From: Deroplatys truncata
Taxonomy: Eukaryota > Arthropoda > Insecta > Mantodea > Mantidae
DNA: 64,000 nt
NCBI GenBank assembly: GCA_030765065.1
Contig: CM060985.1
Span: 178,996,096-179,060,095, forward strand
Reading direction: 5' to 3'
Position 1 is the stretch's first letter. Each line of letters begins with the position of its first letter. Below, one piece after another: positions 1-64,000 of this stretch. The notes under the pieces are model-generated. The model did not search any database. It saw nothing but the letters and a program-made list of their open reading frames with translations, and was not told the DNA's origin. A program made the translations under genes and the position numbers.

Positions 1-251
1 ATCTAATGTTCCATGTAAGGAGTGTCGTACCCTTGGAAGGCAATGAACTCAAATACCAAGTTTGGTGTGCATCCCACTTTTCGTTGTTGAGTTATGCTGT
101 TCACAGACTCGCGCAGACCCGGAAATGTTTCCAGAAATGCTCCTTTTTATCCAAGGGGCCTCAAAACATGTATTTGCAGTGAAATCTCGGTATACAGTTT
201 TTGGGTAGAATTCATACCTTCTCTACCAAGCATGTACGTGGTAGAGAAAGT
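1..251 (+). repeat. Interspersed repeat family A, 3' fragment
   Basis: This is the right-hand part of a repeat family seen about 19 times in this window. It is recognised by the block ending in the motif tttttgggt(g/a)ga and by the terminal gtagagaaagt. The left side is cut by the window edge. A second copy begins within about 10 bases. Confidence 0.75.
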
Positions 252-261
252 AAAAAAATTT

Positions 262-1932
262 TGATGAGATACATTCACATGACTTTCTCTACCTACCATC
301 TCTGTTAGTGTGTATACAAACTATTCTTACTAAAGCTTATTTTTCTCTCTGCTACATTTTAATTCAAATAAACGTTTGGAGAAATAGCTACATTACACAT
401 TTCGTTATAGATACAAAGAGAACACCGATAGGCAAATGTATAACAACTGAACGCTATATGCTGGCCTTAAAATTGAGGCAGTATTATTAACACTTAAATG
501 ATTTCAGTCAAATTATATAATATGTAAATTCAATAACAGCCCAACTTGATGCAATATGTGTGTAATAATTTGTAAAATGTACGTAAAAGTCATTGCATAT
601 GCTTATATTGTTGTAAACATGTTCAAAAATGTTATGTGAATGTATTACGTAATTTAATAATGTAGGAGCTGTGAGAATAATAAGTTAAAAGTTGCTAACA
701 ATGAGGTAACCTTGAGGCAATAATGAGTTTGAGAGTTTAATAATACTACCTCTGATTATTGGAGTAACAATAATGTAATTTTAGTGACAGTTTATAAAAA
801 TAGCTAATCAACAACCAGAAAAAGATTTAGTTAAATGCAGGTATTCTATTGGAGTAAGAATAGCCAATCACAGACTTGAAATACAGAAATTTACAAGTTT
901 AGGTGCTTGAAATCAGTTCAGTTGCCCGCAGACAGAGTTACTAACCAGATGCCAGATGTCCCCTCGAGAAATTATTTACGTATTCGTGTGAGACGAAAAT
1001 AGTATACGTGTTAAAAAGTGCAAGTATTAAATAAAAGAATCTCACAGCTCTCGATATCAGTGAAGTGCTATTTAATTTGTGTCAAGGATTAATAAAAAGG
1101 TGTGAATTAAAACTTAAAATCTGAGTAAGCCTACATTCTTGTCGCATCACGCCCTGCCAAGACTTCCATGTCTCTAACAAATACTGACGCAGCCGAGACA
1201 AACATACATATTAAATATTTAAAGAAACTATCTACTTCAAATTGGCGCCCAACGTGGGGCAAACAACATAATTATAATACTTTTTCTCAAAATTCCATAC
1301 TGTCTCCATGAAATCGCGTAGACACAAGTAAAAATCAATGGGACTTTCAAATAATGACAACTATTCAACAATTCGAACCTTTAATAACATATCTTAGAAT
1401 TGAATTATACCACAAAAAAGTATTTGAAGTAATCTGCGTGTTTTAAAGAGATCTACATTTTTTGTGTAGTATGTTTTCGTCTATCGCAGGTTTACAACTT
1501 TTACAAGATTATACAAAATTCCTTCAAATGAAGATTCCTAGGCTATTCCCATAAATTTCAAGATATGCATTTTATTTGTCATGTAAATATCTTTCATATG
1601 TGGTATTTTAATCAAAATCGTTAGAGCTAGCTTTTAAGAAAATCAAAATCTTTTTAAATGTTCCACGTAATGGATAGTTAGGGTGGGGAATTTCTTGAAA
1701 ATCTTCGTGTCTCATCTTTGGAAGATTCTAACTCAAATACCAAGTTTGGTATTTATTCGAATTTTCCGTTTTGAGGTATGCTATTTACAGAAACATACAC
1801 ACAAGGATATGTTTACAAAATGCTTTTTTGGATTCAGGGCGCCTCAAAACATGTATTTCTAGTGAAATCTCGATATAGAATTTTTGGGCGGAAGCAATAC
1901 TTCCTGCTTGTGTACTAGAGAAGGTAAAGTAA
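262..1932 (+). repeat. Interspersed repeat family A copy, split by an LTR
   Basis: A diverged full-length copy starts with the family left end (acattcacatgactttctctac) and continues after an LTR insertion with the family's central gatctacattttttgtgtag block. It ends with a degraded gtagagaaagt-like terminus near 1915-1932. The sequence is noncoding. The LTR inside it is therefore younger than this copy. Confidence 0.65.
474..1260 (+). mobile_element. LTR fossil (family L) with adjoining primer-binding site
   Basis: The long terminal repeat begins tgaggcagta and ends ca at 1239 (about 766 bp). It is followed by tggcgcccaacgtggggc at 1243-1260, a tRNA primer-binding-site-like sequence. It contains aataaa-type signals near 1030 and ends with the family's 'gacgcagccgag' block. 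No gag or pol follows, so this is a broken retroelement remnant. It lies inside a family A repeat. Confidence 0.6.
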
Positions 1933-2150
1933 AAACTGGACATAATATTTTAATTGCTTTAACGAGATCCACATTTTTCGTGCAATAAGATTTTGTGTGT
2001 CTCTTATTTGAAAGTAATTCAGAAGGCAGAGTATTTATCAAAATATTCCTAGAAATTTGAAGATGTGATATTTTAAATCCAAATGGTTAGAGCCATTTTC
2101 AGAAAAATAGAAGCTTCCAAACGTTCTCCATTTAAAATCCTACTTCAGCC
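1933..2150 (+). repeat. Interspersed repeat family A, internal fragment
   Basis: This short internal piece carries the gatccacatttttcgtgca block and the following 'ttagagccattttcagaaaa' block of family A. Both ends are missing. Confidence 0.5.
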
Positions 2151-2212
2151 AGAAGTTAACTATAAGGCACTGGAAGAGATATTTTAAAATGTAAACAGAA
2201 AAACATACCTAC

Positions 2213-2399
2213 CTTAACATGTAATTAAACAAGGAGACATGAACAATATCCGTTGAGCGACCATGGAATGACAGAACACAGCTGGGTCTCCAGGATAGTG
2301 CTCTTGTGTTGAAGTGACCTGATCTCGTATAGTTTCCAGAGAAAAAGATATCACATCCTTGGCGGACTGTGGTGTGTCTAGGTGCACTAGTTCCATCCA
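2213..2399 (-). CDS. CUB-domain gene, exon 7 of those visible (start of third CUB)
   Basis: On the minus strand a pyrimidine tract ending ttgtttcag precedes the exon and the donor is aag|gtaggt. The exon is 187 bp, starts with 2 bases of a codon and ends with 2, matching the 1-base overhang of the previous exon. It encodes the start of a third CUB domain: a Cys, then SGNYTRSGHFNT, then RPSCVLSFHGR and VSLFNYMLR. The SG.F..(x)n..C.LSF.G....V..F.Y.LR spacing is the usual CUB first half. The gene continues beyond base 1 of the window. This is the most downstream exon visible. Confidence 0.85.
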
Positions 2400-2460
2400 C
2401 TGAAACAACGATATGAGACAGCAATGTTCAGTTTCACATTATGGATACTTAAAATACAAA

Positions 2461-3138
2461 TCCTTAAAAATCTGATGCGATACATTCGCATGACTTTCTC
2501 TACCCCTCTATCGTTTATTAGTTGGTACACAAACTAGTCTTATTAATGGTTATATATCTGTCTACTTAATTTTAATCCAAATAAAACTTTGCAGAAATAG
2601 CTACATTACACATTTTGTTATGGGTTCGAAGAGAACAACGACAGTCAAATGTTGAAGAACATTGAACAATTCGGACCATTAATAACGATATCTCGGAAAT
2701 GGCTGTTGCTACAGAACGTTATTTGAATAAGCTGTGTTTTAAAGAGATCTACATTTTCTGCAGTACTTTTTCGTCTATCGCTTAATGTTTAAAAGTTATA
2801 CAAGAATATATGAAACTCTTTCCCAATGAAGAGGACTTTACAAGCTATTCTCAGAAAATTCAAGATATATACTTTATTTATCATGTAAATATCATTAATA
2901 TATAGTACTTAAATCAATCGTTAAGATCCAGTTTTGGAAAATAAAACAATTCCAAAAATGTTTCATATAAAAGGTATTTTGAGCTAGGGGGATGTTGTTG
3001 AAAATCTTCGTATCTCATCTTTGGAAGGTACTGAACCTAAATATGAAATTTGGTATTTATCGAACTTTTCCTTTCTGAGTTATACCCTTCACAAACACAC
3101 ACATACGTGGACCTTTCTCCAAAAATACTTAGAAAAGA
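2461..3138 (+). repeat. Interspersed repeat family A copy, 3' truncated
   Basis: It starts with the family left end (tctgatgcgatacattcgcatgactttctctac) and runs through the central blocks to the acacacac tract. The terminal ~120 bp are missing. It lies in the intron between exons 6 and 7 of the CUB gene, ending about 20 bases from exon 6. Confidence 0.7.
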
Positions 3139-3156
3139 TAAATATCTTCTACTCAC

Positions 3157-3284
3157 TCATAATCCCCGATTCAGAGGTCCTTTCCAGCAGTTCATTTGAA
3201 TCCTCATGATTAATGGCTTTTTCAACGAATTCCACGGTCGCCAGGAAACCGTTGTATCCATAAGGTGGTATAGATGATCCAGAA
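3157..3284 (-). CDS. CUB-domain gene, exon 6 of those visible (end of second CUB and linker)
   Basis: The exon is 128 bp with acceptor gcttttcag and donor atga|gtgagt on the minus strand. It starts with 1 base and ends with 1 base of a codon, both matching the neighbouring exons (AG+T before, A+TG after). It encodes the final strand of a CUB domain, SGSSIPPYGYNGFLATVEFV, a very typical CUB ending (F.S......GF.A....). A charged linker with NHEDSNELLERTSESG follows. The linker separates CUB2 from CUB3. Confidence 0.88.
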
Positions 3285-3492
3285 CTGAAAAGCATGAAAC
3301 AGTGTGGTTAATACTTAGCGCACTACTGGGTGTTCATTACAAAATGTCTTATGACTCCATTGGTTTGATGCGACTATCAGCTCTAAGGTGCAAAATGTAG
3401 CCTAGCAGGACGGCAACACTCAAACATTTTAGGAAATCAAAACAAGGATTAGTTTTAAAAAAAATTTAGATGCTAAAGGCGAATATTTTGAA

Positions 3493-4322
3493 AAAAATCT
3501 GATGTCTTACACTCACATGATTTTCTCTACCCTTGTACAAACTATTTTTACAAACGCTTATTCTCCATATGCTTCGTGTTAATCGATATGTTAATCTTAT
3601 TGCTAATTTTCTTGTAGATGCAAGGGGAATTGCTAGACTTTAAGCGATAGTCAAATGTTTTAAGAGCTGGTTGCTATGTGGCGCATTCCATTCTCTTTGC
3701 ATGTCCAGTACATAAAAAAGAAATGAATAACGAATTCTCATTTGAGAAAAAGTATAAGTATTGGAAAATTTAAGGGAATAACAAGCAATATCTTGAAAAT
3801 GGTTCACTCAACAACAAAAACGTATATGACATAAATTGTGTATTTTAACGCGATCTACATTTTTTGTGCAGTAAAATTTTGTGTATCTCTTATGGTTTAT
3901 CAGTTATGCAAAAGTCGTTCACAATGAAGAATACTTTTGGAGATATTCCCAGAAAATTCGAGATATACATTTCATTTGTTATAAAAATATCTTAAACATA
4001 TGATATTTTAATCAAAATCGTTAGAACCATTTTTGAGAAAATTAAAATTTTCGAAAAATGTTCCATGTGGGGTGGAGGGATTTTCTTGAAAATCTTTGTG
4101 TCGCATCTCTGGAAGATACTGAACCTAAATACCAAGTTTGTTGTTTATCCGACTGTTCGTTTCTGAGTTATGCTACTGACAGACACACACACAGAGATGT
4201 TTCCAAAAATGCTTTTTTTGGATTCAAGGGGTCTCAAAACATGTATTTCCGGTGAAATCTCGGTATCGAATTTTTGGGTGGAATACAATACTTCCCCTAC
4301 TTACTATACATACTACAGAAAG
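3493..4322 (+). repeat. Interspersed repeat family A, complete copy
   Basis: It runs from the left end (aaaaatctgatgtcttacactcacatgatttt) to the right end (ctacagaaagtaaaaatt), about 830 bp. It contains no coding capacity; the short open frames in it are incidental. Confidence 0.75.
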
Positions 4323-5371
4323 TAAAAATTGAAATGTCAGATGTTTTATTGATTCACCAGCAGTCATTTTCAGAGAAATTATTTTCACCATGTTTTGCCT
4401 TACATCAGCCGGTGTAGCGATTAAATTCTGTATCATATTGCTTTCTGGATTTTTTGTGTTAGTACTTTTAATGTTATTCTTTCCGCTGCTTCTGTAGTTT
4501 CACTTCCATTTCAGTTTCTTCTGAATTCATAATTTCCGCCATTGTATCTTTATGTAGGTTAGATAAAACAGCAACGTTTTAGATCAAAGAAAGCTGCAAT
4601 TATATGGTAAAGGTTAGCTCTACAACGTATGGCGATAATTAAAGTATGACGATTTCTATTCTGTACAGATAATGCGAGCGCTATGAAAAACTAATCGTGT
4701 AAAAGGACATAATGAAAAGTAAAACCTAATCAAACCAAGTCGAGTTATTAAATATGTGGAAATACAAAGGGAAATTGCCACTAGTGCGATAATCTAAAGC
4801 TTTTAACTCGTGTGCTCTAAGTTAGAAGTTCTACTTTTAAGCCATGCTGTCTAAAAAAGTATATTACTTCTTAATTTTATAACTTTCCTTAACAAGGGGA
4901 AGTCATGTACACAAATTATATTTTAAACCATATAATAGAGTCAACACGCGAGGTAAAAGGTTATCAAAATATAAATTTTATGAATTTATATTTTATATAG
5001 TATAACTAATGCAACCTATAGTCATACAGTCCACTAGAGCATGGTGGACAGTGACGTCACACATCTATGTGCCCGCTGCTCAGTTTTACCGCCTTAGCAC
5101 GTGTAGGAAAATTGTGCTCATGAAATTGTACCACAGTTAAGTATGGCACTTTCTGTCTGCTCAAGTCCTGTGTTTACTTTCTTTACAAACATACGAGTTT
5201 GTTTTCTGCATTCTTATATTGAGAAGCTCCTGGTATAAATGTCACGTTTTCTTAGAAAATATTGTAGATAATTAAATTTTATGATAATGAAAATAAACTC
5301 TCAAGTGCTATTTGTAATCTATTATAGTGACAATATGCTTTTTTTTTGCTTTATCTGCCTGTACCTAATAA
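4323..5371. other. Intronic stretch, no gene recognised
   Basis: About 1 kb of AT-rich DNA in the CUB gene intron between exons 5 and 6. On the minus strand near 4540 there is a short frame beginning MAEIMNSEETEMEVK that stops after about 22 codons. I cannot assign it. There is no other recognisable repeat or exon. Confidence 0.4.
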
Positions 5372-5503
5372 GTAGAAAAGGTATTGCATTCCACCCAAAA
5401 ATTCAATATTGAGATTTCACCGGGAATAGTATTTTGTGTGAGTCTGTGAACAGCATAACTCAAAAATGAAAAGCAGATAAATAGCAAACTTAGGTATAAA
5501 ATA
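5372..5503 (-). repeat. Interspersed repeat family A fragment
   Basis: This is the right-terminal block in reverse orientation (ccacccaaaaattcaatattgagatttcacc), continuing to the 'gtctgtgaacagcataactcaaaaa' block, with an internal deletion. Confidence 0.6.
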
Positions 5504-5924
5504 ATCTGCAGTTGCCAATCACTTCTGGACTTCCAACCATGAAATAAGGCATGACATCAAGCTACTAAAACCATAAATTTTCCTTCACATCTGCAAATTT
5601 GGTAAAAGATATCGTGCATCATAATATCAAGACTATTTTGAATTTTGGAATCCCATCATCACATCCTTTATTGCAGCTTATCCAATCAGCTTGTAGAAGA
5701 GAGAAGACAAGAAAGTTCCCAGCCTTCACCACAGATGGCAGTAACTTCATCTTTACGTTCAAATCCTGGGGGTCAGGAGAGAGAAGCTGAGTTCAGTCGG
5801 TTTTCAGCTGAGGATGGCAGAGCAGCACTCAATTTATATTATAATGAATCTAATATCAACGTTTATAACACTTCTTTTAATAATAAATTATAAACCAAAT
5901 ATAGTATTTATTTATCAATGCCTT
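5504..5924 (+). other. Unassigned stretch with an 82-codon open frame
   Basis: It contains an open frame at 5645-5893 (+) whose middle is rich in E, Q, S and R (for example LVEERRQESSQPSP and GGQEREAEFSRFSAEDGRAALN). It is preceded by an acceptor-like ttattgcag at about 5667-5675. The composition is compatible with a piece of coding sequence, perhaps transposon-derived, but I recognise no domain. It lies in an intron of, and antisense to, the CUB gene. Confidence 0.2.
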
Positions 5925-7016
5925 AAAAGATGCAACACGAAGGTTTTCAAGAAAATCTCTCACGTCAAACTACCCTTTCCGTGTAACATTTTTAGAATTT
6001 TTTGAGTTACGAAAAATGAATGTAACGATACTTATTAAAATGCCATTATTGTAGATATTTGCGTCTCAAATATATATCTTGAATTTTCTGGAACTAACTT
6101 GTGAATTCCCCTTCATTCGTATGCAAATTTATATAATCTTGCATAGCTGATAAACGTTAAGCGATAGACTAAAACGTGCTACACGAAAATGTAGATCTCT
6201 TTAAAACACACAATTTATTTCAAATACCGTTTTTGTGGCATTAGCCATTTCCGATATATCCATTATTAATGGTTCGAATAGTTCAATACCTAGCCATTCT
6301 TTTAAACTCCTGTCGATTTTCAGTTCTCGCGGTCCCCATAAGGAGGGGGTGTTCAGACCCCTTCAGCTCTCACGCTGCGGACCCTGAGCACTAGTGTTAC
6401 TTCTGACGTTACTAGAAGTACGCTGAGTCAAACATCCAAGCCCCACTCGTGAGAATGTTGTTCGGATTGGGTTAGACTCGGTGGAGCAGTGGTTAACGAT
6501 AGTCGTGGAAGATAGGGTTTCCGTCCAGGCGAGGTTGTCCTCCTGTACCGCCCTGGAGGGCCGGTAGATGGTCCACTTGGACTGTCGACCCCACCGTGCT
6601 GCTTCGGTAGTCTTCCCCTTTGGGGTATGACGCGCATAAGTGCTGTATGTCCTTCCATCCTGTAATGGGGGTGGTGGTTTTAATTTTCACGTGCCGGCCT
6701 ACCGAAAAGCCTTCGGGGGTGGGAGAGCCTCTCGGATGGCGTCCTCCTCCATGAGTGTTACTGTTTCTCGCGATGTCATGGAAACAGTATGGAATTTTAA
6801 GGCAGCATATAGCGTCCAGTTGTTAAACATTTGACTATCGCTGTTCTCTTTGTATCAATAATGAAATGTGTAATGTAGCTGTTTCTGTAAACATTTATCT
6901 GGATTAAAATTAATTAGATAGAAAAATAAACTTTCTAGGAATAATTTCTGTACCCACTAATAAGCGATAAAGAGTAGAGAATGTCATATGAATGTAACAA
7001 ATCAGATTTTTTTAAA
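5925..7016 (-). repeat. Interspersed repeat family A copy, interrupted
   Basis: A reverse-orientation copy runs from the 'cttgaaaaccttcg' block (5925) to the left end (gagaatgtcatatgaatgtaacaaatcag, ~7016). It is split by an unrelated GC-richer insertion of about 450 bp at roughly 6318-6765. The right-terminal block is absent. Confidence 0.65.
6318..6765 (+). repeat. SINE-like insertion inside a family A repeat
   Basis: This GC-richer segment interrupts a family A copy. It carries an A-box-like ggtggagcagtggttaacg at about 6479, followed by a weak B-box-like ggtttccgtcc about 30 bases on. That spacing and the uneven composition suggest a tRNA-derived short element. I cannot define exact ends or duplications. 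Confidence 0.35.
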
Positions 7017-7166
7017 TAGTTGAAGATGCGTTTTTCAAAAGATGGTGTAATTAAGAAAATAATCCTATCTTCCTTAGTAAGCTAACTTATTGGATAAAAG
7101 ATTACTGAACTTAAATGGCGTTTATGTGTATTATGTAAAACTTTCAGTCTGATATCGTATATCATT

Positions 7167-8340
7167 TGAGGCAGTATTTTTAACACTTAAATGATTTCAG
7201 TCTAATTATATAATATGTAAATTCAATAACAGTCCGCCTTGATGCAGTATGTATATGTAATAATTTGTAAAATGTATGTGACAGTCATTGCATGTGCTTA
7301 TATTATTGTATCCATGTGTAATAATGTTATGTGAATTTATTAACGTAACTTAATAATGTAGGAGCTGTGAGAATAATAGGTTCAAAGTTGCTAACAATGA
7401 GGTAACAATTAGGAAACCTTGAGGCAATAATGAGTTTGAGAGTTTAAATGTTACTTGTGATTCTTGTAAGCAATAATGTGATTTTAGTGACAGTTTATAA
7501 AAATAGCCAATCAACAACCAAAAAAAGCTTTAGTTAAATGCAGGTATTCTATTGGAGTAGGATTAGCCAATCAGAGACTTAGAATACGGAAATTTACAAG
7601 TTTAGACGGTTCAAATCAATTCAGTTGCCTCCAAACAGTGCTCATAACCAGACGCGAGATGTGTCCTCGAGAAATTAATTACGTATTCGTGTGAGACGAA
7701 AATAGTATACATGTTAAAAAGTGCAAGTATTAAATAAAAGAATCTCACAGCTCTCGATGTCAGTGAAGTGCTATTTAATTTGTGTCAAGGATTAATAAAA
7801 AGGAGTGAATTAAAACTTAAAATCGGTGTAAGCCTGCATTCTTAGACGTATTACAACTCTGCCAAGATATCCATGTCTCTAAAGTAATACTGACGCAGCC
7901 GAGGCAAACATAAATATTAAATATTTAAAGAAACAGTCAAATAACAAAGTTAATATTTTTAAACTAGGGGCAAAGGCCACCTGAAAGTACATTTGGGGCG
8001 AAGGCTACCGGAAACTGTTTACTATCCGTGCGGTTGCAAATAATTTTAAGTTCGGCTCCCCAACAGTTGAACTATAATACAACTCCTTCAATACAAACTA
8101 CTACAAATTGACGCCCAAAGCGTGGTGCAAATAACGTAACAAACCATCGTTTTCAAACTGAGTTTTCATACGTAGCAGCAAATAACGTAAAGACAATATC
8201 TACTTCAAATTGACGCCCAGCTGCGTGGTGCAAATAACGTAATAACGAAACAACACAACACTTACTTCAAATTGACTTCCATACGTGGAGCAAACAAACG
8301 ATCTTCTCAAATTAGCACCCAAAGCGTGGTGCAAATAAAG
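7167..8340 (+). mobile_element. LTR fossil (family L) with repeated primer-site-like blocks
   Basis: This is the same LTR family as at 474: it begins tgaggcagtattttt and contains the same 'tctcacagctctcgat' and 'gacgcagccgag' blocks. It is longer at its 3' side, adding a segment with 'ggggcgaaggctaccggaaac' and ending ca near 8104. About five diverged copies of a ~50-bp block like 'aaattgacgcccaaagcgtggtgc' follow (8105-8340). No internal coding region follows. It is a broken retroelement remnant. Confidence 0.55.
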
Positions 8341-8587
8341 AGATATTCTACTTCACGTTTCTGAGATAATGGGTAAAAAATTTAGCACATTTAACTTTGA
8401 GGGATAGGACTTATAATTCCTGCTTAAACCAGCTGCTTCTAAAATGAGAAGAGCGGAGATTCTGGATTTTGAAATATCTTTGTATCTTACGTTAAAGTCC
8501 ATGAATACACGATCAAGCAATTATGAAGGATGAAAATAAGCTACATGGGGGGTTCTATGCTAACATTTAAAGAGGTGTCACCCTTAC

Positions 8588-8716
8588 CTGAATTCGAGGA
8601 GTAGATTAGGTCCTGAATATTGTAGACTGGTCTTTCTCTTGTCGCACACTGTTGTTTGTAACGGGCTGGATGCTGAGGAACCTTGGTAAATGGCGATATA
8701 GTCTGTAGTGCACCGG
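8588..8716 (-). CDS. CUB-domain gene, exon 5 of those visible (second half of second CUB)
   Basis: The exon is 129 bp on the minus strand, with acceptor cgttttccag and donor ttcag|gtaagg. It starts with 1 base and ends with 2 bases of a codon, matching both flanking exons across a 28.8-kb upstream intron and a 5.3-kb downstream one. It encodes RCTTDYIAIYQGSS, then a Cys, then LQYSGPNLLLEF. These are the Cys-x-x-D-Y-(I/V)-x-(I/V)-Y and SGP-x-LLL-x-F signatures of CUB domains. The D-Y pair is the common calcium-site region of CUBs. Confidence 0.9.
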
Positions 8717-8809
8717 CTGGAAAACGAGTAACATTGCATCATAAGCAAGTACTCTCTCAAAGTTCAAACTAATGACTATTAACATTTTCTGGGATTATAT
8801 AGGTATAGG

Positions 8810-9250
8810 TTATACAACGGAGGGGGACATCGCGTGCACTGCGACCTTTCATGAAGGAACCACAGAACGTTACAGGCCGCATAAGCCAGGGGACCAGTGG
8901 AATTCCCTAACGATACCAGGCTCGAAGACCCTCCCACTGTCTACAGAGGGCGATGAACGACCCATCGACCAAGCAGCCCTCTAGTGTCCTTTGAGGAAGC
9001 ATGCGCGTCTGTGTCCGGCACTGCCACACGCCACGAAACCTATAACCACTCCTGAAAGACGAGAAGGAAACGCAATAAAAGGGAAATAATGGAAAGCAAA
9101 CCGTGGTAGATAAGAAACCATCCCAGCGTTCCCTTATCAAGCAGGAAAACACACGAAAAACCATAGTCAGAGTGGACGGTCGACGGCAATCGAACCGGGA
9201 GCTCCCAAATGCGACCCTTGCACCTTACCGCGGAGCCATCTCGCACGGTC
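8810..9250 (-). repeat. tRNA-derived SINE, family S2
   Basis: Read on the minus strand it opens with an A-box (atggctccgcggtaaggtgc) followed by a B-box (ccggttcgattgcc). It then has the diagnostic block cactctgactatggtttttcgtg. The same block follows a B-box at about 44540 and 59520. The tail is variable and the 3' boundary near 8810 is approximate. Confidence 0.6.
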
Positions 9251-9894
9251 TGGAATTATATGTTCAAATCAATGAGAAAATACTCCTTGTGATGCAGCGG
9301 CTATGGTCACCAGCGTAAACACCGGGTGCGCTATGGGTAGATAAAGCTGCTTCTTCCCCCTCCTCAAAAAAGTGTGTTGAAATAGTTCTAGAACCTTGCG
9401 GAAAGATTTCACAGACTATATAAGCCAGCGCTCTCGCAGCAGTCGAGTCATTGGAATTGAATCAATCAGCGATAGAGTTAACGAGTGTGTTTCTGGTGGG
9501 ACATCAATTACGCTCCTTCGAGCGAGTTTGATGCGACTGCTTTGGCGTACAGCAGCTGCTGCTGCTGCGGAGCGACGGATTGTGGACTCCTGTGTTCGAT
9601 TCCCCAGCAAGTGAACCGCCCGGAAGAAGAGGTTACGTCGCAAGAAGTGAAGTGACGGAAAGTTGAACTAGATAACAACTTAGAACAGTGATAGTTGATA
9701 AACTTGACTGTCGCTATATTGTATATATTATATTTGCAAAGAAAGGGAGCGGGAGGCCTGAGCAAACATGAGCTTCCATATTTAGTAGTAGTAGTATTAG
9801 TTTGTTCAGCAAAACGTCCCTTAAAGGAATTCCTAAAGTTTACCTCTCCACTTCAAAGTGTAAGCCAGATTTTTAATGGCTCTACTACGTATAG
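9251..9894 (+). other. Unassigned stretch with a promoter-like core
   Basis: No coding region is recognised. It includes a heat-shock-like promoter (separate entry), a short agc/tgc triplet repeat near 9550-9570, and possible 5' leader sequence downstream. Open frames of 70-85 codons occur on both strands but overlap each other and look incidental. Confidence 0.35.
9386..9452 (+). promoter_or_regulatory. Heat-shock-element-like promoter with TATA and initiator
   Basis: TTC at 9386, GAA at 9391, TTg at 9396 and GAA at 9401 form an alternating 5-bp-phased array matching the heat-shock factor binding rule. TATATAAG follows at 9417-9424. An arthropod initiator, TCATT, lies at 9448-9452 with its A 33 bases after the TATA start. 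The spacing is right for a working core promoter. No recognisable coding region follows before the repeat at 9895. Confidence 0.5.
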
Positions 9895-10345
9895 TAAATA
9901 AGGGAAGTATTGCATTCCACCCAAAAACTCAATACCGAGATTTCACCGGAAATATATGTTTTGAGACCCCCTGAATAAAAAAAACATTTTTGGAAACATG
10001 TCCGTGTGTGTGTCTGTGAACAGACTTCAATTCACGTTCTTCATTGTGAACGACCTTTGCATAACTGTAAACCATAAGAGATAGATCGCGTTAAAGTACA
10101 CAATTTATGTGATACATATTTATTTTTTTGCTGTGTGAACCATTTTCGAGATATTGCTTATTATTCCCTTAAATTTTCCAATACTTATACTTTTTTTTCA
10201 AATGGGAATTCGTTATTCAGTTTTTTGTCCTGGCAATGCAAAGAGAATGGAATACTCCACATGGCAACCAGCTCTTAAAACATTTGACTATCGCTTAAAG
10301 CCTAACATACTCCCCTTGCATCTACAAGAAAATTAGCAATAAGTA
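9895..10345 (-). repeat. Interspersed repeat family A copy, internally deleted
   Basis: It has the right-terminal block in reverse (attgcattccacccaaaaac) and, from about 10030 on, the central and left blocks (gttcttcattgtgaacgac, gaatggaatactccac). The part between is deleted, and the left terminus is missing. Confidence 0.65.
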
Positions 10346-10867
10346 CTAAGACTGTAATGATAAATTGAAGAGGAAATGCAAACTTATAAGACTGCATAAA
10401 GAGTTAAATAGTAAGTTTTTGTAATTTTGCCATTCGGCCTCTTATTGATGCAAGAGCTTTGGAGGTATTACAAGCCACTGCACCTTATTTGTGGCTCAAC
10501 TCCATGACATACGTAACAGTACACACGCCTGGGGCAACGACACAAAGCCTAGGTAAACAAACAGCTGCTAGAATCACAATTCTGACAACACAGTATACAG
10601 TCTTGACCTCGTGCAGCATGAATGCGCTCGGTGAATATGCTATACTCCGTAACTGTTAGTGCGATCTAATCCACATGTTAACATAAACTACTGTGCGGTT
10701 CTCCATGTTGCTCACCAAGACGGCTCAGTGAGTATGCAGATTGAAGGGGACGATAGCTTGCCTTAATAGACAATTCTGTGGCTTTTGACTTTCTGTAATG
10801 CTTGTATTGTATCAAAACTTTGATACTAGTAATTCACCGCAAAAACACATTTTCAGGTACTCTGAAT
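10346..10867. other. Intronic stretch, nothing recognised
   Basis: About 520 bp without a recognisable repeat, exon or promoter. A 66-codon frame at 10459-10659 (+) shows no known motif. Confidence 0.3.
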
Positions 10868-11464
10868 CTAAAAAATCTGATGTGTTACACTCACATGACG
10901 TTCTCTACTCTTGTACAAACTATTTTTACAAACGCTTATTCTCCATATGCTTCATGTTAATCGAGATATCGAGATGTTAATCTTATTGCTAATTTTCTTG
11001 TAGATGCAAGGGGAATAGCGATTGGAATAGTATTGGAAAATTTAAGGGAATAACAAGCAATATCTCGAAAATGGTTCACTCAACAAAAAAAATGTATATG
11101 ATATAAGTTGTGTATTTTAACGCGATCTACATTTTTTGTGTAGTAAAATTTTGTCTATCTCTTATGGTTTACCAGTTATGCAAAAGTTGTTCACAATGAA
11201 GAATACTTTTGGAGACAGTCCCAGAACATTTTTAGATATACATTTCATTTGTGATAAAAGTATCTTAAACATATGATATTTTAATAAAAATCGTTAGAGC
11301 CATTTTGAGAAAACTAATTTTTTTGAAAAATGTTCCATGTTAAGTGTAATCTGGGATGGAGGATTTTCTTGCAAACCTTCGTGTCGCATCTCTGGAAGAT
11401 ATTGAACCTAAATACCAAGTTTGGTGTTTATCCGACTGTTCGTTTCTGAGTTATGCTGTTCACA

Positions 11465-11498
<34 letters not shown>

Positions 11499-11540
11499 CA
11501 TGTTTCCAATAATGTTTTTTTTTTCTTTTTGATTCTAAGA
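10868..11540 (+). repeat. Interspersed repeat family A copy, 3' truncated
   Basis: It starts aaaaaatctgatgtgttacactcacatgac and runs to the family's internal dinucleotide tract, here expanded to about 30 bp of (ac)n at 11465-11495, and the 'catgtttccaa' block. The terminal block is missing. Confidence 0.7.
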
Positions 11541-11885
11541 GAAGATCCCAATAAAGAATCCAAAATTGACCTTCATCTTTACATTTGTATCTTCAGTATT
11601 TTCATCGATTTGCATCCATCCAAGAGGGAGGAACTTATCGTAATTATGCTTCACACTGTGGCCAAAGCATGGCTGCCTCATGTGTAGGCGCCTTAGCTCG
11701 GACTCGCGCCGAAACGGTTATTTCACCGCAACCGCCGCACGTTTTCATAGTTCATTTATATTTACAATTGATTACAATAACTATTTTACTCATGCCACAA
11801 ATGGGAGATAACAAACGATCACGGCCGGAACTCTACTCAATGTTTAACCAAACATATTTATGACCTCCTCCTTTTGGCTCCCCCT
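11541..11885. other. Intronic stretch, nothing recognised
   Basis: About 345 bp between two family A copies. No exon or known repeat is seen. Confidence 0.3.
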
Positions 11886-13405
11886 TTTTACTTTCTCTAC
11901 CGCCTATAGCAAGTAGGGGAAGTATTGAATTCCACCCAAAAATTCCATACCGAGATTTCGCCGGAAATGCATATTTTAAGGCGCCTGAATCCAAATAAAG
12001 CATTTTTGGAAACATGTCCGTGTTGGACAGACTGTTAACAGCCTAACTCAAAAACGAAAATTCGGATTAATACCAAACTTGGTATTTGAGTTTAGTTTCT
12101 TCCAAGGATGCGGCACGAAGATTTTCAAGAAAATCCCCCCACCCCAGACTACCCTTTACATGAAACATTTATCGAAAATGTTGAGTTTCTCAAAATTGGC
12201 ACTAACGATTTGGATTAAAATATCATACGTTTGAGATATTTTCATAGCAAATGAAACGTATTTCTTGAATTTTCTAGGAATGTCCCCAAAAGCCCTCTTC
12301 ATTCTGAATGACTTTCACATAACTGGTAAACCGTAAGAGATAGACAAAATTTTACTTCACATAAAATGTGAAAAATTCCCGTTTCTCAAATGGGAATTCA
12401 TTATTCGTTTTTTTATGTCCTGGACATACAAAGAGAATGGAATGTGTAGCGAGAACTACAAGATCATTGTAAATGTTAATGCGATATGAAATAAGGCAAC
12501 TTAATATTGTAGCACACACATGTAAGGTGTGAGGGAAGGCCAGCTAGCCGTGAGAAGGGTAAGAATGCAGGTAACAAGAGGACAGAGGATGACAGAATTG
12601 CAACCTTGCTAAAGTGGCCACAGGCACTTGCAAGAGATGAGTGAGAGATAACCATAGGATAGAAAGAGAGGGAGAGAGATTTTGACACTTTGGGGAATTC
12701 CAAACTTGTCAGGACCACAGATAAAAGAGCAAATATTCTCATACCACGCGCAGGGGAAAGCCAATAAGAGTAAAGCTTTTAAAATAGCTAGGTAAACGTA
12801 GCGTCCCCCTGTGATGGTATAAAATGAGCATGTGTAAAGCTTTGGCGTCTTATCGCTTTGCTAATTCTGGAGAGGAGGTAACATTCACGCCATGCTTGTG
12901 GCGATGCGTGTGAAACCAGTAATAGGAAATAGGTTTAGCTTGGGGAGGTAAATGTCTGCAGATAGGCCCCTTAGAATTGAGTATTAAAGTAAAACACACG
13001 GCTAGCGGTGTTATAAAGTACTGTTATTATTATTGCTAATAAAATTAAACTTAAATCATCACGGAGGTTCATTTCGACTAGTGTTACCACACCCTGGGAA
13101 AGAGTTTAGCAATAGGGCAACACACAAGTATGCTACGCTTGCAATTTCAGCCTAGACCAACCACCCACAACTCCATCACAGAAGGAAGGAAGACGACGCC
13201 ACGAGGAGGTCCGTCGCAAATACTCCACATAGCAAACAGCGCTTAAAAGATTTGACTATCGCTTAAAGCCTACCATATTCCCCTTGCACCTACAAGAAAA
13301 TTAGCAATAAGATTAACATGAAGTAGATGGAGAATAAGCATTTGTAAAAATAGTTGGTGCAAGAGTAGAAAAAGTCATGTGAGTGCAACACATCAGACTT
13401 TTTAA
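11886..13405 (-). repeat. Interspersed repeat family A copy, split by an LTR-like insert
   Basis: It has the right end in reverse (actttctctaccgcctatag, from 11890) and continues to 'acaaagagaatggaat' at ~12443. After an insert it resumes with 'aatactccacatagcaaac' at 13223 and ends at the left terminus (gtgcaacacatcagacttttt, ~13405). The sequence across the insert is continuous relative to other copies. Confidence 0.7.
12444..13219 (+). mobile_element. Possible solo LTR of a second family
   Basis: This ~775-bp insertion in a family A repeat begins tgtagcgagaac and ends gtccgtcgca. A TATA-like tataaaatgag lies at about 12819 and an aataaaatt near 13038. TG/CA ends, a promoter and a late polyadenylation-like signal are what a solo LTR would show. 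Only about 3 bp of target duplication can be read, so the assignment is tentative. No coding region is present. Confidence 0.35.
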
Positions 13406-13602
13406 TACTCGGAAGAGGTTGGAGTATCATTTTGCAGTGACTCAGCTACAATAACACTACTCTGCATGATATCGGATGACTGAAAACTAATAAGTGATTC
13501 TGACTCACTGTTTATGCTTATTTCAGAATTACTTTTAGATTTTTTCTATCACGTACAGTTTTTTTCACAATTTCACTTCAAAGATATAGAGATATAAAAA
13601 TA

Positions 13603-14130
13603 TTGCTTCCGCCACTACACATAAAATTGGGCTTGATGAAGCAATTTGTAAGGTCTCTACCACAGGATGGACCCTGCTTCAACTACCTTTCCAAGAAATT
13701 TATGAAGGATGAAGATTTTGAGAAGACAATGAATGAGAGAGAAATAGAAGCATGGACCGCCGTCCGATCAGTTACTGAAAACTTCTTAAGCAATAACAAA
13801 GATCCTAATTACAAGGCCATTGTCGAAACAATGTTGGAAAATTTCAAGAAGATGGGTTGTAACATGAGTGTAAAGGTGCATTTTCTGCATTCACATATCG
13901 ACTACTTTCCAGAAAATCTGGGACATTATAGTGAAGAGCAGGGTGAACGTTTTCACCAAGATATTAAGTAAATGGAGAGGAGGTACCAGGGGAGATGGAA
14001 TGAAACTATGATGGCCGACTACTGCTGGATGTTGAGGAGGGACAGTCTACTTCAAGGATCTGCAAGGAAGTCAAAGAAGGGAAAGTTTGTCAAAAATGAA
14101 ATGAAACACTTTGGCTTCTTGTTTTGTTAA
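13603..14130 (+). pseudogene. Broken gene with HSHxDYFPENLG...GERFHQD signature (transposon-associated family)
   Basis: The first 122 codons encode LPPLHIKLGLMKQFV, a helical middle, then MGCNMSVKVHFLHSH, YFPENLGHYSEEQGERFHQDI. This matches a protein family I remember as highly repeated in insect and cnidarian genomes, usually annotated as uncharacterised or transposon-derived. An in-frame TAA after codon 122 (13969-13971) interrupts it. The same frame continues as MERRYQGRW...MADYCWMLRRD, the family's usual C-terminus, to a stop at 14130. An aataaa lies at 14144. The N-terminal part of the family is not seen upstream. Function is unknown. It lies in the CUB gene's longest intron, antisense to it. 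Confidence 0.6.
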
Positions 14131-14944
14131 AATGTAGTCATGAAATAAATTAGGGGAGTTCTTGAGAATATTATTAAAATGTTTCTTGAATAACAACTTA
14201 CTTGTGTGAAATGGTATTTGAATACTTTTCTACGATGTTAGTAAAATTGCCAAAACATACTTCTTATTTTATGTAAAAACCTGACGTGATAGAGAAAAAC
14301 AGAAATTATTTCTGGAACCAGCATAAAACCTTCATTCATGAACACCTACTTTTAAGAAATCATCTGACAAAAAGTTTGCAAATGCAGACTAGTGTCATCA
14401 ATGCTGCTGCGTTTAAGCATAAAAACGTCAGAAACAAGGTTTGGTGACGCTTCAAATAAAGATATAGACGATGTTATTAATTAGTCAGGCCAATTCTAGC
14501 GCAGAGATAAGGAAGAACTTATGTGTAATTCTTCAGGGGTATTCTCATCACATAAATTGATATTTGTTTCATATTCCTCGGACTTCAAAACCACTGAACT
14601 AACCTTCTTTTTCCGGTTTTGGAGCACCTTTATTTTCGTGTTTCTTGCATCTCTCACCTCTTTAAACTCCTGGACTTCAAATGGATTGAACCTTATATTA
14701 TATTTCTTAAAATACATTTCTTGTAATATTTTAGCTCTGACATTCTACACCTTTTTATTGTATCAATATGATAAAATCAAAGCAGAGAAGTAGTAAACTA
14801 AACAGGGAATTATGTTTTAAATAATATTCATAATAAACCAATTAAGTTAACATTTATCAGCCTTTTTTAAAGAAAATAACCTATAATGTTGATAATATAG
14901 GCTTTATTTGTTTCATAATTAAATTGAGTTTTATTTTTATGGAC
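14131..14944. other. Stretch with a lysine/glutamate-rich minus-strand frame, unassigned
   Basis: A minus-strand frame at 14496-14717 reads FNPFEVQEFKEVRDARN and NRKKKVSSVVLKSEEYE. The charged, helical composition looks more coding-like than its surroundings, but I recognise no family. It has no clear splice sites in phase with the CUB gene. The rest is AT-rich sequence with nothing recognised. Confidence 0.25.
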
Positions 14945-15206
14945 GCTCTTTAACTGCTGTGGTCCTTAGAGTCCATTTTATACTAGGCGTGAAAAACCAG
15001 TAATTTGGCTCAGAGGCCTCTTTATCAGGCTTGAGGTTCTTTTACGTGCCGTAAATCTACGGCACGGGGCCACCGGCTTTATTTCCCTTCCGAAGGAAGC
15101 CATGCAAAGGATTTCTACGCCCGAAATAATCAATCGCCCTCCGCCGGATTTGAACCCGCTACCTAGGGAACTAGAGGCTAGCATGGTAACCACCAGAACA
15201 CGGAGG
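14945..15206 (-). repeat. tRNA-derived SINE, family S1
   Basis: The reverse complement opens cctccgtgttctggtggttaccatgctagcc (A-box region), has a B-box at gcgggttcaaatccggcgg, and continues with ggcttccttcggaagggaa and gtagatttacggcacgtaaaag. The same units recur at 62745-63015, about 80% alike by eye. It is about 260 bp long. Confidence 0.75.
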
Positions 15207-15579
15207 ATACCATTTTGTTTCGTTTTTTCTCCACTAGGAGTATTCTAACAATCATGGATAAAACAATAGCGAATTCCTACTGCAAGCCAGATGGCAGAAA
15301 ATAATGCTTATACGATCAAGTTGCACTAATGAAACAAACGAAAGGTGGCCATACAATTCTAACTTGTTTTCGGTAACAGCGGCATTTGTATTGCAAATAA
15401 ATACATTATGTGATCAAAAGTATCCGGACACCCCTACATACATACGTTTTTTTATCTTAGGTGCATTGTGCTGCCACCTACTGCCTTGTACTCATTATCC
15501 GCGATCTCAGTAGTCATTAGACATCGTGAAACAGAAGAATGGGACGCTCCGTGAGTAGGTTATTTAGAAGAGAGCTGGC

Positions 15580-16645
15580 ACAGTTTTTTGCGTTTATATG
15601 GGAAAGGATAGGGAAAACGAGGGTGGATGCGGAGGGCTAAGGAGGAAAATGCGTTTATATGGGCGAGATAGGGAATACGAGGACTGACACTAGGCTAGAC
15701 AGCGGCAGAAGGAGGGGGATGCGCTTTATATGGAAGAGATAGTGGAGAGGTGCTAGGCTAGACAGAGGCTGAGAGTAGAGTATGCGTTTATATGTATGAG
15801 AGGTATAGGAGCAGGAGGAGCGGTGCTAGGCAAGACAGAGGTTGAGTAGAGTATCGGTTATATGAGAGAGGTAGGGAACAGGAGCAGGGGTGTTAGGCTA
15901 GACAGAGGTCGAGAAGTAGAGTATGGTTTATATGAAAGGTATAGGAAAACGAGGAGGGGTGTTAGGCTAGACAGAGGTTGAGGAGTGGAGTATGGTTTAT
16001 ATGAGAAGTATAGGAAAACGATGAGAGGTATTAGGTTAGGAGAATTGAGTATGTGTTTATAAGAAGATACGAGAAAACGGAGAGATCCTATTATAGGATA
16101 GACAGGTGTTAAAGGTAGAATGTGTTTTATATGAGCGGTATAGGAAACCAAAGAGAGATTCTCAGCTAGACAGGCATCAGGAGAGGAATGCGCTTTATGA
16201 GAGGTAGGGGATACGGGGAGTGGTGTTAGGCTAGACAGAGGTTGAGAGTAGAGTATGCGTTTATATGTATGAGAAGTATAGGAACAGGAAGAGGGGTGTT
16301 AGGCTAGACAGAGGTTGAGGAGTAGAGTATAGTTTATATGAGAGGTATAGGAAAACGAGGAGAGGTGTTAGGCTAGACAGAGGTCGAAAATAGAGTATGG
16401 TTTATATGAGAGGTATGGGAAAACGAGGAAAGGAGTTAGACTAGACAGAGGTCGAGGAGCAGAGTATGGTTTATATGAGAGTCATAGGAAAACGAGAGAG
16501 GTGTTAGGCTAGACAGAGCTAGAGGAGTAGAGTATGGTTTATATGAGAGGTATAGGAACAGGAGGAGAGGTGTTAGGCTAGACAGATACTAAAGGAGTAG
16601 CAATATGGGTTTATATACAGGAGAGATACGGAATAGGAGGTGCTA
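15580..16645. repeat. Subterminal ~65-bp satellite, left arm
   Basis: About 16-17 diverged tandem units are built on 'gtgttaggctagacagaggt', 'agagtatggtttatatgagaggtatagg' and 'aaaacgagga'. Unit lengths vary around 60-70 bp. The array starts within about 30 bp of the element's end. No coding meaning is seen. Confidence 0.8.
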
Positions 16646-16732
16646 GACCTTGAAAGCGACTTTAGATGTGAACTTAGTGGAAAACTGTTTCATGTCAACG
16701 TTATATACGTTCCCATCATGTAACCCATTCAG

Positions 16733-17960
16733 GGAAAAGGTGACCAGCAAAGGGAAAAAGGTGACCAGCAAAGGGAAAAATGTGACCAGCAAAGGGAAAA
16801 AGGTGACCAGTAAAGGGAAAAAGGTGACCAGCAAAGGGAAAAATGTGACCAGCAAAGGGAAAAACGTGACCAGGAAAGGGAAAAAGGTGACCAGGAAAGG
16901 GAAAAAGGTGCCCAGCAAAGGGAAAAACGTGACCAGCAAAGGGAAAAAGGTGACCAGCAAAGGGAAAAAGGTGACCGGCAAAGGGAAAAAGGTGACCGGC
17001 AAAGGGAAAAAGGTGACCAGGAAAGGGAAAAAGGTGACCAGGAAAGGGAAAAAGGTGACCAGGAAAGGGAAAAAGGTGACCAGGAAAGGGAAAAAGGTGA
17101 CCAGCAAAGGGAAAAAGGTGACCAGCAAACGGAAAAAGGTGACCAGCAAAGGGAAAAAGGTGACCAGCAAAGGGAAAAACGTGACCAGCAAAAGGGAAAA
17201 GGTGACCAGCAAAGGGAAAAAGGTGACCAGCAAAGGGAAAAATGTGACCAGCAAAGGGAAAAAGATGACCAACAAAGGGAAAAACGTGACCAGCAAAGGG
17301 AAAAAGGTGACCAGGAAAGGGAAAAAGGTGACCAGCAAAGGGAAAAAGGTGACCAGGAAAGGCAAAAAGGTGACCAGCAAAGGGAAAAAGGTGACCAGCA
17401 AAGGGAAAAAGGTGACCAGCAAAGGGAAAAGGTGGCCAGCAAAGGGAAAAAAAGGTGACCAGTAAAGGGAAAAACGTGACCTGCAAAGGGAAAAGGTGAC
17501 CAGCAAAGGGAAAAAGGTGACCAGCAAAGGGAAAAAGGTGACCAGCAAAGGGAAAAAGGTGACCAGCAATGGGAAAAAGGTGACCAGCAAAGGGAAAAAC
17601 GTGACCAGCAAAGGGAAAAAGGTGACCAGCAAAGGGAAAAAGGTGACCAGTAAAGGGAAAAAGGTGACCAACAAAGGGAAAAATCTGACCAACAAAGGGA
17701 AAAAGGTGACCAGCAAAGGGAAAAACGTGACCAGCAAAGGGAAAAATGTGACCAACAAAGGGAAAAAGGTGACCAGCAAAGGGAAAAATGCGACCAGCAA
17801 CGGGAAAAAGGTGACCAGCAAAGGGAAAAAGGCGAGCAGTAAAGGGAAAATGTGACCAGCAAAGGGAAAAAGGTGGCTAGCAAAGGGAAAAAGGTGACCA
17901 GCAAAGGGAAAAAGGTGATCAGCAAAGGGAAAAAGGTGACCTGCAACGGGAAAAAGGGGA
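16733..17960. repeat. 21-bp minisatellite, left arm
   Basis: About 58 tandem units of the form aaaggtgaccagcaaaggga, with frequent variants at a few positions (gaccagg, gaccggc, aacgtg). Because 21 is a multiple of 3, long open frames run through it on both strands; these are artefacts of the repeat. Confidence 0.95.
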
Positions 17961-18577
17961 CCCACTCAGGGAAAAGGGCAGGGAAAAGGTGGCTCTCTCA
18001 CGGGAAAAGCTAACCCACTCACACTAACAGGTAAGTAATTTAGTTAGTATCACAGGGTAGGACTGATCCCGGGAAGCGGATATAGCATAGCTCCGTATGA
18101 TGTTACAGGTAATTCAGAGAGTATCATAGGTATTTAGGATAATTCAAGTAACATAGGTGTTTAAAATCACTCAGCTAGTATCACAGGTACTCATGGTAAT
18201 ATAGAGAGTAATTAGATTATAAACATTTCTCATCCAACGTTACAACAATTTATATACTTTTTTCTAAATCTTACAAACTTATTATATGTTAAACAGTTAT
18301 TGTGCGATGCGGAGAGGGATAAACTGCATATTGGTTCACAAATTGAAAATCTTTACGTCAACATACCTTTATTTTAGCTCATTGTAGATGTCTCTCCCCT
18401 TTTATCTAGGCTTGAGACTAGCACTAGGATTGCTCCTAATGGCAGGGTTACCACCTTCCCTTCCATCTTCTTCTTTCTTCATCAGGCGTCTGCTAGTTGC
18501 ATACGCAGCACACGGATAAACTTCATTTTTAAGATTGTAGACTCACGAGAAAATCTTCATCTTCGACTTACATTCTC
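17961..18577 (-). other. 3' flank of the left polB copy
   Basis: This unique sequence lies between the minisatellite and the polymerase stop. It holds an aataaa polyadenylation signal in the polymerase sense at 18368-18373, about 205 bp past the stop. No other feature is seen. Confidence 0.6.
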
Positions 18578-21500
18578 TTAAGCACTGTTTGTAATACTGT
18601 AATGTCCATATGCATAGGTAGTTATTCCATCCTCAGCAATAATTCTTTTATCATCAAAGGGATTCAATGCAATTTTATTCACTTGCACTGTGGTAACATC
18701 ATGCTTTCGTGATAGGATTGGATTCATGGGAGTTCTGATGATTTCACAGGTTTTAAGACAGTCTGTATAGCTGTCAAACGAAATGTACTGCTTAATAGCG
18801 CTACGTTTTATACCTTTAATCTTTTTTATCATTGAGCCTTGAATATCTAAGGCATACATCTTAGGACGTAGTCCAACAAAGCGTAGGATGATTTTGCTGT
18901 TAGCCTCATCTTTAAATTTTCCCAATACCTTCTTGTTCTGAGTAGAGTGGCATATATGATTGGCAGGGTAATCAGCTGTATCGAGATGCTCAAGAAAACG
19001 TAACTTGTCCTGGTACACATCTTCAGTTGTAACACGATGAATGAATGAATCAGTGTCCATATACATAAGCCTCAGGTTTTCAGCTCCATAATAAGGCAAC
19101 AACACATCGTAATGGTAGTTATACATTAATGTCTTGGAGATGTCCAACACACTCATTCCAATGTATATAGGCTTGTTGAATACAATCTGACGAGAGGCCA
19201 TATGTACAGCAGCTAGATTAGCAGCATATATCGTCCTGTCGATAAACGTAGGCTTGGCGATCAACTTTTCTAGAGTTTTTTCATTGGTCACCAGTCGTAT
19301 ATCCATACGGTTACGCAGGTTCTCCATAGTTTTTCCAAACATAGCGTTGTTAAAGAGCTTGTAGAGATCCTTCTCGAAATCATTTGCAGCTTGTTGTCGT
19401 AGCCTGTTGTTAAATTCCACATAAGGTTTCAACCATCGAGACTGTAGGAATTGTAGCACACGATGGATTTTTGTTAGCCGTAGTCCATGACTAAGAGCCT
19501 GCTTCAAAGCCATGTAATGCACTACATACTTCTTTCGAGGTCCAAGATGAGGTATCAGTTTCTTTGTAGATGCTTCCAATGGTTTCATACACTCAGGCAG
19601 GAAAGGTAAATCGTTGTGTAGATCGTGAAGTTCTGCAGGATATTCGATATCAACTTCTAATATGTACCCATGAGGATCATCTTCTTGTAGTGTTTCTAAG
19701 TTGATTTCTTCAGGCGAAACCCACTGAAATCCACCAAAAGGAAGGGCGTGACACATTGCCCACCCATATTGGTTATTGGCGTCCTCATATGTGATGAATT
19801 GGGTCGGTCTCGACGGATCAAACTTCTCCATATACGTGTTATTAGCCTCAGCATACCGATGGGAAACTTGACATAAACCTCCTCTTATACCTGATTCCAC
19901 CATGAGTAGTTGATCATAATCTTGTAACAGCTCCAGCTTAATTCCTGTATACAACAACATGGCGTCCCATGTAATTCCTGGAGAGGTAAAATAATGGGAA
20001 GGATCGACTTTGTGTGTTTTAAGGGTTTGCTCTCTGAACGTCTCAAAGACATCGGCTAGGAGTAGTACATCTGAGGTTAAGTAGAGATCGCTGTACTCTC
20101 CCAGGTTTCTTACATTAAACAGCTCCCATACATTTCTAGCATGATCGTAGTCAGCATCACTAATTTCTTCTTCATTTAATCTATTGTAGAAGGAGTCCTT
20201 AGGAGGCAAGCAGGTCTCGTTCAAAACATCCCAGGAAGTGACGTAATCATAGGGAAATACGCCCTTACGGGTCATCAACTTCAATTTGTCTTCTCCAAAG
20301 TACTTTAGTGTTTCAGGATATGAGGTTAGATTTTTTACCAACTTATCCAAGCTTGTACTGAGGAAACGGAAGCTGTCCACAAATCGAAGCTTTATATCTC
20401 CTACATACTTGGTGAATGAGATATAGCTTTCTTCAGAGTTAGGAATTACCTCCACACGTTCACTTGTACAACCCAGCTCCTTAACAATGAAATGAGAGTC
20501 ATATCCGCTAAGGTTATGCATGAAGACTGGTATATATTTAGGTGTTTTACAGGCTAAATTACATTCATTATGAAGACTTCCACGATATTCACCGCTGATG
20601 TGATCATGATCGCGTACTTTATAGTTCTCTTCTGTAAAGGGTTTTCCACACAAGTAGCATGTCGTAGAGAAGACTCAAAATCCTTTTGCTGTTGATCCGT
20701 GAGTTTCAGAGGCTAGCAGATTTGTATATGCCATCAATCATTTTTGCAAGAGATGTCAGGTACAACATAAAACTCTGAGCAGCATCAGCACCACGATACA
20801 CATAGGGATGCCTAGGAAGACCAGTTTCAATATGTTCAACACTGGATGTAGGCTTCACGTAAACACAGAAGCTCATTGGTGTGTGCTCTTGATAAGGGGT
20901 TGTATAGGAAGTTTCAGGATTGGGTATACACGTATGGCATGGAGTGAGAATACTCTCAAAATCCGCATAGATGACATAAGGTACTTTCAGCATCCTCTCA
21001 ACATTTTTAAACTGTACAATTGCTTTCTCCTTGGTAGGCATAACTACCCTTGCAACACCATGTTGAATACAGACGGTTGCATGTTCTTGTAGTTTTTCCA
21101 GTCCACTTCGTCCATATCGATCATCAAAATGTGTAAAGCAGCGCTTACAAGTATAAACCGTCCATTACATTTAGTTTTCTGGCATCGAATGAGTTTCTCA
21201 AAATTCTTTATATATACGTAGTGATGTTTTCCACTACTATCACTCAATAGTAGCAGGTCGCAGTGTTCAGGTAGTTCAATATCAGCAACCTTTATTGGAT
21301 ACACTTCATGCTTCTCATCCAGTCCGAAAACGTTAACAGACATATTGTTAAACTTCTCAAATTTAGGTATTTGAGAAAGTGGAGTAGGGTAGGAAACACA
21401 GCCGAAGTCGTACTTGTCTTGAAGTTGTTTGTATTTGTTCACACGCTGTGCATTGTTCCCTATGAATTTAGCTAATACGGAGTACATGAAACATTTCTCG

Positions 21501-22230
21501 TCGCTAAAGTTCTGAATGTTTATACATGCTTTCTTTGCTTCAACAGATGACGGTAGTGGTATGTAGCTACTTCCTCGTAACGGGTTGTACTTGTTGATAC
21601 GAAGTCGAACTCCTTCCACAGCAAGCAAAGCCCAGCTGCTACCCTTAAGCTGAGACTCCTCCATTTCAGTCACCAATTTCTTGAATTTCGCTTCCAGTGT
21701 CGAGTCCAGATCTGTTTCTAGGAAAACAGGATGATTCCTTGTTTTAAATGTTTTGTCACAGGTTTCTCCAATACTGTTAACAAATCGACACTCAGCCAGC
21801 AGATTAATTTTAACACTCTTGTGAATACCAAGCTCTTTATGCACAGCCTGGATTATGCGTTGTTTTGCTTCATGCAGATACATATTCAGGTCCTTAGGTG
21901 ATTCGCATCGTATAAAATAAGATTTCAATCGTCCTTCGAATGAAGTTTCGTATTCTTTCATATCACAGTCCTCCATTGTTGACAGTAACTGATGTTTAGT
22001 TGGCTCCAATCTTCTTTTCTTCTGAGGGATGCTTATTTCACATATATCTTCGTGTCGCTGCCCCTTATAACCATCATTGAAGGTCAAGCTACAATGTTTA
22101 CATTTAAAGAGCTTCTTGCAGCTCATCTCGTGTCTTCTCTTGTCATAACTCGGAGGAACTTCTTCCCACATTTTCCGCATGCATATCCAGTAGCGCTTGG
22201 AATAATATCCTTATACGCTGAGGTATTCAT
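18578..22230 (-). pseudogene. Protein-primed family B DNA polymerase (polB) of the palindromic element, left copy (fossil)
   Basis: The gene runs outward from the centre. Parts in order: two C2H2-type zinc fingers at the N-terminus (CGKCGKKF then CKHCSLTF), a CFMYSVLAK...HHYVYIKNF segment, the exonuclease motif YADFES, a Cys-x2-Cys...DHDH...HNECN endonuclease-VII-like insert, and HNLSGYDSHF (exo II). Then come YLTSDVLLLADV (exo III), palm motif A DANNQYGWAM, motif B LFNNAMFGKTMEN, and motif C YMDTDSF at 19043-19063. These are the protein-primed polymerases of Polintons and related viruses, which copy linear DNA from a terminal protein. The copy is broken, about two breaks. All catalytic signatures are still readable. 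Confidence 0.85.
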
Positions 22231-22364
22231 CTTTATTCTTGATGTAATAACGTATTAATCACTGATCAATGAAATGTAGACCTCTTCACCTTGACACCAC
22301 TTAGAAAGCTGATTATTCTTGGAGAGAACACAATGTTAACACCTCAACACTAATTAGCGCAATG

Positions 22365-22572
22365 AACTCCAATGCCCTAGATCACCGTATTTATAGAGGG
22401 AGCACGAGCCTTTTAGATCAATCATAAACTCGCTCCATAGCTACCTGTATATGTTTGCTCCACGCGTATTAACCTCACGCCCAGAGTCAGGATGTTTATG
22501 ACGTCACACCCAGAGACAGGATGTCTGGCAGTATCAAACACGTTTAAACTCGTCTCGTAACTACCTGTATGT
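22365..22572 (-). promoter_or_regulatory. polB promoter region, left copy
   Basis: Mirror image of the right-arm promoter. It has TATAAATA at 22388-22395 with an initiator about 30 bases downstream, a cAMP-response-type TGACGTCA at 22499-22506, and two pairs of upstream repeats. Confidence 0.6.
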
Positions 22573-22907
22573 GCTGTCACACCAACAAGAGAAGTATTCC
22601 CACACGCTCATTCAGTCAAATGTTCCATTCAAAGCCTACCATCACCCATTACACCAAAGCTAGTACAATCTCTATTATCAAAACACTTAAAAGTAAAGGC
22701 TTAAAAGGTAACGTAGAAGATTTTCCCCCTTATTTACTTAAATGTGTGTATATATTACATTATTTCATGTTTTCATTCCCTTTTCAATTCTTCCTTTCCA
22801 TCTTCTTTCAGAAAGACCATTACATTTCACTACAATCACGAGAAAAGCAATTTTTCCAGAGTTTCACAGATTCTAAGCTTCTAGAATCGAACCCGGTAAT
22901 AGTTTAA
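22569..22907 (+). CDS. Hypothetical 112-residue frame, left arm
   Basis: The frame runs inwards, divergent from polB, and its start overlaps the outermost promoter repeat. It encodes a Ser/Thr/Lys-rich first half (RSFSQMFHSKPTITHYTKAS) and a hydrophobic aromatic stretch (YILHYFMFSFPFQFFLSIFF) that could be one membrane segment. The product is identical in both arms, but the arms are so similar that this alone does not show selection. Its 3' end overlaps the first B-box-like motif. No homologue is recognised and it may be a chance frame. Confidence 0.3.
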   Translation: MCCHTNKRSIPTRSFSQMFHSKPTITHYTKASTISIIKTLKSKGLKGNVEDFPPYLLKCVYILHYFMFSFPFQFFLSIFFQKDHYISLQSREKQFFQSFTDSKLLESNPVIV

Positions 22908-24001
22908 TAAATGTATTTTTAGTAATTTAGCTCCCTCGCATCAGCACCTACCATTTAATCTTTACTCGAACCTGATAGGATTCATAGGCTTGAAGATATA
23001 TGAAATCACCCCTTCGGGATTCGATCTGAGTACTTTAAAGTACTTTTTGTCATGATAACGATATTTAGGAACTAGGTACTCTGTTTACGGTTTACTTGAC
23101 GTGTCTATATAAATTAGATTACGAGTTATTAAATTTGAAAGTAAATTTCATTAAATCGGTATTCGAACCCAGAACACCAGGAACAAAATGATTTATAATA
23201 TTAGCTTGACATGTTAAACAAAGCTGTGTGCAGTTACGCTATCAATCTAAGTGATATATTCTAGTGTACAGAGGAAAATTAAGGAACTCATTAAAAGATG
23301 GGGGAATCGAACCAAGCACAACTGATTGACAATTATATACAGCATTAATTACCCAGTACAGAACCTATCAAACATGCTTTAGCCCACTCCTCTACCTCAT
23401 TTAGTTCCAGAGATAATGAAGATTTAAAATTAAGAATCGAACTCAGGACACCAGATCCCCAAATATAGATACGCAAGAAACTACCTATTGATATAAATGT
23501 AATAAAGTTTATTTGACGTCTTTATCTTAAGTAGTTTAGGAGTTATTAAATTTATAATTAAATTACATTTTATCGGTATTCGAACCCAGAACACCAGAAA
23601 CAAAATTATTTATAAAATTAGTTTGCTATGTTAAAAAGAGTTGTATACAGTTACGCAATCAATCTAAGTTATATATTCTAGTATACAGAGAAAAATTAAG
23701 GAAATCATTTAAAAATCGGGATTCGAACTAGGGACAACTGATTGAAAATTATATACAGTATTAATTACACATTATAACAGCTATCAAACATGCTTTGGTT
23801 CATCCCTCTACCTCCCTTAGTTTCCGAGATAATGAAGATTTAAAATTAAGGATCGAACCCTGGACGTCAGGTATCCAAATGTACATTCAGAAGAAACTAC
23901 CTGATGATATAAATGTAATAAAATTTATTTGGCGTCTTTATCTTAATCAGTCTCTGAGTTATTAGAAGTTGAATTTGTAATTACTCGTAGGATTCGAACC
24001 C
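22883..24001 (-). repeat. Array of tRNA-like B-box motifs, left arm
   Basis: Mirror of the right-arm array: nine main motifs of the form ggttcgaatcc on the minus strand, all oriented outward toward polB. They are spaced about 130-144 bp within a ~417-bp higher-order unit. Details are under the right-arm entry. Confidence 0.7.
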
Positions 24002-24133
24002 AGGCATCCCGGACAACTCGGATTAATATCTCAAGGACGCGGCGCATTCCAAAGAATTGATTAGTTTTTATCCCATTGTTCTATCTCTTTTCATTCAGGA
24101 GATATAAGCGATTAATCAGTAGCAGGGAATTGA

Positions 24134-24209
24134 CAGTTCTGGCTCACTTAATATGCATGGAATGAAATTAATATGCTAATTAGCCCCCTCCCAATAATTA
24201 GCCCCACTC
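24134..24209. other. 76-bp unique spacer at the palindrome centre
   Basis: This is the only non-inverted part of the element. It contains two copies of aattagcccc separated by ctcccaat, and two ttaatatgc blocks. It could be the loop of a hairpin or a former replication junction; nothing in it identifies a function. Confidence 0.7.
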
Positions 24210-24341
24210 TCAATTCCCTACTACTGATTAATCGCTTATATCTCCTGAATGAAAAGAGATAGAACAATGGGATAAAAACTAATCAATTCTTTGGAATGCG
24301 CCGCGTCCTTGAGATATTAATCCGAGTTGTCCGGGATGCCT

Positions 24342-25460
24342 GGGTTCGAATCCTACGAGTAATTACAAATTCAACTTCTAATAACTCAGAGACTGATTAA
24401 GATAAAGACGCCAAATAAATTTTATTACATTTATATCATCAGGTAGTTTCTTCTGAATGTACATTTGGATACCTGACGTCCAGGGTTCGATCCTTAATTT
24501 TAAATCTTCATTATCTCGGAAACTAAGGGAGGTAGAGGGATGAACCAAAGCATGTTTGATAGCTGTAATAATGTGTAATTAATACTGTATATAATTTTCA
24601 ATCAGTTGTCCCTAGTTCGAATCCCGATTTTTAAATGATTTCCTTAATTTTTCTCTGTATACTAGAATATATCACTTAGATTGATTGCGTAACTGTATAC
24701 AACTCTTTTTAACATAGCAAACTAATTTTATAAATAATTTTGTTTCTGGTGTTCTGGGTTCGAATACCGATAAAATGTAATTTAATTATAAATTTAATAA
24801 CTCCTAAACTACTTAAGATAAAGACGTCAAATAAACTTTATTACATTTATATCAATAGGTAGTTTCTTGCGTATCTATATTTGGGGATCTGGTGTCCTGA
24901 GTTCGATTCTTAATTTTAAATCTTCATTATCTCTGGAACTAAATGAGGTAGAGGAGTGGGCTAAAGCATGTTTGATAGGTTCTGTACTGGGTAATTAATG
25001 CTGTATATAATTGTCAATCAGTTGTGCTTGGTTCGATTCCCCCATCTTTTAATGAGTTCCTTAATTTTCCTCTGTACACTAGAATATATCACTTAGATTG
25101 ATAGCGTAACTGCACACAGCTTTGTTTAACATGTCAAGCTAATATTATAAATCATTTTGTTCCTGGTGTTCTGGGTTCGAATACCGATTTAATGAAATTT
25201 ACTTTCAAATTTAATAACTCGTAATCTAATTTATATAGACACGTCAAGTAAACCGTAAACAGAGTACCTAGTTCCTAAATATCGTTATCATGACAAAAAG
25301 TACTTTAAAGTACTCAGATCGAATCCCGAAGGGGTGATTTCATATATCTTCAAGCCTATGAATCCTATCAGGTTCGAGTAAAGATTAAATGGTAGGTGCT
25401 GATGCGAGGGAGCTAAATTACTAAAAATACATTTATTAAACTATTACCGGGTTCGATTCT
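24342..25460 (+). repeat. Array of tRNA-like B-box motifs, right arm
   Basis: Motifs matching the tRNA T-arm/B-box (GGTTCGAATCC) start at about 24342, 24483, 24613, 24756, 24899, 25030, 25173, 25317 and 25449, plus a weaker one at 25371. All are on the plus strand. Successive gaps are 141, 130, 143, 143, 131, 143, 144 and 132 bp, and motifs three apart are 414-419 bp apart. At 25102 tagcgtaactgc matches the A-box consensus (TRGCNNARYNGG) at 11 of 12 positions, and a similar site precedes the motif at 24756. Runs of four or five T follow several motifs (24483, 24613, 24899, 25030), as RNA polymerase III terminators do. T-stems pair poorly, so these are not ordinary tRNA genes. Confidence 0.7.
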
Positions 25461-25774
25461 AGAAGCTTAGAATCTGTGAAACTCTGGAAAAATTGCTTTT
25501 CTCGTGATTGTAGTGAAATGTAATGGTCTTTCTGAAAGAAGATGGAAAGGAAGAATTGAAAAGGGAATGAAAACATGAAATAATGTAATATATACACACA
25601 TTTAAGTAAATAAGGGGGAAAATCTTCTACGTTACCTTTTAAGCCTTTACTTTTAAGTGTTTTGATAATAGAGATTGTACTAGCTTTGGTGTAATGGGTG
25701 ATGGTAGGCTTTGAATGGAACATTTGACTGAATGAGCGTGTGGGAATACTTCTCTTGTTGGTGTGACAGCACAT
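25436..25774 (-). CDS. Hypothetical 112-residue frame, right arm
   Basis: Mirror copy of the frame at 22569-22907, with an identical predicted product. It diverges from polB and runs toward the centre. It shares the reservations of the left copy. Confidence 0.3.
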   Translation of the reverse strand: MCCHTNKRSIPTRSFSQMFHSKPTITHYTKASTISIIKTLKSKGLKGNVEDFPPYLLKCVYILHYFMFSFPFQFFLSIFFQKDHYISLQSREKQFFQSFTDSKLLESNPVIV

Positions 25775-25982
25775 ACAGGTAGTTACGAGACGAGTTTAAA
25801 CGTGTTTGATACTGCCAGACATCCTGTCTCTGGGTGTGACGTCATAAACATCCTGACTCTGGGCGTGAGGTTAATACGCGTGGAGCAAACATATACAGGT
25901 AGCTATGGAGCGAGTTTATGATTGATCTAAAAGGCTCGTGCTCCCTCTATAAATACGGTGATCTAGGGCATTGGAGTTCATT
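25771..25982 (+). promoter_or_regulatory. polB promoter region, right copy
   Basis: TATAAATA at 25948-25955 is followed by TCATT at 25978-25982, an initiator whose A is 32 bases after the TATA start. The predicted 5' leader to the ATG at 26113 is about 133 bp. Upstream are two nested repeat pairs. One is (a/c)ata(t/c)acaggtag...cgagttta at 25771 and 25891, exactly 120 bp apart. The other is catcctg(t/a)ctctggg(t/c)gtga at 25820 and 25849, 29 bp apart. The first of the inner pair contains a palindromic TGACGTCA (25837-25844), the CREB/ATF consensus. Confidence 0.65.
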
Positions 25983-26112
25983 GCGCTAATTAGTGTTGAG
26001 GTGTTAACATTGTGTTCTCTCCAAGAATAATCAGCTTTCTAAGTGGTGTCAAGGTGAAGAGGTCTACATTTCATTGATCAGTGATTAATACGTTATTACA
26101 TCAAGAATAAAG

Positions 26113-29100
26113 ATGAATACCTCAGCGTATAAGGATATTATTCCAAGCGCTACTGGATATGCATGCGGAAAATGTGGGAAGAAGTTCCTCCGAGGTTATG
26201 ACAAGAGAAGACACGAGATGAGCTGCAAGAAGCTCTTTAAATGTAAACATTGTAGCTTGACCTTCAATGATGGTTATAAGGGGCAGCGACACGAAGATAT
26301 ATGTGAAATAAGCATCCCTCAGAAGAAAAGAAGATTGGAGCCAACTAAACATCAGTTACTGTCAACAATGGAGGACTGTGATATGAAAGAATACGAAACT
26401 TCATTCGAAGGACGATTGAAATCTTATTTTATACGATGCGAATCACCTAAGGACCTGAATATGTATCTGCATGAAGCAAAACAACGCATAATCCAGGCTG
26501 TGCATAAAGAGCTTGGTATTCACAAGAGTGTTAAAATTAATCTGCTGGCTGAGTGTCGATTTGTTAACAGTATTGGAGAAACCTGTGACAAAACATTTAA
26601 AACAAGGAATCATCCTGTTTTCCTAGAAACAGATCTGGACTCGACACTGGAAGCGAAATTCAAGAAATTGGTGACTGAAATGGAGGAGTCTCAGCTTAAG
26701 GGTAGCAGCTGGGCATTGCTTGCTGTGGAAGGAGTTCGACTTCGTATCAACAAGTACAACCCGTTACGAGGAAGTAGCTACATACCACTACCGTCATCTG
26801 TTGAAGCAAAGAAAGCATGTATAAACATTCAGAACTTTAGCGACGAGAAATGTTTCATGTACTCCGTATTAGCTAAATTCATAGGGAACAATGCACAGCG
26901 TGTGAACAAATACAAACAACTTCAAGACAAGTACGACTTCGGCTGTGTTTCCTACCCTACTCCACTTTCTCAAATACCTAAATTTGAGAAGTTTAACAAT
27001 ATGTCTGTTAACGTTTCCGGACTGGATGAGAAGCATGAAGTGTATCCAATAAAGGTTGCTGATATTGAACTACCTGAACACTGCGACCCGCTACTATTGA
27101 GTGATAGTAGTGGAAAACATCACTACGTATATATAAAGAATTTTGAGAAACTCATTCGATGCCAGAAAACTAAATGTAATGGACGGGTTTATACTTGTAA
27201 GCGCTGCTTTACACATTTTGATGATCGATATGGACGAAGTGGACTGGAAAAACTACAAGAACATGCAACCGTCTGTATTCAACATGGTGTTGCAAGGGTA
27301 GTTATGCCTACCAAGGAGAAAGCAATTGTACAGTTTAAAAATGTTGAGAGGATGCTGAAAGTACCTTATGTCATCTATGCGGATTTTGAGAGTATTCTCA
27401 CTCCATGCCATACGTGTATACCCAATCCTGAAACTTCCTATACAACCCCTTATCAAGAGCACACACCAATGAGCTTCTGTGTTTACGTGAAGCCTACATC
27501 CATGTTGAACATATTGAAACTGGTCTTCCTAGGCATCCCTATGTGTATCGTGGTGCTGATGCTGCTCAGAAGTTTATGTTGTACCTGACATCTCTTGCAA
27601 AAATGATTGATGGCATATACAAATCTGCTAAGCCTCTGAAACTCACGGATCAACAGCAAAAGGATTTTGAGTCTTCTACGACATGCTACTTGTGTGGAAA
27701 ACCCTTTACAGAAGAGAACTATAAAGTACGCGATTATGATCACATCAGTGGTGAATATCGTGGAAGTCTTCATAATGAATGTAATTTAGCCTGTAAAACA
27801 CCTTAATATATACCAGTCTTCATGCATAACCTTAGCGGATATGACTCTCATTTCATTGTTAAGGAGCTGGGTTGTACAAGTGAACGTGTGGAGGTAATTC
27901 CTAACTCTGAAGAAAGCTATATCTCATTCACCAAGTATGTAGGAGATATAAAGCTTCGATTTGTGGACAGCTTCCGTTTCCTCAGTACAAGCTTGGATAA
28001 GTTGGTAAAAAATCTAACCTCATATCCTGAAACACTAAAGTACTTTGGAGAAGACAAATTGAAGTTGATGACCCGTAAGGGCGTATTTCCCTATGATTAC
28101 GTCACTTCCTGGGATGTTTTGAACGAGACCTGCTTGCCTCCTAAGGAGTCCTTCTACAATAGATTAAATGAAGAAGAAATTAGTGATGCTGACTACGATC
28201 ATGCTAGAAATGTATGGGAGCTGTTTAATGTAAGAAACCTGGGAGAGTACAGCGATCTCTACTTAACCTCAGATGTACTACTCCTAGCCGATGTCTTTGA
28301 GACGTTCAGAGAGCAAACCCTTAAAACACACAAAGTCGATCCTTCCCATTATTTTACCTCTCCAGGAATTACATGGGACGCCATGTTGTTGTATACAGGA
28401 ATTAAGCTGGAGCTGTTACAAGATTATGATCAACTACTCATGGTGGAATCAGGTATAAGAGGAGGTTTATGTCAAGTTTCCCATCGGTATGCTGAGGCTA
28501 ATAACACGTATATGGAGAAGTTTGATCTGTCGAGACCGACCCAATTCATCACATATGAGGACGCCAATAACCAATATGGGTGGGCAATGTGTCACGCCCT
28601 TCCTTTTGGTGGATTTCAGTGGGTTTCGCCTGAAGAAATCAACTTAGAAACACTACAAGAAGATGATCCTCATGGGTACATATTAGAAGTTGATATCGAA
28701 TATCCTGCAGAACTTCACGATCTACACAACGATTTACCTTTCCTGCCTGAGTGTATGAAACCATTGGAAGCATCTACAAAGAAACTGATACCTCATCTTG
28801 GACCTCGAAAGAAGTATGTAGTGCATTACATGGCTTTAAAGCAGGCTCTTAGTCATGGACTACGGCTAACAAAAATCCATCGTGTGCTACAATTCCTACA
28901 GTCTCGATGGTTGAAACCTTATGTGGAATTTAACAACAGGCTACGACAACAAGCTGCAAATGATTTCGAGAAGGATCTCTACAAGCTCTTTAACAACGCT
29001 ATGTTTGGAAAAACTATGGAGAACCTGCGTAACCGTATGGATATACGACTGGTGACCAATGAAAAAACTCTAGAAAAGTTGATCGCCAAGCCTACGTTTA

Positions 29101-29765
29101 TCGACAGGACGATATATGCTGCTAATCTAGCTGCTGTACATATGGCCTCTCGTCAGATTGTATTCAACAAGCCTATATACATTGGAATGAGTGTGTTGGA
29201 CATCTCCAAGACATTAATGTATAACTACCACTACGACGTGTTGTTGCCTTATTATGGAGCTGAAAACCTGAGGCTTATGTATATGGACACTGATTCATTC
29301 ATTCATCGTGTTACAACTGAAGATGTGTACCAGGACAAGTTACGTTTTCTTGAGCATCTCGATACAGCTGATTACCCTGCCAATCATATATGCCACTCTA
29401 CTCAGAACAAGAAGGTATTGGGAAAATTTAAAGATGAGGCTAACAGCAAAATCATCCTACGCTTTGTTGGACTACGTCCTAAGATGTATGCCTTAGATAT
29501 TCAAGGCTCAATGATAAAAAAGATTAAAGGTATAAAACGTAGCGCTATTAAGCAGTACATTTCGTTTGACAGCTATACAGACTGTCTTAAAACCTGTGAA
29601 ATCATCAGAACTCCCATGAATCTAAACCTATCACGAAAGCATGATGTTACCACAGTGCAAGTGAATAAAATTGCATTGAATCCCTTTGATGATAAAAGAA
29701 TTATTGCTGAGGATGGAATAACTACCTATGCATATGGACATTACAGTATTACAAACAGTGCTTAA
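26113..29765 (+). pseudogene. Protein-primed family B DNA polymerase (polB) of the palindromic element, right copy (fossil)
   Basis: Same gene as the left copy. It starts at the ATG following the TATA/initiator promoter, preceding the zinc fingers (CGKCGKKF, residues ~19-26). By nucleotide position: exonuclease motif YADFES near 27373-27390, endonuclease-VII-like Cys/His insert about 27683-27785, exo II about 27825-27855, exo III about 28260-28300, motif A about 28554-28590, motif B about 28990-29025, motif C (YMDTDSF) 29280-29300. An aataaa lies at 29970. The family's usual partners (integrase, capsid, ATPase) are missing next to it. The copy is broken, about two breaks, with catalytic signatures readable. 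Confidence 0.85.
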
Positions 29766-30388
29766 GAGAATGTAAGTCGAAGATGAAGATTTTCTCGTGA
29801 GTCTACAATCTTAAAAATGAAGTTTATCCGTGTTCTGTGTATGCAACTAGCAGACGCCTGATGAAGAAAGAAGAAGATGGAAGGGAAGGTGGTAACCCTG
29901 CCATTAGGAGCAATCCTAGTGCTAGTCTCAAGCCTAGATAAAAGGGGAGAGACATCTACAATGAGCTAAAATAAAGGTATGTTGACGTAAAGATTTTCAA
30001 TTTGTGAACCAATATGCAGTTTATCCCTCTCCGCATCGCACAATAACTGTTTAACATATAATAAGTTTGTAAGATTTAGAAAAAAGTATATAAATTGTTG
30101 TAACGTTGGATGAGAAATGTTTATAATCTAATTACTCTCTATATTACCATGAGTACCTGTGATACTAGCTGAGTGATTTTAAACACCTATGTTACTTGAA
30201 TTATCCTAAATACCTATGATACTCTCTGAATTACCTGTAACATCATACGGAGCTATGCTATATCCGCTTCCCGGGATCAGTCCTACCCTGTGATACTAAC
30301 TAAATTACTTACCTGTTAGTGTGAGTGGGTTAGCTTTTCCCGTGAGAGAGCCACCTTTTCCCTGCCCTTTTCCCTGAGTGGGTCCCCT
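29766..30388 (+). other. 3' flank of the right polB copy
   Basis: Mirror of 17961-18577, with the polyadenylation signal aataaa at 29970-29975. It is otherwise featureless. Confidence 0.6.
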
Positions 30389-31570
30389 TTTTCCCGTTGC
30401 AGGTCACCTTTTTCCCTTTGCTGATCACCTTTTTCCCTTTGCTGGTCACCTTTTTCCCTTTGCTAGCCACCTTTTTCCCTTTGCTGGTCACATTTTCCCT
30501 TTACTGCTCGCCTTTTTCCCTTTGCTGGTCACCTTTTTCCCGTTGCTGGTCGCATTTTTCCCTTTGCTGGTCACCTTTTTCCCTTTGTTGGTCACATTTT
30601 TCCCTTTGCTGGTCACGTTTTTCCCTTTGCTGGTCACCTTTTTCCCTTTGTTGGTCAGATTTTTCCCTTTGTTGGTCACCTTTTTCCCTTTACTGGTCAC
30701 CTTTTTCCCTTTGCTGGTCACCTTTTTCCCTTTGCTGGTCACGTTTTTCCCTTTGCTGGTCACGTTTTTCCCTTTGCTGGTCACCTTTTTCCCTTTGCTG
30801 GTCACCTTTTTCCCTTTGCTGGTCACCTTTTTCCCTTTGCTGGTCACCTTTTCCCTTTGCAGGTCACGTTTTTCCCTCTTCTGGTCCCGTTTTTCCCTTT
30901 ACTGGTCACCTTTTTTTCCCTTTGCTGGCCACCTTTTCCCTCTGCTGGTCACCTTTTTCCCTTTGCTGGTCACCTTTTTCCCTTTGCTGGTCACCTTTTT
31001 CCCTTTCCTTGTCACCTTTTTCCCTTTGCTGGTCACCTTTTTCCCTTTGCTGGTCACCTTTTTCCCTTTGCTGGTCACGTTTTTCCCTTTGCTGGTCACC
31101 TTTTTCCCATTGCTGGTCACATTTTTCCCTTTGCTGGTCACCTTTTTCCCTTTGCTGGTCACCTTTTCCCTTTTTCTGGTCACGTTTTTCCCTTTGCTGG
31201 TCACCTTTTTCCCTTTCCTGGTCACCTTTTTCCCTTTCCTGGTCACCTTTTTCCCTTTCCTGGTCACCTTTTTCCCTTTGCCGGTCACCTTTTTCCCTTT
31301 GCCGGTCACCTTTTTCCCTTTGCTGGTCACCTTTTTCCCTTTGCTGGTCACGTTTTTCCCTTTGCTGGTCACGTTTTTCCCTTTGCTGGTCACCTTTTTC
31401 CCTTTCCTGGTCACCTTTTTCCCTTTCCTGGTCACCTTTTTCCCTTTGCTGGTCACATTTTTCCCTTTGCTGGTCACCTTTTTCCCTTTACTGGTCACCT
31501 TTTTCCCTTTGCTGGTCACATTTTTCCCTTTGCTGGTCACCTTTTTCCCTTTGATGGTCACCTTTTCCCT
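30389..31570. repeat. 21-bp minisatellite, right arm
   Basis: About 56 units of ctttttccctttgctggtcac, the mirror of the left array and about two units shorter. All long open frames inside are repeat artefacts. Confidence 0.95.
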
Positions 31571-31654
31571 GAATGGGTTACATGATGGGAATGTATATAA
31601 CGTTGACATGAAACAGTTTTCCACTAAGTTCACATCTAAAGTCGCTTTCAAGGT

Positions 31655-32720
31655 CTAGCACCTCCTATTCCGTATCTCTCCTGTATATAAACCCATATTG
31701 CTACTCCTTTAGTATCTGTCTAGCCTAACACCTCTCCTCCTGTTCCTATACCTCTCATATAAACCATACTCTACTCCTCTAGCTCTGTCTAGCCTAACAC
31801 CTCTCTCGTTTTCCTATGACTCTCATATAAACCATACTCTGCTCCTCGACCTCTGTCTAGTCTAACTCCTTTCCTCGTTTTCCCATACCTCTCATATAAA
31901 CCATACTCTATTTTCGACCTCTGTCTAGCCTAACACCTCTCCTCGTTTTCCTATACCTCTCATATAAACTATACTCTACTCCTCAACCTCTGTCTAGCCT
32001 AACACCCCTCTTCCTGTTCCTATACTTCTCATACATATAAACGCATACTCTACTCTCAACCTCTGTCTAGCCTAACACCACTCCCCGTATCCCCTACCTC
32101 TCATAAAGCGCATTCCTCTCCTGATCCCTGTCTAGCTGAGCATCTCTCTTTGGTTTCCTATACCGCTCATATAAAACACATTCTACCTTTAACACCTGTC
32201 TATCCTATAATAGGATCTCTCCGTTTTCTCGTATCTTCTTATAAACACATACTCAATTCTCCTAACCTAATACCTCTCATCGTTTTCCTATACTTCTCAT
32301 ATAAACCATACTCCACTCCTCAACCTCTGTCTAGCCTAACACCCCTCCTCGTTTTCCTATACCTTTCATATAAACCATACTCTACTCTCGACCTCTGTCT
32401 AGCCTAACACCCCTGCTCCTGTTCCCTACCTCTCTCATATAACCGATACTCTACTCAACCTCTGTCTTGCCTAGCACCGCTCCTCCTGCTCCTATACCTC
32501 TCATACATATAAACGCATACTCTACTCTCAGCCTCTGTCTAGCCTAGCACCTCTCCACTATCTCTTCCATATAAAGCGCATCCCCCTCCTTCTGCCGCTG
32601 TCTAGCCTAGTGTCAGTCCTCGTATTCCCTATCTCGCCCATATAAACGCATTTTCCTCCTTAGCCCTCCGCATCCACCCTCGTTTTCCCTATCCTTTCCC
32701 ATATAAACGCAAAAAACTGT
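31655..32720. repeat. Subterminal ~65-bp satellite, right arm
   Basis: Mirror of the left array, with units built on 'cctctgtctagcctaacacc' and 'cctatacctctcatataaaccatactct'. It ends about 25 bp before the element terminus. Confidence 0.8.
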
Positions 32721-32746
32721 GCCAGCTCTCTTCTAAATAACCTACT

Positions 32747-33728
32747 TCCGTGGAACTCACGGACTTCGAACGTGGTCAGGTGATTGGGTGTCACTTGTGT
32801 CAGAAGTCTGTACGCGAGATTTTCACACTCCTAAACATCCCTAGGTCCACTGTTTCTGATGTGATAGTGAATTGGAAACGTGAAGGGACATGTACAGCAC
32901 CAAAGCGTACAGGCCGACCTCGTCTGTTGACTGACAGAGACTGCCGAGGTTTGAAGATGGTCGTAACGAGTAATAGGCAGACATCTATCCAGACCATCAC
33001 ACAGGAATTCCAAACTGCATCAGGATCCACTGCAAGGACTATGACAGTTAGGCGTGAGGTGAGAAACCTTGGATTCCATGGCCGAGCGGCTGCTCATAAG
33101 CCACACATCACGCAGGACGACGTCTTGCTTGGTGTAAGGAGCGTCAACATTACACGATTGAACAGTAGCAAAACGTTGTGTGGAGTGACGAATCACGGTA
33201 CACAATGTGGCGATCCGATTGCAGGGTGTGGGTATGCCGAATGCCCGCTGAACGTCATCTGCCAGCGCGTGCGTGGTGTTGTGGTGTGGTGGTTTTTTCC
33301 TGGAGGGTGTTTGCACCCCTTGTTTTGCGTGGCACGATCACAGCGCAGACCTACATTGATATTTAAGCACCTTCTTGTTTCCCACTGTTGAAGAGCAATT
33401 CGGGGATGGCGATTGCACCTTTCAACACGATCGGCCACCTGTTCATACTGCACGGGTTGTGACGGAGTGTTTACACGACAATAACATCCATGTAATGGAC
33501 TGGCCTGCACAGAGTCCTGACTTGAATCCTATAGAACACCTTTGGGATGTTTTGGAACGCCGACTTCGTGCCAGGCCTCACCGACCTACATCGATACCTC
33601 TCATCAGTCCCGCACTCCGTGAAGAATGGGCTGCCATTCCCCAAGAAACCTTACAGCACCTGATTGAAAGTATACCTGCGAGAGTGCACGCTGTCGTCAA
33701 GGCTAAGGGTGGGCCAACACCATATTGA
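32747..33728 (+). pseudogene. Tc1-type transposase, interrupted and frameshifted
   Basis: The original start (ATG GGA CGC TCC GTG) is at 15539. The palindrome sits after codon 5, and the coding sequence resumes here with ELTDFERGQVIG and the helix-turn-helix VREIFTLLNIPRSTVSDV. GRPRLLTDRD and a second helix-turn-helix follow. The catalytic triad is visible: WSDES near 33180, QHDRPPVHTA near 33420, and DLNPIEHLW near 33525, with 34 residues between the second D and the E (DD34E). It ends KAKGGPTPY. Frame is lost near 33120 and again before 33375, and a TAG falls before the first catalytic D, so it is dead independently of the insertion. Confidence 0.9.
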
Positions 33729-33810
33729 CTTCCAGCATTACTGATGGAGGGCGCCACGAACTTGTACGTCATTTTCAGCCAGGTGTCCGGATACTTTTGA
33801 TCACGTAGTG

Positions 33811-34483
33811 TATTAATATATTGCGATTTTTATTATAATAATCATGATTTTGGGGTACTAATGATCTCATTTTATTCCTAAAATATTCTTAATTAATGCT
33901 ATTCGTGATTTCAAATCTTCTACATAAATTTTCTCGTTAGTTTGTAACTCAAGAATTTATCGATGATTTGGAAACCTCTCGTGGCATAACTAGAGATAAT
34001 TACCATTACATTATCATAAGAGATGTTGAAAGTATTGTCCTCTACTCTCACATTTCTGGCATCTTCTCAGCAAATGTTCATTTACACTCGAGAGTTCAAT
34101 ATCCGAAACTGACAGAATATTTTGCCTGATATTTTCTTTTAGTTCTTAAAATGTATGGCGATTTCCTGCAAACGCCTTAATTTTCACGTGATCATCAAAT
34201 CGGGTAGATTTCTGTAATTGGATTTTCAGAAACGATAGAGTAATTCACCCACGGTTAACATTCTTCTCTCACGAAGCATGGTTCCATTTGTACGGCTATG
34301 TCTCTTCGCAAAATGACAGAGAAATCCGATTTTATACCGAGATTCCCTTGCAATTCGCGAAAAGTAGTGCAATAAATACGTACATAATAATAGGACTTGT
34401 ATTTTTGAGGGGAGTATAAATAACGAAGAGTATTGTTACCTTTATTTATTACCACCTAACCTATATTCAGTTATATATAAATA
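33811..34483. other. Intronic stretch, nothing recognised
   Basis: About 670 bp of AT-rich DNA right of the Tc1 element. No exon, known repeat or promoter is seen. Confidence 0.35.
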
Positions 34484-35316
34484 AAAATCTGAATGTGTTA
34501 CACTCACATGACTTTCTCTACTCTTGTACAAACTATTTTTACAAACGCTTATTCTGCATATGCTTCATGTTAATCGAGATGTTAATCTTATTGCTAATTT
34601 TCTTGTAGATGCAAGGGGAATTGCTAGACTTTAAGCGACAGTCAATTATTTTAAGAGCTGGTTCCTATGTGGCGCATTCCATTCTCTTTGTATGTCCAGG
34701 ACATAAAAGAAATGAATAACGAATTTGAGAAAAAGTATAAGTATTGGAAAATTTAAGGGAATAACAAGCAATATCTCGAAAATGGTTCACTCTACAACAA
34801 AAAATGTATATGACATAATTTGTGTATTTTAACACGATCTACATTTTTTGTGTAGTAAAAGTTTGTCTATCTCTTATGGTTTACCAGTTATGCAAAAGTC
34901 GTTCACAATGAAGAATACTTTTGGAGACATTCCCAGAAAATTCGAGATATACATTTCATTTGTCATGAAAATATCTTAAACATATGATATTTTAATCAAA
35001 ATCGTTAGTGCCATTTTTGAGAAAATTAAAATAAATGTTCCATGTGAAGGGTACTCGGGTGGGGAAATTTTCTTGAAAACCTCCGTGTCGCATCTCTGGA
35101 AGATGCTGAACTTAAATACCAAGTTTGGTGTTTATCCGACTGTTCGTTTCTGAGTTATGCTGTTCACAGACAGACAGGGACACACATGGACATGTTTCCA
35201 AAAATGCTTTTTTTTGGATTCAGGGGTCTCAAAACATGTATTTCCAGTGAAATCTCGGTATCGAATTTTTGGGTGGAATACAATACTTCCCCTACTTACT
35301 ATAGGGAAAGTAAAAA
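34484..35316 (+). repeat. Interspersed repeat family A, complete copy
   Basis: It runs from aaaaatctgaatgtgttacactcacatgac to ctatagggaaagtaaaaat, about 830 bp. All family blocks are in order and aaaaat is present at both junctions. Confidence 0.8.
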
Positions 35317-36447
35317 TGTGAAGCATGCTCCGTATAAGAAATTCCCCTACTTGGTATACGTAGGAATAATTTGCAACCAAAAAAGGGTTCCTATTTTATT
35401 TCTGACATTATAACTGTTTCTAATAATATAAATCTTTCTATCACATAGTAAGTAATTGGTAATTCTGACTAGATTCTCACGTAGCACAGTACTTGGCATA
35501 TTATTAATACCACTTTACCTATTCATTCGGAAATATTGTAGATATTTAACAAGCAAAGGAAAAATTCTACCTTCCCGTAATTACTACATCATTAACGAAA
35601 TACGAAATATATTGAGTCGATTACAATTTTTTAAAGCATTTTAACATTATAAATTATCATTGTACGGGCAGCGTTTGAATCTTGCTTTACCCCAATGTGA
35701 CAAAATATATTTATTTCACATACGAAAACGTTACAGTAATCTCTCCTTGTCTATTTCCCCCTGTTTACCTGACACTGTAGGTTAATTAAATTTGGAAGGT
35801 TACTCACCAAAGCTTTTGATTAGAAATTCTGAATAGTCCGAAAAAATAGCGTACCTTGACTCATAACGTGCTACCGACAAGCGTGTCTCTTAAGAGTCTC
35901 CTCGTTTTTTTCTCGTGCCAAGTCACGTAAGCTAGGAGGAGGTGAATAGCTCTCATTTCCTCCGTTGTAGTGCGCCGTCTTGAATATGTCACTCTAGTAC
36001 TGTGGACTAGTTCAAACTTATGGAACGGGAGAAATGGCACAGTATAGAAATAACTTACACGTTTTGAACAGGTAACCTACGTTGAATGGCAGTCTGGATT
36101 TTTCCATAAAGACTTTGCTAGCGTGCATACCGATGAAAAGGCATTACATTTAATTCCGTATTTTTTTTGAAAATAAGGTAATCAGTAGGAATTATAGACC
36201 TCATGATCGCCTGATGCAGTTGTATGTGACTTTTATATATGAGAGAACTTGTAAATTAACTTGAAAAACAAACCTCATAAATTGGAAGAAATAAAATAAA
36301 ACATCAGGCAGGAAATTCACTCAATTTAAAATATTGAACTCTCGACTGTGAATGAAAATTTCCTGAATTATGTGGATAGAGAAGGAAAACATTTCCAGCA
36401 TCTCTTATAACAAGGTATGTGTCTATTATCATTGCAATGTAACTAAA
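35317..36447. other. Intronic stretch, nothing recognised
   Basis: About 1.1 kb without a recognisable exon or repeat apart from short AT-rich tracts. Confidence 0.35.
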
Positions 36448-37380
36448 CTGTATTCACTCTTAGGTTGATCCGCGGCAAAACAAACCCACGTGGTCAGTGC
36501 ACCGTGGTGCAAAACGGTAGCAATGCGCCCAGGAAAGTAGTCCCATGCTAATCTCTGAATTTTAGAATGAATTTATCCTTAAATAGTATAATATTCTATA
36601 TAAATACCTAAGATTTTATTTAACGCTGATTTATAACGTAAAACAGAGCTACAAGTCCCATGATGCAATTCGTATGAGTCACCTGACATCCGGCTAGGCG
36701 CAGAATATTGTTTACAGCCAGAAACCAGCAGTTGTGTTTAGTATCATGGAGGACGGTGAGTTCGCTCTTGTGTTTTCATCGAATGACGTAAAACATTAGC
36801 ATTGACTGGTGGTGAAAAACAATAGTGTTGAATCTTTATTATAAGTTATGTGAGAAATATCCAACACTTTCCGCGAAAGAAATGGTGGAATTAACTTCTG
36901 AGTTCACCGGTGTTTCGGGTACAAGTATAAACAGTGCTTGTGCAGAAAAATCCGAAACGAGAAAAGTGGTTACACCCGGAATAAAAAAGAAAATCAAAGC
37001 ATATAAAATACGCGATGCAAGAATGTAGTGATTTTAAGAAGAATGCAATTCGCGTAACAGTGCACAATTTCATTTTTAAACTGAGCCGGCAACAGTTAAT
37101 AAAGTGCTGCTTCCAGAGAGCGAATAAATTACATTACCGCATACCTGTTACTTTATTTTTCGCTCATTTTTTTTAGAATCAACTATTATTATATGTGCAA
37201 ACGTTTGTTTTGTTACAACTATCAATCTTATCATCTTTAATCCTAAAAATATGCTGATCACCGCACATGGTCTGAAAGTGTGACAGTATTTCTAGTGCGA
37301 ATGGCGGAAGGATACATTATAACAGTGCACTGGTCACCTGGGGTTTGTTTTGACGCGGATCAACCTAAGAGTGAATACAG
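36448..37380 (+). mobile_element. DNA transposon with ~60-bp inverted ends, internally reduced
   Basis: The left end ctgtattcactcttaggttg...cacgtggtcagtgcac is matched by the reverse complement of the right end (gtgcactggtcacctgg...caacctaagagtgaatacag) with few differences over about 60 bp. Inside is a 67-codon frame (36825-37028) with NLYYKLCEKYP and VVTPGIKKKIK. Out of frame follows an FKKNAIRVTVHNF-like stretch, resembling the N-terminal region of a common arthropod transposase family. Only this N-terminal piece remains, so the element is nonautonomous. TA occurs symmetrically just inside ctg/cag and may be the target duplication. Confidence 0.6.
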
Positions 37381-37551
37381 AGTATGAACATGTGAGGCGG
37401 TTACGGGGATATAACTTCGACGGGAGTGTGAGCTGCAGCAGCTGACGCGCGAGCCACCGTGCGATGGCCACAGTGTAGAACAAAAGCAGTGTACTATTTC
37501 ATATTGTTTGTCTCGGAGCAGAATATAGCTTCATTGTTTTCAAGTACATAC

Positions 37552-37726
37552 CTGTGCGGCAAGTGAAGGGCGTTGAATGTTATACGTATCGCCGTATGTA
37601 TAGAACTGGTCGTGATGTGGTACTTGCACATTCTGTTGGGTGGATATAGACCAGGAAATCCAGGACTGGCGAGAACACAAGATTCAGGTTCTCTGCACGA
37701 AAAGTCCTGATATAGCCAGTCACATT
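37552..37726 (-). CDS. CUB-domain gene, exon 4 of those visible (first half of second CUB)
   Basis: The exon is 175 bp on the minus strand, with acceptor tttttccag and donor cacag|gtatgt. It starts and ends with 2 bases of a codon: G+AA gives Glu before, AG+C gives Ser after. It encodes CDWLYQDFSCREPESC, VLASPGFPGLYPPN, CKYHITTSS and ITFNALHLPH. The C...SPG(F/Y)PG.YPPN..C.Y.I.....I.F..L pattern is a textbook CUB first half. The following intron is 28.8 kb and contains the Tc1/palindrome complex. Confidence 0.92.
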
Positions 37727-38496
37727 CTGGAAAAAGAAAGAAAAACAGTTTTTGGTCTTAGGAGATCACACTATGATTTTAGTCTGATAAGTAGAAGATT
37801 TGGGAACATGCGTTAGTGTTAAAAGTTATTTTTAATGAAAACTTCATCCTCAAATTAACACAAAGTAATATTGCACTGTGATGTTATGTTATTTTGAAAG
37901 CAAGCAAAAGTCCCTTTCCGCAAAGCTTTCAGAATGCTGCCTAGAAAGTAATCTAGTTGTGACGTCACCGTCTACTACTACGTGAAGTCGTGCCATGTGT
38001 TTGCGTTGATCGTGGATGTAGTACATTGTTGGTTAGACCTTTATTTTTGCACATTTCGCTCAAAAGGACGGATTAAGCTTTTAAAAAGACACAACAGATA
38101 ATCTACCATACATGGATGCAGGTTTTTTCAGAAATAACGATTGTATTGTAGTTACCAAAATTCGTGGGTCACAAACATATTGTTAAGTAGCATACTCATA
38201 TGTTATAGCCCGATTATCAGGTCAAACATCTGCTTTAAAACTTCTTTTCATTAGAGTAGCAGACTTGCACTACATAAAGATACAATGCCACAGAGATAAT
38301 GGGGCAGAACGAAAATAGCTGCAACTTGTTGACACTATCAAACACAAATTTAATGTGCTGTAAAAGCTCCAAGGAACCTCTAAGGATGGTCTAAGGACAA
38401 CTTGAAGATAAAAGCAAATAAATCAACAAGGTTTTATTTTGTTACAAGAAGATGGTGATGATAATGAGAAACGTTAATTGCTTAGCATAGAATCAT
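37727..38496. other. Intronic stretch, nothing recognised
   Basis: About 770 bp between exon 4 and a family A repeat. No feature is seen beyond the exon's acceptor tract. Confidence 0.35.
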
Positions 38497-39327
38497 TAGA
38501 TTTTTACCTCCTCCACTACGTATAGTAAGTAGGGGATGTATTGTATTCCACCCAAAAATTCTATAACGAGATCTCACCGGAAATACATGATTTGAGACCC
38601 CCTGAATCCAAAAAAACTTTTTTGGAACGATGTCCATGTGTGTGTGAACAGCATAACTCAGAAACGAACAGTCAGATAAACACCAAACTTGGCATTTAGG
38701 TTCAGTATCTTCCAGAGATGCGACACGAAGGATTTCAAGAAAATCCCCCCACCCCAGATTACCCTTTACATGGAACATTTTTCGAAAATTTTAATTTTCT
38801 CAAAAGTAGCCCTAACGATTTTGATTAAAATACCATATGTTTAAGATATTTTTATGACAAATGAAATGTATATCTCGAATTTTCTGGGAATGTCTCCAAA
38901 AGTATTCTTCATTGTGAACGACTTTTGCATAACTGGTAAACCATAACAGATAGACAAAATTTTACTACAAAAAAATGTAGATCGCGTTAAAATACACAAT
39001 TCATGACATACACATTTTTGTTGTTGAGTGAACCGTTTGCTTGTTATTCCCTTAAATTTTCCAATACTTATACTTTTTCTCAAATTCGTTATTCATCTTT
39101 TTTCTGTCATGGTAATGCAAAGAGAATGGAATTCTTCACATAGCAACCAGTTCTTAAAACATTTGACTATCGCTTAAAGCCTACCATATTCCCCTTGCAT
39201 CTACAAGAAAATTAGTAATAAGATTAACATCTCGATTAACATGAAGCATATGGAGAGTAGGCGTTTGTAAAAATAGTTTGTACAAGAGTAGAGAAAGGCA
39301 TGTGAGTGTAACACATCGGATTTTTAA
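38497..39327 (-). repeat. Interspersed repeat family A, complete copy
   Basis: Reverse orientation, from acctcctccactacgtatag to gtgtaacacatcgg, with attttt directly outside both ends. About 830 bp. Confidence 0.8.
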
Positions 39328-39469
39328 GCCACGTAGAGCTCAGTGACGTGCTTGTGTTAGATAGATTTAGTGGCCATTGCGAGGTATCCTACCGAGTGAC
39401 ATTTCTGCGATTTACGGCAACTGTCGCTTCGCATCATTATTATCCTATAAATGACTTAATTCTTATACG

Positions 39470-40106
39470 AGGGTAACTCAATAAGTAACCGCACACTACT
39501 TTTTTTTAATTTTTTGTACGTTGGTTGTATTGGTTAGTGCGCGCGCACGTCGATATGTTGTTTTCCTTTTCTCTACTTGTGGAATATTTGACCGTTATCG
39601 CTCCAGCGAGTATTGCGTTGTTGCATAATAAGCATGGTAGCATCCCACACCGTTTAAACCAAACAACAGTGTGCGGTTATCCTATTTGTCGTCTGAAGCT
39701 GTACCAGGAGCCGAAATCCATCTAAGGCTTTTCGCACAATATGGGGGTAATGTTTACTTTGCCAAACTGTGTAAGAATGGATTTAAAAGTTCAATAATTG
39801 TCGGACAGCTGTGAAGGACGAGGAAAGAGCAGGACGCCCATCCATATCCACTAGCGACACCAACATTGAGCAAGTCCGTATCCTGAATCAGAGAACCGAA
39901 GATCGACTGTTGTTGAAGTGGTAAACCGTATCTTTTTTGATCCACTTAAAAATGTCTTAAGGGGTCGTCGCTGCACCACAGACCAAGACGTGAAAGAAGC
40001 GACTCACACATGGCATGCTGCTCAACCGAAAAGGTCTTTCTTCTGAGGACATCAGGAAGCTTGTGCCACGATGGATCAAGTGGATTGAGAAGCAAGGGAC
40101 TACTTG
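39470..40106 (+). mobile_element. Mariner-type transposon remnant, internally deleted
   Basis: It starts tacgagggtaactcaataagtaaccgcac, a familiar mariner-type end. Decayed coding pieces in several frames follow: an N-terminal part (AVKDEERAGRPS, SDTNIEQVR near 39810-39880), then directly a C-terminal part (TDQDVKEATHTW, EDIRKLVPRWIKWIEKQG near 39980-40105). The catalytic middle is missing and several stops are present. The right end is not identified; the next repeat begins at once. Confidence 0.65.
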
Positions 40107-41911
40107 AAAATTTTGTGTTGCACTCACATGACTTTCCCTACTATTGCACTAAATAATTTTACAAACGCCGCAGAAGATATTGTCTTTACGTTGGAGTTGT
40201 TTGCACCACGTATGGGCGTCAATTTGAAGAAGGAGTATTATATTTCAACTGTTGGGGAGCCGAACTTGTAGTAGTTGCAACCGCACGTATACTAAACAGT
40301 TTCCGGTAGCCTTCGCCCCAAATGTATTCTCAGTTGGCCTTGGCCCCAAGTTTAAAAACTATAACTTTGTAATTAAACTGTTTCTTAAGTATTAAATAAT
40401 TATGTTTGCCTCGGCTGCGTCAGCATTATTGTTAGACACATGGAAGTTTTGGCAGGGTGTGATTTGACAAGAATGTAGCCTTACAAAGATTTTAAGTTTT
40501 AATTCACTCCCTTTTATTAATCCTTGACACAAATTAAATAGCACTTCACTGATATAGACAGCTGTGAGATTCTTTTATTTAATACTTAATTACACTTTTT
40601 ACCACGTAAAACTATTCTTCGTCTCACACGAATACATATTAAATCTCTCGAGGACGCATCTTGCAACCGGTTACTATCGCTGTCTGCAGGCAACTGATTT
40701 GATTTCAACCGTTTAAACTTGTATATTTCTGTATTTCAAGTCTCTGATCGGCTAATCCTACTCCAATAGATTACCTGCATTTAACTGAAGCTTTTTCTGG
40801 TTGTTGATTGGCTATTTTCTTAAACTGTCTCAAAAATTTACATTAATGCTTCCAAGAATCACAAGTAACATTTAAACTCTCAAACTCATTATTGCCTCAA
40901 GGTTACCTTATTGTTACCTCATTGTTAGCAACGTTTAACTTATTATTCTCACAGCTCCTACATTATTAAATTACGTAATGCATTCACATAACATTATTGA
41001 ACATGATTACAATAATATAAGCATATGCAATGACTGTTACATACATTTTACAAATTATTACATACACATATTGCGTTAAGGCGGACTGTTATTGAATTTA
41101 CATATTATATAATTTGACTGAAATCATTTCAGTGTTAAAAATACTGCCTCAACGCCTATTCTCCATTTACTTCATGTTAATCGAGATAAACATTTGCAGA
41201 AACTATCTTATTCTAATTTTCTTGTAGATGCAAGGGGAATTGGTAGTTTTAAGCGATAGTCAAATATTTTAAGAGCTGGTTGCTGTGTGGAGTATTCCAT
41301 TCTCTTTGTATGTCCAGGGGATAAAAAAACGAATATCAAATTCCTATTTGAGAAAAAGTGTTGGAAATGGCAACGGTTCCCTCCGCAAAAAAGTATGACA
41401 TAAATTGGGTGTTTGAATGAGATTACACTTTTTGTGTTGTAAAATTTTGTCTATCTCTTACGGTTGATTAGATATGGTTAGTCGTTCAAAATGAAGAGGA
41501 CTTTTGAAGACATTCCCAGAAAATTAATGATATACATCTCATTTTACATAAAAATATCTTAAACACGTGGTATTTTAATCAAAATCGTTAGCCAATTTTT
41601 GAGAAAATAAAAAATTTCGAAAAATATTCTATGTAAGTAGTAGTCTGGGGTGGGTTAGATTTACTTGATGAACTTCGTGTCGCATCCTTGGAAGATACTA
41701 AACTCAATCACCAAGTTTTGTATTCATCAGACTTTTTATTTTTGAGTTATGCTGTTCACAGTCTGACAGGCACACACTAAATGACATGTTTCCAAAAACG
41801 CTTCATTTGCATTCAGGGCACATCAAACATGTATTTCCGGTGAAATCTCTGTATCTAAATTTTGGGTGGAATGTTTTACTTCCCCTATTTACTGTATGTA
41901 GTAGAGAAAGT
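40107..41911 (+). repeat. Interspersed repeat family A copy, split by an LTR
   Basis: Left end at 40107-40169 (gtgttgcactcacatgactttccctac...acaaacgcc), resuming at 41152 (acgcctattctcc) and running to gtagtagagaaagtgaaaat. The 5 bases acgcc are duplicated at the interruption. Confidence 0.8.
40170..41151 (-). mobile_element. Solo LTR fossil, family L
   Basis: Read on the minus strand it begins tgaggcagta and contains all family blocks, ending with a primer-site-like segment (attgacgcccatacgtggtgc) and cttctgc. A 5-bp duplication acgcc flanks it (40165-40169 and 41152-41156). It is inserted in a family A repeat. No internal coding region remains. Confidence 0.7.
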
Positions 41912-43440
41912 GAAAATGAGGTGAATATAAGTTTCTCGTAGCTACAGTTCGCGCGACTCTCTTCAAACAGAATATTTGAGTCAACATTAAAATTTATCAG
42001 TTATCTAAGCTGGTGTTATCCTTTCATTCTATACTCACGCATACACTGAGACAAAGAACTCGTAGCTATACTATCAATGTAGCTGGCGGACTACAAAACG
42101 CAGAACGAGCTGTGAGATGACATCGTAGAACCCAACAACAAAGTAGAAACATTAAATGCTATCGAAATTGATGCAACTTCGAGAGAGCAGCATCATTTGA
42201 AGCAAACCATACAGCTTCTAAATAGTTGCGCGACGAACAGCTTCAATTTTCATTCGGTGGTTTCTTAATTTGGCACGAGAAAGGATGGATTGTATTTCGG
42301 TAATACTGTATACATTACTACCTTTAATTAAATACGTATCAAGTCAACTGAAACGTTAAATGCAGATCTTAAAAGTGTTAAAAGTGGCAAATATGTGGTT
42401 TCAACGTCCTCACAATATGAAGCAGAAACACGCAATTATATATATATATATATACATGGATAATAAATAGAATAAATACTCATAAAATCGATCATATTTT
42501 AGCATAAGGAATGAAATTTCAAAAGAGCTAAAGTTTGCTGAAGGGTAGACAGGAACATGTAACTGTTAAAAGGAGCTTGAGGCTATAATGGGACACACCG
42601 GAAAGGTCTCCTGTCTGTTAAGAATTCTGCCGTACATGTGGCTTTATGAACAAAGACAGAACATTCCAACGCGATCGACAGGCACCAAGATGTACGTGCT
42701 TAATCGGTCTCGAAATTCACCAAAGTGGAAAAACCAACGATAGAAATGAGCCACAGGCCATAAATATTCCAGATTGAAAATAGCAATTCGCACTAGACTT
42801 GGTAGGAGAACCGCCAATAGGAATTAAGCGTAGAAAAGAAAGCAGCAAATAACCGACGTGATAAGTCACGTGGTTAGGGACCTAACGAAGTCGCCTAGAA
42901 AATGGGCGTGAAATAGGAAACGATCCTAGACAAAACGAGGTAGGAGCTGCGAAGACGAAAATCATTCTCTCTTGGTCTCTTGTTCCGACCGGCATCATGT
43001 TAAAACGCTAAGTGTTGCATTTCTAACGCAGCGGTCGGCAAAATAACTAAGTCTACATTCACAAAGTTCAAATACAGCGTCGTGCAAGAGAATAAGTGAT
43101 GATCATAGAAATTAGCGTGTTACTCATTATCCGGACGTAGATTAGGTGACAGCGACTTAATAAATCATCATAACTGTAGCGATCGGCTTGTGTATTGTGT
43201 GCGGGACAGAGGAAGTGTGTTTTTGGCAAGAATAAAGTGACCAACAACCGAAGGTCGTCTACTGGTTACCTGTGCCATCTTTGCTTCTATACCTGAGATA
43301 GAAATCCTTCCCCGGTCCAATATCACATTACCACTGAAAGGGGAACGAACTCAAGCGGTGCTAAGAACCTACGAATACAGCACACACCCCCGCGCTCACA
43401 ACGAACCCAGCAACCCAACCATACCACAACCATGGTACCC
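41912..43440. other. Unassigned intronic stretch, possibly containing another LTR-like piece
   Basis: A (ta)n tract lies near 42437-42455. From about 42900 to 43420 the composition becomes richer, with aataaagtgaccaacaacc near 43231 and a 'ttaccactgaaaggggaacgaac' block. This is reminiscent of an LTR end, but no paired repeat, TG/CA boundaries or duplication could be fixed. No exon is found. Confidence 0.25.
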
Positions 43441-44477
43441 GACTTGTTTTAACCCATACCTACGTGTTTTAATACCACACCCAAAATGACGCCTAAAGTA
43501 TCAATACTTTCATCATCTATTTTAAGTGCCGTCGCTATTCAGTTGTTTCTTGTGGTCGAGGAGAAATAACGCCACACAAAAATAGCACCGAATGTGTTAT
43601 ACTCCCACACCAAATACAAAAAAAAATTTAAGCATAAAAACAAAAAAAAATGTTTACAATATGTTTAGCTTCTATCAAAGCGATCCTCACCTTGTACACA
43701 TCCTTAAGATATCGTCGATATTAATTCTTCGCGATGGCAAACTCCTTTTCTTCCTGATTTCAGGTTTTCTGGCTCGTGGACAAACAATTTGTTGGAGGTA
43801 CGTGATACATAGGAATTGTGCGCGATTTTGAAACTGTACATTATGTGCAGAAGCAAATGACTGTGATACATGACATGTATTGTTTTATCGCTTCAATATT
43901 AATTTTAGAAGCATATGTGTTATCGGAGGCAGACGAAAATATAGTTCGCTGGGGAATATACACCTTTTAGAAATACAATAAGCAAGTTTTCTCTAGAGCG
44001 CCAGAATGTCGGTGATATAATTCTTTGCAGGTAAGGCGTACGTGACTTTGGCAATGGAACCTAGGATTATGTGTTTAAAGTAAAGGTCTAGGAGAGATAT
44101 ATTTTTTCTTGAGAGCGAATCAGTTTCCATGGGAATGTTTGGAATCTTTGTGTTTCAAACTCACTTAAGACAGATAAATGTGGGTGTTTCCATAATATTT
44201 ATGTACCAATAGGAAAATTACACTTATTTTACGGAAATTCTGTCATTAATTAATATTAAAAATATATCATGCGACTTGGTAGGAGAATCACAAGAATTAA
44301 TGGCGGGATCTGAAATACACAAGTAAGAACACTTCCAATTTGGAAGTACACATGGATGGACCTGTAAGACTCATAAACGGAATGTGCGTGGACGCGGAGA
44401 TGTAAAGCAAGTATAATTTGAAAGTGTGCACAGACAGACATGTAAGACTTACAGTTTGGAAGTACCTGTAAAGTGGG
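43441..44477. other. Intronic stretch, nothing recognised
   Basis: About 1 kb. Around 44310-44470 there are weak tandem echoes of 'tttggaagtac...tgtaagact'. A 34-bp stretch at about 43766-43799 has exon-like borders (ttcag and gtacgt) on the plus strand but is too short to assign. Confidence 0.25.
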
Positions 44478-44800
44478 CAAGTACGTGGTAACGTGAGAGG
44501 CTCACTTTGGGAGGTGTGGATTCGATTCCCGGTCGTCGCCCACTCTGACCATGGGTTTTTCGTGGTTTTTCCTGGTTGATTTAGGCCAATGCTGGAGTGG
44601 TGTATTCTAACACGAATTCCCTCTCATTTTATTTGTCTTTGATGTTTCAGGTTGACCTCGAAGGCTCTGGTTCGGTCGGTCAGATAGGGCAGAGGCTTCC
44701 GATTTGGAACCTCTTCTGGGCGCTACCAGGAGCCAAAGCTCCCCTTCAATGAACAGGAAAAGGCACCAACCGAGTGGCGTTCCTCTTCGTGGGGTTTTCC
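44478..44800 (+). repeat. tRNA-derived SINE, family S2
   Basis: A-box-like gtggtaacgtgagaggc, then B-box ggattcgattcccgg near 44517, then the diagnostic cactctgaccatgggtttttcgtggtttttcc. The tail contains a 'caggagccaaagctccccttc' segment. The 3' end is approximate. Confidence 0.65.
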
Positions 44801-45189
44801 ACTAGGGCAATATGCGGTTGCTTAAAACAGACCCCCAACACCGTTTTTGCATGTATGGAAATAGATACGCCCCTTACACGCATTTACACCGGAGGTGAAG
44901 ACCCGAAAAACCTGAATGGAGCCGACAGTGAACTCTCCAGGCTGATATCGAGGTACACTGAATCTTTTCACAACCCCTCCTGGACATCACCACTCAGACG
45001 TATCCAATAGAAAGCCGACACGGGGGAAATTTGTTTTTGATGTATGTTCAGTGTAAAAATCAGTGTAACAATTGCCCCTTGTATGTGTGATAGATTTAGA
45101 ATATGTAACACTGAGATGCGTATATTTGACCGGAATTCCAACTGTAGAATTATCAATAACTACAGCTAACTCCAGTTTTAAAGCCTTTC

Positions 45190-45440
45190 GTAACTGTAAG
45201 ACAACCGAGCGGGATATCTCAGGCAGCACTGCCTGCAGCCCGCATTCGGAAGATACCGGAATTGATGTCCGCCGACCCCCATGTGATCCATGGGGTATTT
45301 CGAGGGTTTTTCCGGGTCTCACGCGAATGCTGGTGTAGTTTATTTCAGCACCTGAATTTTCTGTCCCTCCATTTCGTTCCATGCTACATTTCATCCTTCA
45401 TCTCGGGTCTCTTTACAGAGTCGGAGGTGTCGGCTATGGT
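45190..45440 (+). repeat. SINE family S2-like copy, diverged
   Basis: It opens gtaagacaaccgagcgggat. At ~45280-45330 it carries a diverged version of the family core (atccatggggtatttcgagggtttttccgggtctcacgcgaatgctggtg). The B-box is degraded. Confidence 0.4.
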
Positions 45441-45951
45441 GCAACGTGGCAGGGGAAAAGCATGCTCCTTGTAACTCTCTTACTGTCCCTCGACTTTCGG
45501 CTGAGTGCCGAAATATTTGAATCTCCTCTGTGTGAGGGTCTCCGGTCTGCCTGTCCGTCTGCCGGGGTGCCTATATCTGGAAACTTGCTATACCGACGTT
45601 CCCGGATGTACCCTCTCGTCTCACCCTTCCTCCCGGAGAAACCTCCTTATGAGGCGTACGTAAAATATACACTCTGAATCGGTGCCGAGTTCCCTCCTTA
45701 ATTGAAGATTACTATAAGACAGAATTGGAGAAAAATATCTTTACAGGCTCGTGTGTTTTCTACGTCTTCCCATGCTATTTATAGAGAAGGAACTTTAGAA
45801 TTGTAATATATGAATTCGTTTTTAAGGAAACCGATTATCTACCAGCCATGTCTCTTCAATATCTGCGTCCTCATAATCCACCTATTCTATTTCAAACTCT
45901 GCTTGAAATATTGAAGTAGTTATTTTGTTGTATTATTATTTGCTCCAGGGA
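45441..45951. other. Intronic stretch, nothing recognised
   Basis: About 510 bp. A 98-codon frame at 45381-45677 (+) crosses the SINE edge and shows no known motif. Confidence 0.3.
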
Positions 45952-46634
45952 TTGGGGGCCAATTTGAAGTAGGTTGTTGCTTCACGTATGGAAAGCCAAT
46001 TTGAAGTAGAAGTTGTATTGTGGTTCAACTATTGGGGAGCCGAACTTGAAGCAGTTGCAACCGCACTTATGGTAAAAATGTCCGGTAGCCTTCGTCCCAA
46101 ATTTAAAAAAAAGTATTAACTTTGTAATTTGACTGTTTCTTTAAATATTATATATTTATGTGTGTCTCGGCTGCGTCAGTATTATTGTTAGAGACATGGA
46201 TTTCTTTGCAAGGCGTGGTGCGGCTGAAGAATGTAGGCTTACACAGATTATAATTTTTAATTCACTCCTTTTTATTAATTCTTGACACGATTTAAATAAC
46301 ACTTAACTAATATAGAGAGCTGTAAGATTCTTTTATTAAATACTTGCACTTTTTAACACGTAAAGTGTTAAAATAGAATACTTTTATTTAATTAAAACGT
46401 TTTCTGGTTGTTGATTGGCTATTTTGTAAACTGTCTCAAAATTTGACTATTGCTTCGTAATACATTCACATAAAACTATTAAACATATATACAACAATAT
46501 AAACATATATAATGACTGTAATATACACTTTTTATATCCTGTTACATACGCATATTGCTTTAAGGCGGGCTGTTATTATATTTTATAGAATATAATTTGA
46601 CTGAAAACATTTAAGTGTTAAAAATACTGCCTCA
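45952..46634 (-). mobile_element. LTR fossil, family L, internally deleted
   Basis: Reverse orientation, from tgaggcagta at 46634 to the aaattggc block at ~45952. It is about 680 bp, shorter than its relatives because part of the middle is missing. The flanking duplication is not clear. Confidence 0.6.
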
Positions 46635-46908
46635 ATACTGAATCTCTACTAACCCGCATATCACTATTTTCAGACAACTCGCTTGGAGTCACGGCTGCAA
46701 CATTCAAACAATTGAGTCAGAGCCTCCAAAATTATAGTCTTTTACTAAGTCATTTAATTGGCAGCATTGTGTTACCGGAAATGTGAGGTGATGATGGGTA
46801 AGTGTATTAATTGTTAGTTTATTAATAGTTCATTAAAAATAATAAAATGTATAATAGTGCAAAGTGCAATGCATGCGTGTGAAATGTATAGCATAAACTA
46901 AGAAACAC

Positions 46909-48034
46909 AGGGTGATTTATAAAGAAATGACACATTTATTTCTTTAATTGTTTCAAAACGAGTTATGTTAGTGACCACTTATTATACCTGAAACGCAGAA
47001 GAATTTTGGGAGATTATTTACCACTATAGCAAATGTTGAAAATGTCCTCCATCCTGCATAAGGCACAACTCAACACGTCGTTCCATGTTACTGGCCACTC
47101 GTTGGAGGTCTCTGTTGTCAGTAGCTTGAATCTCCTGTGTAATGTTGTGCTTCAGATCGTCCAATGTCTGGGGACGTGTGGCATAAATCCTGTCTTTTAA
47201 GTAACCCCATAGAAAGAAGTCCGGCGATGTCAAATCAGGAGATCTCGGTGACCACAGGTTCCTGGAAATTATCCGGTCGTCAAAGAAACTTGCAATTAGT
47301 GCCATGGATTCATTTGATGTATGGCATGTAGCGCCGTCCTGTTGAAAATATCCTTGACTCAACTCTACATCGTCTAGTTGCTCAGCAAACTCCATGAAAA
47401 TCTGTCAGTACTCTGCAGTGTTCACATTGTTTTAAAAACAATTTGTCCCACTATGCTCTGTGGGGATATTGCGCACCAAACTCCGATTTTAACGGAATGC
47501 ATAGGTGCTTCATGAATAACATGTCGATTTTCGGTGGCCCAATAGCGTGAGTTATTTGAGATCACATAGCCGAATAAATGGAACCATGCTTCATCTGTGA
47601 ACCATGTGATGGAAAATATGGCCGGATTTTGCACAATGAACGCCTGAAACCAACGACAATGATTCAGTCGTCTACCCTTATCAAACGTAATCCTGTACGG
47701 CTTTAGGCCTGCACTTTTCACAGCTCTGTGACACATTGAGTAGCTGTACCCTGTCTCCTGCGACAAACATCTTAATGATTTTTGGATGACTGATCCAGTC
47801 GTGCTCTTACGTCAACAACAACCGTGGGAACCGTAGATGAACGAGTTTTGCCTTTTTAACTCTCCAGAGATCCAGTTGTTTCCATTTTGTTTACCAGTCT
47901 CAGTATTGTGTTTCTTTGGCGAGGATTCCGAACACCAAATTCTCTTTGGTATGCCCTTTGAGTAGCTGTAATTTAATTCGTAATCCAGTATTGTTTTACA
48001 AAGAAGAGTCGTTCATTTAATGTGAACTCCATTT
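46909..48034 (-). mobile_element. DUF4817/DDE-type (Tc1-mariner superfamily) DNA transposon, broken
   Basis: The left end at 46909 reads cagggtgatttataaagaaatgacac, a common terminus of this insect family. The start codon on the minus strand is at 48032 (ATG GAG TTC ACA), followed by the N-terminal helix-turn-helix region in decayed form (FGVRNPRQRN). Then come SQETGYSYSMCHRA, WFTDEAWFHLFGYV (first catalytic D) and YFQQDGATCHTSN (second D). SPDLTSPDFFLWGYLKD (third acidic position) follows. At least one stop and one frameshift split it (pieces 47422-47766 and 47024-47395). The second inverted end is not found near 48034-48100. Confidence 0.8.
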
Positions 48035-48693
48035 TCACGTTGACTAGAACAAAATCTCAAAAACAGTTGCCGACAATAAAACTAATAATTAGGTATAAAA
48101 CATGAACATCTGCACATCTAGTGACAGGCAATCGAAACTCCAGAACATTCTGCTTAATTCGGTGCTAAAATTGGGGCATTGAGTGAATTTCGAATGTAGT
48201 AATTAAAGAACTCTTTAACTTCAATACGCATTATAATTGCATCTAATTCCCTATAGATGCGGTATAATACCATGGCTACCCTTGAGTAACCAAAGGAATA
48301 GGACAACATTTGTAAACGTGTCAGGTTAGATGCAAGATTACCCCAAAAGAATGTTGTGTACATAAACAATGGTTGCATGAACTGGTATGTTGGTTTACCT
48401 AGTCGACGACTAAAGGCCCATGTGACGCATCTCTCTTGTTCCCTGTGGTGGTGTGATGTAGCGAAACAATGCAGCATGTCTATAGGAGGAGTGCAAAACA
48501 CCCGTCACCGCCAGACGACAACAGGTGGCAATAAGGACATACCACGAACAGGAGAAGGTCGTATAATGACTAAAAGTGGGATCAATTCATCACAACTACT
48601 AGTAAGAGAAATAGCTTCAAAACAGCTCCACAAATTCGCGCAGAATTGGTAGAAATGAACAAGAAACAAACACCTGTTCCTAAAGAAAAAATT

Positions 48694-49526
48694 CTGATGT
48701 GTTACACTCACATGACTTTCTCTACTCTTGTACAAACTATTTTTACAAACGCTTATTCTCCATATGCTTCATGTTAATCGAGATTTTAATCTTATTGCCA
48801 ATTTTCTTGTAGATGTAAGGGGAATATGGTAGGTTTCAAGCGATAGTCAAATGTTTTAAGAGGTGGTTGCTATGTGGAGTATTCCATTCTCTTTGCATTA
48901 CCAGGACAAAATAACGAATAACGAATTTCCATTTGAGAAAAAGTATAAGTATTGCAACCTTTAAGGGAAAAACAAGTAATATCTCGAAAATGGTTCACTC
49001 AACAAAGAAACTGTATATGACATATATTGTGTATTTTAACGGGATCTACATTTTTGTGTGGTAAACTTGTTTATCTCTTATGGTTTACCAGTTATGCAAA
49101 AGTCGTTCACAATGAAGAATACTTTTGGAGACATTAGCAGAAAATTCGAGATATACATTTCAATTGTCATAAAAATATCTTAAACATATGATATCTTAAT
49201 CAAAATCGTTAGATCCATTTTTGAGAAAATTAAAATTTTCGTAAAATGTGCCATGTAAAGGGTAGTCTGGTGTGGGGGATTTTCTTGAAAACCTTCGTGT
49301 CGCATCTTTGGAAGATACTGAACCTAAATACAAAGTTTGGTGTTTATCCGACTGCTCGTTTTTGAGTTATGCTGTTCACAGACAGATACACACACGGATA
49401 TGTTTCCAAAAATGCTTTTTTTGGTTTCAGGGGGTCTCAAAACGTGTATTTCCGGTGAAATCTCGGTATCGAATTTTTGGGTGGAATTCAATACTTCCCT
49501 TACTTACTATACGTTGTAGAGAACGT
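48694..49526 (+). repeat. Interspersed repeat family A, complete copy inside a Tc1 gene
   Basis: About 833 bp from ctgatgtgttacactcacatgac to gtagagaacgt. aaaaatt flanks both sides (48687-48693 and 49527-49533), and the interrupted transposase frame (KEK then IRLTEAAL) indicates that the target already contained this a-rich site. Confidence 0.85.
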
Positions 49527-50065
49527 AAAAATTAGACTGACTGAAGCGGCCTTAAACGGATGTGTGGCAGCAAGAAAACCCCTTTTGAAGCCCACAAATA
49601 AAAAGACACTCGAGTGGGCTAGAAAATATCGTAATTGGAAACATGATCAGCGGAAGAAAGTGTTACTCACAGATGAAACGAAGTTCGAGATTTTGGAACC
49701 AGAAATATATTTGTTCTCTGATATGAAGGAGAAAGGGAGGCCCGGGGTTACAGGAGTTAGAGTTGGAGACATTGTGAAAATAGAAGGATGTGAGCATCAG
49801 AAGCACTAGCACAGCACATTTCAGTATCATACAATACCATGTAGATTGTGCTTAAAAGGGAAAGGGTTCAGCTTACAATAGGATAATGACTCAAACCATC
49901 GCTCAGCGTTCTGTAAGAAGTACATTGCATCAACAGAGATGCGGAAAGTACTGAAAGATATGGTCTGGGTGTCCCAAAGCCCCGATTGTAATCCCACTGA
50001 AATGGTCTGGGATGAAGTGGACAGACATATCAAGGAAGTTTATGGATCGTTGTTAACGATGAGAT

Positions 50066-51037
50066 TGAGGCAGTATTTTTAACACTTAAATGATTTCAGT
50101 CAAATTACATAATATGTAAATTCAATAACAGCCCGCCTTGAAGCAATATGTGTATGTAATAATTTATAAAATGTATGTAAGAGTCATTGCATATGCTTAT
50201 ATTATTGTATACATGTAATAATGTTATGTAAATGTATTACGTAATTTAACAATGTAGGAGCAGTGAGAATAATAAGTTAAAAATTGCTAAAAATTAGGTA
50301 ACCTTGAGGCAATAATGAGTTTCAGAGTTTAACAATACTACTTCTGATTCTTGGAAGCAATAATGTAATTTTAGTGACAGTTTATAAAATAGCCAATCAA
50401 AAACCAGAAAAAACTTTAGTTAAATGACGGTATTATATTGGAGTAGGATTAGCCAATCAGATACTTGAAATACAGAAATTTTCAAGTTTAGGCGGTTGAA
50501 ATCAATTCAGTTGCCTGCAGACAGTGATTGTAACCGGATGCAAGATGCATCCTCGAGAGATTTAATATGCATTCGTGTGAGACGAAAAATAAGTTTACGT
50601 GTTAAAAAGTGTAAGTATTTAATAAAAACATCTCACAGCTCTCTATATCAGTGAAGTGTTATTTAAATCGTATCAAGCATTAATAAAAGGAGTGAAGTAA
50701 AATTATAGTCTGTGTAAGCCTACATTCTTCAGTCGCACCACAACTCTGCAAAGAGAAACATGTCTCTAACAATAATACTGACGCAGAAACAGTCAAATTA
50801 CAAAGTTAATATTGTTAATATTGTTTTTAAACTTGGGGCAAAGGACACCTTAAAGTACATTTGGGGCGAAGGCTACCGGAAACTGTTTACTATACGTGCG
50901 GTTGTAACTACAAGTTCGGCTCCCCGAAAGTTGAAATATAATACAACTCCTTCAAAACAAACTAGTTTAAATTGACGCCTAAAGCGTGGTGCAAATAACG
51001 TAAAGACAATGTCAACTTCAAATTGGCTTCCATATGT
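50066..51037 (+). mobile_element. Solo LTR fossil, family L, inside a Tc1 gene
   Basis: It begins tgaggcagtattttt and contains all family blocks, including ggggcgaaggctaccggaaac and primer-site-like attgacgcctaaagcgtggtgc. A probable 5-bp duplication (gagat at 50061, gagac at 51038) flanks it. It interrupts the Tc1 transposase between its third catalytic residue and C-terminus. Confidence 0.65.
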
Positions 51038-51185
51038 GAGACCAAAAAATGTTCTTCATGATAAATCATGTAGACGGAAAATACCTACAAAAACTAATTG
51101 ACCGCATCCCTCGAGTTTGTGAGGCGTCATTAAATCTAAGGGAGGATACTTTCATGAAAGTAAAATAAAGTTACTCTGTTTGTAT

Positions 51186-52468
51186 TATATATTAAGTTTC
51201 TATAATTATACTTTTGGAGAAATAAAGTTTGTTTGGTGTTCACATCTGAAAACCCAGATAAGTAATGGTGTATTGAATGAAATTAATGTGCAATAGTGCA
51301 GTTGATGATGGGAGATTAGCAAAAACATTTTTCAGCTGGAAGGGCATTCGCTGAACTTCCAGCCGGAACAGGACTTGAAAGCTTAGTATAAATAGGAACA
51401 AAGGAGACACTTCTGGATATTCATTTCAAAGTGTGCCATGACATGCTGTATGACGTCAGGCGTATTACTAATGTGTCGAAGAAGTTGCCTAGCAAGCACG
51501 GAGTTCGGCTTTAGCGTGAGAATCTTCTACTTGGTAACAACTGATACCGTAATTATCGACGGAAAAATATAAATGATTGAATAAACATAGTAAGATAAAA
51601 AAATAATGCAATAAATAATTTTCATATATTAAATCAATATAATGTCTGGAAAGAAGGTAATTAGAAAGTCTGGTAACGAAAAACATTAGTATCGGCCGAG
51701 AATGCCACACATTAGCTTTAAGATTCTGAGAAGGTAGTTTAGAGTTAAGTTCAGTACGTCTGTACAGTCATATGGGCCAATTCTGGAAAACAGAAAGGTA
51801 GATGAAATTCTTAGAGTTAGGGGTGGTACCCTAGTAACAAGGTAACAGAGGCGCACGAGGATTTTAAATATTGGCCCGGGCGTGAAATAGCATTGGTGGG
51901 AGTCGTTTTAATGTAGGCGGAGCTTAAGTAATATGAAAGCGTTAATTTTAAATAAGAGAGTTACTCTGGTACCAGAACTGGTAATGATCCACATTCGCAG
52001 TTGGGCACGCACTCTCTCTCTCGTGATTTATTCAGTTATTGATGTGATCTATCGCATCATCGAGGAAGCATATACACTGTATCACAACAGACCGCTGTCT
52101 GTACGGTATGTCTACTATGAAACTTCTTTTGCACGTGTTTTGTTTGGTTATTTCAAAGGTCCATGAAAGTTGTAAGTAGTGAACTTATCATCGTTAATGT
52201 GAGCAACATGGATTTAAGTATGTGTTACGGCGCCCTTCTTCAAATTTAAACACAGGCATTATCTGTCTGGAATGAATAGATATTAGTAGGGATATGCCAG
52301 GAGGATTAACATGTTTTTATTGTTTATTTTATTTTGATTTACGCTGTTGCGTGTGATATTGTTAGGCGCGTTATTTGTTCAACATCTTACGATTAATGTT
52401 TTTACCATATAAGCACCCTTCGTATTGGACGCAGTGCCTGCTAGGCAACTTCTCCATCACAAGTGTAC
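51186..52468. other. Intronic stretch with one unassigned plus-strand frame
   Basis: About 1.3 kb. A 77-codon frame at 51933-52166 (+) (for example VIYSVIDVIYRIIEEAYTLYHNRPL) has a coding-like composition but no domain I recognise, and no splice sites or promoter support it. The rest shows no repeats known from this window. Confidence 0.25.
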
Positions 52469-52470
52469 TA

Positions 52471-53798
52471 CGAGGGTAAATCGAAAAGTCTTTGGCCCTA
52501 ATTTTTTCGGCCAAATTACGAATGTAAAACCAAAACCAACATATACACTCGAAGTAGTGCACTTTTCATGGGCCGGTCCTCATAGAGTTTCCAGCTGCTG
52601 CCGGCGGCAGCGCTGCTGTCAGTGCATTCAAAATGGCAGGTGTGCTTAACACGTCCACGGCTTACGAGCAACGAAGTGTTATCCGTTTTCTATGGAGTAT
52701 GGGACGAACGTCCATCGAGATCTACAGAGAATGCAGCCATCATATGGGGAAGGGTATCTTGCTTTGAGAAGCGTGCGATGCTGTTTTCTGAGTTCGAAAA
52801 TAGCCGTGCAAGTCTGCATGACAATGAGCGTGCGGGGAGACCGCGTGTATCGGTGATTGATGACAATATTGCCCGCGTGGATGCGATGGTGAAAGCTGAG
52901 CGGGGCGTGCGCATGAAAGACATTGCTCAGGAGCTCCACATTTCTTTTGGGAGTGCTTTCGACATCATTCATGAGTGCTTAGGGCACAGGAAGGTTTCAT
53001 ATCGATGGGTTCCTAAGCAGTTGGATGATGTGACGAAAGGCAAGCGAATGATTGCTTCTTTGAATCATCTGCAACTATATGCCGAGGAGGGTGACATTTC
53101 CTGGCATTGTTACTGGCGATGAAACGTGGGTACTGCATTACACGCCGGAATCAAAATAGCAGAGTATGGTGTGGAAACATCCGCAGTCTCCTGTGCAAAA
53201 GAAATTCCGAACTGTGCCACCTGTTCACAAAATGATGTTAACGGCATTCTGGGATTGCCGTGGACCACTCGTGCTGGATTTCATGCCACGAGGTGCCACT
53301 ATCAATGCCGACAGATATTGTTCCACAGTGTCACTTCTGCGGGCTGCGATCAGAAAGAAGCGCCGCGGGATTCTCGAGGTTGACAACGTGATCATCCTCC
53401 ACGGCAATGCGAGACCACATGTGGCAAACAAGACCGTCGGCAAGCCAAGGAGCTTTCACTAGGAGTTTCTAGAGCATCCACCACACAGTCCGGATCTTGC
53501 CCCTGGTGATTTCCATCTTTTCAGTCCGCTGAAGAAGTTCCTGGCAGGACAGCGATTCACTTGCAACGACGAAGTCAAAACAACAGTGCGACAGTGGTTC
53601 CGTAGTCAGACGGCTGACTTCTACACAGGGGCATCGCAAAATTAGTGCTGCGATGGGACAAATGTCTGAACCGGCACGGGGACTGTGTGGAAAAATAGCG
53701 AAAGGTACAAGGAATAATATCTAACATGTTTAGTTGGCTGTATGTATCTTATGTTACCAGAAAAGAAATAGGGGCAAAGACTTTTTGATTTGCCCTCG
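52471..53798 (+). mobile_element. Mariner transposon, full length but broken
   Basis: The ends cgagggtaaatcgaaaagtctttg and its near reverse complement (caaagactttttgatttgccctcg) are flanked by TA (52469-52470, 53799-53800). Length 1328 bp is normal for mariner. The transposase starts at 52633 (MAGVLNTSTAYEQRSVIRFLW). Other frames carry SRASLHDNERAGRPRV, VRMKDIAQELHIS, GDETWVLHY (first D), ILHGNARPHVA and HSPDLAPGDFHLF (third D of DD34D). The second catalytic Asp is replaced by Gly. At least two frameshifts and internal stops are present. It lies about 120 bp from exon 3 of the CUB gene. Confidence 0.88.
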
Positions 53799-53917
53799 TA
53801 TGTTACATCCTTCACCTTAGAGCTTACACTCGTTTCAAAAAGTTGACTCAAAACAATGATGTTATGACATACTTTGAAATGATTACTTACTAAAGGTGAT
53901 ATTCAGTCTTCACGTAC

Positions 53918-54033
53918 CAGTGTGCTCTATACGACGACCTCCCTTTGCCTGAAAACCTGTTCCCTGAGAGCTGTTGGCGGCTGTGAAGCTGAAGTAGGCC
54001 AAGAACTGCGATCGAAACGTAGCTTCTCCAACG
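53918..54033 (-). CDS. CUB-domain gene, exon 3 of those visible (end of first CUB)
   Basis: The exon is 116 bp on the minus strand, with acceptor cttttcccag and donor cactg|gtacgt. It starts and ends with 1 base of a codon (TA+C gives Tyr before, G+AA gives Glu after). It encodes VGEATFRSQFLAYFSFTAANSS, the last strands of a CUB domain (F.....S.F.A.FSF), and a short linker GFQAKGGRRIEHT leading into CUB2. The intron after it is 16.2 kb. Confidence 0.88.
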
Positions 54034-54325
54034 CTGGGAAAAGAAAGGGTTGATAATATTATTTTAATATGCAAATGTTTTACAGGAACTGTCATCAGAA
54101 ATAAACATTGTTGAAGTAGCTCACTGTAATAATGGTATACTACTGTACAATATCGGAAAGAGAGTTTTGTACAACAGAGTTGAAGCTTTTCTTTTTGTTT
54201 TCCTTATTTACTCTTTTCTTTGTCCTTATTATTTTATATAAATTGTTATAAGACCATTCAAGAATTTCATGAACGTGTATTGTGTCACTATTGAAAGAAT
54301 GTTCATAAACAGCGGTATATAAGAG

Positions 54326-55150
54326 TGTGATGTGTTACATTCACATGACTTCCTCTATCAACAATTTATATTTTTATAACTTCTACAAGCTATACCCACA
54401 AAAGTTAATGGGCCATTTACTTCATATTGTAAACAATGGGAGCACCAGTCACCTCGAAACGCACATCATTTATCACTTAGACACTCAGCGTAGCACAAAC
54501 GTTAAACTTGATTCAATGGCACACACCCAGAACAGAACACAAGTGATCTGTCGAATCACAACACGCAGGTGAGCTGCACTCGGCACTGTTCGTGACTGCT
54601 TAACTAACTGAACTGAACAGAACTGAACTACTTCTGCCTCTCTGGATATGAGTAGCCCCCTTATATTGCCCCAGCATACAAAGCAAAATGTTCTGGAAGA
54701 GGAAGCTGCCTAAACCTGCCGAAAGCAAGTTCTAGTAGCAGTAATTGGAAGCAATAAAAAAAAGCTGGTTTCCCGGCCATTGTTCTGAAGAACTGGGCGG
54801 AAGCCCCACCCAAGCGCCGGACCGCGAAGCGCCCACCGATGGTCCACAGGTAATTTCGCGCGCGCTGTCACAATATTAACCGAGATAAACGTTTCCTTGT
54901 AGGTACAAAGGGATAGACGAAACCGAATCTATAGTCAGATGTTTGCAAGAGCCTCACCATATGCTGGCCTTGAAATTCTATACTTTGTCTACAATATCGC
55001 GAGAAACAACTGAATAACGACCATTAAAAAAAACATGACAAACTATTGAAACACTCAAATCAATAATAACGGAACTGGTTGACGCCACATTAAAATTATT
55101 ATTCGAAATAAATTGCGTATTTAAAAGGGATGTACAATAATGCTGCGTAA
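54326..55150 (+). repeat. Interspersed repeat family A copy with a 510-bp insertion
   Basis: Left end at 54326 (gtgatgtgttacattcacatgacttcctctat). The family resumes at about 54872 (ttaaccgagataaacgtttccttgtag) and runs on to 55150. The inserted segment (about 54360-54870) has no coding region, ends in a gc-rich gcgcgcgctgtcacaatat, and is of unknown type. Confidence 0.5.
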
Positions 55151-55212
55151 ATGTCTTTACCTCTCTCGTGATATACTTTCTAAGTTTGGTGTTTACCCAA
55201 CTATTCATGTTT

Positions 55213-55693
55213 ACTTTCTCCACTACGTATAGCAAGTAGGGGAAGTATTGTATTCCACCCAAAAATTCGATATCGAGATTACACCGCAAATACACGTTTT
55301 GAGGTCCCCTAAATAAAAAACCTTTTTAGAAAAAGGTCGATATGTGTCTGTAATCTGCGTGCCTGTGAACAGCATAACTCAAAAACGAAAATTCGGATAA
55401 ATACCAAACTTGGTATTTAATTTCAATACCTTTCGAAGTTGCGATACGAAGATTTTTCCAATTCCAGATTACCCTTTACATGGAAGATTTTTCGATTTTT
55501 TTTATTTTCTAAACCATGGCTCTAACAGCTTTGATTAGAATTTCATATATTAAAGATATTTACATGACAAATAAAATGTATATCTTGTATTTTCTGGGAA
55601 CTGCCTGCGAAGTACACTTCATTTGGAAGAAATTTTGTATAATCTTGCTTAACTGATAAACGTTAAGCGACAGATGTAAACGCACTACACAAA
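55213..55693 (-). repeat. Interspersed repeat family A copy, truncated
   Basis: Right end in reverse (actttctccactacgtatagcaag) through to the 'taaacgcactacacaaaaaa' block. It abuts the next copy head to head. Confidence 0.7.
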
Positions 55694-56508
55694 AAATATG
55701 ATGTGTCGCACTCACATGACTTTCACAACTCTTGAACAAACTATTTTTACAAACGCTTATTCTCCATCTACTTCATGTAAATCGAGATATCCAGATGTTA
55801 ATCCTATTGCCAATTTTCTTGTAGATGTAAGGAGAGGCTTTAAGCGATGGTCAAATATTTTAAGAGCTGGTTGCTATATCGAGTATTCCATTCTCTTTGT
55901 ATTACCAGGACATAAAAAAGAATAACGAATTCCCATTTGAGAAAGGTATAAGTATTGGAAAATTTAAGGGAATAACAACCAATATCTCGAAAATCGTTCA
56001 CTCAATAAAAAATGTATATAGCATAAATTGTGTATTTTAACGCGATCTACATTTTTGAGTAGTAAAATTTTGTGTATCTCTTATGGTTTACCAGTTATGC
56101 AAAAGTCGTTCACAATGAAGAATACACACTTTATTTCTCACAAAAGTATCTAAAATATATGATATTGTAATCAAAATCGTTAGAGCTATTTTTGAGAAAA
56201 TGAAAAATTTCGAAAAATGTTCCATGCAAAGGGTAATCTGGTATAGGGGTATTTTCTTGAAAACCTTCGTGTCGCATCTCTGGAAGATAGTGAACCTAAA
56301 TACCAAGTTTGGTGTTTATCCGACTGTTCGTTTCTGAGTTATGCCGTTCACAGACAGACACACAGACACACACACGGATATGTTTCCAAAAATGATTCTT
56401 TTGGATTCAAGGTGCCTCAAAACATATATTTCCGGTGAAATCTCGGTATCGAATTTTTGGGTGGAATACAATACTTCCCCTACTTACTATACGTTGTAGA
56501 GAAAGTAA
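55694..56508 (+). repeat. Interspersed repeat family A copy
   Basis: From aaaaaatatgatgtgtcgcactcacatgac to gttgtagagaaagt, slightly deleted internally. It is followed at once by another partial copy in the same orientation. Confidence 0.75.
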
Positions 56509-57113
56509 CAAATAACGAATTCCCATTTGAGAAAAAGTATAAGTATTGGAAAATTTAAACAAATTACAAGGAATATCTCAGAAATGGTTCACTAGACAAA
56601 AATGTATGACATAAATTGTGGTCTTAACGAGATCTACATTTTTTGTGTAGTAAAGTGTTGTCTATCTCTTACGTTTTCCCAGTTATGCAAAATTCATTCA
56701 GAATGAAGAGGACTTTTGAGAACATTCCAGAAAATTAGAGATATACATTTCATTTGTCATGAAAATATCTTAAACATATGACATTTTAATCAAAATCGTT
56801 AGAGCCATTTTTGAGAAAATTAAAATTTTCGAAAAATGTTCCATGTAAAGTGTAATCTGGCGTGTGGGGATTTCCTTGAAAACCTTCGTGTAGCATCTCT
56901 GGAAGATATTGAACCTAAATACCAAGTTTGGTGTTTATCCGACTGTTCGTTTTTGATTTATGCTGTTCACAGACACACACACACACACACAAAATGCTTT
57001 TTTTGTTTCAGGGGGTCTCAAAGCATATATTTCCGGTGAAATCTCGGTATCGAATTTTTGGGTGGAATACAATACTTCTCCTACTTACTAGACGTAGTAG
57101 AGAAAGTAAAAAT
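56509..57113 (+). repeat. Interspersed repeat family A, 3' two-thirds
   Basis: It begins at the internal 'aataacgaattcccatttgag' block and runs to gtagtagagaaagtaaaaat, with an (ac)n tract near 56974. The left third is missing. Confidence 0.75.
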
Positions 57114-57364
57114 TTAACTGCTTAAGAGACCGGTTACTTTTAGTTTAGCTGAGTGTACCACCGTACAGCGTAAAAAAAATAAACTTTTCGTATGCCCTTA
57201 TAATTGTGTTACGATTTGTCAATGCTTGTCCCCTTAAAAGCTGATTGGAGTGACGGAGACCAACGACGTGTATTAATGCAAGTAGTTGTGCATACTTTTT
57301 GCTCACTGTTGTTCAAGCTTATTTTTATTAAAGGTTATCTATATACACCGAAGTATATACTTAC

Positions 57365-57508
57365 TACAGCAGAAGAGAAGCGGACCCTCTGTCTGCGAAC
57401 AGAACCACAGGTGGATTGAAGCGCTCGTTAATGCCACATATCTGAGTTTCGCCAGATTTAGGGTGTTCCTCAGCGCCGTCCACAAGTTGCAGAAATCCAC
57501 CCTCACAG
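57365..57508 (-). CDS. CUB-domain gene, exon 2 of those visible (middle of first CUB)
   Basis: The exon is 144 bp on the minus strand, with acceptor attgtttcag and donor ctgta|gtaagt. It starts with 1 base (GG+C gives Gly) and ends with 2 (TA+C gives Tyr). It encodes CEGGFLQLVDGAEEHPKSG, then ICGINERFNPPVVLFADRG and SASLLL. The C.GGFLQLVDG...ICG......PV.LF.D.G...L arrangement is the second half of a CUB domain and resembles SOL-1-type proteins in particular. Confidence 0.88.
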
Positions 57509-58710
57509 CTGAAACAATACTCAGAGTCAGTATTTAGAAACACTAGTAATGTTTTGGGAAACTGTTTTCATAAGTACTGTAAGGCTGCTTATTGTATTTT
57601 AACCTTACCTAACGTAGGAAATGAAAGGAAGTGTTATTAAAAGGATACGATGAAATCAACGTAATGTAAAAGTGCTGGGCCAATTTTACAAACACCTTAA
57701 AACATGAAGCGCCCCAGAGGTTATAAATACTTAAATGATATGATCAAATAGGAAAGGAATTAAATTCAAGGCCTGCAAAAGAAAACTCAATAAACGTTTT
57801 TCTTACTGTCACAACATAATAATATATTCTTTACGAAAGACTATTATCTCTTGCAATATTGCTTTACGATGCGAATTTTTACAGCAGTATTTTAGAATAA
57901 ATTATTCTCAATCTCGTCCAAGAAACTGAATTAACTCGGCACACCTGAATGTTAAATTTTGCACATTACTTACAGAAAGGTGTTTTAAGTAGAATTTAGA
58001 CAAATGGCAAACATGGCGTGTGTCTGATAGCATTTCCCTAGACCCGATGTTGATGCGTTGCTTCCCTACTGTCGGCGAGCTTAGACTATTTCCTCCTTCA
58101 GCTCGTTCTCTAGATGCCCGGGGTGGCTCCAGCCTTCACCCACGAGACCTGACATCAGGAACCAAACAGCGCTACACCAGTGCGTTTTACGCTGCCATCT
58201 GTTGCCTATCCCTCTGAAAAGCTCCAACCGATAATGCAGTAAGGTATAACATGCTGGTAGTATTTTGTTCTAGACAGGCGCACAGGTTGGTTTCTCCACT
58301 GCAGAAATCAGGACTATTCGGCAGCGCAAATCTTTCTTTAAGAGGTGGGGAGCCAACTTCGCTAATACAATACCACCGATGAGTTTGATATTGCCGATAA
58401 TCTTACTAATACCGAATTTACGAATTGTATTTGCAAAATCCATTTACTGAATAAATCGTTTAACAGAAAATATTCATAAAATGAAAATAAAATATGAATT
58501 TCATATATAAGTTTCTGACACTTGTCACTAACTCCAACTGGCTGCTGGCAGGCTAAGTTTTAGCCTGAGTGAATCTGCTGTGTACCCACCCTCAATAGGG
58601 TTTTACCGCAGGATGTCTATTATAAAGGAATTATGTTTTAGGATGGCTGTTTTGCTTTTAGATTGAATAGAAAGAAGAGAGGTAGCGTATAGCTCCTCGA
58701 CAGCTGCCTG
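57509..58710. other. Intronic stretch, nothing recognised
   Basis: About 1.2 kb. A short richer segment at 58045-58215 has an open frame without known motifs. The part from about 58560 on may be the 3' untranslated end of the adjacent LINE fragment. Confidence 0.3.
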
Positions 58711-59432
58711 TTAGGGTGCGGCAACACTTCTGCACCCTGATGTATGTGTATTTATTTTGTCAATTTTCTTTAGTTGGTTGGGGTTAATTTTGAGAGCAAT
58801 CATCTCTTGGATTGGATTATAATCGAGGTCAGCTTTTGCTGCTGTTGGTGTTTCTCCTCGGTTATCCGAAGTGCCCGCATGCCATGCGGGGAACCCGATG
58901 ACACCGAAGACGGCAAGTTCTAGGTTTGTAATCCCCAAGAGATCGGACCAGGATGCTCTGATGATTTGGTAAACTTGCGTAGAATTTTGTAGCCCGGCGC
59001 CTAATTTCATCTTCCACATAGGGAAGAGATGAGACCCGTGCAGTAGTATCACGGGGAAGGAGCAGCCAACAGAGTAGATGGACCGGACCTATTCTGCGCC
59101 CGTTGTAGACATAGCAGCCAGCTGTCTGCGGCCATACCCCAGACCTTGCAGGCATACAGCATAAGGGGGACTATCAGTGCTCGAAAAAGGTGTAGCTTTA
59201 AGCGAACAGGCATCCCAAATCTCAGCATCGGGTACAAGGAGGCAATTGCCCCCTGCGCCCGGGCCGAAATATCATGGATGTGCTCGCGAAAAGTTAGACC
59301 TTTGTCCAACTTCACCCCCAGGTATGTAATAGAATTTTCACTGAAAGCAGAGGCTTTAACGGATATAGGGTATACAACCAGCGGGTTATCTCTCATACTG
59401 CGATCTAGGAGAGGTGTATTGCGGCTAACATC
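58711..59432 (-). mobile_element. Jockey-type LINE, 3' fragment of the reverse transcriptase ORF
   Basis: Minus-strand coding remains show the end of a non-LTR reverse transcriptase: SITYLGVKLDKGLTFREHI, then FRALIVPLMLYACKVWGMAA, then LCLQRAQNR. These are the thumb-region signatures of jockey-clade elements. A frameshift near 59060 moves the rest into other frames (DEIRRRATKFYASLPNH, then IVRSLGDY-like residues), ending with GCRSVAAP at about 58711. The 5' part of the element is absent. Confidence 0.75.
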
Positions 59433-59990
59433 CCAGGAGGAACCGAGCGGGATGAACCAGGCGGCTGCATCTGTGACCCACATTCGGGAGCTCCCGGGAT
59501 CAATCTCCGGCGACCACACACTCTGGCCCATGGGTTCTTCGTGGTTTCCCCGGGTCGCTAGGTGAATGTTGGGGTGGTTCATCTTCTACCACGACTCCTC
59601 TTCCTCTCATTCCCTGTACCCATCACCTTCCTTGTCACCTGTTTCGGGTTTATAGGACCAGACGTTGGTGTTCGGCGGGTTACGGATGGGCGGTGGTTTG
59701 TGTTGTGTAAGGTTTCTTCCCTGGCGTCGCCGCGGTACTCCTCAATTAGGTGTTTCCTCAGTGTGGGGCTCCGCTCCGGGGAACCTTGAAGTTTGGTGCC
59801 TTGTGGACAGCGACCGTTCGGCGTCGGATGCCTTCTATCTTGAAATCCGCCCGTGCTTGCGCTTGTCGACATCCAGATCATTAGACCTCTCCCCTCATCC
59901 TTCCCTCCCAGGGGTGGCCTCGGAAGTAAAAATGGGCCGACTGACCTACTTCTGGGTGCTCTACCCCAGTTCCGGGGCCCCTCTGTGATA
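59433..59990 (+). repeat. SINE family S2 copy
   Basis: It begins ggaaccgagcgggatgaaccaggcggc, has a degraded B-box (ccgggatcaatctccgg) and the family core cacactctggcccatgggttcttcgtggtttcccc. A longer tail runs to about 59990. It adjoins the 5' end of the LINE fragment. Confidence 0.5.
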
Positions 59991-60707
59991 CGTACTTTTA
60001 CCTTTTACCTCCAGGAGGAAGACATCAACTGAAGGGACCGAAGGAGGCTTCAGGCCATAGAGAAGCGCGAGAGTACCTAACAGTTTGTTTCTTGAAGACA
60101 GTCCCACTGCCAGAACTATCCAGAGAGCAGTAATGTGTGCGTAGAGTATACAACACAGGGGCACACCTCGCGCACTGCGATATACCAGAGAACCTTTGTG
60201 ACTACCACCGCCTAGGAGGAAGAAATCAAATGAAGAGACCGCATAAGGCTTCAGGACTCACGTAAGAAAGTTTTCTGTATTTCATTGGTTCCGATGGTGT
60301 AATCAACTTCATTAGCAGAGCATGCTAAATGATTGTCCAATGAGAGAAAATTGCTGACATTAGAAATTAGTCAATGATACCTTTTAGTTAACAACTTGGA
60401 AGATTGTCCTTTTTCGATGGTCGTGGACTATGTGCCTTTTCCAATGAGATTAACTTGATGGCCTTGGAGTGGGAAATCTTTATATTCACCAGCTTCACCT
60501 CTATTTCGTTGTATATGTTAAGGGTTTTTGTATTATGCGAAAACTGTGTAGCTTTTGTGTTATTAAATAAATACTAGATCAAAGAGAAGGTACAAAAGTT
60601 TAAAAGTCACCTTCTGTGATTATATAAAAACACTCGAAATATTCTGACCGATGGTTATTCCACCACCAAGAAATTACAGTTATAAGGGGTAATTGGGAGG
60701 TTTCGCC
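59991..60707. other. Intronic stretch with a weak tandem duplication
   Basis: A ~40-bp block (ggaggaag(a/c)...atcaa(c/a)tgaag.gaccg...ggcttcagg) occurs at about 60014 and 60212. The rest shows nothing recognisable. Confidence 0.3.
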
Positions 60708-61566
60708 GTAAAAAATCTGATGTGTTACACTCACATGACTTTTTCTACTCTTGTACACACTATTTTTACCATATTCTCCATATGCTTCATGTTAATCGAG
60801 ATATCCAGACGTTAATCTTATTGCTAATTTTCTTGTAGATGCAAGGGGAATTGGTAGGCTTTAAGCGATAGTAAAATATTTTAAAAGCTGGTTACTATGT
60901 GGAGTATTGCATTTTCTTTGCATTACCAGGACAAAAAATGAATAACGAATTCCCATTTGAGAAAAAGTATACGTATTGGAAAATTTAACACAATAACAAG
61001 CAATATCTCGAAAATGGTACACTCAACAAAAATGTATATGACATAAATTGTGTATTTTAACGCGATCTACATTTTCTGTACAGTAAAATTATGTCTATCT
61101 CTTATGGTTTACCAGTTATGCAAAAGTCGTTCACAATGAAGAATACCTTGGGGACATTCCCAGAAAATTCGATATATACATTTCATTTGTCATGAAAATA
61201 TCTTAAACATATGATATTTTAAATAAAATCGTTAGAGCCATTTTTGAGAAAATTAAAATTTTCGAAAAATCTTCCATGTAAAAGGTAATCTGGGGTGGGG
61301 GTATTTTCTTGAAAACCTTTGTGTCGCATCTCTGGAAGATACTGAACCTAAATACCAAGTTTGGTGTTTATCAGACTGTTCGTTTATGAGTTATGCTGTT
61401 CACAGACAGACAGACACACACACACGGACATGTTTCCAAAACTGTTTTTTTTTTGGATTCAGGGGGCCTCAATACATATATTTCCGGTGAAATATCGGTA
61501 TCGAATTTTTGGGTGGAATACAATACTTCCCCTCCTAACTATACCTACGTAGTAGAGAAAGTAAAA
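60708..61566 (+). repeat. Interspersed repeat family A, complete copy
   Basis: From aaaaaatctgatgtgttacactcacatgac to gtagtagagaaagtaaaaatt, with all blocks present. It ends about 100 bp from exon 1 of the CUB gene. Confidence 0.8.
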
Positions 61567-61668
61567 ATTCTAGATTGTACAATGAGATTAATTAAATCAT
61601 CGAGTTTAAAAAGCAGCCCGTACAACTTTGGTTAGCCCGCTAGTAACAATATAAATTTGTGTTCTTAC

Positions 61669-61852
61669 CCTGTCCCGTTGAAGCGACCAATGTTGATCAG
61701 TCTGTAAATTTGAATCTCCACGCGCTGTCCCGTGTCGGGCTGAAGGAGATACCAACAAAATCCAGGTCCTTGTAGAGACGGAGACTTGATTTGGCCGAAA
61801 CTTTTGCCAGATCGTGCAGAGAGGTATCTGGAGTCAATCGTTACGTTACACA
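61669..61852 (-). CDS. CUB-domain gene, exon 1 of those visible (first half of first CUB)
   Basis: This is the most upstream exon visible of a minus-strand host gene. It is 184 bp, with acceptor gttttgcag and donor acagg|gtaaga, starting and ending with 2 bases of a codon. It encodes [31 protein letters not shown] and [19 protein letters not shown], a CUB first half. Spliced with the six downstream exons it gives about 354 residues: CUB1 (exons 1-3), CUB2 (exons 4-6) and the start of CUB3 (exon 7), with every exon phase matching. CUB domains mediate extracellular protein binding. The order and wording of motifs resemble the SOL-1 (suppressor of lurcher) family of glutamate-receptor auxiliary proteins; that name is from memory and moderately certain. 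Signal peptide, membrane segment and C-terminus lie outside the window. Confidence 0.9.
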
Positions 61853-62744
61853 CTGCAAAACAACAGGAAGAAGCTTTACATTACCTTAAAACACAGACAA
61901 AGTAAACACACTTCAATAATTCTCAATATATATTCCTGAGCTTTCATTATTCCAATATCTTAAGTCATTTATTTCTGAGAATCCTAGTGGATTCTTGCGC
62001 AGGTGAGAGATGTTGCGTAAATACAGAGTGTTCGCTATAATGTGGGGCTGCGCATCTCGTGTATGCGTGCTCCGCACACTCTCTATTACACTGGGGGTTT
62101 TCAGTCCTAAAACTCTCGCGTTACTTACTCACGAGTGATGGTAACATGCAGTATGATTATTAATATTGTTATAAGTAATGTTGGAGGTGGTGTGTCTGCA
62201 TTTCTGGCATCTTCGGATGAAATTTCTGTTCTCACACATACGCTCTTGTGTAATTCTCACAATTTCCGTTGCTATAGTTGTCCTTCAGTTCGTCTATGGC
62301 ATAGGAATTCTTCCTATAAGGTTTATTTTTAGGGTCCCCACAAATAAACGTCACACACAGTAGCGTGAATTTGTTGGTAGGCATTTCAGTGGACTAATAA
62401 CAAGACGAGAAAACTCTTAAGTATATCCCATGCAACACGGATGTCTTGAATAAACTTTCACCTTTGAAATGCACAAACTCTAGTGCTTACAGCACTAACA
62501 CAAGGTAGCAACTGATGCAGTACGGGTATAACAAGGCTGATAAACCTAACTTTGAGCGGGCCTTTCTCCACAATGCGCAGCGGAAAAAAGCTGAGGTGAC
62601 TGCAGTGCAGGTGGAGCATGCATGCACGCAATCTGTGACCCTACCACACAGCGACCTCTCTGTATATCATTGTTGATGTATAGTAGGAGTTAGGCCTCCA
62701 GTAAGTATGTAGGCCATAGTGGGTTCTTCCAATGTGACCGTCGT
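61853..62744. other. Upstream intronic stretch, nothing recognised
   Basis: About 890 bp. No exon with suitable phase, promoter or repeat is recognised. Confidence 0.35.
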
Positions 62745-63015
62745 CCTCTGTCGTCTAGGGGTACCATATTAGCCTGTGGTTCCCAACGTCGCGGGCTCAA
62801 ACCCGGCGGAGGGCGATGGATCTTTTCCAGCGTTATAATCCATGTGGCTTCCTTCGGAAGGGAAGTAAAGTCGGTGGTCCGTGTCGTAGATTTACGGCAC
62901 GTAAAAGCACCTCAAACCTGATAAAGAAGCCTCTGAGTAAGATTTCGGTCTTTCCCGCCCAGTATAGAATGGGACGCTAAGGCCCACAGTAGTTAAAGAC
63001 CGTGCATAAATAAAA
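62745..63015 (+). repeat. tRNA-derived SINE, family S1
   Basis: It opens ccgtcgtcctctgtcgtctaggggtaccatattagcc, has a B-box at gcgggctcaaacccggcgg, then ggcttccttcggaagggaa and gtagatttacggcacgtaaaag. It ends in aataaaactc. It pairs with the copy at 14945-15206 in opposite orientation. Confidence 0.75.
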
Positions 63016-63680
63016 CTCAATTTAAATTTAATTTTTCCTATGTAACTCCTGGGAGGAAAGGGAGACTCGAAGTGCGACATGATTCGGACGACAATGTGAA
63101 CCAGCAAGGACGGGTCAAGTAGTGCTTATCTTGAATACTGAATTAAACAAACTATTGCCAGGCAGCCCAAGAATGAATTTCATGTCCAGTCGTTAAATGG
63201 AATGAGTTTATTTGTATTTAACAAAACTTTGTTCCATATAACTTTAACTCGCATCTCTTAACTGTCACGTGCACCAGTCACCTCTGGTTGGCTGCTGTAG
63301 TGAAATAAGTTGTGCAATACAAACCAGCGCCGTATTTCACATGATCAGGTATTTTAAAGCATTCCAAAGGTATTTTCAAGTTTACTTTTTAATAATGACT
63401 CACATATATTACGTAAGAGAATTAGTGCATCTGGAATGCATGTAAATTCATATCAGCAAATAGACAGGAGGATGTTTCGGTTTAAACCTGCCCCTCAGAA
63501 TGACCAAGGCACATGTATCTATCATGACAGTGTTCTTATCGCGTCTCCTTGCATTGCACAGGGTTAGTTTCTTGTACATCATATTCAGAGGTGAAAGGGG
63601 AAGAAAAGGGAGCGCGAAGGAACACCTCTTAGCGAGGTAAGATATAACAAACAGGGTTTAGATCTAAACTCAGAGGTATT
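63016..63680. other. Intronic or intergenic stretch, nothing recognised
   Basis: About 660 bp with no recognisable gene or repeat. Confidence 0.3.
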
Positions 63681-63684
63681 GTTG

Positions 63685-63850
63685 GCTATCTTTTAAGGAC
63701 CACAACAAACTGTGTAAACATCTACACACAATGGGACCTAAAAGGGACCCTTTATGCAGGAAGTGTGGCGGGAAAAATGAAACCTCCCAACATATTATGA
63801 CCGCGCGCGCAAAGTTACCTACATATTGGTAATGAGAGTGCCTCCCGGCT
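63685..63850 (+). mobile_element. Non-LTR retrotransposon tail fragment
   Basis: The plus-strand frame reads HNKLCKHLHTMGPKRDPLCR and continues KCGGKNETSQHIM. This CxxC...H zinc-knuckle-like ending (LHTMG...CRKCG...ET..HI) is typical of the C-terminus of non-LTR reverse transcriptase ORFs. The rest of the element is not visible upstream. Confidence 0.55.
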
Positions 63851-64000
63851 CGTCTACCTGGGCGCGAGAGGGGTTAATGACCAGTCCCTTCCTAAGAACT
63901 GGGTACGAAACTATAGCCCATTGTGTGCCACCTGCCCGCTCCAGAGGATTCTTTTCAGCCGTTTCGAGTAGGTTCCGCTTCTAGAAAATTCCACTTTACA

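What the first reader, a model, noticed from the sequence alone, without database searches (positions are those of the whole stretch)
15554..32746. A 17-kb near-perfect palindrome behaving as one transposable unit
The insert has exact matching ends (agtaggttatttag and its reverse complement), a perfect 6-bp target duplication tccgtg, and arms of about 8.5 kb around a 76-bp spacer. Two halves of one small Tc1 element flank it. Polinton-class elements have 6-bp duplications, AG/CT ends and protein-primed polB, but normally have modest inverted ends and a large unique interior with integrase and capsid genes. Here the interior is gone and the whole coding content is duplicated head to head. This could be a distinct lineage of palindromic polB elements, or the product of a foldback or dimer during protein-primed replication that then integrated.
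Basis: partly seen in the sequence, partly recalled or inferred. Interest (0 to 1): 0.92.

Follow-up and report, generated by a model that had tools for sequence, protein, structure and literature searches.

The report
Palindromic polymerase transposon, hundreds of copies
A large genome carries hundreds of copies of a jumping DNA element that is one long mirror image of itself, with a virus-type DNA polymerase gene in each half, and the two halves of a copy resemble each other as if one had been copied from, or corrected against, the other.

Summary
The palindrome at 15554-32746 is real: arms of about 8.5 kb, about 99% identical, a 68-nt centre, AGT...ACT ends, a perfect 6-bp duplication, inside a Tc1 copy whose empty form occurs at 40 of 40 scored places. 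It is one of a family. The 26-bp end occurs 634 times in this 4.29-Gb genome (control 0). Of 100 listed perfect ends, 82 form 41 facing pairs; 37 of 41 have identical 6-bp duplications, 4 differ at one base. All ten 14-18-kb copies read in both halves are palindromic; of two short copies read, one is. The asymmetric central spacer is homologous between copies, so the palindrome is inherited. Arms of one copy resemble each other more than arms of other copies, clearly only near the centre. The polB is Polinton-type, 42% identical to that of a resident Polinton with integrase and capsid. Best reading: a Polinton-derived element, probably inserted by another element's integrase, whose arms are equalised through a self-complementary replication form. 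Family and layout are shown; helper and replication steps are inferred. No other animal genome could be searched.

The parts
15404..15553 (+). 5' part of the interrupted Tc1 element, including one copy of the 6-bp target duplication (15548-15553, TCCGTG)
   Evidence: Tc1 boundary read by eye
15554..24137 (+). left arm of the palindrome, beginning AGTAGGTTATTTAG
15744..16586 (+). 68-69-bp tandem repeats near the left end (mirrored at 31715-32556)
16731..17962 (+). 21-bp tandem array, left arm (58.8 units; mirrored at 30381-31570, 56.8 units); differs most between the arms
18578..22180 (-). polB region of the left arm, broken into open frames 18578-20521, 20706-21041 and 21044-22180
23091..23964 (+). 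416-bp tandem duplication in the inner part of the left arm
24138..24205 (.). asymmetric central spacer (68 nt), homologous to the spacers of other copies
24206..32746 (-). right arm of the palindrome, ending CTAAATAACCTACT
26113..29765 (+). polB region of the right arm, open frames 26113-27588 (N-terminal part) and 27822-29765 (DNA_pol_B_2, PF03175, E 6.8e-24)
32747..33810 (+). second copy of TCCGTG (32747-32752) and 3' part of the interrupted Tc1 element (transposase HTH, PF01498)
   Evidence: Tc1 boundary read by eye

Best explanation
A palindromic family of transposons derived from Polintons (Mavericks). Each arm carries a protein-primed-type polB and no recognised integrase or capsid gene. 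Integrase from resident Polintons probably inserts the linear element in trans, making 6-bp duplications at AGT...ACT ends. The palindrome is inherited as such, with the small asymmetric spacer as its loop. In the extrachromosomal form a displaced strand can fold into a full-length hairpin; this gives a ready double-stranded end for the next protein-primed round and pairs the two arms, so that repair, or occasional snap-back copying, makes them equal before the next insertion. After insertion the arms drift apart, like LTRs. Shown: the family, layout, duplications, shared spacer, within-copy likeness of the arms near the centre, and a mirrored spacer in one copy. Inferred: integrase in trans, priming, and the hairpin stage.
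For: 634 ends against 0 in the control. 41 facing pairs from 100 listed ends, 0 facing away, 2 same-strand neighbours. TSD exact in 37 of 41 pairs, one mismatch in 4; 41 different targets. W and nine other copies of 14-18 kb are palindromic; 40 of 40 scored centres (1691 candidates) match full length on both strands. All five other closed-centre copies picked by their ends (A2, A4, A6, B2, B3) have the W spacer, in A6 mirrored; in A7 and B1 the match also runs through it. Central 1.15 kb: own arm strictly nearest in 6 of the 6 copies that have it in both arms, 0.09-0.43% against at least 1.1% to other copies. Central 185 columns of 25 copies: 65 left-right differences against a shuffled mean of 156 (minimum 127 in 1000 shuffles). 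A4 and B2 lack the same large part of polB in both arms, and A4 is a mosaic in both arms. Of 68 polB places, 46 form 23 neighbour pairs, all -/+. polB pN/pS is 0.13-0.19 in ten comparisons, not independent, with B3; left-right differences in six copies are 13 syn and 26 nonsyn (Fisher p 0.0035, 37:20 against 13:26), as if constrained before insertion and relaxed after. A6: about 70 nt of former single-copy spacer is mirrored round a 17-nt loop; with adjoining arm, 121 bp with 1 mismatch. Resident Polinton integrases are plentiful (150 scored matches, many with open frames of 309 or 320 codons).
Against: No extrachromosomal DNA, reads or expression were seen. Away from the centre the own arm is often not the nearest: strict in 1 of 10 copies (0-640), 6 of 10 (2800-3550) and 3 of 6 (polB), since copies are nearly identical there. 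In the central 185 columns it is strict in 8 of 25 with 3 ties, and minor bases are in both arms 56 times and in one arm 65 times. The 3.0-kb copy has inverted ends of only 99 bp yet a perfect TSD, so either a full palindrome is not needed for insertion or an arm was lost later. Four of the ten large copies have lost 1.4-2.5 kb on one side of the axis. Comparisons between copies of one subfamily give few changes (3:5, 4:5, 3:3 syn:nonsyn), no different from left-right ones. The 20 extra spacers were chosen because they match the W centre. Ends of palindromes and resident Polintons were not compared, so the helper is a guess; 1 of 150 integrase places lies near a listed end.
Confidence: 0.66

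Rival explanations
1. Arms are kept equal by gene conversion between the arms inside the chromosome, as in Y-chromosome palindromes (recalled), in source copies and after insertion; no hairpin replication form is needed.
For: Would also give within-copy likeness and structural variants present in both arms. The comparisons do not say where the equalising happens.
Against: Left-right differences look little constrained (13 syn, 26 nonsyn) and the tandem arrays differ freely between arms, so conversion in place is not strong. In A6 copying ran through a spacer whose halves were not complementary, which conversion between paired arms should not do (inference).
Confidence: 0.22
2. Each palindrome forms anew by foldback or inverted dimerisation of a non-palindromic parent just before insertion.
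For: Arms alike within a copy; A6 shows that a foldback can happen; palindromic derivatives are recalled for defective adenovirus genomes and yeast linear plasmids.
Against: The asymmetric spacer is homologous, in the same place, in W and the five other closed-centre copies picked by their ends, and at 40 of 40 scored places (which favours such places); independent events should give many different axes. No non-palindromic parent with these ends was seen apart from a 3.0-kb copy with short ends and one solitary arm (A8); 16 of the 18 unpaired ends were not examined beyond 200 bp or at all.
Confidence: 0.08
3. Assembly artefact (missed adapter or collapsed interior).
For: Very long palindromes are a known artefact (general knowledge); no reads were inspected.
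Against: Unlike flanks with a precise TSD, real differences between arms, homologous spacer, many copies, and an empty site in Tc1.
Confidence: 0.01

Closest known systems
Polinton / Maverick self-synthesising transposons
   Same: 6-bp duplications, AGT...ACT-type ends, polB of the same type (42% identical over 475 aa to a resident Polinton). An Endonuclease VII match lies just above cut-off in the palindromic polB and below cut-off in the resident one
   Different: No integrase, ATPase or capsid gene recognised in the arms; the arms make up nearly the whole element (arms of about 7-9 kb in the ten large copies), against terminal repeats of 46-1,447 bp in intact vertebrate Mavericks (PMC8097293, passages seen)
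Foldback-type and long-inverted-repeat DNA transposons (Galileo/FB; recalled)
   Same: Long inverted repeats, arms alike within a copy
   Different: Those are cut-and-paste elements; here polB and 6-bp Polinton-like duplications
Teratorn (PMC6431247, passages seen)
   Different: Herpesvirus plus piggyBac, 41-182 kb, with a unique region
Tetrahymena macronuclear rDNA palindrome (PMC5182062, passages seen)
   Same: About 21-kb palindrome with a short central spacer (28 bp), formed through short inverted repeats
   Different: Made anew in development, not a transposon
Palindromic defective adenovirus genomes, palindromic yeast linear plasmids, self-complementary AAV (all recalled)
   Same: Palindromic or self-complementary linear DNA, in the first two with protein-primed replication
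   Different: By-products or engineered forms, not an inherited lineage of genomic copies

Membership tests
Polinton/Maverick | 6-bp target site duplication | tested here: met
   37 of 41 pairs exact, 4 of 41 one mismatch
Polinton/Maverick | Terminal inverted repeats with AG...CT ends | tested here: met
   AGTAGG...CCTACT in the 41 pairs, which were selected by this end; (AGT)2//(ACT)2 is one reported Maverick end motif (PMC8097293, passage seen), not matched letter for letter here
Polinton/Maverick | Protein-primed type polB | tested here: met
   PF03175 E 6.8e-24 on the 647-aa frame; 42% identity to a resident Polinton polB. PF03175 was not listed when the 1225-aa frame was scanned whole, unexplained. 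Protein priming itself was not tested
Polinton/Maverick | Own retroviral-like integrase | tested here: not met
   No integrase match among the frames of the palindromic copies that were scanned. Apart from polB pieces, tandem-array frames and one antisense frame of about 130-177 codons, no frame of 120 or more codons lies beyond arm position 2000 in the ten large copies
Polinton/Maverick | Capsid, ATPase and protease genes in a unique interior | tested here: not met
   None among the frames scanned; the centre of the ten large copies is a short spacer or the unpaired inner part of one arm
Foldback/Galileo transposons | P-type transposase and its target duplication (recalled) | tested here: not met
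   6-bp duplications with polB; no transposase match in the arm frames scanned, apart from a Mutator-like gene inserted at the centre of one 20.3-kb copy

The most novel reading that the evidence does not exclude
A lineage with a self-complementary genome: a natural mobile element whose single strand folds into its own full-length duplex, living as a satellite of the resident capsid-bearing Polintons and borrowing their integrase, perhaps also their capsid, so that Polinton replication in this host is divided among separate elements. The only neighbours within 40 kb among 126 scored capsid genes are three pairs, all -/+ like the polB pairs, whereas the three integrase neighbours among 150 are all same-strand. 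This hints that palindromes may arise on the capsid side too; those loci could not be read.
Probability: 0.25. Interest if true: 0.93.

Novelty: new variant of a known kind. Interest (0 to 1): 0.86.

Why it matters
Long palindromes are usually unstable, and in protein-primed systems they are known (recalled) as defective by-products. Here one is the inherited form of an abundant element. It lets one ask from genome data alone how palindromic DNA is copied and kept equal, how a polymerase gene separates from its integrase and capsid partners, and whether folding into a hairpin is an advantage for protein-primed replication. If arms start equal, their divergence within a copy also gives an LTR-like clock for each insertion.

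Tried and rejected
Relatives in IMG/VR: none confirmed, by single protein or by a two-sequence alignment. PDB by sequence: none at E up to 1. tRNA and Rfam (gathering) scans of the window: nothing. Metagenome scans were capped at 0; the prokaryote genome collection, the phage, plasmid and E. coli collections and structure prediction were not used; no other animal genome is held. Pfam matches on the 21-bp array frames (PAAR, RNase_Y_N and others) are rejected as low-complexity: the period is a multiple of three, so several frames stay open by necessity. The six frames of internally deleted or antisense type gave no Pfam match; those from A1, A4 and B2 look like polB pieces by eye. The 33.5-kb copy on C4 was first taken for a nested insertion of a second family; the mirrored pieces (99.7%) show no boundary, and it is described as one palindrome with longer arms, though not read throughout.

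Literature: ten searches of the open PMC library. One search found none; one search listed 20 of 44 and one search listed 15 of 19. No listed title or abstract start is about a palindromic Polinton or Maverick. Passages of five papers were seen: PMC6431247, PMC8097293, PMC2836005, PMC12368964, PMC5182062. Repbase, Dfam, preprints and subscription papers were not searched.

Selection and dropped rows: the nine copies read in halves are nine of the 13 other facing pairs; the remaining four were not read apart from their ends. A8 (solitary arm) is left out of all pair counts. Of the 18 unpaired ends, A8 was read and two C5 ends were read over 200 bp; the rest were not examined. Blocks missing from an arm were dropped (centre: 12 arms; polB: 13 arms; of 20). 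The 20 extra centres were the best-ranked unread ones of the 40. In one search only the first 60 of 150 integrase places were compared; one search used all 150 and all 126 capsid places against the 100 listed ends.
Full report
What was checked. The window is C11:178996096-179060095 of a 4.29-Gb genome of 818 contigs, organism not named. The insert at 15554-32746 has exact ends found nowhere else in the window, TSD TCCGTG, and arms pairing almost throughout with a 68-nt centre. Between the arms, substitutions are mostly 0-4 per 250 bp, and more in the 21-bp array. The flanks are two parts of one Tc1 element; joined, 153 nt match across the junction at 40 of 40 scored places.

A family. The first 347 bp of the element match many places in facing pairs (40 places scored of 4866 candidates, among them 14 facing pairs including the window's). 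With up to two mismatches the 26-bp end occurs 306 times forward and 328 times reverse, control 0 and 0. Only 100 places are listed, all perfect; 82 of them make 41 facing pairs 3.0-33.5 kb apart, 38 of these between 6.2 and 18 kb, with no pair facing away and 2 same-strand neighbours within 40 kb. The 6-bp duplication was read in all 41 pairs: 37 exact, 4 with one mismatch, 41 different targets, with a weak leaning to N-A-C-R-T-N.

Layout. Nine further copies of 14.1-17.8 kb were read as two halves each (A1, A2, A4-A7, B1-B3). All nine are palindromic like the window's copy W. In W, A2, A4, A6, B2 and B3 the centre is closed to 68-224 nt by alignment (17 nt in A6 on closer reading). In A1, A5, A7 and B1 one arm has lost its inner 1.4-2.5 kb, so the other arm's inner part stands alone. 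A 6.3-kb copy in which no polB segment matched is palindromic (95.5% over 2.9 kb), while a 3.0-kb copy has only 99 bp of inverted ends. A 20.3-kb copy has a Mutator-like transposase gene at its centre. A 33.5-kb copy is palindromic in the pieces read, with arms extended inward. A8 is a solitary arm.

The axis is inherited. The five other closed-centre copies, picked by their ends, have the same asymmetric spacer as W, mirrored in A6; in A7 and B1 the match to W also runs through it. The central 360 bp of W match 40 of 40 scored places full length and on both strands (1691 candidates, and the search favours such places). Reading 20 of these with W, A2, A4, B2 and B3 shows the spacer base by base in 25 of 25, in either genomic orientation; the 20 were chosen by this match and A6 was left out. 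Copies therefore most likely descend from one palindromic ancestor.

Arms are equalised. In the central 1.15 kb, present in both arms of six copies, the two arms of a copy differ by 0.09-0.43% and the nearest arm of another copy by at least 1.1%; own arm nearest in 6 of 6. In 25 copies, 185 columns, left-right differences sum to 65 against a mean of 156 when right arms are dealt at random (minimum 127 in 1000 shuffles). Even so, own arm is strictly nearest in only 8 of 25 there, with 3 ties, and of minor bases 56 are shared by both arms and 65 are in one arm. In the outer 640 bp copies are too alike to tell (1 of 10), and at 2800-3550 and in polB the figures are 6 of 10 and 3 of 6. Larger changes speak more clearly: A4 and B2 lack the same large part of polB in both arms, and A4 joins A-type ends and centre to a middle of the kind found in B2 and A1, in both arms. 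Among the 23 polB pairs, three have the same shortened frame in both arms (754, 846 and 1147 codons) and two the same 1226 codons; equal length does not prove the same mutation, and other pairs differ. In A6 about 70 nt of formerly single-copy spacer is mirrored round a 17-nt loop; with adjoining arm this makes 121 bp with one mismatch, which needs copying back along the strand.

Coding content. The arms carry a polB whose frame, where unbroken, is 1225 codons; several copies have it unbroken in both arms, others are broken. Its C-terminal 647 codons match DNA_pol_B_2, an Endonuclease VII match lies just above cut-off (24.2 against 23.6 bits), and the C2H2-like match is below cut-off. DNA_pol_B_2 was not listed when the 1225-codon frame was scanned whole, which I cannot explain. 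Against B3, pN/pS is 0.13-0.19 in ten comparisons that are not independent; differences between arms of one copy are 13 synonymous and 26 nonsynonymous over six copies, and the few differences between copies of one subfamily look the same. This fits constraint in the mobile lineage and decay after insertion. No integrase, capsid or ATPase was recognised among the frames scanned.

Resident Polintons. The genome holds ordinary Polintons: packaging ATPase (38 matches, 150 scored of 1207 candidates), double jelly-roll capsid (126 scored of 7123) and integrase (150 scored of 9261); 19 capsid and integrase places lie 5.2-5.7 kb from each other. One locus read over 15 kb has polB, integrase, ATPase, capsid and a phospholipase-like gene, and no long inverted repeat. 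Its polB is 42% identical in the C-terminal part and 27% in the N-terminal part to the palindromic one. None of 126 capsid places and 1 of 150 integrase places (19 kb outside A7) lie within 30 kb of the 100 listed palindrome ends. The three capsid neighbours within 40 kb are all -/+ pairs, 9.4-22.3 kb apart; the three integrase neighbours are same-strand. I could not read the capsid pairs.

Mechanism. Shown: an inherited palindrome, inserted with 6-bp duplications, whose arms are equalised at some stage, most visibly near the centre. Inferred: integrase in trans, protein priming, and a hairpin stage in which arms pair and are corrected. The conserved asymmetric loop argues for correction within a hairpin more than for snap-back at each round, since snap-back would mirror the spacer, as in A6. 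Gene conversion in the chromosome remains the main rival.

Comparison. It meets three Polinton features (duplication, ends, polB) and fails two (integrase, capsid interior), so it is filed as Polinton-derived and not as a Polinton. No palindromic lineage of this kind was listed in ten literature searches of the open library; Repbase and Dfam were not available.

Noticed in passing
C4:95173324/95185244, C10:54203865/54213293, C16:687831100/687853440 (G000): Three -/+ pairs of double jelly-roll capsid genes, 9.4-22.3 kb apart, the only neighbours within 40 kb among 126 scored; possible palindromes of capsid-bearing Polintons.
   Followed up: partly
L052-L053 (C10:79068000-79083000): An ordinary Polinton with polB, integrase, ATPase, capsid and phospholipase-like genes; relatives with long open capsid and integrase frames are abundant in this genome.
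   Followed up: partly
L036 (C7:158959500-158965500): A Mutator-like transposase gene (PF20700, E 9.1e-39) sits at the centre of a 20.3-kb copy.
   Followed up: no
L029, L030, L033-L035, L050, L051, L054 (C4:81461950-81495438): A 33.5-kb copy with arms about twice the usual length, whose inner part carries diverged (about 80%) 69-bp-type repeats in both arms and another long tandem array around the axis.
   Followed up: partly
L021 (C12:195453855): A solitary left arm that stops near arm position 6400, with no match to the element on either strand in the next 13 kb.
   Followed up: no
window 24138-24205: The spacer holds TAATTAG motifs, kept in most of the 25 copies aligned; it may be a hairpin loop or a two-way promoter between the polB genes (guess).
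   Followed up: no
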